Shown here piece after piece: positions 1-64,000 of a stretch of 64,000 bases of DNA (position 1 is its first letter; each line of letters opens with the position of its first letter). The notes under the pieces are model-generated. The model was not told the origin of the DNA. It made no database searches and saw only the letters and a list, made by a program, of their open reading frames with translations. This DNA comes from Deltaproteobacteria bacterium. Lineage in GTDB: Bacteria > Desulfobacterota > Desulfobacteria > Desulfobacterales > C00003060. The position numbers were made by a program, and so were the translations under genes. The DNA is taken from contig QMMN01000009.1 in the NCBI GenBank assembly GCA_003647275.1, positions 1-64,000 on the forward strand, in the 5' to 3' direction.

Positions 1-46
1 GCCTCCTTCTTGATATTTTGATCGATTTCAACATAAACCATAAAAT

Positions 47-229
47 CTAAACCAACATCTTTCGCAAAAACTTAGCCCAAATCCTAAAATCAGAGGTGTG
101 TGGGATTAATTCAAAGCTCTCATACCATTCCTGAAGCAGCACCCTCTGGTCCAGGCAACCCTGCCAGGAGGCCTTCATCAGGAAAATATGGGTGTCACCA
201 TAGTCGAAATCGCCGGCAGATAGAATCAT
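47..229 (-). CDS. Small hypothetical protein after the diguanylate cyclase
   Basis: A 60-residue frame whose ATG overlaps the stop of the upstream response regulator by four bases (ATGA), the usual sign of translational coupling. I do not recognise the sequence; it has no signal peptide, membrane segment or cysteine motif, and is rich in aromatic residues. The coupling is the only argument that it is expressed, so it could equally be a chance frame. Confidence 0.35.
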   Translation of the reverse strand: MILSAGDFDYGDTHIFLMKASWQGCLDQRVLLQEWYESFELIPHTSDFRIWAKFLRKMLV

Positions 230-1152
230 TCCTCAGCAAGAAGGCTCTGATTGCCCCCCTGCCTTTTTGCCTCATACATGGCCTGATCAGCTCTTTTTAT
301 GAACTCTGATAAATCCTCACCCGGGTGATATTCAGCAACCCCAACACTCACAGTGGCATCAATACGTCCGCTCGTGCGATATGAGTATACAGCCGGAAAA
401 CGCGTCCTGATCCTTTCAGCGACTTTCCTGGCCTCACTCCCTCTGGTCTCGGGTAAAATAACCATAAACTCATCGCCCCCGTACCGGTATGCCGTATCAC
501 TCTTCCGCAGACACTCTCGAATCACCTCACCCAGTTTAATCAAGACCTGGTCTCCTTCCAGATGACCATAAGTATCATTGTACTGTTTGAACCTGTCCAC
601 ATCCAGTAGCAAGAGTGACAGGGGACCCTTATAGCGAAATGCTCGACTCATCTCTGTTTGCAACTGGGTGTAAAAGTGCCTCATATTATGGAGCTTGGTC
701 AGGTCATCTGTGATGGTCAATTTCCTGAGCTGCTCCTCCATCTGCCGTCGCTGGGCGATGAGGGCCCGCTCTTCAAGGACCCTCTTTAATCTAACAACCA
801 GCTCTTTCAAGCGCACGGGCTTTACGATGAAGTCGCTTGCGCCTTTCTCGATCGCCTCTTCATAGGAGAATTCGTCGCCATAACCGGTGATGATGATCAC
901 ATCAACATCATATTGCTTCTTGACGGCCTCTGTTAATTTAAACCCGTTAATGCCCGGCATTCTAATGTCGGTTATGACCACATCCGCATTTTTATTCTTT
1001 AAGGTTTCTAATGCCTTATCCGCGCTCGGCACGCTTGAGCACCTATAACCGGCACGCTGAATTGCCTCCTGGATGCTCGTCCTGATGACCTCATCGTCAT
1101 CCACAACCAGTATATGGACGCGATCCTGGCCGTTTTGGCCTTTTGCATTCAT
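226..1152 (-). CDS. Response regulator with GGDEF domain (diguanylate cyclase)
   Basis: A 308-residue cytoplasmic regulator with a receiver domain (about residues 12-125) followed by a GGDEF domain (about 145-305). The receiver has the acidic cluster DDD at 18-20, the phospho-acceptor D62 in TDIRMPG and the conserved lysine K111 (VKPVR). The cyclase carries an intact GGDEF signature at 225-229, so it should make cyclic di-GMP from two GTP. RKSD at 216-219, five residues before GGDEF, matches the RxxD inhibitory site for product feedback. No histidine kinase is adjacent, so its partner must be encoded elsewhere. Confidence 0.93.
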   Translation of the reverse strand: MNAKGQNGQDRVHILVVDDDEVIRTSIQEAIQRAGYRCSSVPSADKALETLKNKNADVVITDIRMPGINGFKLTEAVKKQYDVDVIIITGYGDEFSYEEAIEKGASDFIVKPVRLKELVVRLKRVLEERALIAQRRQMEEQLRKLTITDDLTKLHNMRHFYTQLQTEMSRAFRYKGPLSLLLLDVDRFKQYNDTYGHLEGDQVLIKLGEVIRECLRKSDTAYRYGGDEFMVILPETRGSEARKVAERIRTRFPAVYSYRTSGRIDATVSVGVAEYHPGEDLSEFIKRADQAMYEAKRQGGNQSLLAEE

Positions 1153-1328
1153 ATCGCTATGTACTCTGTTGGAATTAAAGTCCTAAAATATAATGCCCTG
1201 GAAATTCTACAACCTTTTGAAATAATAGGCCTTTAATAGCCCATTATTCCAATAATCCCTCCAGGGCGTAGGCACCTATGGACCGCAGGCCAATTGGGGC
1301 AAAGCCTCTAAGTTCGGATGATAAAGAC

Positions 1329-1421
1329 TGGCGGAGAGAGAGGGATTCGAACCCTCGGTAGAAGTTTCCTCCTACACTCGCTTAGCAGGCGAGCGCCTTC
1401 AGCCAGCTCGGCCATCTCTCC
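1329..1421 (-). tRNA. tRNA-Ser (GCU anticodon)
   Basis: On the minus strand the acceptor stem GGAGAGA pairs with TCTCTCC, followed by discriminator G and an encoded CCA. The anticodon arm reads CTCGCCTGCTAAGCGAG, giving anticodon GCT. A long variable arm and TTCGAATC in the T loop fit a class II serine tRNA. Confidence 0.96.
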
Positions 1422-1529
1422 GGGATTTCACTGAAGTGGAATATATTTAACTTTCGGCTCTTTGCTGCATGTTTCTGCCCAGAGCTAAATGCTATAAGCC
1501 AATTGTGAAATTTAACAGCCTAAATTTCA

Positions 1530-1617
1530 TGGCGGAGGGAGTAGGATTCGAACCCACGTCCCGTTGCCGGGAAACGGTTTTCAAGACCGCCGCCTTCAAC
1601 CACTCGGCCATCCCTCC
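1530..1617 (-). tRNA. tRNA-Ser (UGA anticodon)
   Basis: The acceptor stem GGAGGGA pairs with TCCCTCC, followed by G and an encoded CCA. The anticodon loop is CTTGAAA, giving anticodon TGA. It has a long variable arm as expected for serine tRNA. It lies about 110 bp upstream of the GCU serine tRNA on the same strand, so the two may be cotranscribed. Confidence 0.96.
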
Positions 1618-2205
1618 AGTTTAATATGATCAGTTCGTTGTGCTGTCTGTATATTCTGCGTTTTACCCTATGGTGTGAAACTTGATGGGACTTCACCCAA
1701 AAGTTTTACAGCCCTTAACTTATGTTCGGGGCTCGGCTATTGGTATCTCATGCCACCTTGTACATCTTGTCTCCCCATTATAGCCATAATTGTTTTCGGG
1801 TCAACACCTTTCATCTCTAAAGGAGAACACCGAATATCCGGGAGCCACCCTTTGATCCCCCTTGACGGCTCACAAACATCTCTGCTTTATTGCAAACAAT
1901 ATTATGTATTATGCTTTCCTTGGTAAATGTAACAATCAGTCAGGGCTTTAAGCTTTACTTTAGCGCTCATCCCTGGTAAGGAACCAATTTAAATTATTCA
2001 GAAACAAAGAAACTTAATCCTCACCCAAAACCGCTGAACAGGAGCACACCATCGGGGTGACCAGTTAGCCAGGCAGTGGCGTATTTTTTCGTATAATTTT
2101 CAATATACTTGTCAGGCATGATATAATATCATTACCTTGTCTAAAGAGAACGGGCGAAAGAAAACAAAACCCAGAATCGCACATTACACCAAAAATGATA
2201 ATTGA

Positions 2206-2230
2206 ACAGGCTGTTGCCCAAACAGCCTGT
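2206..2230. repeat. Hairpin repeat family 2, full copy
   Basis: Perfect 10-bp inverted repeat ACAGGCTGTT / AACAGCCTGT around the 5-nt loop GCCCA. The same unit recurs at 54279-54300 and, without its second arm, at 60813-60829. Confidence 0.75.
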
Positions 2231-2287
2231 GTCAACCCGCCCCCCGATCTTTGTAAAATTTCAGGAATCTTGTTGGTTCCTTATTAT

Positions 2288-2329
2288 AGAGTAAAGCCCC
2301 CCGCCCGGAAGAGCGGGGGGCTTTACTCT
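2288..2329. repeat. Long perfect hairpin upstream of the helicase
   Basis: Arms 2288-2304 and 2313-2329 are a perfect 17-bp inverted repeat with a run of six C and six G and an 8-nt loop. No T-run follows on either strand, so it is not a classical terminator. It ends 36 bases before the chosen helicase ATG and could affect its mRNA. Confidence 0.75.
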
Positions 2330-2365
2330 CACTCAAAAGCATTTCAAGGGGCATCCCCAAATCAG

Positions 2366-5263
2366 ATGACACTTTCTCGTTATATCGAGGCCCTCAAAAC
2401 CGATCCGGACCTTGGTGAGGCATTCGTATACCATCGCCATTTACCTCCCAAGCCACCCGTCTATGGCCCCCAACTGACCTTTCACGATGATATTGCCAGG
2501 ACGATGCGCCGTCTCGGCCTTGACAGGCTTTACTGCCATCAAGTGGAAGCGATTAATCATCTGAGGCAGGGATCCAATGTGATGGTTGCCACCCCAACCG
2601 CCAGCGGCAAGAGTTTGATCTATAACCTCATTGTCCTGGAAGAGGCACTGAAGAACAGGGAAGCAAAAGCCCTATACATCTTTCCCTTAAAAGCCCTTGC
2701 ACAGGACCAACTGAAAACACTCACGCCATGGCTAAAAGGGATAAAACAGGAAAAGATCTCAGCTGAGATTTACGATGGCGACACCACCCCATACAGGCGA
2801 AAGAAAATCCGAACAGAGCCTCCTCAGATCCTGATCACCAACCCCGACATGCTCCACCGAGGCATTCTGGCCTATCATCAAGGCTGGGAGGAACTCCTGC
2901 GAAATCTGTCGTTTGTCATTCTGGACGAAGTTCACACCTATCGCGGCATATTCGGTTCTCATGTAAACCAGGTGATCCGGAGGCTGAAAAGGCTTTGCCA
3001 ACATTACGGCGCCCATCCCCGCTTCATCCTGCTCTCGGCCACCGTCAACAATCCGCAGGCGTTTGGCGAAAGTTTGATCGAGGAAAAACTTCAAGTGGTC
3101 CAGTCTGCGGGAGCGCCCAAGGCAGGGCACCATTTCCTTTTTCTAAATCCCGTGGCAAGCCCTAATTTTTCCGCAGCCAAGCTCTTTGTTGACTGCATCC
3201 GTCAAGGGTTCAGAACCATTGCTTTTACCCAGTCCAGGCAGGTGACAGAACTGATCCATGTTTGGGTCTCCCGGTTGTCTCCTAAGCTTCGAAAAAAAAT
3301 CAGTTCGTACCGGGCCGGTTTCATGCCCGAGGAAAGGAGACAGATCGAACAAAGACTGACCAGTGGAGATCTGCTCGGCGTCGTGTCCACCAGCGCCCTG
3401 GAGATGGGCATTGATATCGGCCATCTCGATATATGCCTCCTTGTGGGTTATCCCGGCACCATCATCAATACCTGGCAAAGGGGGGGACGCGTGGGCCGGT
3501 CGGGGAGAGAATCGATGGTGATCCTCATCGCAAAACCGGACGCCCTTGATCAATACTTCATGAAACACCCCGATGACTTTTTTGAAAGATCGTACGAAGC
3601 GGCCGTCCTGGACCCCCATAACCCTTATGTGATTGAGGCCCATTTGCCGTGTGCGGCCGCTGAAATGCCGCTGACTCAGGATGACGAAAAGTTTTGGTCG
3701 AAAAATCTTCCCCTTCATCTTGAAAAACTGGAAAGGGAGGGCGCATTGCATCGAACGGCAGAGGGGGAGCCCGCCTGGTTCGCCACAAAACGCAAGCCCC
3801 AGCTTCACGTCAACATTCGCTCTGCTGGCGAGAGTTACACGATCATTGAAAAAGAGACCGGCCAGCCTATTGGTACCATTGATGGTATCAGGGCTTTCAA
3901 AGAATGTCATCCTGGTGCGATCTATCTTCACCGAGCCCGTCAATACCTGGTTGATCATTTGATACTGGCAAAAAAAGACATCATTGCACATCGATCCAAC
4001 CGGCAATACTTCACACGCGTCCGGGCCGAAAAAGAAACAGAGATCATCCGGATCAATCAAAGCCGGCCCAAGGGACAGTTTCTTGTCCGTGAAGGGCAGC
4101 TTAAGGTCACAGAAGTGGTTACCGGTTATGAAAAAAGGGCTCTGCCGGGTCAGGTATTAATGGGCGTCTTTCCACTGGACCTGCCTCCCCAGACCTTTGA
4201 AACCGTTGGTTTATGGATAGAGATCGAAGAGTCATTGAAGCGCTTTGTTGAGAAAAGGGGTCTTGATTTCATGGGCGGCATCCACGCCATCGAACACGCG
4301 GCCATAGGCATGTTTCCGCTTTTTGCCCTTTGTGACAGAAACGATATCGGAGGGATCTGTTATCCTTATCATCCACAGGTTGGCAAAAGTGCTATATTCA
4401 TCTACGACGGCTACCCGGGTGGCGTCGGCCTTGCACAGCACGGCTTTGAGATCATCCTGGAACTCCTGGAAAAGACCATGCACCAGATCAAAAGCTGTGA
4501 ATGTGAGGAAGGGTGCCCGTCATGTATCCATTCTCCCAAGTGCGGTTCAGGCAATAAACCGCTGAACAAAGAGGCTGCCTTGTTGATTCTTGAAGGTCTC
4601 CTGGGCCATATTCCCCTCAGCCAGTTTTCCAGCGAAAAAGACGAGGCCGAGCCGATGCCGTTTCGTCTTGAAGAAGAAGCAGCCTCTGAAGAGAAAACAG
4701 ATCTCCGGCTCCTATTTTTCGACCTGGAGACCCAGAAAACCGCCCAAGAAGTCGGGGGCTGGCAAAACATACACCTGATGAGGGTCTCCGTAGCCGTTCT
4801 TTTTGACAGCCTGGAAAATCGTTTTCTGGTTTATGATGAAGATCAGATTGACGCTCTCCTGGCGCATCTGGAGAAAGCAGACTTGATCGTCGGATTCAAT
4901 ATTAAGCGCTTTGATTACCGCGTTCTGAGCGCTTATACAAGCAAGAATCTAACGAAGCTTCCGACCTTTGATATACTCGAAGATGTCTTCAACCGCCTCG
5001 GTTTTCGACTCGCCCTAAACCATCTGGCTGCAGAGACCTTGAATCGGGAAAAAACAGCGGACGGGCTCCAGGCCGTGGAATGGTTTCGACAGAGGGATTT
5101 TGAAAAGTTGATTGAATACTGCCGTCAGGATGTTGCTATCACAAGGGATCTCTTCCATTATGGTCTGGAAATGTCGCACCTTGTTTTCAGAGAAAAGCAA
5201 GAGAATCGGCGGGTAAGGCTCCTTGTGGACTGGAAACTTGAAGACATGATCGGCCGTGGATAA
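2366..5263 (+). CDS. DEAD/H-box helicase fused to an RNase H-like exonuclease (MrfA-MrfB type)
   Basis: A 965-residue protein from the chosen ATG. The superfamily 2 helicase has motif I ATPTASGKS (75-83) and DEVH (about 186-189); motif VI is in QRGGRVGRSGR. A DUF1998-type region with a cysteine cluster (CECEEGCPSCIHSPKC, near residue 710) matches the zinc-binding end of YprA/MrfA-family helicases. The last 180 residues add a DEDD-type exonuclease fold: DLET, NIKRFD and YCRQDV. In Bacillus the helicase MrfA and exonuclease MrfB are separate proteins repairing mitomycin damage; here they appear joined. The frame extends 57 residues upstream, but that part crosses two hairpins and looks non-coding, so I start at MTLSRY. 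Role in DNA repair is inferred. Confidence 0.88.
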   Translation: MTLSRYIEALKTDPDLGEAFVYHRHLPPKPPVYGPQLTFHDDIARTMRRLGLDRLYCHQVEAINHLRQGSNVMVATPTASGKSLIYNLIVLEEALKNREAKALYIFPLKALAQDQLKTLTPWLKGIKQEKISAEIYDGDTTPYRRKKIRTEPPQILITNPDMLHRGILAYHQGWEELLRNLSFVILDEVHTYRGIFGSHVNQVIRRLKRLCQHYGAHPRFILLSATVNNPQAFGESLIEEKLQVVQSAGAPKAGHHFLFLNPVASPNFSAAKLFVDCIRQGFRTIAFTQSRQVTELIHVWVSRLSPKLRKKISSYRAGFMPEERRQIEQRLTSGDLLGVVSTSALEMGIDIGHLDICLLVGYPGTIINTWQRGGRVGRSGRESMVILIAKPDALDQYFMKHPDDFFERSYEAAVLDPHNPYVIEAHLPCAAAEMPLTQDDEKFWSKNLPLHLEKLEREGALHRTAEGEPAWFATKRKPQLHVNIRSAGESYTIIEKETGQPIGTIDGIRAFKECHPGAIYLHRARQYLVDHLILAKKDIIAHRSNRQYFTRVRAEKETEIIRINQSRPKGQFLVREGQLKVTEVVTGYEKRALPGQVLMGVFPLDLPPQTFETVGLWIEIEESLKRFVEKRGLDFMGGIHAIEHAAIGMFPLFALCDRNDIGGICYPYHPQVGKSAIFIYDGYPGGVGLAQHGFEIILELLEKTMHQIKSCECEEGCPSCIHSPKCGSGNKPLNKEAALLILEGLLGHIPLSQFSSEKDEAEPMPFRLEEEAASEEKTDLRLLFFDLETQKTAQEVGGWQNIHLMRVSVAVLFDSLENRFLVYDEDQIDALLAHLEKADLIVGFNIKRFDYRVLSAYTSKNLTKLPTFDILEDVFNRLGFRLALNHLAAETLNREKTADGLQAVEWFRQRDFEKLIEYCRQDVAITRDLFHYGLEMSHLVFREKQENRRVRLLVDWKLEDMIGRG

Positions 5264-5479
5264 TGCCCTGGATTGATCGATTCGAACACATCGATGCCTG
5301 GCCGAGGCCGAGCACCAAGGAATACAGTTTAAACGAATCAGGATGAACTTTTCAATAAGCAGAACCCGAAACTCGAACCCCGGAACCTGGAATTCGGAAC
5401 TCGAAACTAGTTCAGTGATCATGATAGCGCCGAATGTTAAGATTTCATGGAGGTGCCGGATACTTTCTTCTTGGCAAAT
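5264..5479. other. Intergenic, degenerate low-complexity tract
   Basis: No gene seen. Around 5355-5410 there is a run of related GAAC/CGAA words (cccgaaactcgaacc, then ggaattcggaactcg), a degenerate short-repeat tract of unknown function. Confidence 0.4.
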
Positions 5480-5502
5480 GGGTCAAGAGCAGACTTGACC
5501 CC
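5480..5502 (+). repeat. Left inverted repeat flanking the exporter cassette
   Basis: GGGTCAAGAGCAGACTTGACCCC is itself a hairpin (GGGTCAAG / CTTGACCC). Its last 22 bases match the reverse complement of 11839-11860 at 21 of 22 positions. The two copies bracket the tetR-ybhGFSR genes and the recombinase relic. Confidence 0.7.
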
Positions 5503-5509
5503 TTCACTC

Positions 5510-5783
5510 ACAGCGAACCGCCTGGCCGACCTGCAGGACCCAGATCCGGAGCATCGAACAGCGGATGATCTCGGTACGGGAAGAGGTCCTCTCGCTCGAG
5601 CGCGAGGCCGTCGACGAGAAGGACCTAGCGCCCAACATCCAGCAGGAGATCCTGTTCCTGTCCAGGACCATGAAGGGCCGCGACCCAATATGCGAGAAAG
5701 ACGTCCGCCCCGTTGCCGCCGTTTTCCACTGGACCCGCCAGCGGAAGATGTGGGCCAAACTGGTTGCCGGGCGGCTGAACTGA
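5510..5783 (+). pseudogene. Relic resembling the C-terminal end of a serine recombinase
   Basis: A GC-rich patch unlike its surroundings. One frame reads NRLADLQ, and after a one-base shift the next frame continues TQIRSIEQRM, VREEVLSLEREAVDEKDLA. This coiled-coil pattern ending in VDEKDLA resembles the tail of recombinase-family (resolvase/large serine integrase) proteins. The 72-residue open piece at 5565-5783 has no catalytic domain. I read it as a decayed fragment; the family assignment is tentative. Confidence 0.35.
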
Positions 5784-5930
5784 CGCTTCCCGCTTGATTT
5801 TCTCGCTACTCCCACTCCTCAGGGAGCAATCCTCTGCTTGTATATTCCTCTCTCTTGGTGCAGCCGGATGATGATGCCAACGCTCCATCCAACAGCCGGC
5901 ATCGGAGAAAACTCTGAGTTTAGTTTATTT

Positions 5931-5965
5931 AATCGATTGACTAAATCAATCGATTGTATTATTTT
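5931..5965 (+). promoter_or_regulatory. Probable TetR operator overlapping the cassette promoter
   Basis: Perfect 10-bp palindrome AATCGATTGA-CTAAA-TCAATCGATT at 5931-5955. It overlaps a -35 TTGACT (5937-5942), with TATTTT at 5960-5965 after 17 bp. It lies 30 bp upstream of the tetR ATG, the usual arrangement for autorepression by a TetR dimer. Confidence 0.7.
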
Positions 5966-5984
5966 AATCCTGAAAGGAGAGATC

Positions 5985-6713
5985 ATGGCAAAGAATTCGG
6001 AATCCATGCCTCGCAAGAGCAAACGTGGCGATAAGGCGATTGCTCGCCTCCTGGATGCAGGAGTGGAGGCCTTCGCCCGATATGGGCTGGAAGGGATAGC
6101 CACGAGACAACTGGCAAAAGCAGCAGGGGTGAATGTTGCGGCAATTGCCTACTACTTCGGTGGTAAGGAAGGCTATTACCTCGCCGTAGTAAGACACCTA
6201 GTACAAGAGCGAGCCAAACCGGTGCGAGACCTTATTGAAAGGGTCAGGGGCGAACTGTCGGCTTCAAGAGAGAATCCAGAAACGGCTGTTCGGCTTTTGC
6301 TACAACTGCTTCATGGTCTGGCAGTAACCATAATGCTGAAACACGACGCCGTAGCCATAGCAAGTATCTTCTCCCGCGAGCAACTACGGCCAACAGATGC
6401 TTTTGAGGTGATTTATGAGGGAGTGATTCAACCAATGCACCAGTTGGTGTCTCAGCTTGTCGCCCAAGCTACCAGAAAACCACCCGACACACCAGAAACC
6501 ATTATCCGCGCACATGTGTTACTGGGGCAGGTGTTGTTTTTTCGAATTGCGGGAACCACTCTCTGTCGTCGGCTGGGGTGGAATCATATCACCGAGATTC
6601 GTGCTGAGCAAATTGCCAATATCATTGCCGAGATGGCATGTCGAGCCGTTGGCTTAGATCCTCGCCAAATTGACAGTGGAAAACATAAAAACGGAGTGCG
6701 AGATGAAACGTAA
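5985..6713 (+). CDS. cecR: TetR/AcrR-family regulator (CecR-like)
   Basis: A 242-residue repressor. The N-terminal helix-turn-helix is clear (GVEAFARYGLEGIATRQL, then NVAAIAYYFGGKEGYY, about residues 22-65). The C-terminal half resembles the ligand domain of the CecR (YbiH, DUF1956) group. The ATG is preceded by AAAGGAGA; the frame runs further upstream but through the operator. The next four genes match the order of the E. coli ybhGFSR exporter genes that CecR regulates, so the symbol rests on both sequence type and context. Its ligand is unknown. It probably controls itself and the exporter through the palindrome at 5931-5955. Confidence 0.85.
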   Translation: MAKNSESMPRKSKRGDKAIARLLDAGVEAFARYGLEGIATRQLAKAAGVNVAAIAYYFGGKEGYYLAVVRHLVQERAKPVRDLIERVRGELSASRENPETAVRLLLQLLHGLAVTIMLKHDAVAIASIFSREQLRPTDAFEVIYEGVIQPMHQLVSQLVAQATRKPPDTPETIIRAHVLLGQVLFFRIAGTTLCRRLGWNHITEIRAEQIANIIAEMACRAVGLDPRQIDSGKHKNGVRDET

Positions 6714-7713
6714 AGTGGTCGTTCCAGTAATTGTGGTATTGAGCATGGTGGCTGTAGTTGGAGGCGCATGGCTTTGGCTAAGGAAAGGGGACGTGCCCGA
6801 TCTTGCTACCTTGGAGTTCCAGGGGAACGTTGAGGTCAGAGAGGTACGTCTAGGTTTCCAAGTGGCTGGGCGGATTTTGAAATTGCTGGTTGATGAAGGA
6901 AATGCAGTGAAGCCTGGTCAAGTCCTTGCTGAACTTGAGCCTGGCTATTTCGAGGACGCGGTGAAGCAGGCAGAAGCAGCACTTGCGGCACGCAAAGCAG
7001 AGCTTTTGTGCTTGAAGAACGGCTCAAGGCCCGAGGAGATAGCACAAGCCCGGGCAACGACGCTATCCCGCCGTGTCGCTTTTCTCAATGCGCAAAGGGA
7101 GTTTACACGCAACCAGAAGCTTGTTGGTCGTGGAGCGGTGTCAAAACAGAAATTCGATCACTATAGAGCAGCTCTTGATGAAGCTGAAGCGCAGTTGAGG
7201 GTTGCAGAAGCGTACCAGAAACTCGTGGAACTCGGCCCAAGAGAGGAAGACATTGCGCGAACAAGGGCCCTGGTTGAACAGGCACAGGCCAATCTGGCCG
7301 AGGCCAGGCGACGACGACGGGATTGCAGGCTGCTGTCGCCGGTAAGCGGCATCATCCAGACACGAGTACACGAACCGGGCGACTACGTGAACGTTGGCGA
7401 ACCGGTATTCACCATTACATTGCCGAATCCTGTGTGGGTGCGTGTATATGTCAGCGAGTTGCAACTGGGACGTATTCATCCCGGAATGACGGCCATGGTG
7501 CGGACCGATACCTATCCAGATCATCTATACCAAGGAAGGATAGGGTTCATATCGCCAGTAGCAGAATTCACCCCCAAGACGGTTGAAACCAAGGAAATCC
7601 GAACAGACCTTGTCTACAGAATTCGCGTGATTGTGGAGGATACAAAAGGTGAGCTGCGACAGGGTATGCCAGTGACAGTTATCATTCCCCTAAGTTCGCG
7701 AGGCAGTGAGTAA
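6703..7713 (+). CDS. ybhG: HlyD-family periplasmic adaptor (YbhG-like)
   Basis: Membrane fusion protein of 336 residues linking an inner-membrane ABC exporter to an outer channel. It has one N-terminal membrane anchor (VVVPVIVVLSMVAVVGGAW), a biotinyl-lipoyl-like half motif (GRILKLLVDEGNAVKPGQVLA in the first strand region), a long alpha-hairpin coiled coil (about residues 80-195) and the second lipoyl half (LLSPVSGIIQTRVHEPGDYV). The ATG lies 11 bases inside the end of tetR, with GGAG six bases before it, so the two are translationally coupled. The E. coli homologue is 332 residues. Confidence 0.9.
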   Translation: MKRKVVVPVIVVLSMVAVVGGAWLWLRKGDVPDLATLEFQGNVEVREVRLGFQVAGRILKLLVDEGNAVKPGQVLAELEPGYFEDAVKQAEAALAARKAELLCLKNGSRPEEIAQARATTLSRRVAFLNAQREFTRNQKLVGRGAVSKQKFDHYRAALDEAEAQLRVAEAYQKLVELGPREEDIARTRALVEQAQANLAEARRRRRDCRLLSPVSGIIQTRVHEPGDYVNVGEPVFTITLPNPVWVRVYVSELQLGRIHPGMTAMVRTDTYPDHLYQGRIGFISPVAEFTPKTVETKEIRTDLVYRIRVIVEDTKGELRQGMPVTVIIPLSSRGSE

Positions 7714-7722
7714 AGTGAAAAC

Positions 7723-9486
7723 ATGGCGTCCCAAGTGTTAATTAGTCTCAGCGAGGTTCGGAAACAGTTTTCTGCTGATGCCCGGCCGGCACTGGAATGC
7801 GTAACTGCCAATATTTACGGCGAGCGGATTACAGGACTGGTTGGCCCGGATGGTGCCGGCAAGACCACCTTAATTCGTCTAATAGCCGGGTTGCTGGATC
7901 CTACCCGAGGACGCATCAAAGTGGCTGGATATGACACTGCGCGGCAAGTCTCAACCGTTCACACAATAGTAAGCTACATGCCGCAGAGATTCGGTCTGTA
8001 TGAAGATCTGACAGTGATGGAGAACCTGCATCTCTATGCAGATCTTCGCGGCGTGGTTGGAAAGCACCGACATGAAACGTTTGAGCGTTTGCTTGCATTT
8101 ACCGGCCTGGGGCACTTCACCGGTCGGCTGGCGGGGAAACTCTCTGGAGGGATGAAACAGAAGCTTGGCTTGGCGTGCGCCTTAATTCACAGACCTGTCG
8201 TGTTGTTGCTCGACGAACCCAGCGCAGGAGTGGATCCGGTCTCCCGTCGGGAGCTGTGGAAGATGGTGAATGAGTTGGTTGATGAAGGGACGGCAGTCAT
8301 TTGGAGCACAGCCTACATGGACGAGGCCCAACGCTGCGACGAGGTCCTGCTCCTAAACGAGGGCAAGCTCCTATATCAAGGCAAGCCGGGCGATCTGACA
8401 GGGCAAGTCGAGGGGCAGACATTTCTCATAGAGGCGACCGAGGATAGCCGGCGACAACTTCTGTCCAAGGCCTTAGAGCAACCGGATATTATCGATGGCG
8501 TCATTCAGGGGCGGAAGGTTCGCTTGATCCTGAAAACACCCACTACAGTATTCCCTGCGTTAGGCACAAATGTTCAAGCAAGACCGACGCCACCTCGGTT
8601 TGAGGATGCCTTCATGGTGTTGCTGGGTGGTATTCCCAAGACCCGCATCTCCAACATAACATCGCACATATTTCAGAAGTTGCGCGAGGACAGCACAGGG
8701 ACGCGGAACATAGTTGTCGAAGCTCAGGATTTGACGAAATGCTTCGGCTCTTTCACTGCGGTAGATCAGGTCAGTTTCACGGTTTGTCGCGGAGAGATTT
8801 TCGGTCTGTTGGGACCCAATGGAGCAGGCAAAAGCACCACCTTCAAAATGATGTGCGGATTGCTCCGGCCGACCTCGGGCAAGGCAGAGGTAGCAGGAGT
8901 GGACCTGACTATGGCTCCTGCAAAGGCACGAGAGCGGCTGGGTTACATGGCTCAGAGGTTTAGCCTGTACAGCGACTTGAGTGTTCATCAGAACCTCGAG
9001 TTTTTTGGAGGCGTCTATGGCCTGATGGGGCGCAGACTCCAGAAGACGATACACCGGATGATCGAAGAATTTGAACTCGCCCCGTTTATCAATTCAAATG
9101 CTGGAGACCTTCCCCTGGGTTTCAAACAACGGTTGGCTATGGCTTGTGCCATCATGCATGAGCCACAGGTGCTGTTCTTAGATGAGCCAACCAGCGGAGT
9201 CGATCCAATAACAAGGCGCGAGTTTTGGATCCGTATTAATGCAATGGTCAATCAAGGGATGACTATTATGGTCACGACACATTTTCTTGACGAAGCAGAA
9301 TACTGTGACCGTATTGCCATGGTTTACCAAGGAAGGATCATCGCCACCGGCACCCCCGATGACCTCAAACGATCGATCCCGTCGGAGAACCTGCCTGAAC
9401 CGACGCTAGAAGACGCCTTTATCGAGATGATCCAGCGTCACGAGCGATATGAGTCAGAGGGAGAAGGATTAAGGAGGGATGGATGA
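7723..9486 (+). CDS. ybhF: Dual-ATPase ABC exporter subunit (YbhF-like)
   Basis: A 587-residue protein with two complete ABC cassettes in tandem. The first has Walker A GPDGAGKTT (41-49), signature LSGGMKQK and Walker B LLLDEPSAGVDP. The second has Walker A GPNGAGKST (about 363-371), the degenerate signature LPLGFKQR and Walker B LFLDEPTSGVDP. The GPD form in the first P-loop and the LPLG signature in the second are as I recall for YbhF. It should energise export through the YbhS/YbhR permease pair. It begins 9 bases after ybhG and overlaps ybhS by four bases. Confidence 0.93.
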   Translation: MASQVLISLSEVRKQFSADARPALECVTANIYGERITGLVGPDGAGKTTLIRLIAGLLDPTRGRIKVAGYDTARQVSTVHTIVSYMPQRFGLYEDLTVMENLHLYADLRGVVGKHRHETFERLLAFTGLGHFTGRLAGKLSGGMKQKLGLACALIHRPVVLLLDEPSAGVDPVSRRELWKMVNELVDEGTAVIWSTAYMDEAQRCDEVLLLNEGKLLYQGKPGDLTGQVEGQTFLIEATEDSRRQLLSKALEQPDIIDGVIQGRKVRLILKTPTTVFPALGTNVQARPTPPRFEDAFMVLLGGIPKTRISNITSHIFQKLREDSTGTRNIVVEAQDLTKCFGSFTAVDQVSFTVCRGEIFGLLGPNGAGKSTTFKMMCGLLRPTSGKAEVAGVDLTMAPAKARERLGYMAQRFSLYSDLSVHQNLEFFGGVYGLMGRRLQKTIHRMIEEFELAPFINSNAGDLPLGFKQRLAMACAIMHEPQVLFLDEPTSGVDPITRREFWIRINAMVNQGMTIMVTTHFLDEAEYCDRIAMVYQGRIIATGTPDDLKRSIPSENLPEPTLEDAFIEMIQRHERYESEGEGLRRDG

Positions 9487-10655
9487 GCCAAAACCTCGCA
9501 GCAGAGTCACAACACGTCGATGTACATCCGCAAAGAAGCCGTCTGCGCTGTATGTGGGGCTTGGTACGCAAGGAGACTTACCAGATGCTGCGCGATCCAA
9601 GCAGTGTCGGGATTGGAATCGCCCTGCCCCTGCTGCTCCTTTTCCTATTTACCTATGCAATATCTTTAGATGTGAGGAATATAAAGCTTGGAGTGGTGTG
9701 CGAAGACAACTCGCCGATTGTTAATCGCCTGCTGGCCTCCTTCCAAAACAACAAGTACTTTATGGTCCATGTTGCCCGGGATCGGCGAGAGGTCCAGGAT
9801 GACTTGGTAGGAGGACGGCTCAATGGTGTATTGGTGATACCAGCAGACTTTGCCAGCCGCATTGAACGTCGTAGCTTGAGCCCTCTTCAGTTGTTGGTTC
9901 GCGGGAGCGATGTCAGTACTGCTGCACTTGTGCAGAATTATGTCCGAGGCGTGTTACGTCATTGGCTCATACAGGAAGGGCTCAACGCAGGGCAACGAAA
10001 CAGCGGCGAGATCGTGAGGATCGAATCACGAGTCTGGTTTAACCAAGAAATCGAATCACGCGCTGCTTTGCTTCCAGGGTCGATTGCCGTCATCATGACA
10101 CTTATTGGCACCTTGCTAACGGCACTGGTTGTCGCGCGTGAATGGGAACGGGGAACCATGGAAGCCCTGTTGGCGACGCCGATTACACGAATGGATATAG
10201 TCCTGAGCAAGTTTGTCCCCTATTTTATTCTCGGAATGCTGGCGATGGGCCTCGTAGCCGCTGTTTCAACTTTGGGGCTGGGGGTTCCGCTTCGAGGTTC
10301 GTTGTGGGTTCTAATCATGGTCTCCGCAACATTTCTTTGCTCGGCTCTGGGGTTGGGCCTGCTGATTTCTTCAGTAACGCGCAACCAATTCGTGGCAAGT
10401 CAGGTCGCGCTGATTGTTGGATACTTACCCGCCCTCATTTTGTCCGGGCTTGTTTTCGAAATTGATAGCATGCCCAGGCTGATTCAATACCTGACCTGCG
10501 TGATGCCGCCGCGCTACTTTGTCTCAGCCCTGAGGACGCTGTTCCTGGCCGGCAATGTCTGGCAGGTGATCCTGCCGAACACGGTCGTCCTGTTGGGGTT
10601 TGCTGCATTCTTCCTAACAGTGACGATCCAAAAAACAAAGATGAACCTGGAATGA
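9483..10655 (+). CDS. ybhS: ABC-2 type permease (YbhS-like)
   Basis: A 390-residue inner-membrane permease of the ABC-2 family. One membrane segment near residue 40 (ALPLLLLFLFTYAISL) is followed by a large periplasmic loop to about residue 190, then five segments. The conserved cytoplasmic stretch REWERGTMEALLATPI is typical of the family. The ATG overlaps ybhF by four bases and follows GGAGGGATGG, so expression is coupled. It should pair with the next gene as a heterodimer. Confidence 0.92.
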   Translation: MSQNLAAESQHVDVHPQRSRLRCMWGLVRKETYQMLRDPSSVGIGIALPLLLLFLFTYAISLDVRNIKLGVVCEDNSPIVNRLLASFQNNKYFMVHVARDRREVQDDLVGGRLNGVLVIPADFASRIERRSLSPLQLLVRGSDVSTAALVQNYVRGVLRHWLIQEGLNAGQRNSGEIVRIESRVWFNQEIESRAALLPGSIAVIMTLIGTLLTALVVAREWERGTMEALLATPITRMDIVLSKFVPYFILGMLAMGLVAAVSTLGLGVPLRGSLWVLIMVSATFLCSALGLGLLISSVTRNQFVASQVALIVGYLPALILSGLVFEIDSMPRLIQYLTCVMPPRYFVSALRTLFLAGNVWQVILPNTVVLLGFAAFFLTVTIQKTKMNLE

Positions 10656-10671
10656 TTACGGGAAAATATTG

Positions 10672-11802
10672 ATGCTCAATCGCATTGTCAGACTAATTAT
10701 CAAAGAGTTTTTGGCGGTTTGGCGTGACCCGCACAACCGCTTCGTCTTGCTGGTCCCTCCCCTGGTGCAGCTCTTGATATTCAGCTTTGCCGCGACTCAT
10801 GAAGTCAAGAATGTCCAGCTCGGGATATACAGCGAGGATCACGGTTCTGCGGCTCGTGAACTGATCTCCCGTTTTGCATCTGCTCGTCGTACTTTCTCTC
10901 ATGTACAGTATTTCCAGGACCTCGACGACGTACATCGTGCAATAGACACACAAGATGTGATAGCTGTCGTTCATATTGGCCCGACTTTTTCGAGGGATCT
11001 GTTATCCGGGACACCAGTCGCGCTTCAGATACTCCTGGATGGCCGGAAGGCCTATGCTGCTCAGGTGATATCCGGCTACATGAGTCAGATTACCGATCGC
11101 TTTGTTGGTGAATACGTCGCTGTCTCAATTGATCCATCAAAACCTCCGAGAGATGCGGCTTCCATTAAACTCGTGTCCCGAGCCTGGTTTAATTCAAACC
11201 TTGATTCTGTCTGGAGTACTATCCCAGGCCTGGTTGGGATCCTGACCAACCTTATCGCACTCATTGTCACGTCTCTTTCAATTGCGCGAGAAAAAGAGTT
11301 GGGAACGTTTGAGCAGCTCTTGGTATCTCCGCTGAGGCCCTTAGAAATCCTGATAGGTAAGACGACACCTGCGATGGTACTGGGCCTTGGAGAGGGAATG
11401 GCGATGGTGGCTATCGCCACCCTTGTGTTTGCATTACCCTGTGCGGGATCGCCGCTTCTCTTATTTGGTGCCTTGTTCGTGTCTCTCTTCTCAACGATCG
11501 GGATTGGTTTGTTGATTTCGTCTCTTGCCAAGACACAACAACAGGCCTTTTTCGGAGCATTCGCATTCTTGGTGCCTGCTATTCTTCTCAGTGGCTTTGT
11601 TACACCAGTTGAGAACATGCCCGCTTGGTTGCGGTGGGTGACATACCTAGATCCCATTTACTACATTATCTTGATAGCCAAGGGAATCCTTCTTGAGGGA
11701 ATGAGGATGCCAACTGTCTTGCAACTGGCTTGGCCGATGGTGCCGATTGGTGTCGTAACTTTGACGACAGCCGGATGGACGTTCCGTCAAAGACTGGAGT
11801 GA
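10672..11802 (+). CDS. ybhR: ABC-2 type permease (YbhR-like)
   Basis: A 376-residue paralogue of the preceding permease with the same plan: an N-terminal membrane segment, a periplasmic domain, then five membrane segments and the motif REKELGTFEQLLVSPL. The frame opens with TTG one codon earlier; I use the ATG. It is the last gene of the exporter unit, and the right-hand inverted repeat begins about 36 bases after its stop. The substrate cannot be read from sequence; E. coli homologues are linked to drug sensitivity and cation/proton exchange. Confidence 0.92.
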   Translation: MLNRIVRLIIKEFLAVWRDPHNRFVLLVPPLVQLLIFSFAATHEVKNVQLGIYSEDHGSAARELISRFASARRTFSHVQYFQDLDDVHRAIDTQDVIAVVHIGPTFSRDLLSGTPVALQILLDGRKAYAAQVISGYMSQITDRFVGEYVAVSIDPSKPPRDAASIKLVSRAWFNSNLDSVWSTIPGLVGILTNLIALIVTSLSIAREKELGTFEQLLVSPLRPLEILIGKTTPAMVLGLGEGMAMVAIATLVFALPCAGSPLLLFGALFVSLFSTIGIGLLISSLAKTQQQAFFGAFAFLVPAILLSGFVTPVENMPAWLRWVTYLDPIYYIILIAKGILLEGMRMPTVLQLAWPMVPIGVVTLTTAGWTFRQRLE

Positions 11803-11838
11803 CCAACGAGGAGAACACAAATGAAGAGTCAATAAAAA

Positions 11839-11860
11839 GGGGTCAAGTCTGCTCCTGACC
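11839..11860 (-). repeat. Right inverted repeat flanking the exporter cassette
   Basis: GGGGTCAAGTCTGCTCCTGACC is the reverse complement of the repeat at 5480-5502 with one mismatch in 22. The pair encloses about 6.3 kb. Confidence 0.7.
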
Positions 11861-12023
11861 GGGCTAAGCACTTAATATTGTAGAGGGCTTCAATAGTTCC
11901 AAATGGTCATTTGGTAAGGTGAACGAGGCCAAGCGAACTATGAGAATAACGCCGAATACCGTTTCAATAAAATTGGGATGTGCGATTGAACAAGAGGTTT
12001 ATCGAAGCCGAGGCAGAGGAAGA

Positions 12024-12407
12024 ATGACATTGACTCAATATAAAACATGGCGAGAAACGTTCACTGTTCCTGAGGAGGGATACAACAAAATAAAACTCTT
12101 CTGCCCGATATGTCATAGTCCCTTTGAGGTAAGAGTCTATAGTAAGTCAAAGGCTCGTATTAGAAAGCTTTATTTTGCCTCTTGTTTCCTTGCGATCGCT
12201 GCGGGTGGGATCGTTTTGGGAGTATTTGCGTGTAGTGAAAAACGTTTTATGGGTTACAGCCTGGCAGTGCCCTTCATGTGTTTCACCGTATGGCAGTTGT
12301 TAAACGTTATTCGGAGAAGGTTTGATCCCAGTGATGTCGTGTCTCATTCACGAGGGAAGGTACACAGGATTTTTGATGAGCACAAAATCATATTTCCCGA
12401 TCAATAA
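12024..12407 (+). CDS. Hypothetical membrane protein with CxxC motif
   Basis: A 127-residue protein I cannot assign to a named family. It has a CPIC pair near residue 32, in a context like half a zinc ribbon, then two hydrophobic segments (LYFASCFLAIAAGGIVLGVF and GYSLAVPFMCFTVWQLL) and a basic C-terminal tail. The ATG is preceded by AGAGGA. The frame is open back to a GTG at 11919, giving 162 residues, but the added part is basic and undistinguished. Confidence 0.5.
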   Translation: MTLTQYKTWRETFTVPEEGYNKIKLFCPICHSPFEVRVYSKSKARIRKLYFASCFLAIAAGGIVLGVFACSEKRFMGYSLAVPFMCFTVWQLLNVIRRRFDPSDVVSHSRGKVHRIFDEHKIIFPDQ

Positions 12408-12472
12408 ATGGAAATTAGGGGATATCCATGAAATTTGAACTTTTGTGTAGTATCGTTTGGCCTGCTTCTATT

Positions 12473-12649
12473 TTATCGCGAGGGATCTTCCACAAAAAGT
12501 GCAGCTGGCCCCAGCCTGCTGGCTACAGACTGAACGCTGTCACCGGTTTCGATTGCCGTAGAGCTCGAAACGTTGGTAATCAGAGAGTCGCGGTATTTTT
12601 CCGAATTCTCCAGATAGGGGTTGGTTTCGATTAATGACTTTTTGGGCAT
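12473..12649 (-). CDS. Small protein with SSTAIE-type motif
   Basis: A 58-residue frame beginning MPKKSLIETNPYL and containing VSSSTAIETGDSV. Short proteins with a NPYL start and an SSTAIE motif recur in bacterial genomes, as I recall, and the motif resembles the N-terminal inhibitory helix of Fic proteins, though no Fic domain is present. The frame is open 63 codons further upstream, but that part overlaps the AAA relic on the other strand. AAGGAT lies about 13 bases before the ATG. Function is unknown. Confidence 0.4.
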   Translation of the reverse strand: MPKKSLIETNPYLENSEKYRDSLITNVSSSTAIETGDSVQSVASRLGPAALFVEDPSR

Positions 12650-12706
12650 AATACAATAAGATCCTTCTTGGGTGGTAAGCTCTGCTGCGCCAATAGTACA
12701 TAGACT

Positions 12707-13069
12707 TTGGCCAACCGACCTGGGCGCAAGCCTTCTAAAATCTATATGGAAAACACGAACCTGTTCAGGGCGGTGGCCGGAGCAATTGGAGGCAAGGATC
12801 AGGCAGGCACTGTTCGAAAGACCTTTTTTGCCCATCAACTGAAGAGCGCGGGCATGAATATCCGCATCCCGAGCCGGGGCGATTTCTTGGTGGAAGGGAA
12901 ATATCTGTTTGAAATCAGCGGAAGAACCAAGGGGAAAAGCCAGGTTAAGGATGCTGATAATGCTTTTGTGGTGCGTGATGACGTTTAAGTCGGTTTTGGT
13001 AACATCATTCCCTTGTGGCTGTTCGGGTTCCTGTGTTGGGGTTTACCCCGTGGCCTTGTCTTCATATAG
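12707..13069 (+). pseudogene. C-terminal relic of an AAA ATPase with DUF4143
   Basis: The frame reads KPSKIYMENTNLF, later GDFLVEGKYLFEISGRTKG and DADNAFVVRDDV, then an in-frame TAA at 12986-12988, then GFGNIIPLWLFGFL. This is the conserved C-terminal end of AAA ATPases carrying DUF4143. The stop sits where the family usually has an acidic residue (a GAA to TAA change would do it), and the ATPase domain is missing upstream. So this is a truncated, decayed copy. Confidence 0.7.
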
Positions 13070-13193
13070 GGGACGGGATGGGGACATCCATTGGTAAACC
13101 AGTAACTTTTTTTGTGGTTGTGCAGGAGGGGCCTTGGTGATGTTGTTGACTAGGTCGAATGGGTCTGATGTGGAGATTTTCAAGGAAGTGTCC

Positions 13194-13355
13194 ATGGGTG
13201 GTAGATTTGGAAAATATGGCGATGCCAAGCGCAAGGCGCAGATCCGTAAGAATCGTCTCAGGCCACCTGGTCCTCACCAGCGGGGAAGAGACAAACCACT
13301 AAAAGGATCTCGAAAGAGCAAAGTGCCACGCGGGGGGCAAAGAGGAGCGTCCTGA
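13194..13355 (+). CDS. Small basic protein with RFGKYG motif
   Basis: A 53-residue, very basic frame beginning MGGRFGKYGDAKRKAQ, with AAGGAAG six bases before the ATG. The opening resembles that of the GNAT protein at 23747 (VKGDRFGKYGETKGIA). The rest is Arg/Lys/Gly-rich and without a fold I recognise. It may be a short peptide gene or the leftover start of a longer gene. Confidence 0.4.
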   Translation: MGGRFGKYGDAKRKAQIRKNRLRPPGPHQRGRDKPLKGSRKSKVPRGGQRGAS

Positions 13356-13672
13356 AAAGAGCCAAATATTCATATTTCATGGATGTCCCGGATATTTCAC
13401 TTGTCAGACACCCGTAAAAAACGTGAGTCAGTTAGGCCCAGTCTTTAGACTCTGTCTGACGATGCTATAACAAGGACGAACTTAGCCCGAATTATTCATA
13501 AACAATTCAGCAAGGGTCACGTCATTCATTGAGCGGATGATCCGCGAGGAAAAGAGTCACCATGCTGCCTTGTCGGACATGAAATTATATTTTTCCGATC
13601 CAGCTGGCTGGTTCTTTGAGCAAGAACACTCTGGACTTGATGGGGCTTGATCCGGGATAGGGGAGCGTCGTG
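13356..13672. other. Intergenic stretch before korA
   Basis: About 317 bases in which I see no gene, hairpin or strong promoter. The last bases (GATAGGGGAGCG) supply the ribosome site for korA. Confidence 0.4.
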
Positions 13673-15358
13673 ATGACACGGACTGACTTGAACATACTCA
13701 TTGGCGGTGAAGCAGGACAAGGGCTGATCACCATTGGACAGCTACTGGCCAAAAGTCTTGTAAGGGCCGGCTACTCCATCGTTGTGACACAGAGCTATCA
13801 GTCTCGCATTCGAGGGGGACATAACACCTTTGCTATCCGCGTGGGCCTTGATGAAGTGATCGCTCCACAGGAGTCAGTGGACCTTTTGGTCGCGCTTGAC
13901 AGGGCTACGGTCACTTTGCACCGTCAGGACCTCTCACCCAATGGGCTCATCCTGGTCGATGAGTCCGTTGACGTCTCTGATGATGCCTCTCTCAAGGTTC
14001 CCTACAAGCAGTTGGCAAAAGACAAATTCTCAAACATTGCCTCACTGGGTGTGGCAGGTGCGCTCCTCGGCCTTGAGGAGAAATTAGTAGCAAGGACACT
14101 CCATGATCTCTTTGGAAAGAAGCATCCCCAGGTCATGGAAGAAAACCGACAGGTGCTGGAAGCTGCCTTTCGGTGGTGTTCCGGGCAGCCTGCATCGATC
14201 CATAAGCTGGCACCCATTGCTAATCCACCACAGCGCTTGATGATGAATGGAAACGAGGCCATTGCCCTTAGTGCCCTTTCTGCTGGCTTGAAGTTTCTTG
14301 CATTCTACCCCATGACGCCTTCTACCTCCATCTGTCTGAACCTGGCAGGCCATGCCGGGCAGATGGGTTTGATTGTGGAACAGGCTGAAGACGAAATCGC
14401 CGCCATTAACATGGCCATCGGGGCTTCATTTGCCGGTGCGCCGAGCATGGTGGCCACTTCTGGCGGAGGGTTTGCACTGATGGCAGAAGGGGTAAGCCTG
14501 GCGGCTATGACTGAAACCCCTGTGGTCATTGTGGTGTCCCAACGCCCAGGGCCAGCCACCGGACTTCCCACGCGGACCGAACAGGGGGATCTGGAATTTG
14601 TGCTGCATGCCGGCCACGGTGAGTTTCCCAGGGCAGTGTTTGCCCCCGGAACAGTGGAAGAGTGCTTTCACCTCACCCGGAGGGCCTTTGAACTGGCAGA
14701 GCTATATCAGGGTCCCATGTTTTTATTGACCGATCAGTTTCTTGCCGATTCCTATCGCGCAGTGATGCCCTTTGACGTAGAGAATTTGCCGCCTGTTAGT
14801 GTTAGTACTGAGGCTGTTGGGTCATCACCGTATAAGCGATTTGCTATCACGGAAAATGGCGTTTCACCTCGCCTCCTTCCAGGGATGAGTGAACATCTTA
14901 TTGTGGCTGACAGCGATGAGCATACAGAGGACGGTCACATTACAGAAGATCTTTCCGTGCGCAGGCAGATGGTGGAAAAGAGGTTGAGAAAGGGGCGGGG
15001 GTTTCGGGCGGAAGTCATCCCTCCGGATATGGAAGGCCAAGACAAGTCTGATTTGCTGATGGTCTCCTGGGGGTCGAGTAAGGGGCCGGTGAAGGAGGCG
15101 GCCTCACGATTAAGGTCAGGAGGACAGAGGGTGGCCACCCTCCATTTTAGCCAGGTCTGGCCCTTGATGCCCGAACAGTTCATGGGACATCTTGAAGCGG
15201 CACGGCAGGTGGTCTGCGTTGAGATCAATGCCACCGGGCAACTGGCACGACTCATCCGGCGAGAGACGGGGTTCCAGATCAAGAAAAAGGTGCTTCAATA
15301 TGATGGCCTGCCGCTGACACCAGAGTCGATTCTTCGGGGATTAATGACGATTTTGTGA
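13673..15358 (+). CDS. korA: 2-oxoacid:ferredoxin oxidoreductase, fused gamma-alpha subunit
   Basis: A 561-residue subunit of a cytoplasmic 2-oxoacid oxidoreductase that oxidises a 2-oxoacid to its acyl-CoA and reduces ferredoxin. The N-terminal gamma domain (about 1-185) has GGEAGQGLITIGQLLAKSL and SYQSRIRGGHN. The alpha domain follows, with GNEAIALSALSAG, FYPMTPSTSI and AEDEIAAINMAIGASFAGA. This two-subunit layout fits the 2-oxoglutarate or pyruvate/branched-chain members; the exact substrate cannot be told. GTG one codon earlier is an alternative start. The beta subunit follows after 132 bp. Confidence 0.93.
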   Translation: MTRTDLNILIGGEAGQGLITIGQLLAKSLVRAGYSIVVTQSYQSRIRGGHNTFAIRVGLDEVIAPQESVDLLVALDRATVTLHRQDLSPNGLILVDESVDVSDDASLKVPYKQLAKDKFSNIASLGVAGALLGLEEKLVARTLHDLFGKKHPQVMEENRQVLEAAFRWCSGQPASIHKLAPIANPPQRLMMNGNEAIALSALSAGLKFLAFYPMTPSTSICLNLAGHAGQMGLIVEQAEDEIAAINMAIGASFAGAPSMVATSGGGFALMAEGVSLAAMTETPVVIVVSQRPGPATGLPTRTEQGDLEFVLHAGHGEFPRAVFAPGTVEECFHLTRRAFELAELYQGPMFLLTDQFLADSYRAVMPFDVENLPPVSVSTEAVGSSPYKRFAITENGVSPRLLPGMSEHLIVADSDEHTEDGHITEDLSVRRQMVEKRLRKGRGFRAEVIPPDMEGQDKSDLLMVSWGSSKGPVKEAASRLRSGGQRVATLHFSQVWPLMPEQFMGHLEAARQVVCVEINATGQLARLIRRETGFQIKKKVLQYDGLPLTPESILRGLMTIL

Positions 15359-15490
15359 AAAGTCCATTTTGTTCACTTTATGACCATTTTGGGCGCGCTT
15401 GAGATGTTCAGCTAAAATGCTCAAAGTCGTTCACAAAAGACTTTTTACGAGACCGTCAAACTTGTGGTGTGTACCGAAAGCGAGGACAAA

Positions 15491-16342
15491 ATGGTAACCA
15501 TTGACGATTACGGACATTATGACACGGCCTGGTGTCCGGGCTGTGGAAACTTCTCTATTTTAAAGGCAGTTAAACAGGCTTTGGTAGCCAGCCAGCTGGA
15601 GCCCCATGAAGTGTTGTTCGTCTCCGGGATCGGCCAGGCCGCCAAGGCACCCCATTATCTGAATGCAAATCGCTTCAATGGCCTTCATGGCCGATCGCTT
15701 CCCGTGGCCACCGGTGCCAAACTTGCCAACCCGAAGCTCACAGTGATTGTGGAAAGCGGCGACGGATGTAACTACGGAGAAGGGGGCAACCATTTTCTGG
15801 CAGCCCTCCGCCGCAACATCGACGTAACACTTTTGGTTCACAACAACCAGGTGTACGGCCTCACCAAGGGCCAGGCCAGCCCTACCTCTGCCGAGGGTTT
15901 TGTCACCAAGGCCCAGCCAGAAGGCGTGACGTTGAGATCTTTCAATCCAATCGCTGTGGCTGTGGCCATGCAGGCCGGTTTTGTGGCCCGCGGTTTCTCT
16001 GGTATGATCGATCACCTGTCAGGGCTGATTCAGCAGGGAATCGCGCATCGAGGTTTTTCCCTCATTGACGTGTTACAGCCCTGTGTCTCGTTCAACAAGG
16101 TGAACACCTTTGCCTGGTATAAGGATCGATGTGACCCCTTGCCCCCGGCATACGATCCAACAGACTGGGAGGCTGCCATGAAGGTGGCTCGTCAGTGGGA
16201 AGATAAGATTCCCATAGGTATCATTTACCGGAACGACCTGCTACCCTTTGAAGAGCACTTTCCCGTCTTAAGTCAAGGGCCTTTGGTGGGGCGGAATGTA
16301 GACCGGGTGAAGCTCAAGAGGATCATGGAAGGATACGGATAG
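15491..16342 (+). CDS. korB: 2-oxoacid:ferredoxin oxidoreductase, beta subunit
   Basis: A 283-residue thiamine diphosphate-binding partner of KorA. CPGCGN near residue 14 and a distal cysteine (LQPCVSFNKVNTF) fit ligands for the single 4Fe-4S cluster. GDGCNYGEGGNH is the thiamine diphosphate/Mg motif, followed by RRNIDVTLLVHNNQVYGLTKGQ. The frame starts at 15464, but GCGAGGAC lies just before the ATG at 15491, and the family usually begins a few residues before the CPGCG motif. No separate ferredoxin subunit gene is adjacent. Confidence 0.93.
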   Translation: MVTIDDYGHYDTAWCPGCGNFSILKAVKQALVASQLEPHEVLFVSGIGQAAKAPHYLNANRFNGLHGRSLPVATGAKLANPKLTVIVESGDGCNYGEGGNHFLAALRRNIDVTLLVHNNQVYGLTKGQASPTSAEGFVTKAQPEGVTLRSFNPIAVAVAMQAGFVARGFSGMIDHLSGLIQQGIAHRGFSLIDVLQPCVSFNKVNTFAWYKDRCDPLPPAYDPTDWEAAMKVARQWEDKIPIGIIYRNDLLPFEEHFPVLSQGPLVGRNVDRVKLKRIMEGYG

Positions 16343-16476
16343 GAGAAGTCCTTCGAACCAAAGACGATTATCTTAAAGGAGGCTCAAGTAAAAAAGGTGG
16401 CAATAACGACCGGCGTTTTACTCATTGCAACTTAGGGGAAAGTGGGGGGCGCTATTCACTAAATTGGATCAGTTCG

Positions 16477-16863
16477 ATGCAAAGGCGGCTTGGCGGGATT
16501 TTGATAGGAACGATCTTGGCCCTTGTCGGGTGGTATGTCTGGTCCTACCTTACTTATATTGGTACGAAGTTCCTCCCAGAGCCACAGACCAAAGCAGATT
16601 ATGGTGAATTGCTTCGCACGATTGGCTTTTCGAGTTCTCCAGGCTTGATCCGAGTACTAGGTATCATCCCAGGGCTGGGCCATGTGGTTTTTTTAGTCGC
16701 CTCAATTTGGATGCTGGCGGCAATGATCATTGCGGTTAGACAAGCGCTTGATTATGAGAGCACATTACGGGCTGTGGGGGTTTGCGTGATCGGTTGGATC
16801 ATTCAAACATTAATCCTCATGTTACTCTTGTCTATTTTGGGTGGTGCCCCAAGACCAGCCTGA
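16477..16863 (+). CDS. Yip1-family membrane protein, probably lacking its N-terminus
   Basis: A 128-residue membrane protein with three to four hydrophobic segments. RTIGFSSSPGLIRVLGIIPG and IWMLAAMIIAVRQALDY followed by GVCVIGW are the core of bacterial Yip1-like proteins. Those proteins are usually around 190-200 residues, so the first 60-80 are missing. The frame is closed by a stop shortly upstream (near 16432) and no good ribosome site precedes the ATG. It may be a 5'-truncated relic. Function of the family in bacteria is unknown. Confidence 0.65.
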   Translation: MQRRLGGILIGTILALVGWYVWSYLTYIGTKFLPEPQTKADYGELLRTIGFSSSPGLIRVLGIIPGLGHVVFLVASIWMLAAMIIAVRQALDYESTLRAVGVCVIGWIIQTLILMLLLSILGGAPRPA

Positions 16864-17196
16864 TGCTTATTAGGCGGATGTAGACAAAGTCCGAGAGAAA
16901 GATTCTGTCATCGTGACCATCGCGGCTGCAGCAGCCAGGCTCTCTGGTTCAATAGGAACGGAATTGACGTATTTTACCAATGCATACCAATCCTTAACCT
17001 TAATTGAGCGAGAACCATCACCGGGAACGCTTCAGAACTTTTTCTGAGCGATTTTTGACGCCTTTCTTTTTATAACACTTCCACATTCCTTTTCGCGGGA
17101 GAAGGTGTTACCCTTCCCTTCAACCACTTTTTTCGGTTTCTCAGGAACCGCAACATTTGAGAGATTCACGAACATTACTCGTGGGGAGAAAAAGAC
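16864..17196. other. Intergenic stretch before the UPF0182 gene
   Basis: About 333 bases. I see no gene and no clear hairpin or promoter. GTGGGGAGAAAAAGAC just before 17197 supplies the ribosome site of the next gene. Confidence 0.4.
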
Positions 17197-20031
17197 ATGA
17201 ATAAGAAATTAATGATTATAGGGTTCGGGATTATCGCTGTTCTATTGCTTTGGTCAGGGGTTTCAATCTATCCTGACTGGCTGTGGTTCGAAAATCTAGG
17301 CTTCTCGCCTGTTTTCTGGACCATGCTTTTGAGCAAATTCGGGTTCGGTTTGTTGATTTGGTTGCTTTTGATTCTTATCATATGCTTTAACCTTTACGCC
17401 GCCAAACGTTTAAACCCAGGCAACGGGCCAGGGGTGGCCTTTAAAGATGAGGAGGGTTATCTTTCCCAACTTGGCCTTTCAGATAGGGCCTTAAATTCTC
17501 TCCTCATGGCTTTTATTCTGATTCTTAGTTTTATTATTGCGTCCAAGGGCGCCGACCAATGGGATATGCTCCTGCGCTATCTATATCAGCAGCCTTTTGG
17601 CAGCACGGATCCTATTTTTAACAGGGACATCGGTTTTTATCTGTTCTCTCTTCCCTTGTACATTTTCGTCCGAAACGGGTTATTGGTCCTTTTCATTTTG
17701 GCTGGCCTGGTCACTATGGGTTGGTATCTGAAACAGGGTGCGCTTCAAATAGAGGGTGAATTTAGTCAAGTGGAGGGTGTCCCAACTTCTTTACCTAAAA
17801 TTACCATTGCACCAAAAGCCAAGAAGCACCTTATTTTCTTGGGAGGAATCATTGTTCTACTCCTGGCCTGGGGTTATCATCTGAAAATATATGGACTTTT
17901 ATATTCTACACAGGGACCTGCTTTTGGTGCCAGCTATACCGATGTCCACATCAAGGTCCTGGCCTATAAGGTTTTGATCATTATCTCCCTGGGCTTTGCC
18001 TTAGTCCTTTTTCTCAACGCCTTTAAATTCATGACGAAATTAATCTGGTTAAGTGGAGGAGTTTGGATAGGGGCTGTGTTGTTGCTTGCGACCCTGCTCC
18101 CCATCCTGGTACAAAAATTTGTGGTTAAGCCCAATGAACTGATTAGAGAATCACCCTACATTGCTTACAATATTGATTATACCCGTAACGCCTATAATCT
18201 GAATAGGATAAAACAAGTCAATTTTGAAGTTAGTGACAAATTAAGTGCAGAGGACATCAAGAAGCATGATGTAACGATTCAAAATATCAGGATCTGGGAC
18301 GAGCGTCCTTTACTTCAAACCTACAGGCAGATTCAAACCATACGGCTATATTACGATTTTAACGATGTAGACGTAGATCGTTATCTAATCAATAATCAAT
18401 ATCGACAAGTCATGTTGGCCGCCCGGGAGTTGGTGGTAAATCAACTTCCTCCCCAGGCAAATACCTGGGTCAATAGACACCTTATCTATACCCATGGTTA
18501 CGGATTGGCCTCAAGCCCGGTCAATGAAGTGACCAGCGAGGGACTGCCCCGCCTCTTGATCAAAGACGTGCCGCCTTCCTTTGTACCTGACCTGAAGATA
18601 GAGCGCCCAGAGATCTATTATGGAGAAAAAACGGATGAGTATGTTCTTATAAAGACGAAGACCAAGGAGTTTGATTACCCCAAGGGGGACAAGAATGTCT
18701 ATACCATCTATCAGGGAAGGGGAGGTGTCCCTATCAAATCTTTTTTCAGAAGGCTTTTATTTGCCGTTGAATTTTTGGATCCACAGATACTATTTACCAC
18801 TTATTTAAGTCCAGAGAGTAGAATAATGTATAACCGCCGGATTGGCAGGCGGGCGGGTTTGATTGCCCCATTTCTCGATTATGACGGTGATCCGTACCTG
18901 GTTGTCTCCGGAGGAAAGCTCTATTGGATTCAAGACGCCTACACGACCTCTGATATGTATCCCTATTCTAGCCGATCTTATGGCCGTTTTAGAAATAAAG
19001 GACTAAGCTACATCCGGAATTCAGTCAAGGTAACGATCGATGCCTATAATGGGGATGTGGCTTTCTATATGATTGATGAAAAAGATCCGATTGTTCAAAC
19101 CTATTCGAGTATATTCCCTGATTTATTTAAGCCTTTCAATGAAATGCCTGCTGATCTGAAAAAGCACATCCGGTACCCCAAGGACCTCTTTAAAATCCAA
19201 GTGGATATATACACGAAATATCACATGCAAGATGTCCAGGTCTTCTATAACCAGGAAGACCTCTGGCAAATTCCTGATGAGTTGTATGGTGACAGCCGAC
19301 AGGAAATGGAACCTTACTATATCATTATAAAATTGCCCGAAGGGGAAAAGGAGGAGTTTCTTCTGATGCTCCCTTTCACCCCTTCCAAAAAGGATAATAT
19401 GATTGGCTGGCTGGCGGCCAGAAGTGACCTGCCCAACTACAGGAATCTGTTAGTCTACAAATTACCCAAGGAAAAACTGGTCTATGGACCGATGCAGATT
19501 GAAGCCAGGGTGGATCAGCAAACAGATATCTCCCGGGAGTTGAGCTTATGGGGTCAGAGAGGTTCCAGAGTCATCAGGGGCAATCTCCTAGCCATTCCCA
19601 TCAGTGATACATTTATCTATGTGGAGCCGGTTTACTTGGAAGCCAAACAAGAAAAAAGCGAATTGCCCTTAACAGGATCACCTCAGAGAGGAGGTGTGCA
19701 AGTTTCTTCACAACAGGACAAATCAAGGGGCGCCGCCTTACCGGAATTAAAAAGGGTTATTGTCGCTTTTAGCAATCGCGTAGTCATGGAGGAAAATCTT
19801 GATAAGGCCTTAAGCAGCGTATTGAGTAGGGAAATATCTCCCAAACACTTGGCCCCCCCATCTATCCCTCAAACCCAAAATATTTCTAAACTAGGCGTGT
19901 TGGCTCTGGAACACTATCATAAAGCCAAAGATTACTTGCGCCAGGGGAATTGGGCTGAATACGGGAGGGAACTGGAAAACTTAGAGAAAATCTTAAAAGA
20001 AATATCTAGTATAACGAAGGAAAAGAAATAA
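17197..20031 (+). CDS. UPF0182-family large membrane protein
   Basis: A 944-residue protein of the UPF0182 (COG1615) family, whose usual length is 900-1000. The N-terminal third has about seven membrane segments, starting with LMIIGFGIIAVLLLWSGVSI. It carries the family's early PDWLWFENLGF motif. The rest is a large soluble domain with conserved stretches such as NPYIAYNIDYTRNAY-like SPYIAYNIDYTRNAYNL and GPMQIEARVDQ, and a charged, helical C-terminus. The family has no established function. ATG at 17197 follows GGGGAGAAA. It stands alone with wide gaps on both sides. Confidence 0.92.
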   Translation: MNKKLMIIGFGIIAVLLLWSGVSIYPDWLWFENLGFSPVFWTMLLSKFGFGLLIWLLLILIICFNLYAAKRLNPGNGPGVAFKDEEGYLSQLGLSDRALNSLLMAFILILSFIIASKGADQWDMLLRYLYQQPFGSTDPIFNRDIGFYLFSLPLYIFVRNGLLVLFILAGLVTMGWYLKQGALQIEGEFSQVEGVPTSLPKITIAPKAKKHLIFLGGIIVLLLAWGYHLKIYGLLYSTQGPAFGASYTDVHIKVLAYKVLIIISLGFALVLFLNAFKFMTKLIWLSGGVWIGAVLLLATLLPILVQKFVVKPNELIRESPYIAYNIDYTRNAYNLNRIKQVNFEVSDKLSAEDIKKHDVTIQNIRIWDERPLLQTYRQIQTIRLYYDFNDVDVDRYLINNQYRQVMLAARELVVNQLPPQANTWVNRHLIYTHGYGLASSPVNEVTSEGLPRLLIKDVPPSFVPDLKIERPEIYYGEKTDEYVLIKTKTKEFDYPKGDKNVYTIYQGRGGVPIKSFFRRLLFAVEFLDPQILFTTYLSPESRIMYNRRIGRRAGLIAPFLDYDGDPYLVVSGGKLYWIQDAYTTSDMYPYSSRSYGRFRNKGLSYIRNSVKVTIDAYNGDVAFYMIDEKDPIVQTYSSIFPDLFKPFNEMPADLKKHIRYPKDLFKIQVDIYTKYHMQDVQVFYNQEDLWQIPDELYGDSRQEMEPYYIIIKLPEGEKEEFLLMLPFTPSKKDNMIGWLAARSDLPNYRNLLVYKLPKEKLVYGPMQIEARVDQQTDISRELSLWGQRGSRVIRGNLLAIPISDTFIYVEPVYLEAKQEKSELPLTGSPQRGGVQVSSQQDKSRGAALPELKRVIVAFSNRVVMEENLDKALSSVLSREISPKHLAPPSIPQTQNISKLGVLALEHYHKAKDYLRQGNWAEYGRELENLEKILKEISSITKEKK

Positions 20032-20223
20032 TAAAAGTTTGAGATCATGGGCCTTCGTTTCTGGAGACGAATTAGACTGGCACCAAGGTCACTGCGGAGA
20101 AATATTTCTACGAACTTATGACACTGAAGCAGGATGATGAAATCGCCTGGACTGAGTTTGAGAGGCGTTAGGGGGTAAATTTTCGGTTCCCATTGACAGA
20201 AATACCCTCCGAGCACTTTCCTC

Positions 20224-20252
20224 TTGACACCGCGCCTCGGCTCCCCTATGTT
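20224..20252 (+). promoter_or_regulatory. Probable sigma70-type promoter upstream of rdgC
   Basis: TTGACA at 20224-20229, a 17-bp spacer, and TATGTT at 20247-20252. It reads towards rdgC, 150 bases away; the first part of the transcript would contain the palindromic repeat at 20265-20340. Confidence 0.5.
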
Positions 20253-20264
20253 TCGCCCTTCGCA

Positions 20265-20340
20265 TTGAAGCGCCCTGCAGGTTCTGCCTGACGGCAGTGC
20301 TTCGCGGGCTGCAGGGAATGCGCTCGCTTTTGCAGTTCAG
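20265..20340 (-). repeat. Palindromic repeat family 1, copy A (core inverted relative to flank)
   Basis: The right end is the reverse complement of GAACTGCAAAAGCGAGCGC, the family's left flank. The central TTCTGCCTGACGGCAG-TGCTTCGCGGG (20282-20308) is still in plus orientation, as in copies at 24381, 49385 and 60690. So flank and core have opposite relative orientation here. Stem words CCCTGCAG / CTGCAGGG border the core. Confidence 0.8.
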
Positions 20341-20404
20341 GGGACTGGAGCGGCCTTTGGACATAAAGTCCTGTCCAAAGAAAAAACGGGGGTTAGGCAG
20401 AATT

Positions 20405-21019
20405 ATGGGGCTTTTGTCATCTACTGTTTCTATCACGCGGTACAGAGTTGAAGGCAGACTTGAAGAACCGGTTCCTGAAACAATGGCCAAGTGCCTTAAG
20501 AAAAACGCCATCCCAGACATAGATGATGATGTTTCAGACAAAACTGTGGGTTGGACATCATTTGACAAGCCATTTAACCCTGATTTTGAAAGTTCGTCTT
20601 TTCTTATCGGCACCTATTTTGTCTTTTCACTAAGAATAGACAAGAAAACCGTTCCCCCCTCTCTCATAAAGAAACACTGTGCCATGGAAACGGCCAGGCG
20701 GCTTGCTGCGACTGGACGAAAATATTTGTCACGCGACGAAAAAAGGATGATAAAAGAACATGTCACAAGTGTTTTGACATTGCGTATTCCTGCAACTCCC
20801 AGCGTTTATGATCTGATATGGAATTATGAAGAGTCTGTTTTGTGGTTTTTCTCGACTTTGAAATCAGCCAATGATGAGCTAGAGACATTGTTCTTCAGGT
20901 CGTTTCAGCTTCCCCTTATCAGGCTCTTTCCATACACCACCGCTGATCTGGTAATGGGCCTTTCTGATACACAGCGTGATATCCTGGTCAAGCTTTCTGC
21001 GACAGACTTTACGGAGTAA
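20405..21019 (+). CDS. rdgC: RdgC-like protein, N-terminal part
   Basis: A 204-residue protein beginning MGLLSSTVSITRYRVEG, matching the start of recombination-associated RdgC-type proteins, which bind DNA as a ring and limit RecA action. E. coli RdgC is 303 residues; here the match ends after about 200 and a second frame follows four bases later. Longer readings from 20297 run through the palindromic repeat and are unlikely. The ribosome site is weak (GTTAGG). Nucleoid-associated, cytoplasmic role is inferred from family. Confidence 0.75.
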   Translation: MGLLSSTVSITRYRVEGRLEEPVPETMAKCLKKNAIPDIDDDVSDKTVGWTSFDKPFNPDFESSSFLIGTYFVFSLRIDKKTVPPSLIKKHCAMETARRLAATGRKYLSRDEKRMIKEHVTSVLTLRIPATPSVYDLIWNYEESVLWFFSTLKSANDELETLFFRSFQLPLIRLFPYTTADLVMGLSDTQRDILVKLSATDFTE

Positions 21020-21022
21020 CCC

Positions 21023-21547
21023 ATGCTTGATGTTGCCGTTTCTTACAATCGTTATAAGTTTTTGGGGCATGAGTACCTGACGTGGTTATGGTTTGTTATC
21101 GAGAAGGGTCAACATGAGATAAGAAAACTGGAGCAAGAACCCGTATCCCTGCAGATCGGCAATCGTATTGTACTTGTGAACAGGCAAAAGGACACGGTGG
21201 AAAGCATTACCATAAAGGGTGACGATGCAGGTCTTGAAGAGGGCATTTTGGCGCTGAGGAAAGGGGCCGTCGTGACAGAGCTCAATCTTTCTTATAAGAT
21301 GGGTGATCAGGAATGGCGCTTTACCGTTAAAGCAGAATCCCTGCATATGGTGGGACTTAAGTGCCCCCAGACAGGATCTGTGGAGTCGCAAGAGGATATA
21401 GAGGGGGCTGTGCTTGAAAAGGTATACCTTTATGATAAGGCCATCCAGTTGACGGACAACCTCTTCAAGCAATTCATCACATTGAGGGTATCAGAGGACT
21501 GGGACAAAAAGGTGGTCCCCCTCATGAGACAATGGATATATTCATGA
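21023..21547 (+). CDS. RdgC-associated protein, possible second half of RdgC
   Basis: A 174-residue protein starting 3 bases after the rdgC stop, so certainly cotranscribed. It begins MLDVAVSYNRYKFLGHEYLTWLWF and has no signal peptide or metal motif. The phrase FLGHEYLTWLWF is like one in the middle of single-chain RdgC-type proteins, and the summed length (204 + 174) approximates a full RdgC. I read the pair as a two-gene RdgC; whether this is a frameshift or a stable split cannot be settled here. Confidence 0.6.
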   Translation: MLDVAVSYNRYKFLGHEYLTWLWFVIEKGQHEIRKLEQEPVSLQIGNRIVLVNRQKDTVESITIKGDDAGLEEGILALRKGAVVTELNLSYKMGDQEWRFTVKAESLHMVGLKCPQTGSVESQEDIEGAVLEKVYLYDKAIQLTDNLFKQFITLRVSEDWDKKVVPLMRQWIYS

Positions 21548-21598
21548 AATAGCCGGACTGCATCCCACCCGCCTTGCCCCCGCACAAATCGGATTCGT

Positions 21599-21651
21599 GA
21601 ACTGCGAAAGCGAGCGCATGCTTTGCAGCAAGCTGCAGGGAGCTTCAATAA
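21599..21651 (+). repeat. Palindromic repeat family 1, copy B (short form)
   Basis: GAACTGCGAAAGCGAGCGCAT, then a TTTGCAGCAAGCTGCAGGGAGCTTCAATA-type right end in two parts. The 27-bp core found in other copies is absent, leaving a simple stem GCAGCAAGCTGC. Confidence 0.75.
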
Positions 21652-21693
21652 TTCGGGTCGGGGGGGTTGCCAGGCGTAAAAGCAAGAAAAAGC

Positions 21694-21725
21694 AAAGCCG
21701 GCTGATGAAAGCCGGCTTTTTGTTT
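21694..21725. terminator. Bidirectional rho-independent terminator
   Basis: Stem AAAGCCGGCT / AGCCGGCTTT (21694-21703 and 21710-21719), loop GATGAA, followed by TTTTTGTTTT. An A-rich tract on the other side gives T-runs on the minus strand as well. It lies between the convergent genes ending at 21547 and 21748 and can serve both. Confidence 0.85.
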
Positions 21726-21747
21726 TCGGACTCGCTCCTTTACACAA

Positions 21748-22239
21748 TCACGAACAAGTAGAACCGCAGCTGCTACAGGCCGATGGTGTACAGGAGGACA
21801 GGCTGGGCGTATCATTGATCTCAAGGACTTTCACTTCAAAGGTCAGCGTCTTGCCTGCCAGGGGGTGATTTAGATCCACAGTGATCTTTTCCTCGTCCAC
21901 ATGTGTCACCTTGGCCGGGATCCGGCCGCCCTGAGGATTCCGGAGGGCCAAAACCTGACCGACCTGTGGGTTCAATCCCTGAGGTAGTTCAGAGCGCATA
22001 AAACTTTGCTTCAGGCTCTCGTCCCGATGCTCGTAAGCCTCCTCAGGAGAAAGGGTAAAGGTCTTCTTTTCGTTTTCGACCATGCCTATGAGTGCGTCCT
22101 CGAATCCCTTGATGATCCTGCCTGCCCCAACTTCAACTTCAATGGGGTGGGAATTGCGGCTGGAATCGAAGACCTCCCCATTTTCCAGGGTGCCCGTGTA
22201 ATCGAGTTTGACAAAATGACCCCTTTCAACTTTTTTCAT
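21748..22239 (-). CDS. slyD: SlyD-like FKBP-type peptidyl-prolyl isomerase
   Basis: A 163-residue cytoplasmic isomerase. The FKBP part opens with VKLDYTGTLENGEVFDSS and GAGRIIKGFEDALIGM; the insert-in-flap chaperone domain follows (about 70-120), then the closing FKBP strand (GKTLTFEVKVLEI). The last 15 residues hold four cysteines (SCTPSACSSCGSTCS), shorter than the His-rich tail of E. coli SlyD but able to bind metal. AAGGAG sits just before the ATG. SlyD homologues help fold proteins and deliver nickel. Confidence 0.9.
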   Translation of the reverse strand: MKKVERGHFVKLDYTGTLENGEVFDSSRNSHPIEVEVGAGRIIKGFEDALIGMVENEKKTFTLSPEEAYEHRDESLKQSFMRSELPQGLNPQVGQVLALRNPQGGRIPAKVTHVDEEKITVDLNHPLAGKTLTFEVKVLEINDTPSLSSCTPSACSSCGSTCS

Positions 22240-22309
22240 GCTATACTCCTTCTAAGTTTGGATTGTGTTCCTTATTTAAATATGAAATACACTAACAGGT
22301 ATTTCCGCA

Positions 22310-23653
22310 ATGTCAACACAGAAGCCTCCTTTTAACGATAATAGGCGTTTTCTGGCCAATGAAACGGACAATCCTCTACACGAGGCTTTTGATCATAAAA
22401 TGACCGTCCATGCCATGCCTAAAGGCGAATCAATCCGGCCGGAGAAATTGCCTGGGCTTTGGGCAGATGTAATGTCTGCCAAAGATGGCTCCCCGATACG
22501 TACAATCTATATCCACATCCCTTTTTGTGAGGGGCATTGTCTTTTCTGTGGCTTTTATCAAAACGCTTATCGTTTGGATCTGGCCGAGCAATATGTGGAG
22601 GCCCTTATTCGGGAAATGGAACTTACGGCCGGAACGTCTTTTATCAATGCACGTCCTTTTCAGGCCGTCTACTTTGGTGGGGGCACACCAACAGCCCTTC
22701 CGGCTGAATCACTGACCAGGCTGGTCTCTACCGTGAAAACCCTTTTTCCCCTTTCCAACGATTGTGAAATCACCCTTGAGGGGCGGATCTACAATTTTGC
22801 CAAAGAAAAGATTGAGGCTGCTTTGAGTGCTGGCATAAATCGCTTTTCTCTGGGAGTCCAGACTTTTGATACTCGGATTAGAAAACGTCTGGGCCGAAGA
22901 GAACCAAGGAAAAAGGTGATTAAGACCCTGACTTATCTTCGGGATCTGGGCAAGGCAGTCGCCATTATCGATCTGATTTATGGTTTGCCAGACCAGTCAC
23001 TTGAGATCTGGGAGGACGATATCAGAACCTTTCTTTCCCTTGAGCTTGATGGCTGTGACCTTTATCAGCTAAGTATTTTCAGGGGAGGACTGTTAGAGAA
23101 GTCGGTTGCTAAAGGTTCCCTGCCCAGACCAGCCACCTTAAAGGAACAGGCAGACTACTATGTTCGAGGCGTAGAGCTTATGGAGGCAGCCCACTACCGC
23201 CGCATTTCCATGACCCACTGGGCGCGGATGAGCAGGGAAAGAAGTCTTTACAATCTCTTTTCCCGGGGTCGGGGTGATTGTGTGCCCCTTGGCTCTGGGG
23301 CCGGCGGCTGGCTCAGAAACTATTTCTTCTTTGTGGAAGGGGACCTTAAAGATTATTTCAGTGCGATCAAAGCAGGGAGAAAGCCTCTGTCCTTTGGTGT
23401 GAAGCGCCCCCAAAGGGATTTTCTCTTCAGAGACATTTCCTACCAGATGGAACTCGGCTATTGCGACCTGGAGGAACTCTCCAAGCGCCATGACCTTGAT
23501 CTTTTGACAATCTTGCGGCCAATAATTTCTCAGTGGGAAAAAGTAGACTTAATTAAGCTCACAGATGGCTGCCTTTACCTTACCAGGCCTGGAGAATTCT
23601 GGGCGGTCAATCTGGCCCAGATGCTCATAGATCGCATCCAAAAAGATCAGTAA
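22310..23653 (+). CDS. hutW: Radical SAM haem-degradation enzyme (ChuW/HutW-like)
   Basis: A 447-residue cytoplasmic radical SAM enzyme of the HemN/HemW superfamily. The cluster-binding CEGHCLFC (CxxxCxxC, about residues 77-84) is followed by the GGGTPTAL motif and a helical C-terminal region (MTHWAR, GSGAGGWL) that differs from coproporphyrinogen dehydrogenases. Length and sequence type fit ChuW/HutW, which open haem anaerobically by a methyltransferase-type reaction. Divergent from slyD with a 70-bp gap. HemW is the main alternative. Confidence 0.75.
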   Translation: MSTQKPPFNDNRRFLANETDNPLHEAFDHKMTVHAMPKGESIRPEKLPGLWADVMSAKDGSPIRTIYIHIPFCEGHCLFCGFYQNAYRLDLAEQYVEALIREMELTAGTSFINARPFQAVYFGGGTPTALPAESLTRLVSTVKTLFPLSNDCEITLEGRIYNFAKEKIEAALSAGINRFSLGVQTFDTRIRKRLGRREPRKKVIKTLTYLRDLGKAVAIIDLIYGLPDQSLEIWEDDIRTFLSLELDGCDLYQLSIFRGGLLEKSVAKGSLPRPATLKEQADYYVRGVELMEAAHYRRISMTHWARMSRERSLYNLFSRGRGDCVPLGSGAGGWLRNYFFFVEGDLKDYFSAIKAGRKPLSFGVKRPQRDFLFRDISYQMELGYCDLEELSKRHDLDLLTILRPIISQWEKVDLIKLTDGCLYLTRPGEFWAVNLAQMLIDRIQKDQ

Positions 23654-23746
23654 GGCAAGATTGGGGGTGTCAATTGTCCCTTGTCTTTTCCTGTTTCATG
23701 CTAAAAAACCATCCCAATTGGATTCAGTTTCGAGCTGAATTTTATT

Positions 23747-24250
23747 ATGGTCAAAGGCGATCGGTTCGGTAAGTACGGGGAGACCAAAGGGATTGCCAGG
23801 CTGAGACAGGCCAGGGCCGCGGATGTGGATTATATCCGAGCTCTAAGCAAGAAGGTGTTTCAGCAGTACGGCCCTTATGAAAACATCCTGGCGTGCTGGT
23901 TTGAGTCGGGCATCACCGTGACCCTTTTGGCGTTGATGCAAAAACGACCTGTGGGGTTCGTCATGCTCGACCGACTTGAGCATAAGTGGTATCTTCCCCG
24001 GGTGTGTGAGCTGTTGGCCATTGCAGTAGAACCCTTAAGATGGAGACTTGGCATTGGTGATCTTCTCATGAGGGGGGTCCAGAGGAAGGCTAAGGAGCTG
24101 GGAATTAAGACACTGGTTTTGCATACAGCCGCAGAAAACTTGCCTGGACAGAAGCTTTTCAAGAAACATGAATTTATCCCGTTCAAGATCAAGAAGCATT
24201 TTTACCCCGAGGGCCAGGATGCCCTGATGATGTACAAGGATATTGTTTAA
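23747..24250 (+). CDS. GNAT-family N-acetyltransferase
   Basis: A 167-residue acetyltransferase with the GNAT fold after about residue 22: ARAADVDYIRALSKKVF at the start, the acetyl-CoA loop LAIAVEPLRWRLGIGDLLM (V-x-x-x-x-R-x-x-GIG pattern) and LVLHTAAENLPGQKLFKKHEF, typical of RimI-like members. The first 20 residues (VKGDRFGKYGETK) are an extension that resembles the small ORF at 13194. The acceptor is unknown. It stands alone. Confidence 0.85.
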   Translation: MVKGDRFGKYGETKGIARLRQARAADVDYIRALSKKVFQQYGPYENILACWFESGITVTLLALMQKRPVGFVMLDRLEHKWYLPRVCELLAIAVEPLRWRLGIGDLLMRGVQRKAKELGIKTLVLHTAAENLPGQKLFKKHEFIPFKIKKHFYPEGQDALMMYKDIV

Positions 24251-24380
24251 GATTTTGTGGGACGGGACTTCAAAAACGGGTCGGACCGTGCCAACCGATT
24301 GATGTTGGTTAACAGCCGTGCACCTGGCATGAGGAGATTCCCATTGACGGCTGATAAACAGCAAAAAAGGGCTAAAATTT

Positions 24381-24455
24381 GAACTGCAAAAGCGAGCGCA
24401 TCCTCCAGATTCTGCCTGACGGCAGTGCTTCTCGGGCCGCAGGGCGCTGCAATAA
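24381..24455 (+). repeat. Palindromic repeat family 1, copy C
   Basis: GAACTGCAAAAGCGAGCGCAT, then the core TTCTGCCTGACGGCAG and TGCTTCTCGGG, then CCGCAGGGCGCTGCAATA. Full-length copy with a few changes in the stem. The rest of the 315-bp gap 24251-24565 shows no gene. Confidence 0.75.
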
Positions 24456-24565
24456 GGATGATACGAAGATTTTGGAGGAGAGGCTATAAGTTTTCTGAAG
24501 ACAATGGATGAGGCCCAGGGGGGTGCAGAGACCTTCCGTTCATCTCATCGGCGCAGGAGGTCCTT

Positions 24566-24721
24566 ATGACACTCAAGACTCGATCTCTCATTTATTTGGT
24601 AGGGTTGTCTGTTGTTGATGTGGTCATCCCCATCCCGATCCTTGGTATGATCTTGATTTTCGTGGTACTGCAGAAGCCCCCTTTGTTTCTGAAGGTGGTA
24701 CGCGAGCTTTACGAGATATAG
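24566..24721 (+). CDS. Small one-segment membrane protein
   Basis: A 51-residue frame below the usual size cut-off. The ATG is preceded by CAGGAGGTCCTT, a near-ideal ribosome site. The product has one hydrophobic segment of about 26 residues (LIYLVGLSVVDVVIPIPILG and MILIFVVL) between a basic start (MTLKTR) and a basic end. The family is not known to me. The strong ribosome site and coherent membrane profile support expression. Confidence 0.55.
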   Translation: MTLKTRSLIYLVGLSVVDVVIPIPILGMILIFVVLQKPPLFLKVVRELYEI

Positions 24722-24774
24722 TACTCCTTCCCGTTCAAGCATTCTACACGATCAGGACAAGATCGGGGGCATCC

Positions 24775-24876
24775 GTGACCGGCTTGCTTTCCGCAAGGCT
24801 CCCTATAGAAAAAAGGATTAACGGCGTTCCTGTCGTGGATTAGGGGAAGCTGTTGGAAATGGTTCAACAGCGGTGA
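24775..24876 (+). pseudogene. CBS-domain relic
   Basis: In one frame the sequence reads IEKRINGVPVVD, an in-frame TAG (24841-24843), then GKLLEMVQQ and another stop. This is the characteristic end of a CBS domain (INGVPVVD..GKLLG.V). The stop replaces the residue just after the aspartate. Nothing of the rest of the protein remains. Confidence 0.6.
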
Positions 24877-24914
24877 TTTTTCATGACTAGATGGCTTTTT
24901 CGGGGGTGATTCCC

Positions 24915-25877
24915 ATGGAGAGGAAAGGATACAGCCATTTCAGGGATAAGGAATGTCTCTTCAAGGTGCTGGAGGAAATAAAGGCTCGGGTCAACCATGA
25001 CTATTCAAATTTGGCAATAATGCTGTGCAAGGAGATCAAGGAATATTACCGGCAGATACCGAAAAAAGCCGACGAATCCGGAAAAAAAGTGAAGCCGAAG
25101 CTGCTTGTTGGCTTGTCAGGAGGCGTGGATTCTTCAGTTGTCGTATATCTAGCCGCTAAAGCCGTTGGTGTTGAAAACGTTGTTGCGATCACCATGCCTG
25201 CAAGGGGGAATGATAAAAGCGTCCATTTCTCGAACCTTGTGAGAGAGAAGTTAGGGATGAATGACCAATCTGTCCAGTACGTTATTCCCATCTCGGAGAT
25301 TGTCAGAAAGGAAATAGAAACAATCAACAGCCTTAGATGGAAAGGTATTGCAATCAACGCTGTAAGAAAACGCCAAACAGATATGGACAGGATGCGCATA
25401 GGCAACTTTGCCTCACGGGCAAGGATCGCGATTCTTTATGACATAGCAAGGAAAGTGAACGGAAAGGTCCTTGGAACAGGCAACCGTCCGGAGTTTGTGC
25501 AAGGCTATGCAGCAAAATATGGAACACCCATCTCTTTTGATTTCGGCATCCTAGACGAGCTGTACAAGACTGACATTTATGAGCTTGCCACAGTTTTGAA
25601 CCTGCCTGAAGAGATTATCAACAAGACGCCATCCACAGGCTACTTTCCCGGCCAGACCCACGAAGAGGAGCTTGGAGCTACCTGTGAGGAGCAGGATGCA
25701 TTAGCCTTCTTGCTGTTTGAAAAAAGGAAAGGGATAGATGAGATTGTAAAGAAGTATAAAATCAAAAAGGCATTTGTTAAAACAATGCTTAAAAGATACG
25801 AAAGAAGCAAGGAGAAGCGTATGCTCAGGCAGCCTCACATCAAATTGGGGTTCATAGAGGATGGAAATGTTCAATGA
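24915..25877 (+). CDS. nadE: NAD synthase (ammonia-dependent type)
   Basis: A 320-residue enzyme of the PP-loop ATPase family, making NAD from deamido-NAD, ATP and ammonia in the cytoplasm. The pyrophosphate loop is LLVGLSGGVDSSV. Further marks are RIGNFASRARIAILYDIA, VLGTGNRPEFVQGYAAKYG and TGYFPGQTHEEELGA. There is no nitrilase/glutaminase domain. The start at 24915 follows GGGGGTG; a start at 24891 adds eight residues. It overlaps the next gene by 17 bases. The wording of the C-terminus looks more archaeal than proteobacterial to me, but this is an impression. Confidence 0.85.
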   Translation: MERKGYSHFRDKECLFKVLEEIKARVNHDYSNLAIMLCKEIKEYYRQIPKKADESGKKVKPKLLVGLSGGVDSSVVVYLAAKAVGVENVVAITMPARGNDKSVHFSNLVREKLGMNDQSVQYVIPISEIVRKEIETINSLRWKGIAINAVRKRQTDMDRMRIGNFASRARIAILYDIARKVNGKVLGTGNRPEFVQGYAAKYGTPISFDFGILDELYKTDIYELATVLNLPEEIINKTPSTGYFPGQTHEEELGATCEEQDALAFLLFEKRKGIDEIVKKYKIKKAFVKTMLKRYERSKEKRMLRQPHIKLGFIEDGNVQ

Positions 25878-27102
25878 CAAGAATTACTCAAAGGTCTTGG
25901 TCATTGGGGCCGGAAGCGGTCGCGACATGGCAAGCTCTGTTCTTGTCACGGAGAAACTTCGCAAACTGAAGATTGGTGTGGATTTGGCTGGCTTCTTGAC
26001 GCCGTGGGCGCTGCACACCTTTGATGGGGAGCTTGAAAAGCCTGTCAATGAGCTGGCAGACAAAAAGAGCAGGAAATTCATAGCTTCCAGAGAGGGTGTT
26101 TCGCTTGATTCATATTTTGAGCCAGAACTGGCCAGATTAAACAGGGAATTTGGCCTGGAAATAGGGGCGTTTTATCTGTTCTCGCTACAGTATGGGACAG
26201 AGAATCTCAAAGACCAGCTTGAAAGATTAATAAAAGAAAATTCTTACGATGCAATCATTGCCTTAGATGTGGGTGGAGACATCCTGGCACGAAAGAAAGA
26301 TTATTCGTGGCTCCTTACCCCCATTGTCGATCTCTCATGTCTCAGCATCCTAGCGGGCCTGCGCTTAAAGATAGACCGCTATCTGACTGTGGTTGCTCCG
26401 GGGGTGGATGGAGAGATACCCTGCCAGAACCTGATAGAGCTTTTTGATGAATTGAAGAGTAAAGGATTGGTTCTAGGCTCTGAAGCGCTTGGAAAAAGCA
26501 GCAGCAATTATCAGGTATTCCAGCGCATCAGCAAACACATAAGTTCACAGACACGCTCTCACAGCAATACATTCAGGCTCATTGAAAAGGTGGTATCTGC
26601 TACCAGCGCCCACATTTCAGAGACCATTGAAAAAAGGGTTTCTGTAAAGGGAAGGAGATGGAGGCTTTCCTTCCCTGTTGATCTAAAGCCCTCTTTGGCG
26701 AAGGGCATGTATCATTTCAACCTCAAAAGCGTCCATTCAATCAGGGATGTCAGGCTCAGATACGAGAAGATATTTGAAGCTTTTTTGAAACTGAAGCAGC
26801 TTGGGGCCGGAGGCACTGAAGTTGACCTTTCCTTTATCCCACGTGCGATAGCGGGTGGGGCGTATAAGGACACAATCTTTCTTTTAACGCCCCCTGAACG
26901 CCTCAAAGGCAAAGTAAGAAAGGACATACTTGAATATGGCATAAAACTAACAGAACAAGGGGATATCCCGTGCTCAGTGATATTGGAAAAAGACAGGCAC
27001 GCCCTCAGCCTTCCGCCCAACCTTGACGTTGAGAAAGGAGGTGGCTTTTATACCGTGTGCCAAAGTCGCTCCAGACGAGCCCTTTTTGACAGAACGGGCT
27101 AA
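25861..27102 (+). CDS. DUF1152-like protein coupled to NadE
   Basis: A 413-residue soluble protein whose start lies inside the end of nadE, with AGAGG before the ATG, so the two are coupled. It has an N-terminal glycine-rich loop (VLVIGAGSGRDMASSVLV) and the motif ALDVGGDILAR, both as in DUF1152 proteins, which are mainly archaeal. No reaction is established for that family. Close coupling to NAD synthase suggests a job in pyridine nucleotide or nicotinamide metabolism. A second in-frame ATG two codons on is an alternative start. Confidence 0.65.
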   Translation: MEMFNDKNYSKVLVIGAGSGRDMASSVLVTEKLRKLKIGVDLAGFLTPWALHTFDGELEKPVNELADKKSRKFIASREGVSLDSYFEPELARLNREFGLEIGAFYLFSLQYGTENLKDQLERLIKENSYDAIIALDVGGDILARKKDYSWLLTPIVDLSCLSILAGLRLKIDRYLTVVAPGVDGEIPCQNLIELFDELKSKGLVLGSEALGKSSSNYQVFQRISKHISSQTRSHSNTFRLIEKVVSATSAHISETIEKRVSVKGRRWRLSFPVDLKPSLAKGMYHFNLKSVHSIRDVRLRYEKIFEAFLKLKQLGAGGTEVDLSFIPRAIAGGAYKDTIFLLTPPERLKGKVRKDILEYGIKLTEQGDIPCSVILEKDRHALSLPPNLDVEKGGGFYTVCQSRSRRALFDRTG

Positions 27103-27172
27103 AATCATCCTTCTGTTTCATTCCTTTCATAACGAGGACTTGTTTTCTTGAGTGGTTTATCCCCTCTTCTGG

Positions 27173-27397
27173 TTATTGGTTCCCAAAGCCACGCAACTCG
27201 CCGCAATCGGGGCACGTCCAGGTAATGGCGTTGCAGGTCATGCCCCACAAATTTTCCTCCATGCACTCCGGGCATATCTGAAAACCGCAGCGACAGGTCC
27301 AGCAGAAGGGAAGTTCTTGCCCACATATATGGCAGCAATACCTCTTTTGCCTTTTCCTGTTGGGTCTTGTGCTGCTGTTTACCTGTTGTACTTCCAT
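27173..27397 (-). CDS. Small zinc-ribbon protein
   Basis: A 74-residue protein dominated by metal-binding pairs: CCHICGQELPFCWTCRCGF, CPEC and later CNAITWTCPDCG. The ten cysteines in CxxC spacing fit two or three zinc knuckles. GGGAGG lies upstream of the ATG on the minus strand. A longer frame (27105-27551) in another phase lacks any such pattern and is a shadow. Role unknown; it may act as a small nucleic-acid-binding or rubredoxin-like protein. Confidence 0.6.
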   Translation of the reverse strand: MEVQQVNSSTRPNRKRQKRYCCHICGQELPFCWTCRCGFQICPECMEENLWGMTCNAITWTCPDCGELRGFGNQ

Positions 27398-27646
27398 AGG
27401 TGATTATACCTCCCGCTACCTGATTTATTATTTCAGGCTTTCGCCGAGTGAGCATCCTTTTGACCTGGAATATTTTCCTACAAATACCTGCATCACTATG
27501 GTATTTATATTTTATAATACAGAATTGGAAATTGTCCATGGCCGTTGTCATGGTTCCTGATTCATGGTAATGATCCTTTCTGGGACTTGTCTTCGGGTGC
27601 CAAACCGAATTAACACATACACCTTCCTAAAATGCCGGAAAGGATC

Positions 27647-30319
27647 ATGACCTCCAAGGAAAAGACCATCTATCTCATTGACGGAAGCGGCTATATATAC
27701 CGAGCCTACCATGCCGTGCGTCACCTATCCACAAGTCGGGGGCTTCCCACAAATGCCACCTTTGGCTTTACAAACATGCTCCTAAAGCTTCTGTCTGAGA
27801 AAAAGTCTGAATACATGGCTATGGCTTTTGATGCCAAGGGCCCCACCTTTCGCCATGAAATATACGAAGCTTATAAGGCGAACCGCCCCCCCATGCCAGA
27901 GGACCTTGCCGTGCAGATACCCTACATCAAGCAAATCGTTGAGGGAATGAACATCCCCTCATTGGAATGTGAAGGTTATGAGGCCGACGATATTATCGGA
28001 ACTGTGGCCCGCACTGCAGAGATGAAGGGCTTCAGGGTAGTCATGGTCACGGGCGACAAGGATTTTAAACAGTTGGTCTCCCGCAGGATCAGCATCTGGG
28101 ATCCCATGAAAGACCGCATCATCGATTATGAAGGCTTAAAGAAAGACTTTGGCTTAGAGCCCTCTCAATGGGTGGATGTCATGGCCCTTGCCGGTGATAC
28201 CTCGGATAATATTCCAGGGGTTCCCGGCATCGGGGAAAAGACTGCCATTAAGTTGGTCAAGTCCTTTGGGAGTGTGGCGGGAATTTATCGGAACCTTGAC
28301 AAGATAACCAAAAAGAAACTTCGCGAGAACCTGGCCAACTTCCGTGAACAGGCCATGTTAAGCCGTGGGCTGGTGGCGATCAATACCGAGGTCCCTCTGT
28401 CTGTCGAGTTGGCATCATTCAGGATTTCAGACCCTGATGCAGACAGGCTGGCCCGTCTTTTCCAGGACCTGGAGTTTCAAAGACTCCAGAAGCAGTTTCT
28501 GATAAGGAGCGACCTTAGCCATAAAAACTATCGCGTGATTCTGGATGATGAAGGGCTCAAGACGCTAATCAATGAGCTGAAGCAGGCAGGGATGTTTGCC
28601 CTCGACATAGAGACAACGGCAAAGGACCCCATGCGGGCTGAGATTGTGGGTCTCTCCTTTTCGTGCCGGCCGAACGAGGCCGCCTATATCCCCTTGCGAC
28701 ACCGCTATTCCGGTGCACCCACGCAGCTTGATCCTGACCGTACCCTTGCGAGTTTGAAACCCCTTCTTGAAGACCCAAAGCTGGCCAAAGTGGGCCAAAA
28801 TATCAAGTACGACTGGACGATATTGAAGCGGGCCGGGGTTGATCTGCAAGGCGTTATTTTTGACACCATGGTGGCTTCCTACCTCCTGAACCCGACCCGG
28901 CGCTCCCATAGCCTGGAGGCGATTGCGGCCGAATACCTTGACCATAAAATGATATCTTATAAGGAAGTCACCGGTGGTAACAAGGGCTTTGACAAGGTCA
29001 CCGTGGAGGATGCAATGCCTTATGCCTGCGAGGATGCTGATATGACTCTGATGGCCTACGAGGCCCTAAATCCCAAACTCCATGAGGGCGGCTTTGACAG
29101 CCTCTTTAAAGAAGTAGAGATGCCTCTTGTACCGGTCCTTGTGGACATGGAAATGACAGGGATTTGCGTGGATAAGGATCGCCTTGAGGCCGTATCAAAA
29201 GACTTTGAGCGCCAGCTCCATGAAATAGAGGACCGGATATACGCCATGGCCGGGGAAAGCTTCAATATTCAATCCCATCAGCAACTGGGCCGCATACTCT
29301 TTGAAAAGCTCAAGCTTCCGATTCAAAAAAAGACGAAAAAGAAAACAGGTTATTCCACGGATGTGGAGGTCCTCACAGCGCTGTCTGTGGAGCATGAAAT
29401 CCCGGCATTGGTCCTTCAATACCGTTCACTGGCCAAGCTCAAGTCCACTTATGCCGATGCCCTGGTTGACCTCATTCACCCAGAAACGCACCGCATCCAT
29501 ACCTCATACAATCAGACCATCACAGCCACCGGCCGTTTGAGCAGCAGTGATCCCAATCTTCAAAACATCCCCGTGCGGACTGAGGAGGGGCGTAAAATCC
29601 GGGCTGCCTTTATTCCGCGGGAAGGCTGGACCCTGCTTTCTGCGGACTATTCTCAGATAGAGCTTCGGCTCCTTGCCCACTATTCACAGGACCCCATCCT
29701 TGTTGAGGCCTTTGAACAAGACCAGGATATCCATGCACGCACGGCTGCAGAGGTTTTTCAGCTCCTGCCGGGTATGCTTACGCGGGAGATGCGTCGTCAG
29801 GCCAAGGTTATCAACTTCGGGATCATTTACGGGATGAGCCCTTTCAGGCTCTCCAAGGAGTTGGGGATCAGCCAGAAGATGGCAAAAATGTACATTAAAA
29901 ACTATTTTAACAGGTATACGGGCGTGAAGCGTTTCATAGAGGAGATCAAAGAGGACGCCCGGAAGGCGGGCAAGGTCACCACACTGCTGGGCCGTCATCG
30001 CTGGCTGCCTGACATTTCAAGCCCAAACCGCATTGCCCGTGAGTTTGCCGAGCGCACGGCGGTCAACACGCCCCTTCAGGGCACAGCCGCAGACCTCATT
30101 AAGGTGGCCATGATACGGATACACCAGGCGCTTGACCAAATGCGCCTGAAGGCCAAGATGCTTTTGCAGGTCCATGATGAACTGGTGTTTGAGACCCCCC
30201 CGGAGGAGCTAACGCGTGTGAAAAAACTTGTCGCAGAGATCATGGAGGGGGCCTACAAGTTAAGCGTGCCGCTCAAGGTTGACATGAGGACAGGCCGGAA
30301 CTGGGCGGAAGTGGATTGA
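27647..30319 (+). CDS. polA: DNA polymerase I
   Basis: A full-length repair and Okazaki-fragment polymerase of 890 residues. The 5'-3' exonuclease comes first (YLIDGSGYIYRAYHAV, VMVTGDKDFKQL, DNIPGVPGIGEKTA, about 1-290). The 3'-5' proofreading domain keeps its acidic residues (FALDIETT, NIKYDWTI, CEDADMTL, about 310-490), so it should be active. The polymerase has motif A LLSADYSQIELR, motif B RRQAKVINFGIIYG and motif C LLQVHDELVFE. I chose the ATG after GGAAAGG; another lies five codons earlier without a ribosome site. Confidence 0.97.
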   Translation: MTSKEKTIYLIDGSGYIYRAYHAVRHLSTSRGLPTNATFGFTNMLLKLLSEKKSEYMAMAFDAKGPTFRHEIYEAYKANRPPMPEDLAVQIPYIKQIVEGMNIPSLECEGYEADDIIGTVARTAEMKGFRVVMVTGDKDFKQLVSRRISIWDPMKDRIIDYEGLKKDFGLEPSQWVDVMALAGDTSDNIPGVPGIGEKTAIKLVKSFGSVAGIYRNLDKITKKKLRENLANFREQAMLSRGLVAINTEVPLSVELASFRISDPDADRLARLFQDLEFQRLQKQFLIRSDLSHKNYRVILDDEGLKTLINELKQAGMFALDIETTAKDPMRAEIVGLSFSCRPNEAAYIPLRHRYSGAPTQLDPDRTLASLKPLLEDPKLAKVGQNIKYDWTILKRAGVDLQGVIFDTMVASYLLNPTRRSHSLEAIAAEYLDHKMISYKEVTGGNKGFDKVTVEDAMPYACEDADMTLMAYEALNPKLHEGGFDSLFKEVEMPLVPVLVDMEMTGICVDKDRLEAVSKDFERQLHEIEDRIYAMAGESFNIQSHQQLGRILFEKLKLPIQKKTKKKTGYSTDVEVLTALSVEHEIPALVLQYRSLAKLKSTYADALVDLIHPETHRIHTSYNQTITATGRLSSSDPNLQNIPVRTEEGRKIRAAFIPREGWTLLSADYSQIELRLLAHYSQDPILVEAFEQDQDIHARTAAEVFQLLPGMLTREMRRQAKVINFGIIYGMSPFRLSKELGISQKMAKMYIKNYFNRYTGVKRFIEEIKEDARKAGKVTTLLGRHRWLPDISSPNRIAREFAERTAVNTPLQGTAADLIKVAMIRIHQALDQMRLKAKMLLQVHDELVFETPPEELTRVKKLVAEIMEGAYKLSVPLKVDMRTGRNWAEVD

Positions 30320-30351
30320 AGCATTTGCCCCCAGCCGGTTGCAGATTCGGG

Positions 30352-30513
30352 CTATTCTTCCTCAACTGCGTACTCTAAAATTGCTTCCTTTACGCTTTTG
30401 TAAATACTCTTGAAGGTTTCATCAAAAGAGGCAGGAGAAACGCGCCCGACTTCAATAAACTTGGTCACAATCTCTTTGGCCACTTTCAGTACTTGCTCAT
30501 CGATCGACCTCAT
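30352..30513 (-). CDS. Small conserved-looking helical protein
   Basis: A 53-residue frame, convergent with polA: it begins MRSIDEQVLKVAKEIVTK and ends YAVEEE. The ATG is preceded by TTTGGAGGCCAGC, a strong ribosome site. The product is amphipathic-helical without cysteines or membrane segments. I recall short proteins like this in sulfate reducers but cannot name a function. Confidence 0.6.
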   Translation of the reverse strand: MRSIDEQVLKVAKEIVTKFIEVGRVSPASFDETFKSIYKSVKEAILEYAVEEE

Positions 30514-30636
30514 GCTGGCCTCCAAAAAAGGTTTTAGTGCACGGCGGCTTGAACCAAATAAAGGGCTCGGAAATTCTGCAACTTATTGAAATTATGGGCT
30601 TACGCAGGCAACTTGAGGGCCTCCCTCCCCGGAAGC

Positions 30637-32874
30637 TCATTTTGTCCACCGGCGAGCTATGGCAATGCTGCCGCCCAAAAGGATCAGGAGGGTCCCAAAC
30701 CACAGCAGCGTCATACCAGGTTTGATACTCACCTCAGCGATCACGGCGGGGGGGCTGTTTTGAGCGCTTTTTTCTGCCTCAGATCTCGGCCCCTGGTAAA
30801 TAAGACCAATGGTCTTGGCAGTTGCATCTATGCTCACAAGGACAAGGTATGCATCTTCGACCCCGGGCAGCTTAACCCGGCTGGCCGGGCTGTCTGTTTG
30901 GCCTATAGTGATGACCGGTTGTAGTTTGACCGGCTCTCCCCCCTTGTAGGACACCGCAATATTGGCCCCCACACGCATTGTCTGGGCATCTTTGCGACCC
31001 ATCATGGCAGATACGTCAAAACCCGTAAATGTAAGTTCGTAGTCATGAAACTGGATCTTATTTCCTTTTTTCAAATGTAAGTGATTTCCTGAACCACTTT
31101 TCTTCTGGCCGGGGTCGTAATCCAGGGGCGATATGTAAAGGTCTGTAATGAGTCCTCGCCGTATATAGGGATGGACATAACGCTGGGTTTGACCATCTCG
31201 CGCTCGCTCAGAATAGATATCTGGCTGCGCGATGAATTGAGTGCGTCCCTTTTTGACCTCCAAAGGAAGGTGCAGGCGCATCCCCTTTGCCTCTTTTAAG
31301 AATTTCGGGCCATAGAATTTCATGTCATAGCCCATGGCGGTTTGCACAGCACCCTGTGCCAGGAACACCTTTTCAGACCGATCATAAACAGACGATGATA
31401 TAATGCCCAGAAACATCAAACCAACCCCTAAATGAGCAATGGCAGCGCTGGATATCGTAATTCTCTTTCTGATGAGTCTTGCAGCCAAAAGGATATTCAT
31501 CCCCGCAGCAGCCCCGGCAAGCAGTGAAAGGAGCAACACGCCTATGCCTGGATAACCACTCCATAGGGTGATAACCCCGGATACGATTGCGCCTGTTATG
31601 GCCGAGATTAATTTGGGCAATAGCCTTGAAAGGCTGTTTTTTCCCCAAGCCAGCAGTGGAACAAAGCTCAATAGAAACAGCATAAGAATCGCCAGGGGCA
31701 GGTTTGTATCCACATAAAAGTCCGTTGACACCTTTGATGCCTTTTCAAGCACTCTGGTGATCAGGGGCGCTGATGTGCCCAGGCCGATAATGAGGATAGA
31801 AAGGCAAAGGATGATGATGGCGGCAATAAAGCCAAACTCTCTGGAAAAATAGCTCAGGCCCTCCCCCTTTTTGGAGACAGGGATTTCCTTTATCCTGGCG
31901 ACGAACAATCCTATAGAGATCGCCAAAAAGGCGAACATGAAGAGGAGCAGCCATCCGGTGATGCCAAGATCCACAAAAGAATGCACAGAAAAATCAGCCA
32001 GAACGCCCGACCTGGTCAGAAACGTACAGTATATGACGAGAATAAACGAAAAAGCGGCCAACAAAAAGTTCGTCTTGCGCAATTTGCGCTGCGTTTGCTG
32101 CAAGATCATGCCGTGCATTAATGCGGTTCCTGCAAGCCACGGCAAAAGAGACGCATTTTCTACTGGATCCCAGCCCCAATAGCCACCCCAGCCCAAGACC
32201 TTGTACGACCAATATCCCCCGATGATGATACCGGCTCCCAAGCTCACGAAAGCGAAAACTGTCCACGGGAGGGCAGGCTTGATCCATCCATCATATTCTC
32301 TGCGCCACAGGGCAGCAACCGCATAAACAAATGGAATGGCAAATGCCGCATAACCCAGAAATACCACGGGCGGGTGGACAACCATCCACGGGTCCTGCAA
32401 GAGCATGTTGAGTCCCTGGCCGTCAGGGGGGGGGAACAGGTATAATTCAAAGGGGCTCTGTTTGATCAACAGAATCACCAGGAAGATGTTGTTCAGATTG
32501 TAAATGAGCATTACGTGGGGCTCCATGTCCCGTGCCTTGAACATGAGCAAGAGACCAAGCCAGGATCCAAGTAATACCCAAAGCAGGAAGCTGCCTTCCT
32601 GGCCTGCCCAGAAGGAACTGATCAAATATTTTAAGGGGAGATCCCGGGACGAGTATCGGGCCACATAGGTGTAAATAAAATCATGATTGAGTATGAAGTG
32701 CATTAAAAGTAATGAGGCAATCGTCACAAAGGCGGCAAAGCCGGCAAAGCCCAGACGGGCAGTGTTTCGGGCAAAGATGTTTTCTTTTTTAAAGCACAGC
32801 ACCATGTAGCATATTGAGGATATGCACACAGCAATCAGCCCCAACCATATTGTCACTTGGCCGAGATTGTTCAT
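30637..32874 (-). CDS. ccmF: Cytochrome c haem lyase subunit CcmF
   Basis: A 745-residue polytopic inner-membrane protein that attaches haem to apocytochrome c on the periplasmic side. The WWD haem-handling motif is at 229-246 (WGGYWGWDPVENASLLPW). About fourteen hydrophobic segments surround it, with a periplasmic domain near residues 500-700. Its ATG overlaps the ccmE stop by four bases. No ccmG or ccmH follows; the next gene downstream is the small ORF at 30352. Confidence 0.95.
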   Translation of the reverse strand: MNNLGQVTIWLGLIAVCISSICYMVLCFKKENIFARNTARLGFAGFAAFVTIASLLLMHFILNHDFIYTYVARYSSRDLPLKYLISSFWAGQEGSFLLWVLLGSWLGLLLMFKARDMEPHVMLIYNLNNIFLVILLIKQSPFELYLFPPPDGQGLNMLLQDPWMVVHPPVVFLGYAAFAIPFVYAVAALWRREYDGWIKPALPWTVFAFVSLGAGIIIGGYWSYKVLGWGGYWGWDPVENASLLPWLAGTALMHGMILQQTQRKLRKTNFLLAAFSFILVIYCTFLTRSGVLADFSVHSFVDLGITGWLLLFMFAFLAISIGLFVARIKEIPVSKKGEGLSYFSREFGFIAAIIILCLSILIIGLGTSAPLITRVLEKASKVSTDFYVDTNLPLAILMLFLLSFVPLLAWGKNSLSRLLPKLISAITGAIVSGVITLWSGYPGIGVLLLSLLAGAAAGMNILLAARLIRKRITISSAAIAHLGVGLMFLGIISSSVYDRSEKVFLAQGAVQTAMGYDMKFYGPKFLKEAKGMRLHLPLEVKKGRTQFIAQPDIYSERARDGQTQRYVHPYIRRGLITDLYISPLDYDPGQKKSGSGNHLHLKKGNKIQFHDYELTFTGFDVSAMMGRKDAQTMRVGANIAVSYKGGEPVKLQPVITIGQTDSPASRVKLPGVEDAYLVLVSIDATAKTIGLIYQGPRSEAEKSAQNSPPAVIAEVSIKPGMTLLWFGTLLILLGGSIAIARRWTK

Positions 32875-33251
32875 TTCCCCTTGACTCGTCCTTCATATTT
32901 TGTGGGGCATTTGACCAACAGCTCTCGGGCTGCAAAGACCTGCTTTTTTGGCTCATATTGACCTATCGCAACGATCTTGGTCACATCATCAAGGTTTGCA
33001 GGCCTTGGGCCATCATATTGCACGACCATTTCATCACCGCTATCTTCTCGCAGGGTAAAAAACAAGCTGTTGCTTTTCAAATCATACCTTTTACTACCCT
33101 TAACCACAATGCCTGCAACCTGCACGGGGCACTTGCTCACCTTGGCCTCACTGACACTTACATAACTGGTTAAGGTCGATTTAAAAGAATACATGGCCAT
33201 GACCATGGCCAAGACAATAATGATGGCGCCAATAATGTAGGACTTCTTCAT
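32871..33251 (-). CDS. ccmE: Haem chaperone CcmE, Cys-type variant
   Basis: A 126-residue periplasmic haem carrier with an N-terminal anchor (IIGAIIIVLAMVMAMY). The usual haem-binding HxxxY motif is replaced by CPTKY at 115-119, so haem would be bound through C115 with Y119 as ligand. This CxxxY form is known from Desulfovibrio and archaea, where CcmH is often absent. It overlaps both neighbours (ccmD and ccmF) by four bases. Confidence 0.93.
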   Translation of the reverse strand: MKKSYIIGAIIIVLAMVMAMYSFKSTLTSYVSVSEAKVSKCPVQVAGIVVKGSKRYDLKSNSLFFTLREDSGDEMVVQYDGPRPANLDDVTKIVAIGQYEPKKQVFAARELLVKCPTKYEGRVKGK

Positions 33252-33376
33252 CTATCCTTATCCGTGGACTCCTGTTCCAATTTCTTGATCCGTCGGTCCA
33301 AAACGAACAGATAAAAGGCAATGCCAAACCATATAATCAGATTAACGCCCGTGACAAAACCTAAACCTTCTTTCAT
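33248..33376 (-). CDS. ccmD: Small membrane protein CcmD
   Basis: A 42-residue frame too short for most callers: MKEGLGFVTGVNLIIWFGIA then one membrane segment and a charged coiled tail (DRRIKKLEQE). Position between ccmC and ccmE, size and topology all fit CcmD, which helps release haem-loaded CcmE from the ABC complex. It overlaps ccmE by ATGA. Confidence 0.85.
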   Translation of the reverse strand: MKEGLGFVTGVNLIIWFGIAFYLFVLDRRIKKLEQESTDKDR

Positions 33377-33442
33377 GTCTCTTCTCCTTCGGCATTTCCG
33401 CAAAAAACGCCATCTGCGGCGTTGCTCTGCATCCCTGCCCTG

Positions 33443-34123
33443 TTAGATAAAATCCCCAAAACGGGGTTCCTTCAAACCTTCCAATCTTAATATTCTCATT
33501 TTTAATCGAAGCATCCAGACAAACAATCCTGTGTAGGCAAGTAATGAACCTAAAAACACCTTTAACGTTTTCGGGTCCATGCCGGGCTGAGTGGGATTCA
33601 TGGTGTTTTCAGGGTGGAGTGATGCCGTGATCCGCGGTACAACAAAGATTAAAAACGGTACCGTTGTGAAGGCCAAAATTGAATACACTGCGGCAAACAC
33701 ACGCTTTCGTTCCGGATCAGGGACTGCTGATCGGAGGGCAAAATAGGCCCCATAGATCATAAGGAGTATGACAATAGAAGTCTCCCGTGGATCCCAATTC
33801 CAGAATGAACCCCAGGTCGCTTTGGCAAATATAGAGCCGGTCACCGTGGCAAGAACACAGAATAAAAACCCAAGCTCCGCGGCCGATTGGGCCAAGTAGT
33901 CCGCCTTGAGGTTGCGTTTGGCCAGATAGGTGGCGCTTGCGATCATGGATACCAAAAAAGAGAGTGTGGCGACCCATGCCTGGGGGACATGAAAAAACAA
34001 GATGCGGGATGTCTCGCCAGGGAACCCAACGGCTGCTTCTGTATACAAAAAAGCGGCCACGATGATAACAGCCATCCATATGCTCAACATGGCTTTAAGA
34101 ATCATAGCCTGACGGACCCTCAC
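33443..34123 (-). CDS. ccmC: Haem-handling membrane protein CcmC
   Basis: A 226-residue inner-membrane protein with six hydrophobic segments. The WWD motif is at 104-116 (WGSFWNWDPRETS), and the flanking histidines are in FFHVPQAW and SLHPEN. CcmC loads haem onto CcmE. It overlaps the end of ccmB by four bases; 66 bases separate it from ccmD. Confidence 0.95.
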   Translation of the reverse strand: MRVRQAMILKAMLSIWMAVIIVAAFLYTEAAVGFPGETSRILFFHVPQAWVATLSFLVSMIASATYLAKRNLKADYLAQSAAELGFLFCVLATVTGSIFAKATWGSFWNWDPRETSIVILLMIYGAYFALRSAVPDPERKRVFAAVYSILAFTTVPFLIFVVPRITASLHPENTMNPTQPGMDPKTLKVFLGSLLAYTGLFVWMLRLKMRILRLEGLKEPRFGDFI

Positions 34124-34833
34124 TCTTCCCAGACCAGTGGAAATAAGAATAATGACACAACCATCATGATCATCACATAGGCAACAGCGATTTTAACCTC
34201 AGCCCACCCTGCTGTGCCCATACCGATGGCAGCCCTTTCACATCCCTTGATAGCCGTAATCATCAGGGGCAAAAGGAGCGGAAAAGACAGGGCTGAAAAT
34301 AGTGCGCCGCGGGCGCTGGCCTGGGCTATCATGGCTGCCACGATGGTGGTACCTGCACCTAAACCAAAGCCGCCACTGATGATCATAGCCGCAAAAAAGC
34401 CAGGATATTCTATCTCGTATTTCATCAACAGGATAAACGACGGTACGATAATTAACTCTAACGCCCCCAAAAGGGTTAAGTTGAAAAACAGTTTTCCCAA
34501 AAATACGGCCTGTGGGCGGGCAGAGAGCCTCAAGGCATCCATGGTCCCGGCTTCTTCTTCTTTGACAAAGGAGCGAGAAAGACCGGACAGTGCGGAAAAG
34601 ACCAGGATAATCCATAATAGCACTGCGTACAAGAAGGGCTTTTCAGACGCCTCGATGCGGAAAGAGCCTATTGAAAAGCTCACAGCCACAAGGGTGGTTA
34701 CAGCGAACATCAGGATGGCATTGACCGCATAGCGTGTTCTGAACTCAATGCGTAGATCACGAAGCCAGATTGCAATCGCTTCACTTAGATAGGTTGATGA
34801 CCCTGTCTGCGTAGTCCACCTCCCGCCTTTCAT
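34120..34833 (-). CDS. ccmB: ABC transporter permease CcmB
   Basis: A 237-residue membrane protein with six segments and the CcmB hallmark SGLSRSFVKEEEAGTMDALR. It forms the release complex with CcmA, CcmC and CcmD. The only ATG giving the full first segment lies 53 bases inside ccmA, with no clear ribosome site, so the true start may be different or depend on coupling. Confidence 0.93.
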   Translation of the reverse strand: MKGGRWTTQTGSSTYLSEAIAIWLRDLRIEFRTRYAVNAILMFAVTTLVAVSFSIGSFRIEASEKPFLYAVLLWIILVFSALSGLSRSFVKEEEAGTMDALRLSARPQAVFLGKLFFNLTLLGALELIIVPSFILLMKYEIEYPGFFAAMIISGGFGLGAGTTIVAAMIAQASARGALFSALSFPLLLPLMITAIKGCERAAIGMGTAGWAEVKIAVAYVMIMMVVSLFLFPLVWEE

Positions 34834-35398
34834 TGGATGCGATCACCGCCATGCCAAACTGCCGCTGATCTGAAATAATATCCTCTACAATTTTCATTCC
34901 TTTGCTGTCAAGATTGCATCCAGGTTCATCTAACAATAATAGCGGTGGATTATGGAGAATCGCCTGAACAAGTTTCAAGCGCTGCTTCATGCCTGAAGAG
35001 TAATTCCTGCACATTTTTTCGGCCTGCTCGCTTAACCCAATGCGCTCCATGATATTGAGACAGTTTCTCCGATCATAGGCGATGCCCCGGACCCTACAAA
35101 AAAATTCCATATTCTCAAGGGCCGTCAACTCTTCATACAAAGATAAAGCCGGCGCTGCCATACCAATAAACTGTCGCCTCGATTCTTTTGGGATGGGCGC
35201 ATTTTTGCAAAACATTTCAACCCGACCGCATGAAGGCCTAACAAGGCCGGCAATAATACGCAGCAGGGTGCTCTTGCCAGAGCCGTTCCACCCAATAATA
35301 GCCAAGACCTCTCCCGGGTTCAACCGAAAGGAGAGGTCCTTGAACAGGAGTGTTGAGGAATAGTATTTGGTTAGGTTGGTAACACTTAATGAATACAT
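34781..35398 (-). CDS. ccmA: ABC transporter ATPase CcmA
   Basis: A 205-residue ATPase, first gene of the ccmABCDEF operon. Walker A is GWNGSGKST (36-44), signature YSSGMKQRL and Walker B LLLLDEPG. It powers release of haem-loaded CcmE from CcmC. The operon is divergent from the cytochrome cluster, with 140 bp between the two first genes that must hold both promoters. Confidence 0.94.
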   Translation of the reverse strand: MYSLSVTNLTKYYSSTLLFKDLSFRLNPGEVLAIIGWNGSGKSTLLRIIAGLVRPSCGRVEMFCKNAPIPKESRRQFIGMAAPALSLYEELTALENMEFFCRVRGIAYDRRNCLNIMERIGLSEQAEKMCRNYSSGMKQRLKLVQAILHNPPLLLLDEPGCNLDSKGMKIVEDIISDQRQFGMAVIASNERREVDYADRVINLSK

Positions 35399-35538
35399 GG
35401 AAAAATCGTAAATTTGCCTTGATTTTACGCAAAAATTTAAGTTAGGCTAACATAGAATTTGTATCAACTTCACAAGCATTGATCAAGCTTGCACAAAGTA
35501 CTGTGTCTCAGAAGGTAACCTTATGTTTACTGGCAAAA

Positions 35539-37104
35539 ATGACTAAGATTTTTAATTATAGCAAAATATATATTGTAAGTCTATCTGTCATTCTCATGAT
35601 TTTGGCCTACCCATGGAGCTGTGTCCAGTGCCTTTTTGCCGAACAAAGACTTGATAGCCCCGATGAATCTGTGCCCGGTGCCTACCCCGAGCAGACCGAC
35701 CCAGGTGATAGCGCGGATAAATTCGTGTTGAATAAGATTAGCTGCGTTTATATTATCCGGGAGGATTATGATGGGTTAGGGTTATCTTATCCGTCTAGAT
35801 TGTTTGTCGATCCTGTAAAAAAGGAAATCTATATCACCGATTCTGGACGCAGCAGAATATTGGTCTATACACACGACTATTATCCCCTCATTACCATTGG
35901 CAAATCAGATGGCGTTGAAGTCCCCGTGGGCTTGGCCGTTGATCCGAAAGGATACCTTTTTGTTGCCCAGTCGCCATCCCGGAAACATCAAAGGGGCAGG
36001 ATATCGGTGCTTAATCCTTGTTTAAGGTGGAAAAGGGATATTTTTTTTGACGGTTTTGAAGGCGCAGAGAAATTTCACCCAAACAATATTGCCATTAACG
36101 ACGAAGGACGTCTTTATGTAACCGGCATCGGCTTTCGAGGCGTGGTGGTTTTGAATAGAGAAGGAACATTTTCCCATCTTTTAACCCCCACCGACAAACT
36201 CGGAAAAGGGGAAGAGGAAAGGGCTACAATATGCGACGTGGATATAGACGACTCAGGACGAATATACCTTTTAAGCGAAGATATGGGGCGCATTTATGTG
36301 TATGACCGGCAAGAGCGTTTTCTGTTTAAGTTTGGGCAAAAGGGAGGAAGTTCCGGAAAACTGAGCCGCCCCCGGGGGCTGGCTGTGGACAGCCGCACCA
36401 AACGGATTTATGTCATCGACTACATGCGCCATACCGCTTCTGCTTATTCAGATAAGGGGCATTTTTTGTTCGAGTTCGGGGGGTTCGGCTGGGCAAAGGG
36501 ATGGTTTCAGTATCCCAATGATATCGGGGTAGACACAATGGGAAACGTGCTGATAGCAGATACCTTTAATAACAGGGTGCAGGTGCTTGGCATTTCGACG
36601 TCCAAGCTCGATACTCAGCCAAAACCGGATGTCATGGTAGAGATAGGACCTTTGGCTTCAAAAAAAGAGCGACAAAGACAAGAGGGATTAGAGGGTGTGA
36701 CTGACGAGACCGAATCCAAAGATAGGCCTGCTTTTGAGGAGACACAAGAACTCGAAAGCAAGAAATCAATAAAAGAGATAAAGAAGTTCGTCTATTCATG
36801 GAGAGCGGCATGGCAAGCGCAGGAGATTGAAAGATATATATCACATTATGATGAGGAATTTTCAAGTGGTGACATGGACCTGCACAAGTGGTCAAAGTAT
36901 AAAGAAAGGTTATTTAGGACGAAAAAAATAAAAAATATTGTGATTGAGGACATGAAGATCACGCAATCAAAAGATCTTGTTATTGTATGTTTTTTACAAA
37001 GATACGTATCTGATAAGTACACGGACATTGGGAAGAAATATCTGTATTTAAAAAGGCGGGGGAATCGCTGGAAAATCATCCAGGAAAAATGGGTTTCGCA
37101 ATAA
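35539..37104 (+). CDS. Secreted NHL-repeat beta-propeller with C-terminal Cds6-like domain
   Basis: A 521-residue envelope protein. A hydrophobic start (IYIVSLSVILMILAYPWSC) is probably a signal peptide or anchor. Residues about 70-375 hold six NHL-type blades (LAVDPKGYLFVAQ, IAINDEGRLYVTG, LAVDSRTKRIYVIDYMR, IGVDTMGNVLIADTFNNRVQV). A charged linker leads to an NTF2-like domain (FVYSWRAAWQAQEIERYISH, to the end), as in Cds6 C-terminal domains. The TTG at 35479 is an alternative start. First gene of the cytochrome cluster; it overlaps the next by 16 bases. Confidence 0.8.
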   Translation: MTKIFNYSKIYIVSLSVILMILAYPWSCVQCLFAEQRLDSPDESVPGAYPEQTDPGDSADKFVLNKISCVYIIREDYDGLGLSYPSRLFVDPVKKEIYITDSGRSRILVYTHDYYPLITIGKSDGVEVPVGLAVDPKGYLFVAQSPSRKHQRGRISVLNPCLRWKRDIFFDGFEGAEKFHPNNIAINDEGRLYVTGIGFRGVVVLNREGTFSHLLTPTDKLGKGEEERATICDVDIDDSGRIYLLSEDMGRIYVYDRQERFLFKFGQKGGSSGKLSRPRGLAVDSRTKRIYVIDYMRHTASAYSDKGHFLFEFGGFGWAKGWFQYPNDIGVDTMGNVLIADTFNNRVQVLGISTSKLDTQPKPDVMVEIGPLASKKERQRQEGLEGVTDETESKDRPAFEETQELESKKSIKEIKKFVYSWRAAWQAQEIERYISHYDEEFSSGDMDLHKWSKYKERLFRTKKIKNIVIEDMKITQSKDLVIVCFLQRYVSDKYTDIGKKYLYLKRRGNRWKIIQEKWVSQ

Positions 37105-38501
37105 AAAATCTTTTCCGACTGATTGTGGCCGTATTGCTCGCAATATGCGTGCCTTCATGTGTGTTTGGACCGCATCCCAAACACTTACAGTCTACTGAGC
37201 AGGGCCAGATCTTTCTCTACCTCTCCTGTCCTGTGAAACCCACGTTTGATATCAGCTTCTCTATCTCCGGCATGAGCTTTATGAACAAGGACGGAGCATG
37301 GATCGATGTGGCGCTGGAGCGGTCTGTCGATTCTGAAGAGGTTTCAGAAAGGCAGATTAAATTGTCCGAGTTTTATCTCCCTGCCGGAAAGTATAAACGG
37401 ATTAAGTGGACTTTTTCTGAGGCAAAGGTGAAGAAGGACAACAAAAGCTTTACCTTGGCCCTAGCCCAGCCCCGGGGAGAGTATTCTGTGGAGTTCGAGT
37501 TCTCTGTTTTAGGCCGTGAAAGCCTGTGTCTCTTTGCCGACTGGGATCCAGAACAATCTGTTTTCGAAAAATATCTGTTTAGGCCGGCGCTGACGATTCG
37601 GAAACAGGGTATAGAAATTACAAACACCTTAATCTATACAACAAATTCTGGCTCTGACTGCGTTACGATTATAGACAGGCAACAGGATATGGTCGTGGCA
37701 ACCGTTGCAGTAGGCACAGCACCCCTTGGTATTGTGGCAAGCACAGATGGGCGCAAGGTCTATGTCGCTAATTCCGGTTCAAACACGATTTCTGTTATTG
37801 ATACGGCGACAAACAGGGTGGTCAACACGATCACCAATTTTGGTTACAGCCCTGCTGAGCTGGCCCTGTCCCCAGATGACCAAACCCTTTACGCAACCAA
37901 CCCCGATTCAGACAGTGTCTCTGTTATAGACACTGTCTCCTGTATGGTAACTGACAGAATACCTGTGGGGGATCACCCTACATGTATCCTTGTCGATCAA
38001 GACAGGCGCAAGGTCTATGTAACAAATACAGCGGCACATACCATATCCGTCATTGATATGTATACACAATCTGTGGAAAATACGATCTCAGTTGGCCTGA
38101 ATCCTGTTGGGATGGTTATCCACGAAGATACGTTATATGTGGCCAATTCGGGTTCAGACAATATCTATGCAATCGAGATTCCTTCCTATACAGTCACAAA
38201 GACGATTTCTGTTGGGCAAAAGCCTTCGAGGCTCCTATCTGGTCTGCGAGGGCACATTTACGTATCCAATGCAAACAGTAACGAAATTTCTTTTGTTTAC
38301 CCGGCCATGGGCCTGGTGACCAGAAGCATATCCACAGGTAACCTTCCTTTAGAGATGGCTATTGACGAGTGGAGAAGAAAACTTTATGTCGTAAATTCAA
38401 TGTCAGAGGATGTATCTATTATAGACGTTCCAACATACAACATCAAAGGTATGATTCAGGTTGGAAGGAATCCCCACGGCATTGTCTTGATTCAAGAATA
38501 A
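37089..38501 (+). CDS. YVTN seven-bladed beta-propeller lipoprotein
   Basis: A 470-residue lipoprotein with signal LIVAVLLAICVPSC (lipobox VPSC). Residues 30-170 are a separate beta-rich domain. From about 180 there are seven YVTN-type repeats, each like VYVANSGSNTISVIDT, making one full propeller. Such propellers act as protein-binding or redox-partner scaffolds at the cell surface. It starts 16 bases inside the previous gene, and a 49-bp gap precedes the barrel gene. Confidence 0.88.
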   Translation: MGFAIKNLFRLIVAVLLAICVPSCVFGPHPKHLQSTEQGQIFLYLSCPVKPTFDISFSISGMSFMNKDGAWIDVALERSVDSEEVSERQIKLSEFYLPAGKYKRIKWTFSEAKVKKDNKSFTLALAQPRGEYSVEFEFSVLGRESLCLFADWDPEQSVFEKYLFRPALTIRKQGIEITNTLIYTTNSGSDCVTIIDRQQDMVVATVAVGTAPLGIVASTDGRKVYVANSGSNTISVIDTATNRVVNTITNFGYSPAELALSPDDQTLYATNPDSDSVSVIDTVSCMVTDRIPVGDHPTCILVDQDRRKVYVTNTAAHTISVIDMYTQSVENTISVGLNPVGMVIHEDTLYVANSGSDNIYAIEIPSYTVTKTISVGQKPSRLLSGLRGHIYVSNANSNEISFVYPAMGLVTRSISTGNLPLEMAIDEWRRKLYVVNSMSEDVSIIDVPTYNIKGMIQVGRNPHGIVLIQE

Positions 38502-38550
38502 TGGGAAAAACGAATAGCTGTCAATTCACCCTGACCACTGATGATTTACC

Positions 38551-40734
38551 ATGAACATAGAGTCTTTGACCACGGAAAGCGCCCTGTTTGCCCTCCCCTC
38601 CATCTGTTCGCGCGTTTGTGTCTTGGTGGTTATGGTTTTGATCCTAACACTGGGTTCCTTTCGGGACGCTTATGCCAGAGGCGATATACGGGGTTCGGCC
38701 AACCTTTCTTATAGGTCCACCGAAATAAAAACGGCCCAAGGAAAGAAAAGCTCCTGGAGTCTTAACCAGCTGTACAACATTGGGCTTTCTAAAGCGTTTA
38801 CACCCAAAGTCAACTTTACCGCTGATCTCGGCATCAATATCAGTGAAACAGATGATACCAAAACCACCCGCCTCTATCCGGATATGAGGCTAAGCCTGTC
38901 AAATGAATATTTTAATGCGAATGCCGGTTATCGGTTGACCGAAAAAGGCCTGGATATCTTGACCATGGTCTCAGATGAAGAGCGGTTTACCACCGAATCC
39001 TGGAATACCAATTTTTCCACAAAGTCCGAGAAATACCCTAGGGTCCGACTCCGTTACAATCAAGACAAAAGTTATGACCACCTGTCAGTTCATGAGACAA
39101 ACACCAAAACGGACAGATTTGCGGGAAGGGCTGATTATGCCTATCGGTTTTTAAACCTTTACTACCAGTATACCAACAAAATTTCAGATGATTATGTTGT
39201 AGATAAAACCCAGGAGACCAATACCCATGAGGGGAGAATGAGTTTCAATAAGTCTTTTTGGCGCAAGAAGATCACCTCTTCTGGGAGCTATTCAATCAAC
39301 ACGAGCAACACAGAAACCACGGCAAGGGGTCAAGATATCACTGTTTCCGACAAAAAGACGGCTTCTGATGGACTGTATGCCAACAATCCCGCTGCTCCGC
39401 TTAACATACAACTTGATTCTCGTGCGTCGCTCATAGATGGGAACACGAGCACAAGCACGGGAATAAACATCGGCGCCAATACAAATCAGAACATCGGACT
39501 GGACCTGACTTTTTCGACTGAGATTGAAAAGATATATCTTTATACGACCACGCCAGATACCTTTTTTAACAAGAACGCCTACACATGGGCTGTTCATTAC
39601 AGCAGTGATAATCAAAACTGGACACAGTTAACCCCGGCAGCCAGCTTCGATTATAACACGAACCAAGAGCGGTTTGAGGTCTCGTTTACAAAGACATCGG
39701 CTCGGTATTTTAAGATGGTCAACACAGCAACCGATGGGAGAGACCTTGATGTGACAGAGATCGAGGCATATGGCTTTAAGACCCAGTCCGCTTATACCAC
39801 AACCGAGACCCAGAGGACGACTCAAAACATCCAAGCCAACCTCGGGTTCAGGCCTTTAGACTGGCTCTCTTTTACATACAATTTTTCGCAAGACCAGCAA
39901 AAGACCGAGGAGGCATCCGACTCAACCAAAACCAGGCAGTCAAGCCATAACATAAGCGGCCGCGCGGCAAAAGGGTTTCAGCTTCACAAGTATCTCAAGG
40001 TCCAGCCCGAGTATCACAGACAGCAGAAATATGAATATGACTCTGAAGCAGGGACAAAGCATAAATCGACAGATATATATCGAATACACCTTTTTTCGTC
40101 CCCCCTAAAGACACTTGATACCGACCTCTCTCTGAATCACAGGGTATTGAAAGAAGACTCTGAAACGCAGACAAGGACTTCATCTGCGCTGCTGCACATC
40201 GTGGCCAAGCTTCGTGAGGGCGCAAACCTGGACATAGACGGAGACATGACCCGTTCTGAAAATCTTGTAGGTGAAACCGTGTCAACCTCAAGATCTATTA
40301 ATTCAACCCTCCGCCTTGAGCTTACCAGTGCATTGACAACTGAAATAGAGTATAATATAAATTGGTCGGAAACAGAAGCGCCAACCGGGGGTACAACCGG
40401 GCGTCGTTCCGATACACAAACAACCATCTACTGGCGGCCTTCACACGAATTGTATTTCAGGGGATCCTACCGTATCGGCCGGGATGAAGAGTCGGGGGAG
40501 GAAACCTCTCAGCATAGCTATCAGATAAACTGGCTGATGACCAAAAAGGTACAGCTCAGAATGGATTATACCATAGACAGGAGTGGGACGATCATGACAA
40601 GCTATTCGTCTGACCTTTCATGGAATTTAAGCCAGATGATGTCGCTTCGGTTCGGATATGCCTGGAGTCGCCAGGAAGCAGATACGCAAACACAGACGCA
40701 AACCATAACCACAGATTTTTCGGCAAGGTTTTAA
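38551..40734 (+). CDS. Putative outer-membrane beta-barrel with discoidin-like insert
   Basis: A 727-residue protein with signal peptide ending AYARG. The mature chain is a run of amphipathic strands of alternating polar and aromatic residues (FTADLGINIS, LYYQYTNKISDDY, ELYFRGSYRIGRDEE, LRFGYAWSRQE) ending in ARF*, the terminal phenylalanine typical of outer-membrane proteins. An insert near residues 270-410 (TWAVHYSSDNQNWTQLTP, RYFKMVNTATDGRDLDVTEI) resembles an F5/8 type C (discoidin) domain and would be an exposed loop. Position among cytochromes suggests a porin sheath for a haem conduit; that is inference. Confidence 0.75.
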   Translation: MNIESLTTESALFALPSICSRVCVLVVMVLILTLGSFRDAYARGDIRGSANLSYRSTEIKTAQGKKSSWSLNQLYNIGLSKAFTPKVNFTADLGINISETDDTKTTRLYPDMRLSLSNEYFNANAGYRLTEKGLDILTMVSDEERFTTESWNTNFSTKSEKYPRVRLRYNQDKSYDHLSVHETNTKTDRFAGRADYAYRFLNLYYQYTNKISDDYVVDKTQETNTHEGRMSFNKSFWRKKITSSGSYSINTSNTETTARGQDITVSDKKTASDGLYANNPAAPLNIQLDSRASLIDGNTSTSTGINIGANTNQNIGLDLTFSTEIEKIYLYTTTPDTFFNKNAYTWAVHYSSDNQNWTQLTPAASFDYNTNQERFEVSFTKTSARYFKMVNTATDGRDLDVTEIEAYGFKTQSAYTTTETQRTTQNIQANLGFRPLDWLSFTYNFSQDQQKTEEASDSTKTRQSSHNISGRAAKGFQLHKYLKVQPEYHRQQKYEYDSEAGTKHKSTDIYRIHLFSSPLKTLDTDLSLNHRVLKEDSETQTRTSSALLHIVAKLREGANLDIDGDMTRSENLVGETVSTSRSINSTLRLELTSALTTEIEYNINWSETEAPTGGTTGRRSDTQTTIYWRPSHELYFRGSYRIGRDEESGEETSQHSYQINWLMTKKVQLRMDYTIDRSGTIMTSYSSDLSWNLSQMMSLRFGYAWSRQEADTQTQTQTITTDFSARF

Positions 40735-40838
40735 ATGGTGGGACAATGATCGGATTGAACTCAGCCATAACACACAAGGCAGAGCGCAGAACGCAAAGCG
40801 CAAAGCGCAAAGGAAACCCATTGTTACCGGTATGCGCC

Positions 40839-41414
40839 ATGCGCTATACGCCATGCGTGTATGTTCTCCTTGCCCTTTTGGCTTTGCCTTTCTTTTCAGC
40901 ATGCAGTTCCCCTATGAGCTATATCCATCCCACAGCGGACTTTACATATATTAAGACCGTGGCCATTGTCCCTTTTAATAATCTGACACAGGAAAAAGGG
41001 GCAGCGGGCAAGGTGATGAATGTCGTGGCTACAGAGGTGTTGAGGCGGGGTGTATTTGACGTTGTTGAATTTGGAGAGGTTACCAAAGTGCTGAAGGAGG
41101 AGGGATTCAGGGGCGGGGGTTCAATCAGCAAGCATGTTGCCGAAAGAGCTGGCAAGCGTTTGAATGTCCAGGCCTTTATCTTGGGCTCGGTTGAAGAGTA
41201 CGGTGTCTCACGCACGGGCGGAAGCTCATATCCGGAAGTCTCTGTCTCCTTAAAGTTGATAGATGCAAAATCTTATAAGATTCTATGGGAAGCGACCCAC
41301 AGCGTAAAAGGGACGACTGTCCTGGATCGACTCTTTGGTATCAGTAAAAAAAGCACAAGTGATCTTGCAAAAGAGCTGGTTGCCAAGATGTTTGATACGC
41401 TGTTTGGAACGTAA
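40839..41414 (+). CDS. CsgG/LpoB-like lipoprotein (1 of 3)
   Basis: A 191-residue lipoprotein with signal VLLALLALPFFSAC. The mature part opens TVAIVPFNNLTQEKGAAGKV and continues VEFGEVTKVLKEEGF and ILGSVEEYGVS, the fold of CsgG/LpoB/GNA1162-type proteins that sit under the outer membrane. The frame is open 31 codons upstream to an ATG at 40746, but that part is the tandem tract gcgcaaagcgcaaag (40780-40812), so I start at 40839. The ribosome site is weak. Confidence 0.7.
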   Translation: MRYTPCVYVLLALLALPFFSACSSPMSYIHPTADFTYIKTVAIVPFNNLTQEKGAAGKVMNVVATEVLRRGVFDVVEFGEVTKVLKEEGFRGGGSISKHVAERAGKRLNVQAFILGSVEEYGVSRTGGSSYPEVSVSLKLIDAKSYKILWEATHSVKGTTVLDRLFGISKKSTSDLAKELVAKMFDTLFGT

Positions 41415-41489
41415 TATCAAAATTATTTTTGCACAGACATAGGTGCGAACAATTTTCAAAAACAGATCCGGAGATAAAAGATTGGTTTA

Positions 41490-42989
41490 TTGAAAAGACA
41501 TATACCCGTCATAACCCTTTTGATCCTGTCTCTTTTTTTATCCACTCATGTCCATGGAGAAGAGAAGCCAATCAAGATAAAAACAATTGCGGTCATGCCC
41601 TTTGAAAACTTCACCATTGGAGATGATTCCTTTGATTTTACCCGTCTGATCACCGATCGTCTCATTGACAAATTCAGCGTAATCCCTCAAGACATTTTAG
41701 AAGGATTCCTGGTCAAAAAAAGGGTCCGCCGAACAGGTTTGTTAAACCGGGTAACGATCCGGGAAATGGGAATGGCTTTGAACATAGATGCCTTGATGAC
41801 CGGCTCTGTGGATAGCCTATCGGGTGGTGAAAATCCCCGGGTGGCCCTGAGCGCCCAGATGATGCATTGTGTTGATTCTTCTATCATCTGGGCCAACGCC
41901 GTTTCATACACCGGGGAGGACTTTGCCACCATTCTGGGCATAGGAAAGATATATTCCCTGAAGAGGCTGGTAGACGTTGCCGTCACCGATCTTCTGAAAG
42001 GCTTACCTGCTAAGGTCGGTGCACATGAGTTGGTAAAACCGTTTGAGATTGTGCATGCGAGTTTCTTCCCCAAGGTATTAAAAGGTGGCCAGACAACCAC
42101 CGTCTCAATTGAAGTCAGTGAGATTACAGGAAAGCTTAAGGATCTTAAGGCCTTTGTCCTTGACACCCAGATTGGGCTTAGCACCAAGGACGGGCTATGG
42201 TACACCGGCATCTTAACGGCTCCGAGCATTGAAGGGGTATATCCCCTTAGGATCTACATGACCGACCAGAGCAACAGGCTTTTCAGTATGGATGGTGTGG
42301 CCCAACTGATCGTTGACAACACCCCGCCTGAGGTTACCCTTTCATCGGGACAAAAGGTTATATCACCCAATAAGGATGGCATAAAGGACAGTATCTTGTT
42401 CTTCCCGGAACTTTTAAATGCAGATACCTTAGAAAGCTGGCGGGTTGAGATTAGGGACGAGAGCGGAACAGTGGTCAGGTCAGAGGATGGCATCGGGGCG
42501 CTGCCAGGAGGCTTTATCTGGCGGGGTGAGGATAATACGTATAAGTCCGTTAGAGATGGAACTTATTTCTGCCAGTTGATTTTAGAGGATACAGCTGGTA
42601 ACAGGACCGTCTCGCCAAGAAAGACCATCGTGGTCGACGCCACAGCGCCTGAAGTAGAGCTAGTACTTGCCGGGGAAGATGATCAGGGGATCACCTTGGA
42701 GCTGAAAACCAAAGATATCAGCGAAATAGCCGATTGGGAATTAACCATCTATGATAGAAAGGGCATTCAGGTAGGAAAATTGGAAGGTAAAGGGGATATA
42801 CCCACGAGGCTAAGCTGTACGTTAAAAAGCCCAAACTCAGAAAAAAAGGGCTTTTTGGCCTATTCCCTGGCAGTAACCGACATTGCAGGAAACAGATTAG
42901 AAAGAGAAAAAGAACCTCTCGAGCCATCTAAACCAGAGGGGCCTGAACAGAAACCGCCTGAGAAAAAGATATGGATCGAGGATTTTTGA
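41490..42989 (+). CDS. CsgG-like domain plus FlgD/Ig-like repeats (2 of 3)
   Basis: A 499-residue secreted protein starting at TTG, with signal peptide VITLLILSLFLSTHVHG. The N-terminal 170 residues are a second CsgG/TolB-N-like domain (IAVMPFENFTIGDDSFDF, ALMTGSVDSL). Two or three Ig-like domains follow, one with SPNKDGIKDSI, the calcium-type loop of FlgD/gliding-associated repeats. A proline/glutamate tail ends the chain. It may assemble or anchor surface parts. The TTG start and distant ribosome site suggest low expression or a misplaced start. Confidence 0.7.
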   Translation: MKRHIPVITLLILSLFLSTHVHGEEKPIKIKTIAVMPFENFTIGDDSFDFTRLITDRLIDKFSVIPQDILEGFLVKKRVRRTGLLNRVTIREMGMALNIDALMTGSVDSLSGGENPRVALSAQMMHCVDSSIIWANAVSYTGEDFATILGIGKIYSLKRLVDVAVTDLLKGLPAKVGAHELVKPFEIVHASFFPKVLKGGQTTTVSIEVSEITGKLKDLKAFVLDTQIGLSTKDGLWYTGILTAPSIEGVYPLRIYMTDQSNRLFSMDGVAQLIVDNTPPEVTLSSGQKVISPNKDGIKDSILFFPELLNADTLESWRVEIRDESGTVVRSEDGIGALPGGFIWRGEDNTYKSVRDGTYFCQLILEDTAGNRTVSPRKTIVVDATAPEVELVLAGEDDQGITLELKTKDISEIADWELTIYDRKGIQVGKLEGKGDIPTRLSCTLKSPNSEKKGFLAYSLAVTDIAGNRLEREKEPLEPSKPEGPEQKPPEKKIWIEDF

Positions 42990-43001
42990 GATAAGGTTTC
43001 C

Positions 43002-43583
43002 ATGCTTATGCAAGGCCACCTTGTTTTTCTATTCATCAGCCTTTTATTGGCTGTGGGTCCTGGTTGCTGTCTGTCTTCGAGCCCAAATAGTTACCTGAGG
43101 AAGGGTATTGATAAATCAAACATCAAGAAGGTTGCTGTTATCTCTTTCCACAACAACACCCAGATTGCGGAAGCAAGTCACGTTGTAACCAAGGCATTTA
43201 TTGCCGGGCTGTTTGAAAGGAAACAGTTTAAAATAGAATTTCCAGGCAACGTCAAAAACCTTCTTGTTAGTGAGCGAGTTATTGTAAGGACAGGCCTTGA
43301 TCTTCAAACCATAAAATTGATGGCCAAAAGACTGGGCGTGGATGCCGTTATCTTAGGCGAGGTAGACGAATACGTAGGCGTGGATGACAGAAAAAAGTCT
43401 GTCATTCCAGTAGTTTCCATTCGTTCAAGGATGGTGGATACCCGAACAGGCAAGATACTGTGGCTGGCCCAGCACAGGAAAACAGGTGATGAGTACATAA
43501 AAGTTCTCGATTTTGGAAAGGTCAGGTCGGTGGCTAGATTGGCCCGAAAGGTTGTCGGCGAAATGATTGAGACCATGCCGTGA
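43002..43583 (+). CDS. CsgG/LpoB-like lipoprotein (3 of 3)
   Basis: A 193-residue lipoprotein with signal LVFLFISLLLAVGPGC and lipobox GPGC. It carries the same fold as the other two (VAVISFHNNTQIAEASHVV, VDAVILGEVDEYVGVDD, MVDTRTGKILWLAQH). It starts 12 bases after the preceding stop. Three related proteins in a row suggest repeated duplication within this cluster. Confidence 0.7.
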   Translation: MLMQGHLVFLFISLLLAVGPGCCLSSSPNSYLRKGIDKSNIKKVAVISFHNNTQIAEASHVVTKAFIAGLFERKQFKIEFPGNVKNLLVSERVIVRTGLDLQTIKLMAKRLGVDAVILGEVDEYVGVDDRKKSVIPVVSIRSRMVDTRTGKILWLAQHRKTGDEYIKVLDFGKVRSVARLARKVVGEMIETMP

Positions 43584-43674
43584 AAGCAGTAAAAGATCAG
43601 CAATATCTGCATTGGGGCGATTTGGGCAATAGACTGTGAATGCTAATATCCCTGCTAAATTGATAAGGGTCATC

Positions 43675-45123
43675 ATGAAAAAATCGTTCGTATTTGCTTT
43701 TTTGATACTTTTCTGGATGACCATTGCAGGCATAGATGTGCCTCATTGTGCTTCCGGCGATACCCTGGTCGTTGCTGAAGTCAATGGCGAGACCATAGAT
43801 GAAAGAGCCATTCAGGACAGAATCAGGGCCATTCACAGATATAGACCACCGATTCGGCCTGAAGGGGGAGCAGGCAACATCGAGATCTTAGACCTTGTTG
43901 AACAGATGATCGACGAGCGCCTTATGATCCAAGAAGCGTACAGGATGGAACTCGACCGGTCCGCTGATTTTGCAAAACAGATGGCATCCTACATCACGAG
44001 TCAATCCGTTGTTAGGTTAAAAAAAGAAGAGGTTCTCGATAAGATCAAAATAAGTGAGGAAGACCTGCTTGACTATTTCAAAAAACATTACGAGAAAGAG
44101 GGGCCGGCACCAGAGGGAGAATTTGAGAAAAGAAAAAAGGGCATCAGAAAAAAACTGAGGAAGGAAAAAGAAAAAGCGTTATCTGATCAGTTTATTTCAA
44201 AACTGAGACAGGAGGCTGATATCTGGATTGACAAGAAGCTCGTCGACCTGATTGATCCTGAAAAGGATTATGCCGGGAAAAAGTCAGTGATAGCACGCGT
44301 AAACGGCCAGCCAATCTCCCTTGATGATATGCTCCATGATATGAAACAGGCCTTTCAAAGGAGGTCCAGGTTCTTTCGTAGATTAAAAAGCGATGGCGAA
44401 CAAGAAAAGATGCTCAAGGGGCTAAAGCAACAAGTGCTCGATGCCCTGATACGCTATAAGTTGGTCGAGCAGGAGGCATTAAAGCGCAATTATGTTGCCG
44501 ACCCTGCGTTTATGGACATGGTTAAGAAGCGTAAAAACTGGCTTCTTATCAATGAATTTAAGGCAAAGATAATCTATCCTCTTGCTATTCCAACAAAAAA
44601 GGAATTGACAAAGTATTATAAAGAACATATAAATGACTTTAGAAAAAGCTATGAGGTCTGGTGCAGCGAGATGATCTTTCGGGCCAGGGAAGATGCTGAG
44701 AAGACCCTGAAAGAATTAAAACAGGGTGCGGACTTTGAGTTTTTAGCTGCACGGGTATCAGAGTCGACACCAAGGAGAGCGCGTATATGGGTTAATACGG
44801 AGTGGTTTTCTCCCCCGATCAGAAAGGTGCTAAATCGGCTGAAGGCCGGAGAGATAAGCGATGTCATTGCCGACGGCAGGCAATATAAGATCATAAAATT
44901 GAAGGGAAAACGAGGCGGGGAACCCGAAGAATTTTCCAATGTGGTCGGGAGGTTGAAACAAATTGTAGCACAGGAGAAATTTGATGCCGTGCTTTCCGAT
45001 TATTTGGCAAGGCTGCGTAAAGAATCCCGTATCAAGATTAATGAAAAGGCCCTGAAAATGCTAGAGAAAAAATATACGACTGGCGCACCAAGCCAAGTTG
45101 AAACCACAGATCCCACAGACTAG
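43675..45123 (+). CDS. SurA-type periplasmic chaperone/parvulin isomerase
   Basis: A 482-residue secreted protein (signal VFAFLILFWMTIAGI). N-terminal SurA-like helices (VVAEVNGETIDERAIQDRI, IEILDLVEQMIDERLMIQEA) occur twice (again at IARVNGQPISLDDMLHD), followed by a PpiC/parvulin domain (CSEMIFRAREDAEKTLKEL, GEISDVIADGRQYKIIKL). It probably folds the barrel or cytochromes of this cluster. AAGGGTC precedes the ATG; the stop is 3 bases before the cytochrome gene. Confidence 0.85.
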   Translation: MKKSFVFAFLILFWMTIAGIDVPHCASGDTLVVAEVNGETIDERAIQDRIRAIHRYRPPIRPEGGAGNIEILDLVEQMIDERLMIQEAYRMELDRSADFAKQMASYITSQSVVRLKKEEVLDKIKISEEDLLDYFKKHYEKEGPAPEGEFEKRKKGIRKKLRKEKEKALSDQFISKLRQEADIWIDKKLVDLIDPEKDYAGKKSVIARVNGQPISLDDMLHDMKQAFQRRSRFFRRLKSDGEQEKMLKGLKQQVLDALIRYKLVEQEALKRNYVADPAFMDMVKKRKNWLLINEFKAKIIYPLAIPTKKELTKYYKEHINDFRKSYEVWCSEMIFRAREDAEKTLKELKQGADFEFLAARVSESTPRRARIWVNTEWFSPPIRKVLNRLKAGEISDVIADGRQYKIIKLKGKRGGEPEEFSNVVGRLKQIVAQEKFDAVLSDYLARLRKESRIKINEKALKMLEKKYTTGAPSQVETTDPTD

Positions 45124-45126
45124 TAT

Positions 45127-47076
45127 ATGAGATTCGCAAGATCAGCATCCTGTTTTCTATTACTCTTTGGAATCATCCTTATAGGCGTTACTTCTTGTGA
45201 GAAAAGGATACCCGGTCGTGTTATCAAAAAGAAGTGCATTGATTGTCATCAAAAGGAGGCTAAAGAATTTAAGGGGGCAAAGGTTGTCCACTCCCCTGTC
45301 TCCAAGGATGACTGTGAATCCTGCCACAGACCGCACGGCATCATCGGCGGCGTGTATTTAAGAAAGAGCAAAAAAGAGCTTTGCTATACCTGTCATAAGG
45401 ATAGTAAGGCCATGCTTAATAAAAAACATGTACATGCCCCGGTAAAGGATGGGAAGTGTATAGACTGCCACAACCCCCATTCGTCCATGGAAAAAAACCT
45501 GTTAAAAGGAAGCGGGAATGATCTTTGTTTTATCTGCCACAAAAAAGACGATTACAGCAGAAAGACGGAACATGCGCCTTTATCTGACAGGGGGTGTTTG
45601 GTTTGCCATGATGCCCATGGTTCTGATTATGAGAAATTTCTTTTTGATTCAATGGCGAATGTTTGCCGTAAATGTCACAACTTTAAAAAGTCTGACTTTA
45701 TCAATGGCCATTCTGGCTATCAGCCGGGGGGGGCTGCCTGTGTCTCGTGTCATACGCCCCACACTTCTTCTAACACCAAATTGCTTCGTGAATTCGTGCA
45801 TTCGCCCCTTGATCAAAACCAATGCAGGGCTTGCCACAACCTGCCTGAATCGGCCCAACCTTTAGAGGTCAAGGAAAAGGGCGCGGATCTCTGCTATGGT
45901 TGTCATGAAAAAAGCAAGTCGGCTTTCAGGAAGGCCCACATTCATCTGCCGGTGGAAAAAGGCGATTGCCTTTCATGCCATAGCCCCCACGCCACAGATC
46001 ATAAATATGTAACCGTGTTGCCTGACGGCAAGCTGTGCTATTCCTGCCACAAAGAGGCAGCAGAGTTCTTGAAGAAGTCGCACGTGCACAAACCGATACA
46101 AGACAACAATTGCACGGCCTGCCATAATCCCCATGCCTCAAATAACGAATTTGGGGTAAAAGCCGCGGGCAAATCACTTTGCTTTGGCTGTCATGAACAA
46201 AATGACTACACGCGCTCAAATGTTCATGACCCCGTCAAGAAAGGCGACTGTACGGCCTGCCATAATCCCCATGCGTCGAATAACAAATTTGAACTTCATC
46301 TGGTGGAAATCGAGCAGTGTTATAACTGCCATCAGAAAGAGAAGACGCTCTTTGATCGAGTCAATGTCCACACCCCTCTCAGGCTTGGAAGGTGTGTGGT
46401 TTGCCACAATCCTCACTCGATCGACCAGGACAAACTCTTGGTTCAACCAAGGAAAAAACTCTGCTTCACCTGTCATCAGGGGATGCTGGATGGCGTAAAG
46501 GGTGGCACCATCCACCCATCTTTTCAAAAGGGAGAATGCTCAACGTGCCACGACGATCACGCCAGTGACCATGATTTTCAATTGATCGAAACAGGGGGAG
46601 ACAATTGTTATCGATGTCATGCCAGCATCCAAACCTCCTCTGAAAGGAATCAATACAACCACGCTCCGCTCAAACAAGGAGAATGCACGGCCTGCCATAA
46701 TCCCCATGGGAGTAAGATAAAAGGGCAATTAAACAGACCCCTGGGGAGCCTGTGCCTGTCATGCCACTCGGATTTAGCGGCCCATATAGAAAAAGACAAA
46801 TATCAGCATACGCCAGCAAAGGAAGGAAGCTGCCTGCGGTGCCATACGCCCCACTATGCAAATATCGAGAGCTTGCTTTCAGATAAGGTGCCCCGTCTTT
46901 GCAAGGATTGTCATCATATTGAGACCCAGGCCATGGCGCGTGCCCACTATACAGTCGCCATACTGAACTCGGATTGTATCAGTTGTCATGAATCACACAC
47001 GGCGGAAAATAAAGGCTTGCTGCATAAAGTCATGCACCCCCCATTTAAAGACGGGAATTGCACGGCATGTCACTAA
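45127..47076 (+). CDS. 26-haem c-type cytochrome lipoprotein
   Basis: A 649-residue cytochrome with signal LLLFGIILIGVTSC (lipobox VTSC). I count 26 CxxCH motifs, from KKCIDCH near residue 37 to a last CTACH that forms the very end of the protein. Motifs recur in pairs about 30-40 residues apart with distal histidines (HSP, HAP, HTP, HPP) before each pair, a doublet module seen in doubled CxxCH (paired_CXXCH) families. Near-identical DNA words at 46114, 46252 and 46687 show internal duplication. Likely at the outer membrane as part of an electron conduit. Confidence 0.9.
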   Translation: MRFARSASCFLLLFGIILIGVTSCEKRIPGRVIKKKCIDCHQKEAKEFKGAKVVHSPVSKDDCESCHRPHGIIGGVYLRKSKKELCYTCHKDSKAMLNKKHVHAPVKDGKCIDCHNPHSSMEKNLLKGSGNDLCFICHKKDDYSRKTEHAPLSDRGCLVCHDAHGSDYEKFLFDSMANVCRKCHNFKKSDFINGHSGYQPGGAACVSCHTPHTSSNTKLLREFVHSPLDQNQCRACHNLPESAQPLEVKEKGADLCYGCHEKSKSAFRKAHIHLPVEKGDCLSCHSPHATDHKYVTVLPDGKLCYSCHKEAAEFLKKSHVHKPIQDNNCTACHNPHASNNEFGVKAAGKSLCFGCHEQNDYTRSNVHDPVKKGDCTACHNPHASNNKFELHLVEIEQCYNCHQKEKTLFDRVNVHTPLRLGRCVVCHNPHSIDQDKLLVQPRKKLCFTCHQGMLDGVKGGTIHPSFQKGECSTCHDDHASDHDFQLIETGGDNCYRCHASIQTSSERNQYNHAPLKQGECTACHNPHGSKIKGQLNRPLGSLCLSCHSDLAAHIEKDKYQHTPAKEGSCLRCHTPHYANIESLLSDKVPRLCKDCHHIETQAMARAHYTVAILNSDCISCHESHTAENKGLLHKVMHPPFKDGNCTACH

Positions 47077-47153
47077 GGATGGATCATTGTTCATTCGGCA
47101 TTGGTAATTTTTCGAGATGAGATACCCCCCGAGTCGATAGCTTAGGAACGACA

Positions 47154-48410
47154 ATGGCGATGGTTCGAAAAGGGTTTTTGACGTCTTTTTTTGTAATCTT
47201 TTCAGCGTTGGTGATCTGTGCTGCTGTTGCTGATCAGGCAGGGGCTCAAAATGCCAAGGCCAGCTTTAAAAAATGCCTAACCTGTCACCCTGATATTCAG
47301 CAGGATATGGCAGCAAAAGGGGCTCACGCGCCGTTTAGAAAATTTCAATGTTCACGCTGCCATAATCCCCATGCCTCAAATTATGAACATTTGGTAAAGG
47401 ATGAAATCGGCACGCTGTGCAAAAGCTGTCATAAAGACAAAAAGGGGGATCGTGGCAAAAAGTACACTCACCTCCCTGTTGAGGAAGGGGCGTGCTTGAA
47501 GTGCCACAACGCCCATTTATCAAAAAACCCCAAACTATTAGTGGCAAAGGGTGAGGATCTTTGCTTTGGCTGCCATGCTGAGAAAAAGATATTGTCAAAG
47601 AAAAACAGGCATGATCCTGTGAAAAAAGGCCATTGCTTGCGTTGTCACAGCCCCCACTCCTCTGATCAGGAGGCCCTGGTTAAAAAAGACCTGAAACAGA
47701 TATGCACCACGTGCCATTCAGTCAAGAATAAGAAAGCGAAAAACGCTCACCTTGATTATCCTGTGCAGGATACCAATTGCATGTCCTGCCATAACCCCCA
47801 TGGATCGAATCGCAGCTCTTTGATCAAGGAAACTTCCCATGAGCCCTTTGCCCAGAAGAAATGCACGACATGCCACAATGAGCAGGGATCAAAAAACCCC
47901 CTGGGGTTAAAGGGCAAGGGGGCTTCCATTTGTATTACCTGCCACGCATCAGCCCAGGAAGATTTCAAAAAGATAAACAGCCACGTGCACCAAGGTGTGT
48001 TTTGCGTGAGCTGCCACAGCCCCCATGCCTCAGATGAGGACCACCTTAAAAAGGCAAAAGAGGTAAAGGTATGCCTTTGTTGTCATGAGGACACCCAGGG
48101 ATGCATCAAAGACAAAAAGAATGAGCACAAACACCCCTTGGTGAAGGAAGGAAAATGTAGCCCGTGTCATCGTCCCCACGGGTCTAATTTCAGGCTCTTT
48201 TTTGGGGCCGATGAGTTCCGTGTATGCGCGGACTGTCACAAGAAGCATGTGAAGTTTACGCATCCCATAGGGAAAGAGGCCTCTGATCCAAGGTCAAAGC
48301 GAGATATTACTTGTATCACATGTCACAAGCTGATGGGCAGTCCTTATCAGTTTGCACTAAGATTTGACCGGAAAAAGCAATTGTGCATCCAATGCCACAA
48401 AGGGTACTGA
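47154..48410 (+). CDS. 16-haem secreted c-type cytochrome
   Basis: A 418-residue cytochrome with signal peptide FFVIFSALVICAAVADQAGA and no lipobox, so periplasmic or exported. I count 16 CxxCH motifs (first KKCLTCH, last LCIQCHKGY). It is built of the same paired modules as its neighbour (CSRCHNPHASNYEHL, CMSCHNPHGSNRSSL) and shares stretches of DNA with it. It may hand electrons to the 26-haem lipoprotein. It lies 77 bp downstream. Confidence 0.9.
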   Translation: MAMVRKGFLTSFFVIFSALVICAAVADQAGAQNAKASFKKCLTCHPDIQQDMAAKGAHAPFRKFQCSRCHNPHASNYEHLVKDEIGTLCKSCHKDKKGDRGKKYTHLPVEEGACLKCHNAHLSKNPKLLVAKGEDLCFGCHAEKKILSKKNRHDPVKKGHCLRCHSPHSSDQEALVKKDLKQICTTCHSVKNKKAKNAHLDYPVQDTNCMSCHNPHGSNRSSLIKETSHEPFAQKKCTTCHNEQGSKNPLGLKGKGASICITCHASAQEDFKKINSHVHQGVFCVSCHSPHASDEDHLKKAKEVKVCLCCHEDTQGCIKDKKNEHKHPLVKEGKCSPCHRPHGSNFRLFFGADEFRVCADCHKKHVKFTHPIGKEASDPRSKRDITCITCHKLMGSPYQFALRFDRKKQLCIQCHKGY

Positions 48411-48412
48411 GT

Positions 48413-48465
48413 GAACTGCAAAAGCGCTCGCTAACCCCGCAGCCGCCGAAGCTGACGCTAACTCT
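48413..48465 (+). repeat. Palindromic repeat family 1, copy D (partial)
   Basis: GAACTGCAAAAGCGCTCGCT, then AACCCCGCAG. The 27-bp core is missing; a divergent CCGCCGAAGCTGACG tract replaces it. It fills the gap between the second cytochrome and the NHL gene. Confidence 0.65.
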
Positions 48466-48471
48466 GGAGTG

Positions 48472-49383
48472 ATGATGTTTAGACGGTTCTATTTTTTTGT
48501 CATTGGGTTGGTTTTATTTCTCCTCATGCCGGCCAGTGGCTTTGGTAAGCAAGAAGGCCGCATAAAACACCTCTCTTCCATCACTGGCAACAAAGAGATC
48601 GGCTATCTCGGCCTGTTGGGTGGTGTCTTTTTTGACGAAAACAAGAACAGATTGTATGCAACCGATACAACCAATCATCGAATACTCGCCTTTGATGCTG
48701 ATTTTAAATATATTTCAGAATTCACCGGTGGTGGTGCCTTAGCCTTTCCAGCCAGTATCGTCAAAGATAGCAAAGGTACGTTTTTCGTGACAGAGCCCAC
48801 AGAGGGGCGGGTCCTGGTGATTGATATAGCCCGAAAATCCATAAAACCGATCGATTTTTCTGCCGTTCCCGAAGGGAACACCATATATCCGGGCCACATG
48901 GCAGTGGATTCGGCAGATCACTTATACATTGTGGATAAAGCGAACGCCAGGATTCTGGTCTTTGATTCAAATTTACAATTTGAAAGGCAGGTCCTGGTCA
49001 AAGAGGGCCGAGGCCTCAGGGATGTGAAGGTGGACACAGCAGGTCGTATTTATGCGCTGAGCACCCTGGATGGCTCGATTCGCGTTTATGACAACCAGGG
49101 AAATCTTCTTTTAAGATTTGGAAAAAGGGGATCCAATAAAGGCGAATTCGACTTTCCGGTGAGCCTTGCTATCGACCAAAGGGGTTTGATCTATGTGGTT
49201 GATCAACATAAAAACCAAGTTCTGGTCTTCAATAAAAAAGGGCAATTTCTTTTTGCCTTCTCACAGTTAGGCTGGAGAGAAGGGCGCCTGCATTTGCCTT
49301 CTTTTATTTACATCAACAGGTCCGGGCAGATCTTTGTTGTGGACCGAGAGAACGCCCGTATCAGTATCTTTGAACCGCAATAG
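48472..49383 (+). CDS. Secreted NHL-repeat beta-propeller
   Basis: A 303-residue protein with signal peptide VIGLVLFLLMPASGFG. The mature chain is six NHL blades (RLYATDTTNHRILAFD, LYIVDKANARILVFD, LIYVVDQHKNQVLVFN, IFVVDRENARISIFE), like the first gene of the cluster but without its C-terminal domain. GGAG precedes the ATG (48472; GTG at 48469 and ATG at 48475 are alternatives). It closes the cytochrome cluster. Confidence 0.85.
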   Translation: MMFRRFYFFVIGLVLFLLMPASGFGKQEGRIKHLSSITGNKEIGYLGLLGGVFFDENKNRLYATDTTNHRILAFDADFKYISEFTGGGALAFPASIVKDSKGTFFVTEPTEGRVLVIDIARKSIKPIDFSAVPEGNTIYPGHMAVDSADHLYIVDKANARILVFDSNLQFERQVLVKEGRGLRDVKVDTAGRIYALSTLDGSIRVYDNQGNLLLRFGKRGSNKGEFDFPVSLAIDQRGLIYVVDQHKNQVLVFNKKGQFLFAFSQLGWREGRLHLPSFIYINRSGQIFVVDRENARISIFEPQ

Positions 49384-49384
49384 C

Positions 49385-49470
49385 AAGCGCATTCTCCACA
49401 GGAGAGCTAACGCTGCCCCTGCAGGTTCTGCCTGACGGCAGTGCTTCGCGGGTTGCAGGGTTCTTCAATA
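49385..49470 (+). repeat. Palindromic repeat family 1, copy E
   Basis: AAGCGCATTC flank, then CCCCTGCAGG, the core TTCTGCCTGACGGCAG and TGCTTCGCGGG, then TTGCAGGGTTCTTCAATA. It lies between the convergent NHL and CarS-like genes. Confidence 0.75.
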
Positions 49471-49491
49471 GAGGTTTCCGAAATACTGGAT

Positions 49492-50073
49492 CTATACAAT
49501 GGTCTTTCGCATGCCAAGCACATACCCGACACTGGAGACCATCACGTGCAGCACCAGGGTTAGTACAAGAGACCACAGGATCAGGTATGGGGAGGGTTTC
49601 ACAATAAGATAGATAAACACCCATGCGCCTATGGCCAAGTCGAGCTGATCAAAGAGGAAAAACGCCATACCAACAACCCGCTTCCCCCGCTTACCCGGGG
49701 AGATCCCGAGTTGACGCTTTAAAAAACTGTTGGGCAATTCGCCTGCTGTCACGCCAAGGCCAAGCAATAGTCCCAGCATACCCCCGTCTTTGCTGTAGTC
49801 CAATAACGGCAACCAGGAAGCAATAAGCCCATTACTCTGAATCCAGCCCTGAATCCGCGCTCCCAGTATACAAAAAGCCACATTGATCACGAGCCCTCTC
49901 CAGGTTTTGTGATCCCCAAAGATCCTTTTCCCCCTAAATCGCAGGCCAAGATCAAGTGGTCTCCTCAGCCACCGCAATCTGTTGTATTTGATGCACAGCC
50001 CCTGGGCAATGGCCACCATCAGGAGTGGCGACCCAAGAAACAGGATCTGGCAGGTCATCTTCAGCACGAACAA
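49492..50073 (-). CDS. CarS-like CDP-alcohol synthase family membrane protein
   Basis: A 193-residue inner-membrane protein with five or six hydrophobic segments. The motifs GLRFRGKRIFGDHKTWRG and GELPNSFLKRQLGISPG match the CDP-archaeol synthase (CarS, DUF46) family, which joins CTP to a lipid alcohol. In a bacterium the substrate is unlikely to be archaeol; a CDP-diacylglycerol-like or ether lipid is possible. It begins 3 bases after the radical SAM gene, so the two are cotranscribed. Confidence 0.75.
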   Translation of the reverse strand: MFVLKMTCQILFLGSPLLMVAIAQGLCIKYNRLRWLRRPLDLGLRFRGKRIFGDHKTWRGLVINVAFCILGARIQGWIQSNGLIASWLPLLDYSKDGGMLGLLLGLGVTAGELPNSFLKRQLGISPGKRGKRVVGMAFFLFDQLDLAIGAWVFIYLIVKPSPYLILWSLVLTLVLHVMVSSVGYVLGMRKTIV

Positions 50074-50076
50074 CCT

Positions 50077-51237
50077 TTATGAAATACCGAAAAAGTGTGC
50101 GTAAGCGTGCTTAGCCACCCATTGAAGGGAATGGAAGAACGACTGAGAATAATGGTTCACCTGAAAATTGCACGTTGAAAGACAGTGGGGACTGGTTTTT
50201 TTCTTCAGTTTGGCCAATTTGACCGGATCGAATTTGGGGCCATCATAGATGTTTCCCCAATCCTCTGTCGAGCCATAAAGCTCAAAGCAAGGCGCAAAAG
50301 AGCCGTCCAGGCGGATCACCATGGAGAGTTCTCCGGCCCGACAGGGCCAGGGGGGCAACTGGTGTCGAATAAACAGCTTCATGGCTCGGAGGTGTTCAAC
50401 TGAGTTTACCATGGTGTATCCTTGCAAGTTCTTCTCGATCAACCAGTCTATGAGTTCGTCCACCGCCTGAAACGCCTCTTCTGTGATCCAGGCCCCATCA
50501 TCCTTGTGCTGGTAGGTATCATACCTGATCAGAGGGGGCTCATTGATGTGATAGTCCGTGGCAATCCCATAGTAATGGGCGATCTCGGTCAGCACCCTTA
50601 CATCGCGCACGTTCTTGTGGGTAATATTGATGTTAAAGAAGGTAATGTAACCATATTCTTTTTCCCGCTCAACCAAGTATTCAAATTGTGGCTTAATACG
50701 GGTGAAGTATTTTGGGATACCCTCATAGCCCTCCACAGCGTCCACGGCAAGATTGATCGTAGAGACACCGGCGCTTCCGATCTCATCGATAAAGGCCTCA
50801 TCCATGAGGATGCCATTGGTGGGAAGATACACAAAAAATCCTCTTTCGGTGGCGTAGCGGGTCAGCTCTATAATGAAGCGCTTTCGCACCAACGGCTCTC
50901 CGCCCATGTAGGCCAAAACCCTACAGCCCACGGAATTGAGCCAGTCCACGGCATCCTTGGCCACCTGCATTGTCATGCCGGGTATTTTCTTTTCCTTGCT
51001 ATAACAGTAGTGACAGTCAAGATTACAATTCAGGTCAGTGTACAGAAAGGAAAGGATCGGCCTGAATTCTTTGGAGTGGATGCGGGATTTGATATAGGGG
51101 AGAAGCCAGCTTCTGTAAGCCCTGGTAAAGTTATGGAGATAGTACTTGTTGCCGTGGGCTTTCTTGCCGGATCCGTGGCCCCACGGAATCCACTTTGAAA
51201 AAATCTCGGAGAGTCTCGATTCCTGGAAAGTTTCCAT
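50077..51237 (-). CDS. Radical SAM protein with SPASM-like C-terminus
   Basis: A 386-residue enzyme with the cluster motif CNLDCHYCY near residue 76 and YMGGEPLV later. Extra cysteines near the C-terminus (PWPCRAGE, FAPCFELYG, PHCLSTCNF) look like an auxiliary Fe-S cluster of the SPASM/twitch type. AGGGGGTG precedes the ATG at 51237; the frame runs 17 residues further. It heads a two-gene unit with the CarS-like gene, hinting at lipid rather than peptide modification. Substrate unknown. Confidence 0.85.
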   Translation of the reverse strand: METFQESRLSEIFSKWIPWGHGSGKKAHGNKYYLHNFTRAYRSWLLPYIKSRIHSKEFRPILSFLYTDLNCNLDCHYCYSKEKKIPGMTMQVAKDAVDWLNSVGCRVLAYMGGEPLVRKRFIIELTRYATERGFFVYLPTNGILMDEAFIDEIGSAGVSTINLAVDAVEGYEGIPKYFTRIKPQFEYLVEREKEYGYITFFNINITHKNVRDVRVLTEIAHYYGIATDYHINEPPLIRYDTYQHKDDGAWITEEAFQAVDELIDWLIEKNLQGYTMVNSVEHLRAMKLFIRHQLPPWPCRAGELSMVIRLDGSFAPCFELYGSTEDWGNIYDGPKFDPVKLAKLKKKTSPHCLSTCNFQVNHYSQSFFHSLQWVAKHAYAHFFGIS

Positions 51238-51292
51238 GACAGACACCCCCTTTTTTGTGATTAACACGATCTTACCTTGCCTCCCCAAAAAT

Positions 51293-51322
51293 AAACCCCA
51301 CCTCTGATAAGAGATGGGGTTT
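51293..51322 (-). terminator. Hairpin terminator after the tup operon
   Basis: Stem AAACCCCATCTC / GAGGTGGGGTTT on the minus strand (one mismatch, loop TTATCA), followed by ATTTTTGGGG. It lies between tupC and the radical SAM gene on the same strand. It could also act as an attenuator in the radical SAM leader. Confidence 0.6.
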
Positions 51323-51462
51323 TGGCGTCAACCATTGTTGTGCCCTCTTAACGTGAATGATGATTAAAACTTATTGAATAAATAAGCCCTGTGCTATCCT
51401 TTGTCAAGTCGTTTGTCCCTGGGCTTCCTTTTCATGTATTCAGGCATCAGCGATCAGCACGC

Positions 51463-52470
51463 CTACATGATTTCTACGCTTTCCAGAGGGAAAAACAGCT
51501 CCACCCGCTCTCCGGTCAGGATAGGGGCTTGTTTGTATTTTTCTCGGCCAAGTAGGACACTGATAGGGATCCCGATATCTATAAGGGCCCTTACGTGGTC
51601 CCCTTCGTCCGTCAATTGCATCACCCGGCCAACAAGCTTGTGGCCTCCTGCGGAGCTATCCTGGGCTGGAAATACCTTGATCATCTTAGGATCTACGGAT
51701 ATTTTCACATACCCGGTCTTGTCGGTCCGGACCGCAAGCCTTACCTTGTTATGAATTAAGCAATACTTATTCCCATTGCCATCTGTGCTAATGGATCCGC
51801 TAAAGATATTCTCATAAATGGAAGAGGCGGGCTTTCCGTTAAAGAGAAAGATGATACGATCAGAGAGTTTGGTCGCCTGTATTCTGTTGTGGGTGGTAAA
51901 GATGACCGAAATCCCTTTTTGAATATTGATGTCCCTTAGTATACCCTCAATGGCAATCTGATTTTCAATGTCCACGTTGGAAGTCGGTTCGTCGAACAGG
52001 ATCACCTTGGGAGAGCAGGCAAGGGCTCTGGCAATGGCGACCCTCTGGGTCTCTCCGCCTGAAAGCTTATGAGCGCTGGCCTCAGCAAATTCGCGCATTC
52101 CCACCAAATCGAGCACTTCATGAATCATCCTTTTTCTGCGCGCCTTTGGCTCCTTCCTGACTTTCAGCCCGAACTCCACGTTCTTGTAAACACTTGTGGT
52201 AAAAAGGATAGGATGCTGCTCGACCATCACCACTTCCCTTCTCAGCCCCTGAAGAAAAGCTTCGGAAAAATCCACCGTCCTTGCATCATAAACGATTTCA
52301 CCCGTGGTGGGCGGCAGCAAGAAACTCAGGATCTCCAGTAGGGTCGTCTTGCCTGAACCGTTTGGGCCAAGCAGACCATATACCTTCCCCTTTTCTAGAC
52401 GGAGCTCGGGGATGTCAAGAACCTTGCGATTTCCATAGACCTTGGTGAGGTTCTTGATCTCGAAAAGCAT
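51463..52470 (-). CDS. tupC: Tungstate ABC transporter ATPase
   Basis: A 335-residue ATPase with Walker A GPNGSGKTT, signature LSGGETQRV and Walker B ILFDEPTSNVD. After about residue 240 comes a TOBE-like oxyanion-binding region (KLVGRVMQLTDEGDHVRALI). It energises tungstate uptake with TupA and TupB. Its start codon touches the end of tupB. Confidence 0.9.
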   Translation of the reverse strand: MLFEIKNLTKVYGNRKVLDIPELRLEKGKVYGLLGPNGSGKTTLLEILSFLLPPTTGEIVYDARTVDFSEAFLQGLRREVVMVEQHPILFTTSVYKNVEFGLKVRKEPKARRKRMIHEVLDLVGMREFAEASAHKLSGGETQRVAIARALACSPKVILFDEPTSNVDIENQIAIEGILRDINIQKGISVIFTTHNRIQATKLSDRIIFLFNGKPASSIYENIFSGSISTDGNGNKYCLIHNKVRLAVRTDKTGYVKISVDPKMIKVFPAQDSSAGGHKLVGRVMQLTDEGDHVRALIDIGIPISVLLGREKYKQAPILTGERVELFFPLESVEIM

Positions 52471-53165
52471 TAGACCCGGGCCCTCCCTTGCAAATAATTG
52501 AAAAACAGGTTCACCGTGAAGCTTATCATCAGAAGGATCACTCCCAAGGCAACAGCTAAAACGAATTCTCCTTTGTCGTATTCCAAGGCCATGGCCGTGG
52601 TCATGGTCCGGGTAAACCCTTTGGCATTGCCCCCCAACATCATGCTGATCCCCACTTCTGCAATAACCCGCCCAAAGGATGCAATGACCGCAGCCATAAT
52701 GCCGAACCTTGCCTCCCGAAAGACCACCCCTGCCGTTTGTAATGTGGTGGCTCCCAGGGTCATGGCGCTCTTTCTGTAGCGGTCATCAATACGGCTGATG
52801 GCTGCAATGGTAAAGGTCGTGACAATGGGTATGATCAGGATAACCTGGCCGATGATAATTGCCTTTTGCGTGTAAAGGAGGTCCAGGGGCCCGAAGATCC
52901 CCCTTCTTGAAATAAACGCATAGACAAACAGACCAATAACGACCGTGGGAAGGGCCAGGAGGGTATTCAGGATCGTGATCGTGATTCTTTTGCCTCGAAA
53001 CTCTTTAAAGGCGATTGCAAAGCCGGCCGGGATGCCAATGAGACTCGCGATCAAGGTGGATGAAGAACTAACCTTCAAAGATACAAGGACGATAGCACAG
53101 ACCTCTGCGTCTAAGGATTTCAGGAGCAGGATGGCCGAAATAAAACTGTCTATAAGGAGATTCAT
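52470..53165 (-). CDS. tupB: Tungstate ABC transporter permease
   Basis: A 231-residue membrane protein with about five segments and the ABC importer loop EVGISMMLGGNAKGFTR (EAA-type). It begins VCAIVLVSLKVSSSSTLIAS after a short hydrophobic start. Sequence type and place between TupA and TupC fit the tungstate permease; a molybdate permease is less likely given TupA. Confidence 0.9.
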   Translation of the reverse strand: MNLLIDSFISAILLLKSLDAEVCAIVLVSLKVSSSSTLIASLIGIPAGFAIAFKEFRGKRITITILNTLLALPTVVIGLFVYAFISRRGIFGPLDLLYTQKAIIIGQVILIIPIVTTFTIAAISRIDDRYRKSAMTLGATTLQTAGVVFREARFGIMAAVIASFGRVIAEVGISMMLGGNAKGFTRTMTTAMALEYDKGEFVLAVALGVILLMISFTVNLFFNYLQGRARV

Positions 53166-53287
53166 CGATCCTCAGCGGTGAGAAAGTATTTATCGGTGGT
53201 CAGCAAGATCATCGTAATCGTTTACCATTCGAGGTAAGGAAGACTGCCTCCTGAACTGTTACAGATGGTGAAACTGACCCGTGAAAA

Positions 53288-54193
53288 TTATTTTGCATCT
53301 GGAATTGCGTCTGGATAAAAGAGCTGCTGGCCAAGGAGCTTATAGTTGGCAATCAAGGCCTGTCCCCTTGGTGATACAAGCCACTTGGCAAATCGATCCG
53401 CCAAGTCAAATTTTACATGAGAATATTTTTCGGGGTTCACCGGAATGACGCCATAGGGATTATACAACATTTCATCACCTTCACAAAGGACTTCGAGGTC
53501 CAGGCCTTCTTTCCGGCCTAATTTGTACTTGATGTACGTGCCTCGATCTGAAAGCGTATAGGCCTGTTTTTCATTTGCATAGGTCAGGGCCTTGCCCATG
53601 CCTTGCCCGATAGAAAGATACCACGTGCCCAGCCCTTGTGGATGCTTAAAAGCAAGCGCCCTTTTTATGCCACCCTTCACCACGGTCGTGGTTTTCGTTA
53701 CCAGGGGAAGCCCGGTCGCCGCCCAAAGTGCTTGCTCTTTGGTGTGGGTGCCGCTATCGTCCCCTCGGGATATAAACTTCGCTTTGGCTCTGGCAATCTT
53801 CTTTAGCGCAGCAGCCGCATCCTTCATTCCCCTTATGCCAGCAGGGTCTTCAGGTGGGCCAAGGATCACAAAGTCATTATGCATGACTGCGTATCGGCGG
53901 GTACCGTATCCCTCTGAGACAAACTTTTCCTCCCGGGCCTTTGCATGAACAAAGATCACGTCCACGTTTCCGTCCATACCGTCCCGGATGGCAGCACCAG
54001 TGCCCTTGGCAAAAACCTTGACCTCTATCCCGGTATCTTTCGTGAAGTTCGGAAGTAGCATATCGAGCAGACCAGAGGCCTGCGTGCTGGTCGTTGTCGA
54101 CATCTTAATCACCGGTTCCCCACCCCCGCTGACCAACGGAATCAGTAACATGCCCAACATCGCCCCAAGTGCTGTTACGAAACGCTTTTTCAT
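53288..54193 (-). CDS. tupA: Tungstate-binding periplasmic protein
   Basis: A 301-residue secreted protein with signal peptide ALGAMLGMLLIPLVSGG. The motif MSTTTSTQASGLLD at the start of the mature chain is the oxyanion-binding TTTS signature of TupA. FISRGDDSGTHTKEQALW provides the second binding loop. TupA prefers tungstate over molybdate; tungsten enzymes such as formate dehydrogenases or aldehyde oxidoreductases would be the users. First gene of tupABC, with 122 bp before tupB. Confidence 0.93.
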   Translation of the reverse strand: MKKRFVTALGAMLGMLLIPLVSGGGEPVIKMSTTTSTQASGLLDMLLPNFTKDTGIEVKVFAKGTGAAIRDGMDGNVDVIFVHAKAREEKFVSEGYGTRRYAVMHNDFVILGPPEDPAGIRGMKDAAAALKKIARAKAKFISRGDDSGTHTKEQALWAATGLPLVTKTTTVVKGGIKRALAFKHPQGLGTWYLSIGQGMGKALTYANEKQAYTLSDRGTYIKYKLGRKEGLDLEVLCEGDEMLYNPYGVIPVNPEKYSHVKFDLADRFAKWLVSPRGQALIANYKLLGQQLFYPDAIPDAK

Positions 54194-54278
54194 CGTGCAC
54201 TCCTTTCAAAAGAAAAAATCTGCTGCCATAGCGTCCCGGTTCACCCTCGTCCCTCATTAGCATTTGACCTGCAACCAA

Positions 54279-54300
54279 CAGGCTGTTGCTCAAACAGCCG
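54279..54300. repeat. Hairpin repeat family 2, second copy
   Basis: ACAGGCTGTT-GCTCA-AACAGCC, the same unit as at 2206-2230 with a shortened stem (7 bp). It lies in the leader of tupA, between the promoter and the ATG. Confidence 0.65.
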
Positions 54301-54366
54301 TATGCCTGGCATAAGGCGCATCGCCAGGGGGGGCCGGGACATCAGGGACAGATATGCTGTGCGTGG

Positions 54367-54395
54367 CATATATATCGCGCCAGACATAATGTCAA
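54367..54395 (-). promoter_or_regulatory. Probable promoter of tupABC
   Basis: On the minus strand TTGACA (54395-54390), a 17-bp spacer and TATATG (54372-54367). The palindrome GACATAATGTC overlaps the -35 box and could be an operator. The leader to tupA is about 170 bases. The other bases of the 54194-54638 gap show no gene. Confidence 0.55.
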
Positions 54396-54638
54396 GCAAA
54401 TATGTCAGCTTCCTTGCGACTCAGAATGGCAAAAGCCTTCCTTCCCTTTGCTTATTATGGTATAAAGTTTAAGCAAAGCAGGCTTAAGAAGCGGGTATGC
54501 ACTTAGCCTGAGAAGGTCTGTATAACCTATTGTTGTTGACGCCCGAATCGGGAAAGCGCGCTGACTGGCGACAGGAGGCTTTTGGCTGATGAGGGGCCCC
54601 GGCATGACCGTCTATTTTCCCAAGGTAATGTGAGTCCT

Positions 54639-55592
54639 ATGCATTTCCCGGTTTCAGGGGTCGATGTTTTCCCGCTGATTCCCATAACCGTTGCCTTTCT
54701 CGTCTCCTTTTTCACATCCATGGGAGGTGTGTCCGGAGCTTTTCTGCTCCTTCCTTTCCAGGTAAGCATCCTTGGCTTTTCGAGTCCCGCGGTGAGTCCG
54801 ACAAATCTCGTTTATAACATCGTTGCCATACCAAGCGGTGTATATCAATACATCAGAGAAGGCAGGATGGCTTGGCCGCTGGCATGGGTCATCATTGCGG
54901 GCACACTCCCGGGGGTGTTCCTAGGCGCCATTTTCAGGATTAAGTATCTTCCGGACCCCAAGCATTTCAAGTTCTTTGTGGGCTGCGTCTTGCTTTATAT
55001 CGGTCTCAGGCTACTTTATGATTTGACAGAAAAAGCAGCTGCGAACAAGATGAAAACAAAGGCCCTTGAGGAAAGGTTCAAGGAAAGATCAACCCAGATC
55101 AGGAGACACGTAAAATCAGAACTTGCGGGCGCTGCAGTTATCAAGACGATCAGGTTTTCATTCACCAACTATACCTACGAGTTTTATGGCGAGACCTTTT
55201 CGTTTAATACCATTACCCTCTTTATGCTTACCTTTGCAGTGGGAATCATCGGAGGCGCTTACGGCATAGGTGGTGGTGCCATCATCGCCCCGTTCCTGAT
55301 AGCGATTTTCGACCTGCCGGTCTATACCATTGCTGGCGCTGCATTGCTGGGGACATTGCTCACGTCTATTGCGGGCGTTGTATTTTATACCATCATAGCG
55401 CCCATGTATGCACACACGGGCCTTGCTATAGCCCCTGACTGGATGCTGGGAGCCCTTTTTGGCGTTGGTGGCTTCGTGGGGATGTACAGCGGTGCAAGGC
55501 TACAAAAGTATATGCCGGCAAAGACCATAAAGCTGATCCTGGGGCTCATCCTGTTATCCCTGGCTGTGAAGTATATAATCAATGTATTATAG
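54639..55592 (+). CDS. TSUP/TauE-SafE family permease
   Basis: A 317-residue inner-membrane protein with about eight hydrophobic segments and the repeated glycine-rich motif of the family (FTSMGGVSGAFLLLPF and IGGAYGIGGGAIIAPFL). Such permeases export sulfite, sulfonates or related anions. A charged cytoplasmic loop (KALEERFKERSTQIRRHV) splits the two halves. The frame opens at 54582, but the ATG at 54639 begins just before the first segment. The next gene starts 3 bases after the stop. Confidence 0.88.
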   Translation: MHFPVSGVDVFPLIPITVAFLVSFFTSMGGVSGAFLLLPFQVSILGFSSPAVSPTNLVYNIVAIPSGVYQYIREGRMAWPLAWVIIAGTLPGVFLGAIFRIKYLPDPKHFKFFVGCVLLYIGLRLLYDLTEKAAANKMKTKALEERFKERSTQIRRHVKSELAGAAVIKTIRFSFTNYTYEFYGETFSFNTITLFMLTFAVGIIGGAYGIGGGAIIAPFLIAIFDLPVYTIAGAALLGTLLTSIAGVVFYTIIAPMYAHTGLAIAPDWMLGALFGVGGFVGMYSGARLQKYMPAKTIKLILGLILLSLAVKYIINVL

Positions 55593-55595
55593 AAA

Positions 55596-56321
55596 ATGAG
55601 ATTGCCAGATAGTCAGACAAACGCGATTTGTTCAAAAGATACCTTGGTGAAGGTCCTTGCCATAATTTTTCTGAATCCGGCTGACCGTGATCGGGAAGGT
55701 GTCAAGATCTTCATCCAAGATCTTCTGGGCTGTGGTTGCCCTGATGAGGTGGTGGAAAAGGCAAAGGTGAGCTTTTTCGTAAAACCCCTAGGCACATATA
55801 TCAAACAAAGGATTGTCCACCTGGGCCCATCTCGGACCCTGACCCCCTTAGAGCAAGAGGTCAATCACCTCACCAAACTTCCCAAGATGTTGAAGTGGCC
55901 TAGAAGGCGTTCAGGTGAGCTTGTCCCTCCAGCCTTGTGGCGCCGGCCCATGCTGGAAGCTGTTGCAAAAAATCCAAAGCACCGGGAAGACCTGGCCAGG
56001 TTGCGGCCCTTGTCGAATGTGACAATTGATGCAGTGATTGAGGTACCGGCTCGCGCCTTTTTCTTCTTGGTCACGCATGATACAAAAAAACCACCCAAGA
56101 GGGCCCTTCTTATGCAATACGAGAGTGGACAGCTGTTGTATAAACTCATGGGTTACAACCGCTGCCGCCTTTTTACAATTAGTCACAGGGACGAACAAAA
56201 GATTATCCCGCAGATAGACACAGCGCTCTCATGGCTGGGACTCTATGACGCCTTTTTTAAAAGACGAGATCGTTATCCCTTCGCCAAGTCGGTCTTAGAC
56301 CTATTCTGTGACATCCATTGA
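55596..56321 (+). CDS. Hypothetical protein coupled to the TSUP permease
   Basis: A 241-residue soluble protein I do not recognise. The first 60 residues contain DLLGCGCPDEVVEKA, with closely spaced cysteines. The middle is basic (KMLKWPRRRSGELVPPALWR). It starts 3 bases after the permease stop and ends 125 bases before ftsH, so it belongs with the permease. No signal peptide or membrane segment. The cysteines may bind metal or a cluster, but there is no direct evidence. Confidence 0.65.
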   Translation: MRLPDSQTNAICSKDTLVKVLAIIFLNPADRDREGVKIFIQDLLGCGCPDEVVEKAKVSFFVKPLGTYIKQRIVHLGPSRTLTPLEQEVNHLTKLPKMLKWPRRRSGELVPPALWRRPMLEAVAKNPKHREDLARLRPLSNVTIDAVIEVPARAFFFLVTHDTKKPPKRALLMQYESGQLLYKLMGYNRCRLFTISHRDEQKIIPQIDTALSWLGLYDAFFKRRDRYPFAKSVLDLFCDIH

Positions 56322-56445
56322 GGGAAAAGCGTTTCCCTCGCGTCGCCAGAACGGCAAGGCGCATCTTTTCACAGCGTGCCCCAAACGATCGGGGCCGCCC
56401 ATCACCGATTGCAATGGTCGCCTTGCAAGAAAGGAGGCATTCGGT

Positions 56446-58257
56446 ATGGAAAAACATCACAAGTTTTCCATCTGGTATGTATTAATCGTCATCTGGATTA
56501 TCCTGATCCTCCATAACCTGATTGTCCAGATGTTCGCAGTAGAGCACATCCCCTACAGTGACTTTGTCAAGGCGCTTCAAGCTGGAAGGGTGACCGAGGT
56601 TGCCATTACGCAAGATCGAATCCAGGGCAAAATGAAGACCCTCAAAGATGGCCAGGCAGTAGAAAAGGTCTTTACCACGGTTCGCGTGGATCAGGATCTG
56701 TCTCAGCTTCTGGAAAAGTACAACGTAACATTCAAGGGGGTCATCGAGAGCGACTTCTTGAAGAATCTCGCCTCCTGGATCTTTCCGGTGTTTCTTTTCG
56801 TTGGGATCTGGTATTTGATGATGCGCCGATTCGCCGCCCAGCAAGGGAGTTTCTTAACCCTAGGTCGAAAGAAAGCCAAGGTCTACATGGAAGACGAGGG
56901 GGTGACTTTTGATGATGTAGCTGGTGTGGATGAGGCCAAGGACGAGTTGGTCGAAGTGATTGAATTCCTCAAGTCCCCCGAGAAGTTTACCAGGCTGGGC
57001 GGAAAGCTCCCCAAAGGGATCTTGCTGATAGGTCCTCCAGGGACTGGAAAGACGCTCCTGGCGAAAGCTGTCGCCGGGGAAAGCGGGGTGCCCTTTTTCA
57101 GCATGAGCGGCTCGGAATTCGTTGAGCTCTTTGTGGGAATGGGTGCAGCCCGCGTGCGAGATCTGTTCGCCCAAGCCAAAGAGAAGGCCCCCTGTATCAT
57201 CTTTATTGACGAACTGGATGCCCTGGGAAAGGCACGAGGCATGGGCATCACAGGAGGCCATGACGAAAGAGAACAGACCTTGAACCAGATGTTGGTTGAA
57301 ATGGACGGCTTTGACCCGACCATAGGCGTTATCCTCATGGCAGCCACCAACCGGCCGGAGATCCTGGACCCAGCCCTCCTGCGGCCGGGTCGGTTTGATC
57401 GCCACATCTTGGTCGATCGACCGGACAAGAAGGGACGCACAGACATCCTTAAGGTCCACTTGAAAAGCATTAAAGTTGATAAAGACGTAGACGTGGAAAC
57501 CATTGCTGGCATGACCCCTGGGTTTGTGGGGGCCGACCTGGCCAACCTGGTCAATGAGGCGGCCCTGCTAGCGGTCCGACACAATAAAGAACAGGTTGGG
57601 ATGGCCGAGTTTCAAGAGGCTGTTGAGCGAATTATTGCTGGACTTGAAAAGAAGAACCGCCTCATCAATAAAAAGGAAAGGGAAATCGTGGCCTATCACG
57701 AGGTGGGCCATGCCTTGGTGGCCCTTTCCCTGCCAGGCACCGACCCCGTTCGAAAGATCTCTATCATACCCCGGGGGGTCGCTGCTTTAGGCTATACCCT
57801 GCAGGTGCCCACCGAGGACCGCTTCTTGATGAGCAAGAGAGAACTTTTGAACAAGATCGCTGTAGCATTGGGAGGACGCGCAGCCGAAGAGATCCAGTTT
57901 CAGGACGTTTCAACCGGCGCGCACAACGACCTTTCCAGGGCCACTGATATCGCGCGGAGCATGGTCAAAGAATATGGCATGAGTGCTGAGTTGGGTCACA
58001 TCTGTTTTGAAAAGGAACGCCAACGACAACTATTCCCGGATATGGGCCTGACTTCAACAAGGGCCTACAGCGAACAAACAGCACAGGTTATTGACCGTGA
58101 AATCAAGGAGATCTTGGATTCTCAATATGAAGTCGCCAAGGAGATCCTGACCAGACATAAGAAGGTGCTGGATAAAGGGGCTGCACTGGTTTTAAAAGAA
58201 GAAAACATTGACGGGCATCAACTTAAGGCACTACTTGAGGCTGACCAAAATACATAG
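56446..58257 (+). CDS. ftsH: ATP-dependent zinc metalloprotease FtsH
   Basis: A 603-residue membrane protease. Two N-terminal membrane segments (WYVLIVIWIILILHNLIV and ASWIFPVFLFVGIWYLMM) flank a small periplasmic domain. The AAA module has GPPGTGKT, CIIFIDELDALG and an arginine-finger region (LLRPGRFDRHILV). The zinc site is HEVGH with the usual third ligand region DLSRATDIAR. AAGGAGG lies eight bases before the ATG; the frame upstream overlaps the previous gene and is not coding. It degrades membrane and regulatory proteins. Confidence 0.96.
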   Translation: MEKHHKFSIWYVLIVIWIILILHNLIVQMFAVEHIPYSDFVKALQAGRVTEVAITQDRIQGKMKTLKDGQAVEKVFTTVRVDQDLSQLLEKYNVTFKGVIESDFLKNLASWIFPVFLFVGIWYLMMRRFAAQQGSFLTLGRKKAKVYMEDEGVTFDDVAGVDEAKDELVEVIEFLKSPEKFTRLGGKLPKGILLIGPPGTGKTLLAKAVAGESGVPFFSMSGSEFVELFVGMGAARVRDLFAQAKEKAPCIIFIDELDALGKARGMGITGGHDEREQTLNQMLVEMDGFDPTIGVILMAATNRPEILDPALLRPGRFDRHILVDRPDKKGRTDILKVHLKSIKVDKDVDVETIAGMTPGFVGADLANLVNEAALLAVRHNKEQVGMAEFQEAVERIIAGLEKKNRLINKKEREIVAYHEVGHALVALSLPGTDPVRKISIIPRGVAALGYTLQVPTEDRFLMSKRELLNKIAVALGGRAAEEIQFQDVSTGAHNDLSRATDIARSMVKEYGMSAELGHICFEKERQRQLFPDMGLTSTRAYSEQTAQVIDREIKEILDSQYEVAKEILTRHKKVLDKGAALVLKEENIDGHQLKALLEADQNT

Positions 58258-58267
58258 AGAGCCGTCA

Positions 58268-59026
58268 CTATGCGGGCGGCACCCATCTTTTTCGTGAAGC
58301 ATCATAGCACCAGCTGTTCGGAAGGGCTCTCCTGGAACGGAATCTGGGGCTTTCAGCCCAGTTGAGAAGTTCTGAATGCGCGTCATTGATTTGGATGAAC
58401 TTATTGCTCGTATCCCCCTTGTCGGGATGATGGCGTTTTGCTTTCCTTCTATAGGCCGATTTGATATACTGTATGTTGTCTGCGGCCAGAATTTGTTCTT
58501 TGGTTAGATCAAGGAGTTTGAGGGCCGTTTTTTCTTTGTGGTTTAATTGTGGCGTTCTCCGAGAAACCGGGACCACAACATGAATAGGGAGGTCCTGTCG
58601 GGATGCCTTGTCCAACAAATGCTGAGACGCATGCCACCTGGATTTGGTTTGTTCCTCCCTCTCGTACCACTCGCGACCTGCCTGCTCAATCAGGTCCAGA
58701 AGGTCATCTGCAACCTTCTTGTGTTTGCTTCTCCTCCACATAAACCTCGATATAACGCTTGAGCCAAGTGGCAGCACATCAAGGATCAAGACCTCTTCCG
58801 TGTACGAGAATGCAGCGTAACGTGCGCGCAAGGTCTCAATCAAGCCTGTCGCGATAAAGAGCGCAAACTCAAGCCTTTTCTTACATTTGTCGCTACAATA
58901 GCGCCGCCTTCTCTTTGGAAGCTGGTTTTCCCCGCAGGCAAGACAAAACCTCTTTCTCACATTCTCACATTTGACGGGTAAAAGCGCTTGTGTCCTCATG
59001 TATGGATTGTCGAGTCTCAAAGTCAT
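58268..59026 (-). CDS. J-domain protein with N-terminal zinc finger
   Basis: A 252-residue soluble protein. A CLACGENQLPKRRRRYCSDKC motif in two parts (CLACG and YCSDKC, about residues 28-49) is a likely zinc finger. The C-terminal J domain (about 170-225) holds the HPD motif in KRHHPDKGD and the helix KFIQINDAHSELLNW. It should stimulate a DnaK ATPase; the finger may recruit a client. Convergent with ftsH, 10 bp apart. The ATG nine codons later is an alternative start. Confidence 0.8.
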   Translation of the reverse strand: MTLRLDNPYMRTQALLPVKCENVRKRFCLACGENQLPKRRRRYCSDKCKKRLEFALFIATGLIETLRARYAAFSYTEEVLILDVLPLGSSVISRFMWRRSKHKKVADDLLDLIEQAGREWYEREEQTKSRWHASQHLLDKASRQDLPIHVVVPVSRRTPQLNHKEKTALKLLDLTKEQILAADNIQYIKSAYRRKAKRHHPDKGDTSNKFIQINDAHSELLNWAESPRFRSRRALPNSWCYDASRKRWVPPA

Positions 59027-59158
59027 TCTAAGCTGGGCGTATTGGCTACAACTTATAATGGAGCGGCCTCTTGTGTCAAACCAAATTCACACAAAACGCT
59101 TCTGGTCAAGGCGTTCTCAGTAAGCCACCCATGAACACAGATTTGATGATGCCAGGCA

Positions 59159-59404
59159 TTACCTTTGATCAGCCAGGCCCTTTTTCATGGCTGCGTAATA
59201 TCCTCGCTCGTAGTAGTCACCGCTCTTTTGGTCAAAGATGGCCTCATTTTCGTGGATGTATCGAAAGCCTTGCCATTTTCCCCGAGCCAGCACCACCTCA
59301 TTGCCAAGCGTAAATTTCTTACCGCACGCCAAACATCCCTCCGCATTAAGCCTGTTCAGCTTTTCGAGGTCTATGAGGGTCCTAAATTTGCGTTTGTTTT
59401 TCAT
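59159..59404 (-). CDS. Small CxxC protein, conserved-looking
   Basis: An 81-residue protein beginning MKNKRKFRTLIDLEKLN, with CLACGKKFTLGNEVVLARG and an aromatic C-terminal part (YYERGYYAAMKKG). The CLACG pair echoes the zinc finger of the J protein downstream. AAAGGATGG precedes the ATG. The frame runs 23 codons further upstream without support. Function unknown; probably cytoplasmic. Confidence 0.6.
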   Translation of the reverse strand: MKNKRKFRTLIDLEKLNRLNAEGCLACGKKFTLGNEVVLARGKWQGFRYIHENEAIFDQKSGDYYERGYYAAMKKGLADQR

Positions 59405-59537
59405 AGAAAAGACCATCCTTTCCAACACATCTCCATCTCGCGTCTTTTCCTCCCCCTGGTGAAAATGATGCATTAACAGATACAGTGCGAGGCATTTGCG
59501 TCATCCTTTTTCGTATTTATAAAAAAATGGTTTTGGT

Positions 59538-59563
59538 TTGAATGACCCTATATGTGCTATAAT
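59538..59563 (+). promoter_or_regulatory. Possible extended -10 promoter for pyrE
   Basis: TATAAT at 59558-59563 with TG one base before it (TGCTATAAT), an extended -10 box that can work without a good -35; TTGAAT at 59538 is too close (14 bp). It would give a 260-base leader to pyrE. The gap 59405-59822 shows no gene; a weak GATAAG/CTTATC hairpin lies at 59630-59650. Confidence 0.35.
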
Positions 59564-59822
59564 AATTTTATGAATACGCTATATATTGTTATTTTCGCCT
59601 TGACATGGCGTCGAAAATGTGTTTTTTGAGATAAGATTACTTTTCTTATCCAAAAAAATCAATGTTCCGTCCTTGAAAAATAATGCAGATTTCGGTATTA
59701 AATCCTTTGTGTTCATTTTTGGGGGGAGACGGAATATGCAGACGACGCTCGCACAGGACACAGAATCATATGTTCCCCGCCATATAAGTACCACACATGA
59801 TACTGCTTGCAAAAGGGGAAGC

Positions 59823-60377
59823 ATGAACGACAAAGAGAAAGTTATCGAACTGATAAAGGAAAGATCATTCCAAAAATCCGATACCGCATCTTTCCCCTTG
59901 TCTTCCGGAAAGATGAGCCACTATTACTTTAATATGAAAAAGATAACCATGGCCCCTGAGGGACAAGTGCTGATTGGGAGCCTTGTATTTGACAAAATTC
60001 AAGAATTAAACTTGAAACCTAAAGCTGTTGGTGGACTTACAATGGGTGCCGATCCCATTGCTGTTGCTACTGCGTTTACATCTTTCCTCAGAAAAAACCC
60101 CATAGAGGCCTTTGTGATAAGAAAAAAGCCTAAACCACACGGATTGGGGCTTCAAATAGAAGGAAGTGTAGAAAAAAATGATAGCGTGATCATTGTTGAT
60201 GATGTTGTGACGACTGGAAAGTCCACTATAAAAGCCATAAAAATCGCGAGAGAGCACGAATTAGAAGTTTTAGCGGCAATCGTTTTGCTTGACCGATGTG
60301 AAGAAAATGGGAAAGAGAACATAGAGGCGCAAGGAGTCCCCTTACACGCAATATTGACTATTCAAGATTTCCTATAA
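59823..60377 (+). CDS. pyrE: Orotate phosphoribosyltransferase
   Basis: A 184-residue enzyme of pyrimidine synthesis, converting orotate and PRPP to OMP in the cytoplasm. The PRPP-binding motif is VIIVDDVVTTGKST; GGLTMGADPIA and IRKKPKPHGLG are the other conserved loops. The ATG at 59823 follows AGGGG and gives the usual length. In-frame ATGs at 59736 (after GGGGGGAGAC) and 59619 would add residues not found in the family. Confidence 0.93.
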   Translation: MNDKEKVIELIKERSFQKSDTASFPLSSGKMSHYYFNMKKITMAPEGQVLIGSLVFDKIQELNLKPKAVGGLTMGADPIAVATAFTSFLRKNPIEAFVIRKKPKPHGLGLQIEGSVEKNDSVIIVDDVVTTGKSTIKAIKIAREHELEVLAAIVLLDRCEENGKENIEAQGVPLHAILTIQDFL

Positions 60378-60562
60378 ATTGATTCTTTTCCACGATTTCT
60401 TATTGTTTTTTTGCTTAGCTCTCCATCTTTCCGCAAGTCTTTATTCCCTCAAGTGACGACACGTGATCTGCGATACCCGCTTCCATCACTGGTGTTACCC
60501 GCAGGGTTCAATAAATACAGTCAGAATATGGTATCCCTTAGCTCCTGTGGGTGGAACAGCTT

Positions 60563-60605
60563 GAACTGCAAAAGCGAAGCGCATTCCCCGCAGCTTGCGC
60601 CGTAG
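60563..60605 (+). repeat. Palindromic repeat family 1, copy F (partial)
   Basis: GAACTGCAAAAGCGAAGCGC then ATTCCCCGCAGCTTGCGCCG. Left flank and half of the stem only; no core. Confidence 0.65.
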
Positions 60606-60689
60606 AATCGTTCCTTTGGAATCAATATGATGATACAACCTACAACCCGATTAAGGAACTTGAGATGAGTTGCTTATCACCAGAGACAT

Positions 60690-60793
60690 AATAGAAGCTC
60701 CTTGCAGCAAGCCCTGTTGAACCGAAAAGCGAGCGCTAACCCCGCAGATTCTGCCTGACGGCAGTGCTTCGCGGGCTGCAGGGAGCTTCTATT
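60690..60793 (+). repeat. Palindromic repeat family 1, copy G (extended palindrome)
   Basis: Outer arms AATAGAAGCTCCTTGCAGC (60690-60708) and GCTGCAGGGAGCTTCTATT (60775-60793) are inverted with one mismatch in 19. Between them lie the GAACCGAAAAGCGAGCGC flank and the core TTCTGCCTGACGGCAG, TGCTTCGCGGG. The whole could fold into a long cruciform. Confidence 0.8.
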
Positions 60794-60812
60794 AAACCAG
60801 GGTCAAGCAAAT

Positions 60813-60829
60813 ACAGGCTGTTGCCCAAA
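60813..60829 (+). repeat. Hairpin repeat family 2, half copy
   Basis: ACAGGCTGTTGCCCAAA matches the first arm and loop of the unit at 2206-2230; the second arm has decayed to TCGCCCTG. Confidence 0.55.
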
Positions 60830-61247
60830 TCGCCCTGACCCAGATGTCGGTGGTCTCTTGTTGCTTTTAAGCCCCACCAGATAACAAGGCCACCTTCTTT
60901 TCATCTGCGAGACCCTTTTTAGTCAAGATCCATGCAATCCCTATAGATAGGGGTTGAATTTGTCGGGCGATGATATTAAACAAGACAGCTTAATAAACAA
61001 AAAAACCCCCACTGAACTGGAAGAAGCCCTGTTTTGCGTGTCCAGTGGAGGCTCTTTGGGCAAAGAAAACCGTGGTCGGCACTCCTTGCCAGTATTCTCC
61101 TGTATCAAGCTCGTTCCAATTGGTCAACAGCAAACTTAAACAGGCTTTTGGGGACCTCGCTGGGCAAACAAAGTGACCAACCTTGTTAGAAGAATTCTTG
61201 GACGACCGAAAGTCCACAGGCCGTTAAATCAAGGAGGTAACCAACCC
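60830..61247. other. Intergenic stretch before the TolC-type gene
   Basis: About 420 bases with no gene I can support. Frames at 60954-61139 (+) and 60990-61217 (-) overlap and show no domain or ribosome site. The last 20 bases hold AAGGAGGTAA, the ribosome site of the next gene. Confidence 0.4.
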
Positions 61248-62603
61248 ATGAAACATGATCGTACTTACACAGAAACTGCAGGCCTTGTCTGGATGGCCCT
61301 CTGTTGTCTTGTTTGGGCCTTGCTCGGCTGGCCCTGGCCCTGTCAAGCCGAAGAACCCAGCCAGACCTTTACCTTAAAATCGAGTATTGAATATGCTCTT
61401 AAGCATAACACGCAGGTCCTTACCTCCAAAGAAGAAGTCGTGACGGCCGAGGCAAACAAGAAAAAACAGTTCTCAGAATTTCTGCCCAAACTAAGCGCTA
61501 ATTACACATACAAGCGGTTGGACGAAGAGAAAAAGGGCTCCACTGGTGCTGTCACAAGCCCAGAGAATTTGTACAGCTTTACGGCAACCCTTGATCAACC
61601 CATCTTCTCGGGCTTTTCTATATGGACCGAATATCAAATCTCTGCCTTGGGCCTCGATGTGGCAAAACTCCTCGAACAGCAAGCCCGCCAGGATCTCGTC
61701 TTGAAGGTCAAGAGGGCCTACTTTGAGCTTCTTCAAATGGAAAAGCTCGAAAAGGTTGCCCAACAGGCTGTAACCCAGCTGACAGCCCATGCTGCGGTCG
61801 CCAGGAATTTTTATGAAGTCGGGATGATACCCAGAAACGATCTCCTCAAGGCAGAGGTGGAACTGGCCAATGCCAAGCAAGACCTTGTCGTGGCAAAGAA
61901 TAACGTTCAAGTGGCAAAATCTCGATTCAATACCCTCCTTAAACGTCCTATTGATGCCCCTGTGGCCATAGAAGATGTGATGACTTATGAGCCTTTCACC
62001 CAGGCATATCAAGATTGTGTCGAAACAGCCCTGAAACAAAGATCCGAGATAAAAATTGCCGATCTTGAGGTGGAGACAGCGGAAAAGAACGTGAAATTGA
62101 CCCAAAAGGGTTACTATCCGTCAATAGACCTTCAGGGAAACTATTATAAAAAGGGCGACAACCCGGGGGTGGACGGAGGAGACGGCATCGCCGATAGGGA
62201 CGAATGGGATGTTGTGGCCACGGCTTCATGGACCTTCTGGGAGTGGGGAAAGACCCGGTACAGAGTTAAGGAAAAATTGAGTCGGCTGGCACAGGCGAGG
62301 TACAACAAGACAGAGATTAGGGACCAGATCCGGCAGGAGGTGAAAGAGGCCTATCTTAGGGTGAAAGAATCAGAACAAAACATCCTGACGGTGCAAAAGG
62401 CTGTGGAACAGGCCCGAGAAAATTTTAGGATAAGCGAAGAACGGTATAAGGAACAAGTCGCGACATCCACCGAGGTTCTAGACGCCCAGACCCTTCTCAC
62501 AAAGACCCAGACCAACCATTTCAATGCCTTGAGCAGGTTTCACATATCAAAGGCAGAGCTTGACAGGGCAATGGGGCTTAAGGTCACGCTGATCCAGCCG
62601 TAG
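61248..62603 (+). CDS. TolC-family outer-membrane efflux channel
   Basis: A 451-residue outer-membrane protein with signal peptide ending PCQAEE. It has the two-repeat TolC plan: helices FTLKSSIEYALKHNTQVL and FLPKLSANYTYKR, strand region, coiled coils, then a second repeat (KGYYPSIDLQGNYYKKG, ATASWTFWEWGKTRYRVKEK, REAYLRVKESEQN-like). It may pair with an RND or ABC exporter; the HlyD/Ybh exporter at 6.7-11.8 kb is a possible partner. AAGGAGGTAA precedes the ATG at 61248; the frame upstream is ignored. Confidence 0.92.
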   Translation: MKHDRTYTETAGLVWMALCCLVWALLGWPWPCQAEEPSQTFTLKSSIEYALKHNTQVLTSKEEVVTAEANKKKQFSEFLPKLSANYTYKRLDEEKKGSTGAVTSPENLYSFTATLDQPIFSGFSIWTEYQISALGLDVAKLLEQQARQDLVLKVKRAYFELLQMEKLEKVAQQAVTQLTAHAAVARNFYEVGMIPRNDLLKAEVELANAKQDLVVAKNNVQVAKSRFNTLLKRPIDAPVAIEDVMTYEPFTQAYQDCVETALKQRSEIKIADLEVETAEKNVKLTQKGYYPSIDLQGNYYKKGDNPGVDGGDGIADRDEWDVVATASWTFWEWGKTRYRVKEKLSRLAQARYNKTEIRDQIRQEVKEAYLRVKESEQNILTVQKAVEQARENFRISEERYKEQVATSTEVLDAQTLLTKTQTNHFNALSRFHISKAELDRAMGLKVTLIQP

Positions 62604-62688
62604 GAAGAGAAAGATGGGGTACACGTTGTTCGATCAGATCACCGAGCGGCCGCTTGCCCTGAAAAGCCCCCTTTCATAAGGTCAGGCA

Positions 62689-62716
62689 TTGTAATCTTTC
62701 CAATTTATGATATATT
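62689..62716 (+). promoter_or_regulatory. Possible promoter of the CtpA-type gene
   Basis: TTGTAA at 62689-62694, a 16-bp spacer and TATATT at 62711-62716, 200 bases before the protease ATG. The rest of 62604-62916 shows no gene. Confidence 0.4.
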
Positions 62717-62916
62717 AAACAAAAAACACCGTTGCTAATGATCGTATGTTTTCGATCTGATTTTGCTGTTTACTACGTTAAACAGGCTTTTCAACTGCAA
62801 CACGACCATTCATGCTTTTACAAAGCTGGTCTCGCGGTGCGCAGGAGACCCATCTGGTGAAAAAGGTACCAGCCGACAGGCTCCAGCCATTTCACAAAAT
62901 CAGCGATGGAGGGTTC

Positions 62917-64000
62917 ATGAGACAATTAGTAAGACGACACAAGGCAATCCTTGGGGGACTGCTGCTTTTCTCAGCCATGCTTTGGGTGAGCATCAGCGGG
63001 GTTCATCAACACCTGTTGGCCGGTACGGATAAGACCTATGAAGAGCTTAAGGTTTTTAGTGACGTTCTTGATATCATAGAAAAAAACTACGTGGACCCAG
63101 TAGACTCAAAAAAGCTCATCCAGGGTGCAATCCGCGGGATGATAAGCTCTCTTGATCCCCACTCTGCGTTTTTGTTGCCCCAATCATTCAAAGAACTTCA
63201 GATAGAAACCAAGGGGGAGTTCAGCGGCATTGGTATTGTAATTACCATACAAGACAACGTGGTTACGGTTGTCTCTCCGATCGAGGACTCACCGGCCTAC
63301 AAGGCAGGCATAAAGGCTGGGGATCAAATCATCAAGGTAGACGGGGAAGAGACCCAGAACATGATGTTGTGGGAAGCCGTCAAGAAGATGCGCGGGAAAA
63401 AGGGCACCTCCGTGGTCATTACGATCAGGCGAAAAGGACAACCCGAGCCCATGGATTTCACCATTGTTCGGGACATCATCCCCCTGGAGAGTGTGCGGTC
63501 CCATCTGCTCCGTCCCGGCTACGGCTACGTTCGGATTACGAACTTCAGGGAGAATACCGCTGATGATGTGAACAAGGCCTTAAGGCGTCTGGAATCCGAC
63601 GAAACACCTTTGAAAGGACTGATTTTGGACCTTCGTGATAACCCCGGGGGCCTCCTCGATCAAGCAGTCAAGGTGGCTGACATCTTTTTGGACAAAGGGA
63701 AAATTGTTTCGATCAAGGGAAGGGTAAAGGCCCACTCAAAGGTCTACACGGCTCATCCTGATAAGGATAAACACCCGTATCCCCTTGTGCTCCTGATCAA
63801 TGCGGGGAGCGCAAGCGCATCAGAGATCGTGGCCGGGGCGTTGCAGGATCACGGCCGTGCCTTGGTGCTAGGGACAAGCTCGTTTGGAAAGGGATCGGTT
63901 CAAACGGTAGAGCCGCTACGCGATGGCTCTGGCTTGAAACTCACCATCGCCCGGTATTACACCCCAAAGGGTCACGCAATACAGACTCGAGGGATTGTGC
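62917..64000 (+). CDS. ctpA: S41 C-terminal processing protease (CtpA-type), partial
   Basis: The first 361 residues of a periplasmic serine protease; the window ends before the stop. An N-terminal anchor (AILGGLLLFSAMLWVSIS) is followed by SSLDPHSAFL, a PDZ domain (IEDSPAYKAGIKAGDQIIKV) and the protease core. LILDLRDNPGGLLDQAV, the catalytic serine in NAGSASASEIVAG and the lysine in FGKGSVQTV make the Ser/Lys dyad. TGGAGGG precedes the ATG. It trims C-termini of envelope proteins. Confidence 0.94.
   Translation, partial: MRQLVRRHKAILGGLLLFSAMLWVSISGVHQHLLAGTDKTYEELKVFSDVLDIIEKNYVDPVDSKKLIQGAIRGMISSLDPHSAFLLPQSFKELQIETKGEFSGIGIVITIQDNVVTVVSPIEDSPAYKAGIKAGDQIIKVDGEETQNMMLWEAVKKMRGKKGTSVVITIRRKGQPEPMDFTIVRDIIPLESVRSHLLRPGYGYVRITNFRENTADDVNKALRRLESDETPLKGLILDLRDNPGGLLDQAVKVADIFLDKGKIVSIKGRVKAHSKVYTAHPDKDKHPYPLVLLINAGSASASEIVAGALQDHGRALVLGTSSFGKGSVQTVEPLRDGSGLKLTIARYYTPKGHAIQTRGIV

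Follow-up and report, generated by a model that had tools for sequence, protein, structure and literature searches.

The ten genes at positions 35539–49383 of the window (the whole 64,000-nucleotide stretch of DNA analysed) form, as judged by gene order, protein size and haem counts, a locus of the Osc/Oet type, a kind that has already been described. The earlier note had found no match to a described conduit; this claim fails, as the locus corresponds to the published 16-/26-haem operon, known as OetABI and as osc. Locus identity, gene order, domain content and the co-occurrence of this machine with OmcS-like cytochromes were established in the analysis. For its function, our preferred reading, held with moderate confidence, is a gate for nanowire export that doubles as an electron conduit; a plain porin-cytochrome conduit comes second. 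Three features mark the cluster here: it has three PelC-like paralogues, it lies next to no OmcS-type hexahaem or other filament cytochrome gene, and it adjoins a divergent ccm operon.

An ORF check of the window gave ten ORFs spanning 35539–49383, all on the + strand, with 26 CXXCH motifs in the ORF at 45127–47076 and 16 in that at 47154–48410; no further ORF of the window has at least two. These counts agree with the earlier note, which had described ten co-directed genes including 26- and 16-haem cytochromes. Pfam searches over the cluster identified NHL repeats at both ends, a YVTN/YncE propeller, F5/8 type C, SurA_N and rotamase domains, and Paired_CXXCH in the two cytochromes (E 3e-138 and 6e-82). 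With the TIGR matches and lipobox, they bear out the two NHL propellers, YVTN propeller lipoprotein and SurA-type chaperone named previously. The features are as follows.

30637..35398, − strand: divergent ccmF-ccmE-ccmC-ccmB-ccmA operon for cytochrome c maturation (Pfam)
35539..37104, + strand: exported NHL six-bladed propeller with a C-terminal Cds6_C (NTF2-like) domain (Pfam NHL 5e-20, Cds6_C 5e-23)
37089..38501, + strand: YVTN/YncE-type beta-propeller lipoprotein (TIGR02276 4.8e-65; lipobox VPSC)
38551..40734, + strand: predicted outer-membrane beta-barrel with F5/8 type C insert; OetI/OscE-equivalent
40839..41414, + strand: PelC/LpoB/GNA1162-like lipoprotein; OscF-equivalent (LpoB 5e-7, GNA1162 9e-7; lipobox FSAC)
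41490..42989, + strand: exported protein with an N-terminal PelC/LpoB-like domain and C-terminal Ig-like domains (CHU_C/FlgD_ig)
43002..43583, + strand: third PelC/GNA1162-like protein, probable lipoprotein (GNA1162 4e-5; CC at residues 22–23)
43675..45123, + strand: SurA-type parvulin isomerase/chaperone; OscH-equivalent (SurA_N_3 8e-16, Rotamase_2 3.5e-11)
45127..47076, + strand: 26-haem lipoprotein cytochrome; OetB/OscI-equivalent (TIGR03508 9.6e-99; lipobox VTSC)
47154..48410, + strand: 16-haem periplasmic cytochrome; OetA/OscJ-equivalent (16 CXXCH)
48469..49383, + strand: exported NHL propeller, last gene of the cluster; position equivalent to that of GSU2493 (NHL 2e-22)

Two start sites were reassigned. 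The ORF at 40620 probably begins at 40839 (ATG, lipobox FSAC), which removes its overlap with the barrel gene, and the isomerase probably starts at 43675, not 43636.

The core of 16-haem, 26-haem, isomerase and six-bladed propeller genes was presented as an operon by Skennerton 2017 (PMC5539420) and was named OetABI by Murali 2023 (PMC10553843), who indicate that OmcS-type genes may be encoded elsewhere than the Oet cluster. In Geobacter sulfurreducens, GSU2493-2501 is reported as the osc (omcS-companion) operon for nanowire folding and secretion, in which GSU2495 is oscI, the 26-haem protein, and GSU2494 is oscJ. The primary osc paper is Shen et al. 2025; according to papers citing it, the proposed roles are OmcS folding for OscH, secretion for OscE/F/G and morphology for OscD. 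One such paper states that neither anode growth nor Fe(III) oxide reduction requires OmcS, and another that the mechanism of OmcS secretion is still speculative. The window's gene order matches the osc block GSU2500-GSU2493 (eight genes), compared via Geobacter-like genomes, and the 37089 propeller is the OscD-equivalent by order and size (∼470 aa). The earlier note had drawn a locus for electron transfer at the outer membrane, combining a barrel with two cytochromes, one an outer lipoprotein and one periplasmic; this is upheld, as is its closest parallel in syntrophic sulfate reducers, the Oet operon of ANME-partner sulfate reducers. Its conduit role stands for electron transfer and is incomplete, given the nanowire functions that the osc literature, as cited, adds.

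Synteny had been proposed as a check, and the order YVTN propeller, barrel, ring proteins, isomerase, 26-haem, 16-haem and NHL is common to ∼20 clusters across the phylum. Geobacter-like genomes carry an OmcS-type hexahaem gene followed by YVTN, barrel, LpoB-like, CsgG-like, isomerase, 26-haem, 16-haem and NHL genes. The 'scaffold and folding factors' earlier taken as additions to a conduit are indeed present, but as standard members whose order is kept across the phylum. In nearly all clusters compared, the NHL propeller keeps this closing position, after the 16-haem gene. The NHL-Cds6_C homologue keeps its first position in relatives from the genus and occupies another place within the cluster in other orders. 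The ccm operon adjoins the cluster in L009, L010, L071 and L072, a linkage confined to this genus; no ccm genes were found beside the clusters of other orders. Contamination of the window contig was rejected because the cluster and its flanking ccm genes are syntenic across several genomes of the genus.

The machine occurs in part of this sulfate-reducer genus; the relatives of the genus that have names were recovered from sediment of the Costa Rica Margin and, if bin names are a guide, of the Guaymas Basin. CR_Bin_073, whose barrel is a relative at 66% identity, has been placed in the SEEP-SRB1c order (PMC9723726). Because the host genome contains dsrA with a dsrB-like neighbour, the possibility that it belongs to a non-sulfate-respiring Desulfatiglandales population (PMC13343851) was dropped.

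Among 297 genomes of the phylum, the barrel was present in 40 of the 43 with the 26-haem protein and in 6 of the 254 without it. Cytochromes conserved without the barrel had been set beforehand as refuting a conduit, and such cases are rare (3/43 genomes). In the three cases of this kind from the genus, the clusters lie on truncated contigs. In two members of the genus, G002 and G007, the cytochromes are present, and neither a barrel nor an OmcS-like gene was detected. An OmcS-like profile, which matches OmcS 6ef8 at 8e-23, was found in 34/43 genomes with the 26-haem protein versus 3/254 without it. In 60 relatives the corresponding figures were 9/12 and 0/48. Within the genus, co-occurrence may partly reflect ancestry, since host genes were among the seeds of the profile.

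All 26 homologues of the 26-haem protein carry exactly 26 motifs. Both window cytochromes have the paired CXXCH repeats of the MtrA/DmsE type, matching the MtrA chain 6r2q_A at 2e-19 (26-haem) and 7e-17 (16-haem). Contigs C42, C33 and C70 of the host genome encode five OmcS-like cytochromes; the genome also has two 12-haem proteins and cytochromes of a second type, A6, which has no match in the PDB. Host cytochromes were located by family search and region retrieval, and the inventory may be incomplete.

The 727-aa protein at 38551 is indirectly supported as an outer-membrane barrel by predicted strand amphipathicity, the alternation in its family reaching z=7.7 against a range of −1.8 to +1.0 among the nine families used as controls. 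An AlphaFold model built from three sequences had a pLDDT of 37.9, too low to inform on the fold. The barrel profile matched no MtrB chain in the PDB and no solved PelB. The discoidin-like loop of the earlier note is an F5/8 type C match (Pfam 4.5e-9), yet it is a domain of ∼105 residues (∼290–395) and not a peculiarity of this protein. Because Pfam F5/8 C was detected at E<0.01 in only 3 of 17 barrels scanned, the insert was argued from alignment and profile; the family profile also matches a CBM32 domain at these residues, making the insert a family feature.

The three proteins previously called CsgG/LpoB-like are true paralogues of one another (hhalign probability 99–100%): the 41490 protein matches the 40839 family at 99.6% over residues 25–172, and the 43002 protein does so at 100%. 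Their nearest solved relatives, however, are PelC and GNA1162. CsgG is a weak fold match only, and the CsgG domain fell below the Pfam cut-off. The 40839 family profile matches PelC at 4e-10, and PelC gave the best Foldseek matches for the 40839 protein, the fold being taken from one model of five (pLDDT 75). The 40839 protein combines a predicted PelC-like fold with a lipobox, and the ring itself is putative. PelC is a lipoprotein that forms a ring beneath an exporter barrel, and its structure with that barrel (PelBC) was solved in 2025.

In the reading we favour, cytochromes would be matured in the periplasm, with the ccm genes next door, and folded with the help of the SurA-type isomerase. 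They would leave through an export gate of PelC-like ring proteins beneath the beta-barrel and polymerise into OmcS-like filaments outside the cell. Electrons would pass between periplasm and filament base along two rods, the periplasmic 16-haem cytochrome and the 26-haem lipoprotein, and the propellers may serve as scaffolds or shape regulators. Since the host has dsrAB, electron uptake from an archaeal partner would be plausible. Against this reading count the missing filament cytochrome beside the window's cluster, the reported dispensability of OmcS and speculative state of its secretion mechanism, and the genus members G002 and G007. A more specific version is put forward tentatively: the three PelC-like paralogues might form mixed or stacked rings under the discoidin-bearing barrel, filaments exiting as in the Pel exporter while the 42-haem rod pair wires their base. 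The machine, lying apart from its substrates in this genus, might then serve several interchangeable OmcS-like filaments.

The main competitor, proposed by Murali 2023 (PMC10553843) for OetABI, has the barrel enclosing a 16- or 26-haem MtrA-like rod, in the way MtrB encloses MtrA, with electrons handed to the outside; the isomerase and ring proteins would only fold or place parts. It draws on the match of both cytochromes to MtrA of the solved Mtr complex, on the lipoprotein nature of the 26-haem protein and on the barrel accompanying it. We regard it as rather unlikely, as it leaves unexplained both the three order-conserved PelC-like proteins, isomerase and two or three propellers, and the strong co-occurrence with OmcS-like cytochromes; moreover, sequence comparison gave no connection between the barrel and MtrB. 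Alternatively, the gate could export or display other cargo: the 12-haem pair, the A6 type, or a surface adhesin acting through the discoidin-like insert, which could bind carbohydrate. The host encodes the first two, and clusters in other genomes are flanked by A6-type or 12-haem genes. Against this, most Geobacter-like genomes have OmcS-type hexahaem genes next to the cluster, and in a phylum-wide count made for the OmcS-like profile, OmcS-like genes follow the distribution of the 26-haem gene. We consider such cargo improbable.

Very probably, one locus carries two names in two literatures, its function being electron conduction under the name Oet and nanowire assembly under the name Osc. 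Conserved synteny and co-occurrence tie these together and make the export model of PelC-like ring and barrel testable. The machine, known from metal-reducing Geobacter and from sulfate reducers partnering methane-consuming archaea, here occurs in a marine sulfate reducer.

Among known systems, the Oet operon of ANME-partner sulfate reducers shares the lipoprotein 26-haem and periplasmic 16-haem cytochromes, barrel, isomerase and propellers, with SEEP-SRB1-type relatives. It differs in that the window cluster lacks an internal OmcS/OmcX/Apc2a gene (OmcS-like genes being elsewhere in the genome) and adjoins a ccm operon, and its host is at most a possible ANME partner. Geobacter-like genomes indicate that osc of G. 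sulfurreducens runs in the window's order, starting with the YVTN propeller and finishing with the NHL propeller. Unlike osc, the window cluster has three PelC-like paralogues versus two in those genomes, no adjacent hexahaem gene and an extra NHL-Cds6_C gene in front. MtrCAB likewise has MtrA-type paired-haem rods with a barrel, but the window lacks MtrC, its barrel is unrelated in sequence to MtrB, and it has many more haems, a chaperone and ring proteins. Lastly, the PelBC exopolysaccharide exporter resembles the window in placing PelC-like lipoproteins with an outer-membrane barrel; the presumed substrate here is a cytochrome, and the common part is the ring-protein family only.

The cluster at 35539-49383 was confirmed as ten open reading frames, all on the plus strand: an NHL-Cds6_C protein gene at its front, then genes for a YVTN protein, a predicted outer-membrane barrel (38551-40734), three ring proteins, a SurA-type isomerase (PPIase), the 26-haem and 16-haem cytochromes and a second NHL protein. 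CXXCH motifs number 26 in one cytochrome gene and 16 in the other, as the earlier note had counted, and are regularly spaced by 23-29 residues; by motif count, no other ORF within the window has at least two. A lipobox is present in the sequences of the YVTN protein, the 40839 ring protein and the 26-haem protein, and the 43002 ring protein shows a plausibly placed CC pair. The claimed domain content was otherwise as described, except that the three proteins called CsgG-like are true paralogues of one another whose profile matches PelC (4e-10) and also GNA1162, not CsgG. A structure model of the 40839 protein reached pLDDT 75 in one of five models, and Foldseek with this model gave PelC as top matches (E 4e-9), followed by GNA1162, FlgT, TolB and LpoB, with CsgG matched weakly. 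Many other clusters also have three PelC-like paralogues, and five loci have two (L140, L141, L145, L146 and L147).

Alternation of membrane-facing residues in the barrel family is strong (z=7.7 over shuffles, with about 24 alternating segments outside an insert) versus -1.8 to +1.0 for the nine other cluster families by the same measure, which supports a large transmembrane barrel as predicted from sequence. AlphaFold on three barrel sequences returned an uninformative model. The insert, of F5/8 type C, is retained across most of the family alignment, and there the family profile matches a CBM32 structure.

A phylum-wide look at homologues of the PPIase brought up clusters in many families. 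Synteny was strikingly constant, as the earlier note had proposed to check: YVTN (displaced in some clusters), barrel, ring proteins, PPIase, 26-haem, 16-haem, NHL. Exactly 26 motifs were counted in every one of 26 homologues of the 26-haem protein, and 15-16 in those of the 16-haem cytochrome. The 26-haem cytochrome rarely occurs without the barrel: 40 of the 43 phylum genomes (of 297) with the 26-haem protein encode it, versus 6 of 254 without (Fisher p about 2e-39). In three genus members (G002, G007, G011) the cytochromes sit on contigs ending inside the cluster and no barrel was found anywhere in the genome; a fourth genome, G009, has a barrel fragment and no YVTN match. Fragmentation is thus the simplest reason for these gaps. 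On contig C99 of G002 the cytochrome block stands twice (L075/L076), once at each end and with the copies inverted relative to each other, probably a palindromic assembly artefact.

One further feature lies immediately upstream:

30637-35398, minus strand: complete ccmFECBA-type maturation operon, divergent from the cluster

This linkage holds in L009, L010, L071 and L072, all of this genus only; no ccm operon was found beside clusters of other orders. On the other side, the window of this bacterium encodes a CarS-like protein, of the CDP-archaeol synthase family (49492-50073, minus strand), adjoined by a radical SAM gene (50077-51288), and an ABC transporter set of ATPase, permease and PBP_like_2 binding protein (51463-54193, minus strand) resembling a tungstate/molybdate-type importer. 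In L009 and L071 the cluster is followed by the ATPase gene of this set. The L009 relative, CR_Bin_073, has a barrel 66% identical to the window's and comes from Costa Rica Margin sediment (SEEP-SRB1c, order C00003060; PMC9723726). Meg22_46_Bin_1 (L010) is a second named relative, and other bins with the Meg22_46 prefix come from Guaymas Basin (Murali, PMC10553843). In the host genome dsrA is present, and a dsrB-like gene lies next to it. Within order C00003060 the cluster occurs almost only in some members of the host's genus and in G036, which the 26-haem tree places apart from the genus, but on long branches. Horizontal acquisition of the cluster is likely.

No filament cytochrome lies beside the window cluster. 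The host has five OmcS-like cytochromes, on contigs C42 (two), C33 (two) and C70, and their profile matches solved OmcS at 8e-23. With this profile, seeded partly with host genes and applied at a strict cut-off, so that a missing match is no proof of absence, matches were found in 34/43 phylum genomes with the machine versus 3/254 without, and in 9/12 relatives with it versus 0/48 without. C70 further encodes a pair of 12-haem proteins and a cytochrome of the A6 type, a second cytochrome type found again on C8. Its divergent island (L124, 663-5851), with two 12-haem proteins, the OmcS-like protein and the eight-haem A6-type cytochrome, is a likely partner locus of the cluster. A five-haem protein is encoded off the cluster's contig in the host (C22, L125 13357-14508), whereas in other species its relatives seem to be encoded inside the cluster, flanked by genes for ring proteins.

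We think it probable that the cluster serves OmcS-like filaments both as an export gate and as an electrical dock, in which the isomerase, PelC-like proteins and propellers would be the assembly and export parts. Export is favoured most by the resemblance of these conserved non-haem components to such machinery, together with the co-occurrence of filament cytochromes with the locus. The main rival, a pure MtrCAB-like conduit, draws on both cytochromes being of MtrA/DmsE type; it appears rather unlikely. Entry 6R2Q is the Mtr complex, with chain 6r2q_A as MtrA; the PDB copy lists that chain as cystathionine beta-synthase, a probable label error. The sequence is compatible with electron flow in either direction.

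The earlier note could match the cluster to no described conduit, but it is of a known kind, described both as Oet and as Osc. A core operon that joins a PPIase and a six-bladed propeller to cytochromes with 16 and 26 haems was reported in SEEP-SRB1 and Desulfofervidus (Skennerton 2017, PMC5539420). The conduit was named OetABI, for periplasmic cytochrome, outer lipoprotein cytochrome and porin, and its filament cytochromes may be encoded elsewhere in the genome (Murali 2023, PMC10553843). Papers from 2026 (PMC12977616; PMC13194489), which cite Shen 2025, present the eight genes GSU2500-GSU2493 as a block for nanowire secretion, in which oscI is GSU2495 (a 26-haem protein) and oscJ is GSU2494, with OscH assigned to folding, OscE/F/G to secretion and OscD to morphology. 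Genomes that we label Geobacter-like by gene order have an OmcS-type hexahaem gene (in some, another gene intervenes), then YVTN, barrel, LpoB-like, CsgG-like, PPIase, 26-haem, 16-haem and NHL. This order fits the eight-gene block exactly if, as we infer, the YVTN protein corresponds to OscD and the barrel to OscE. The locus connects the accounts of Oet with those of Osc, and it points to an export gate resembling PelBC.
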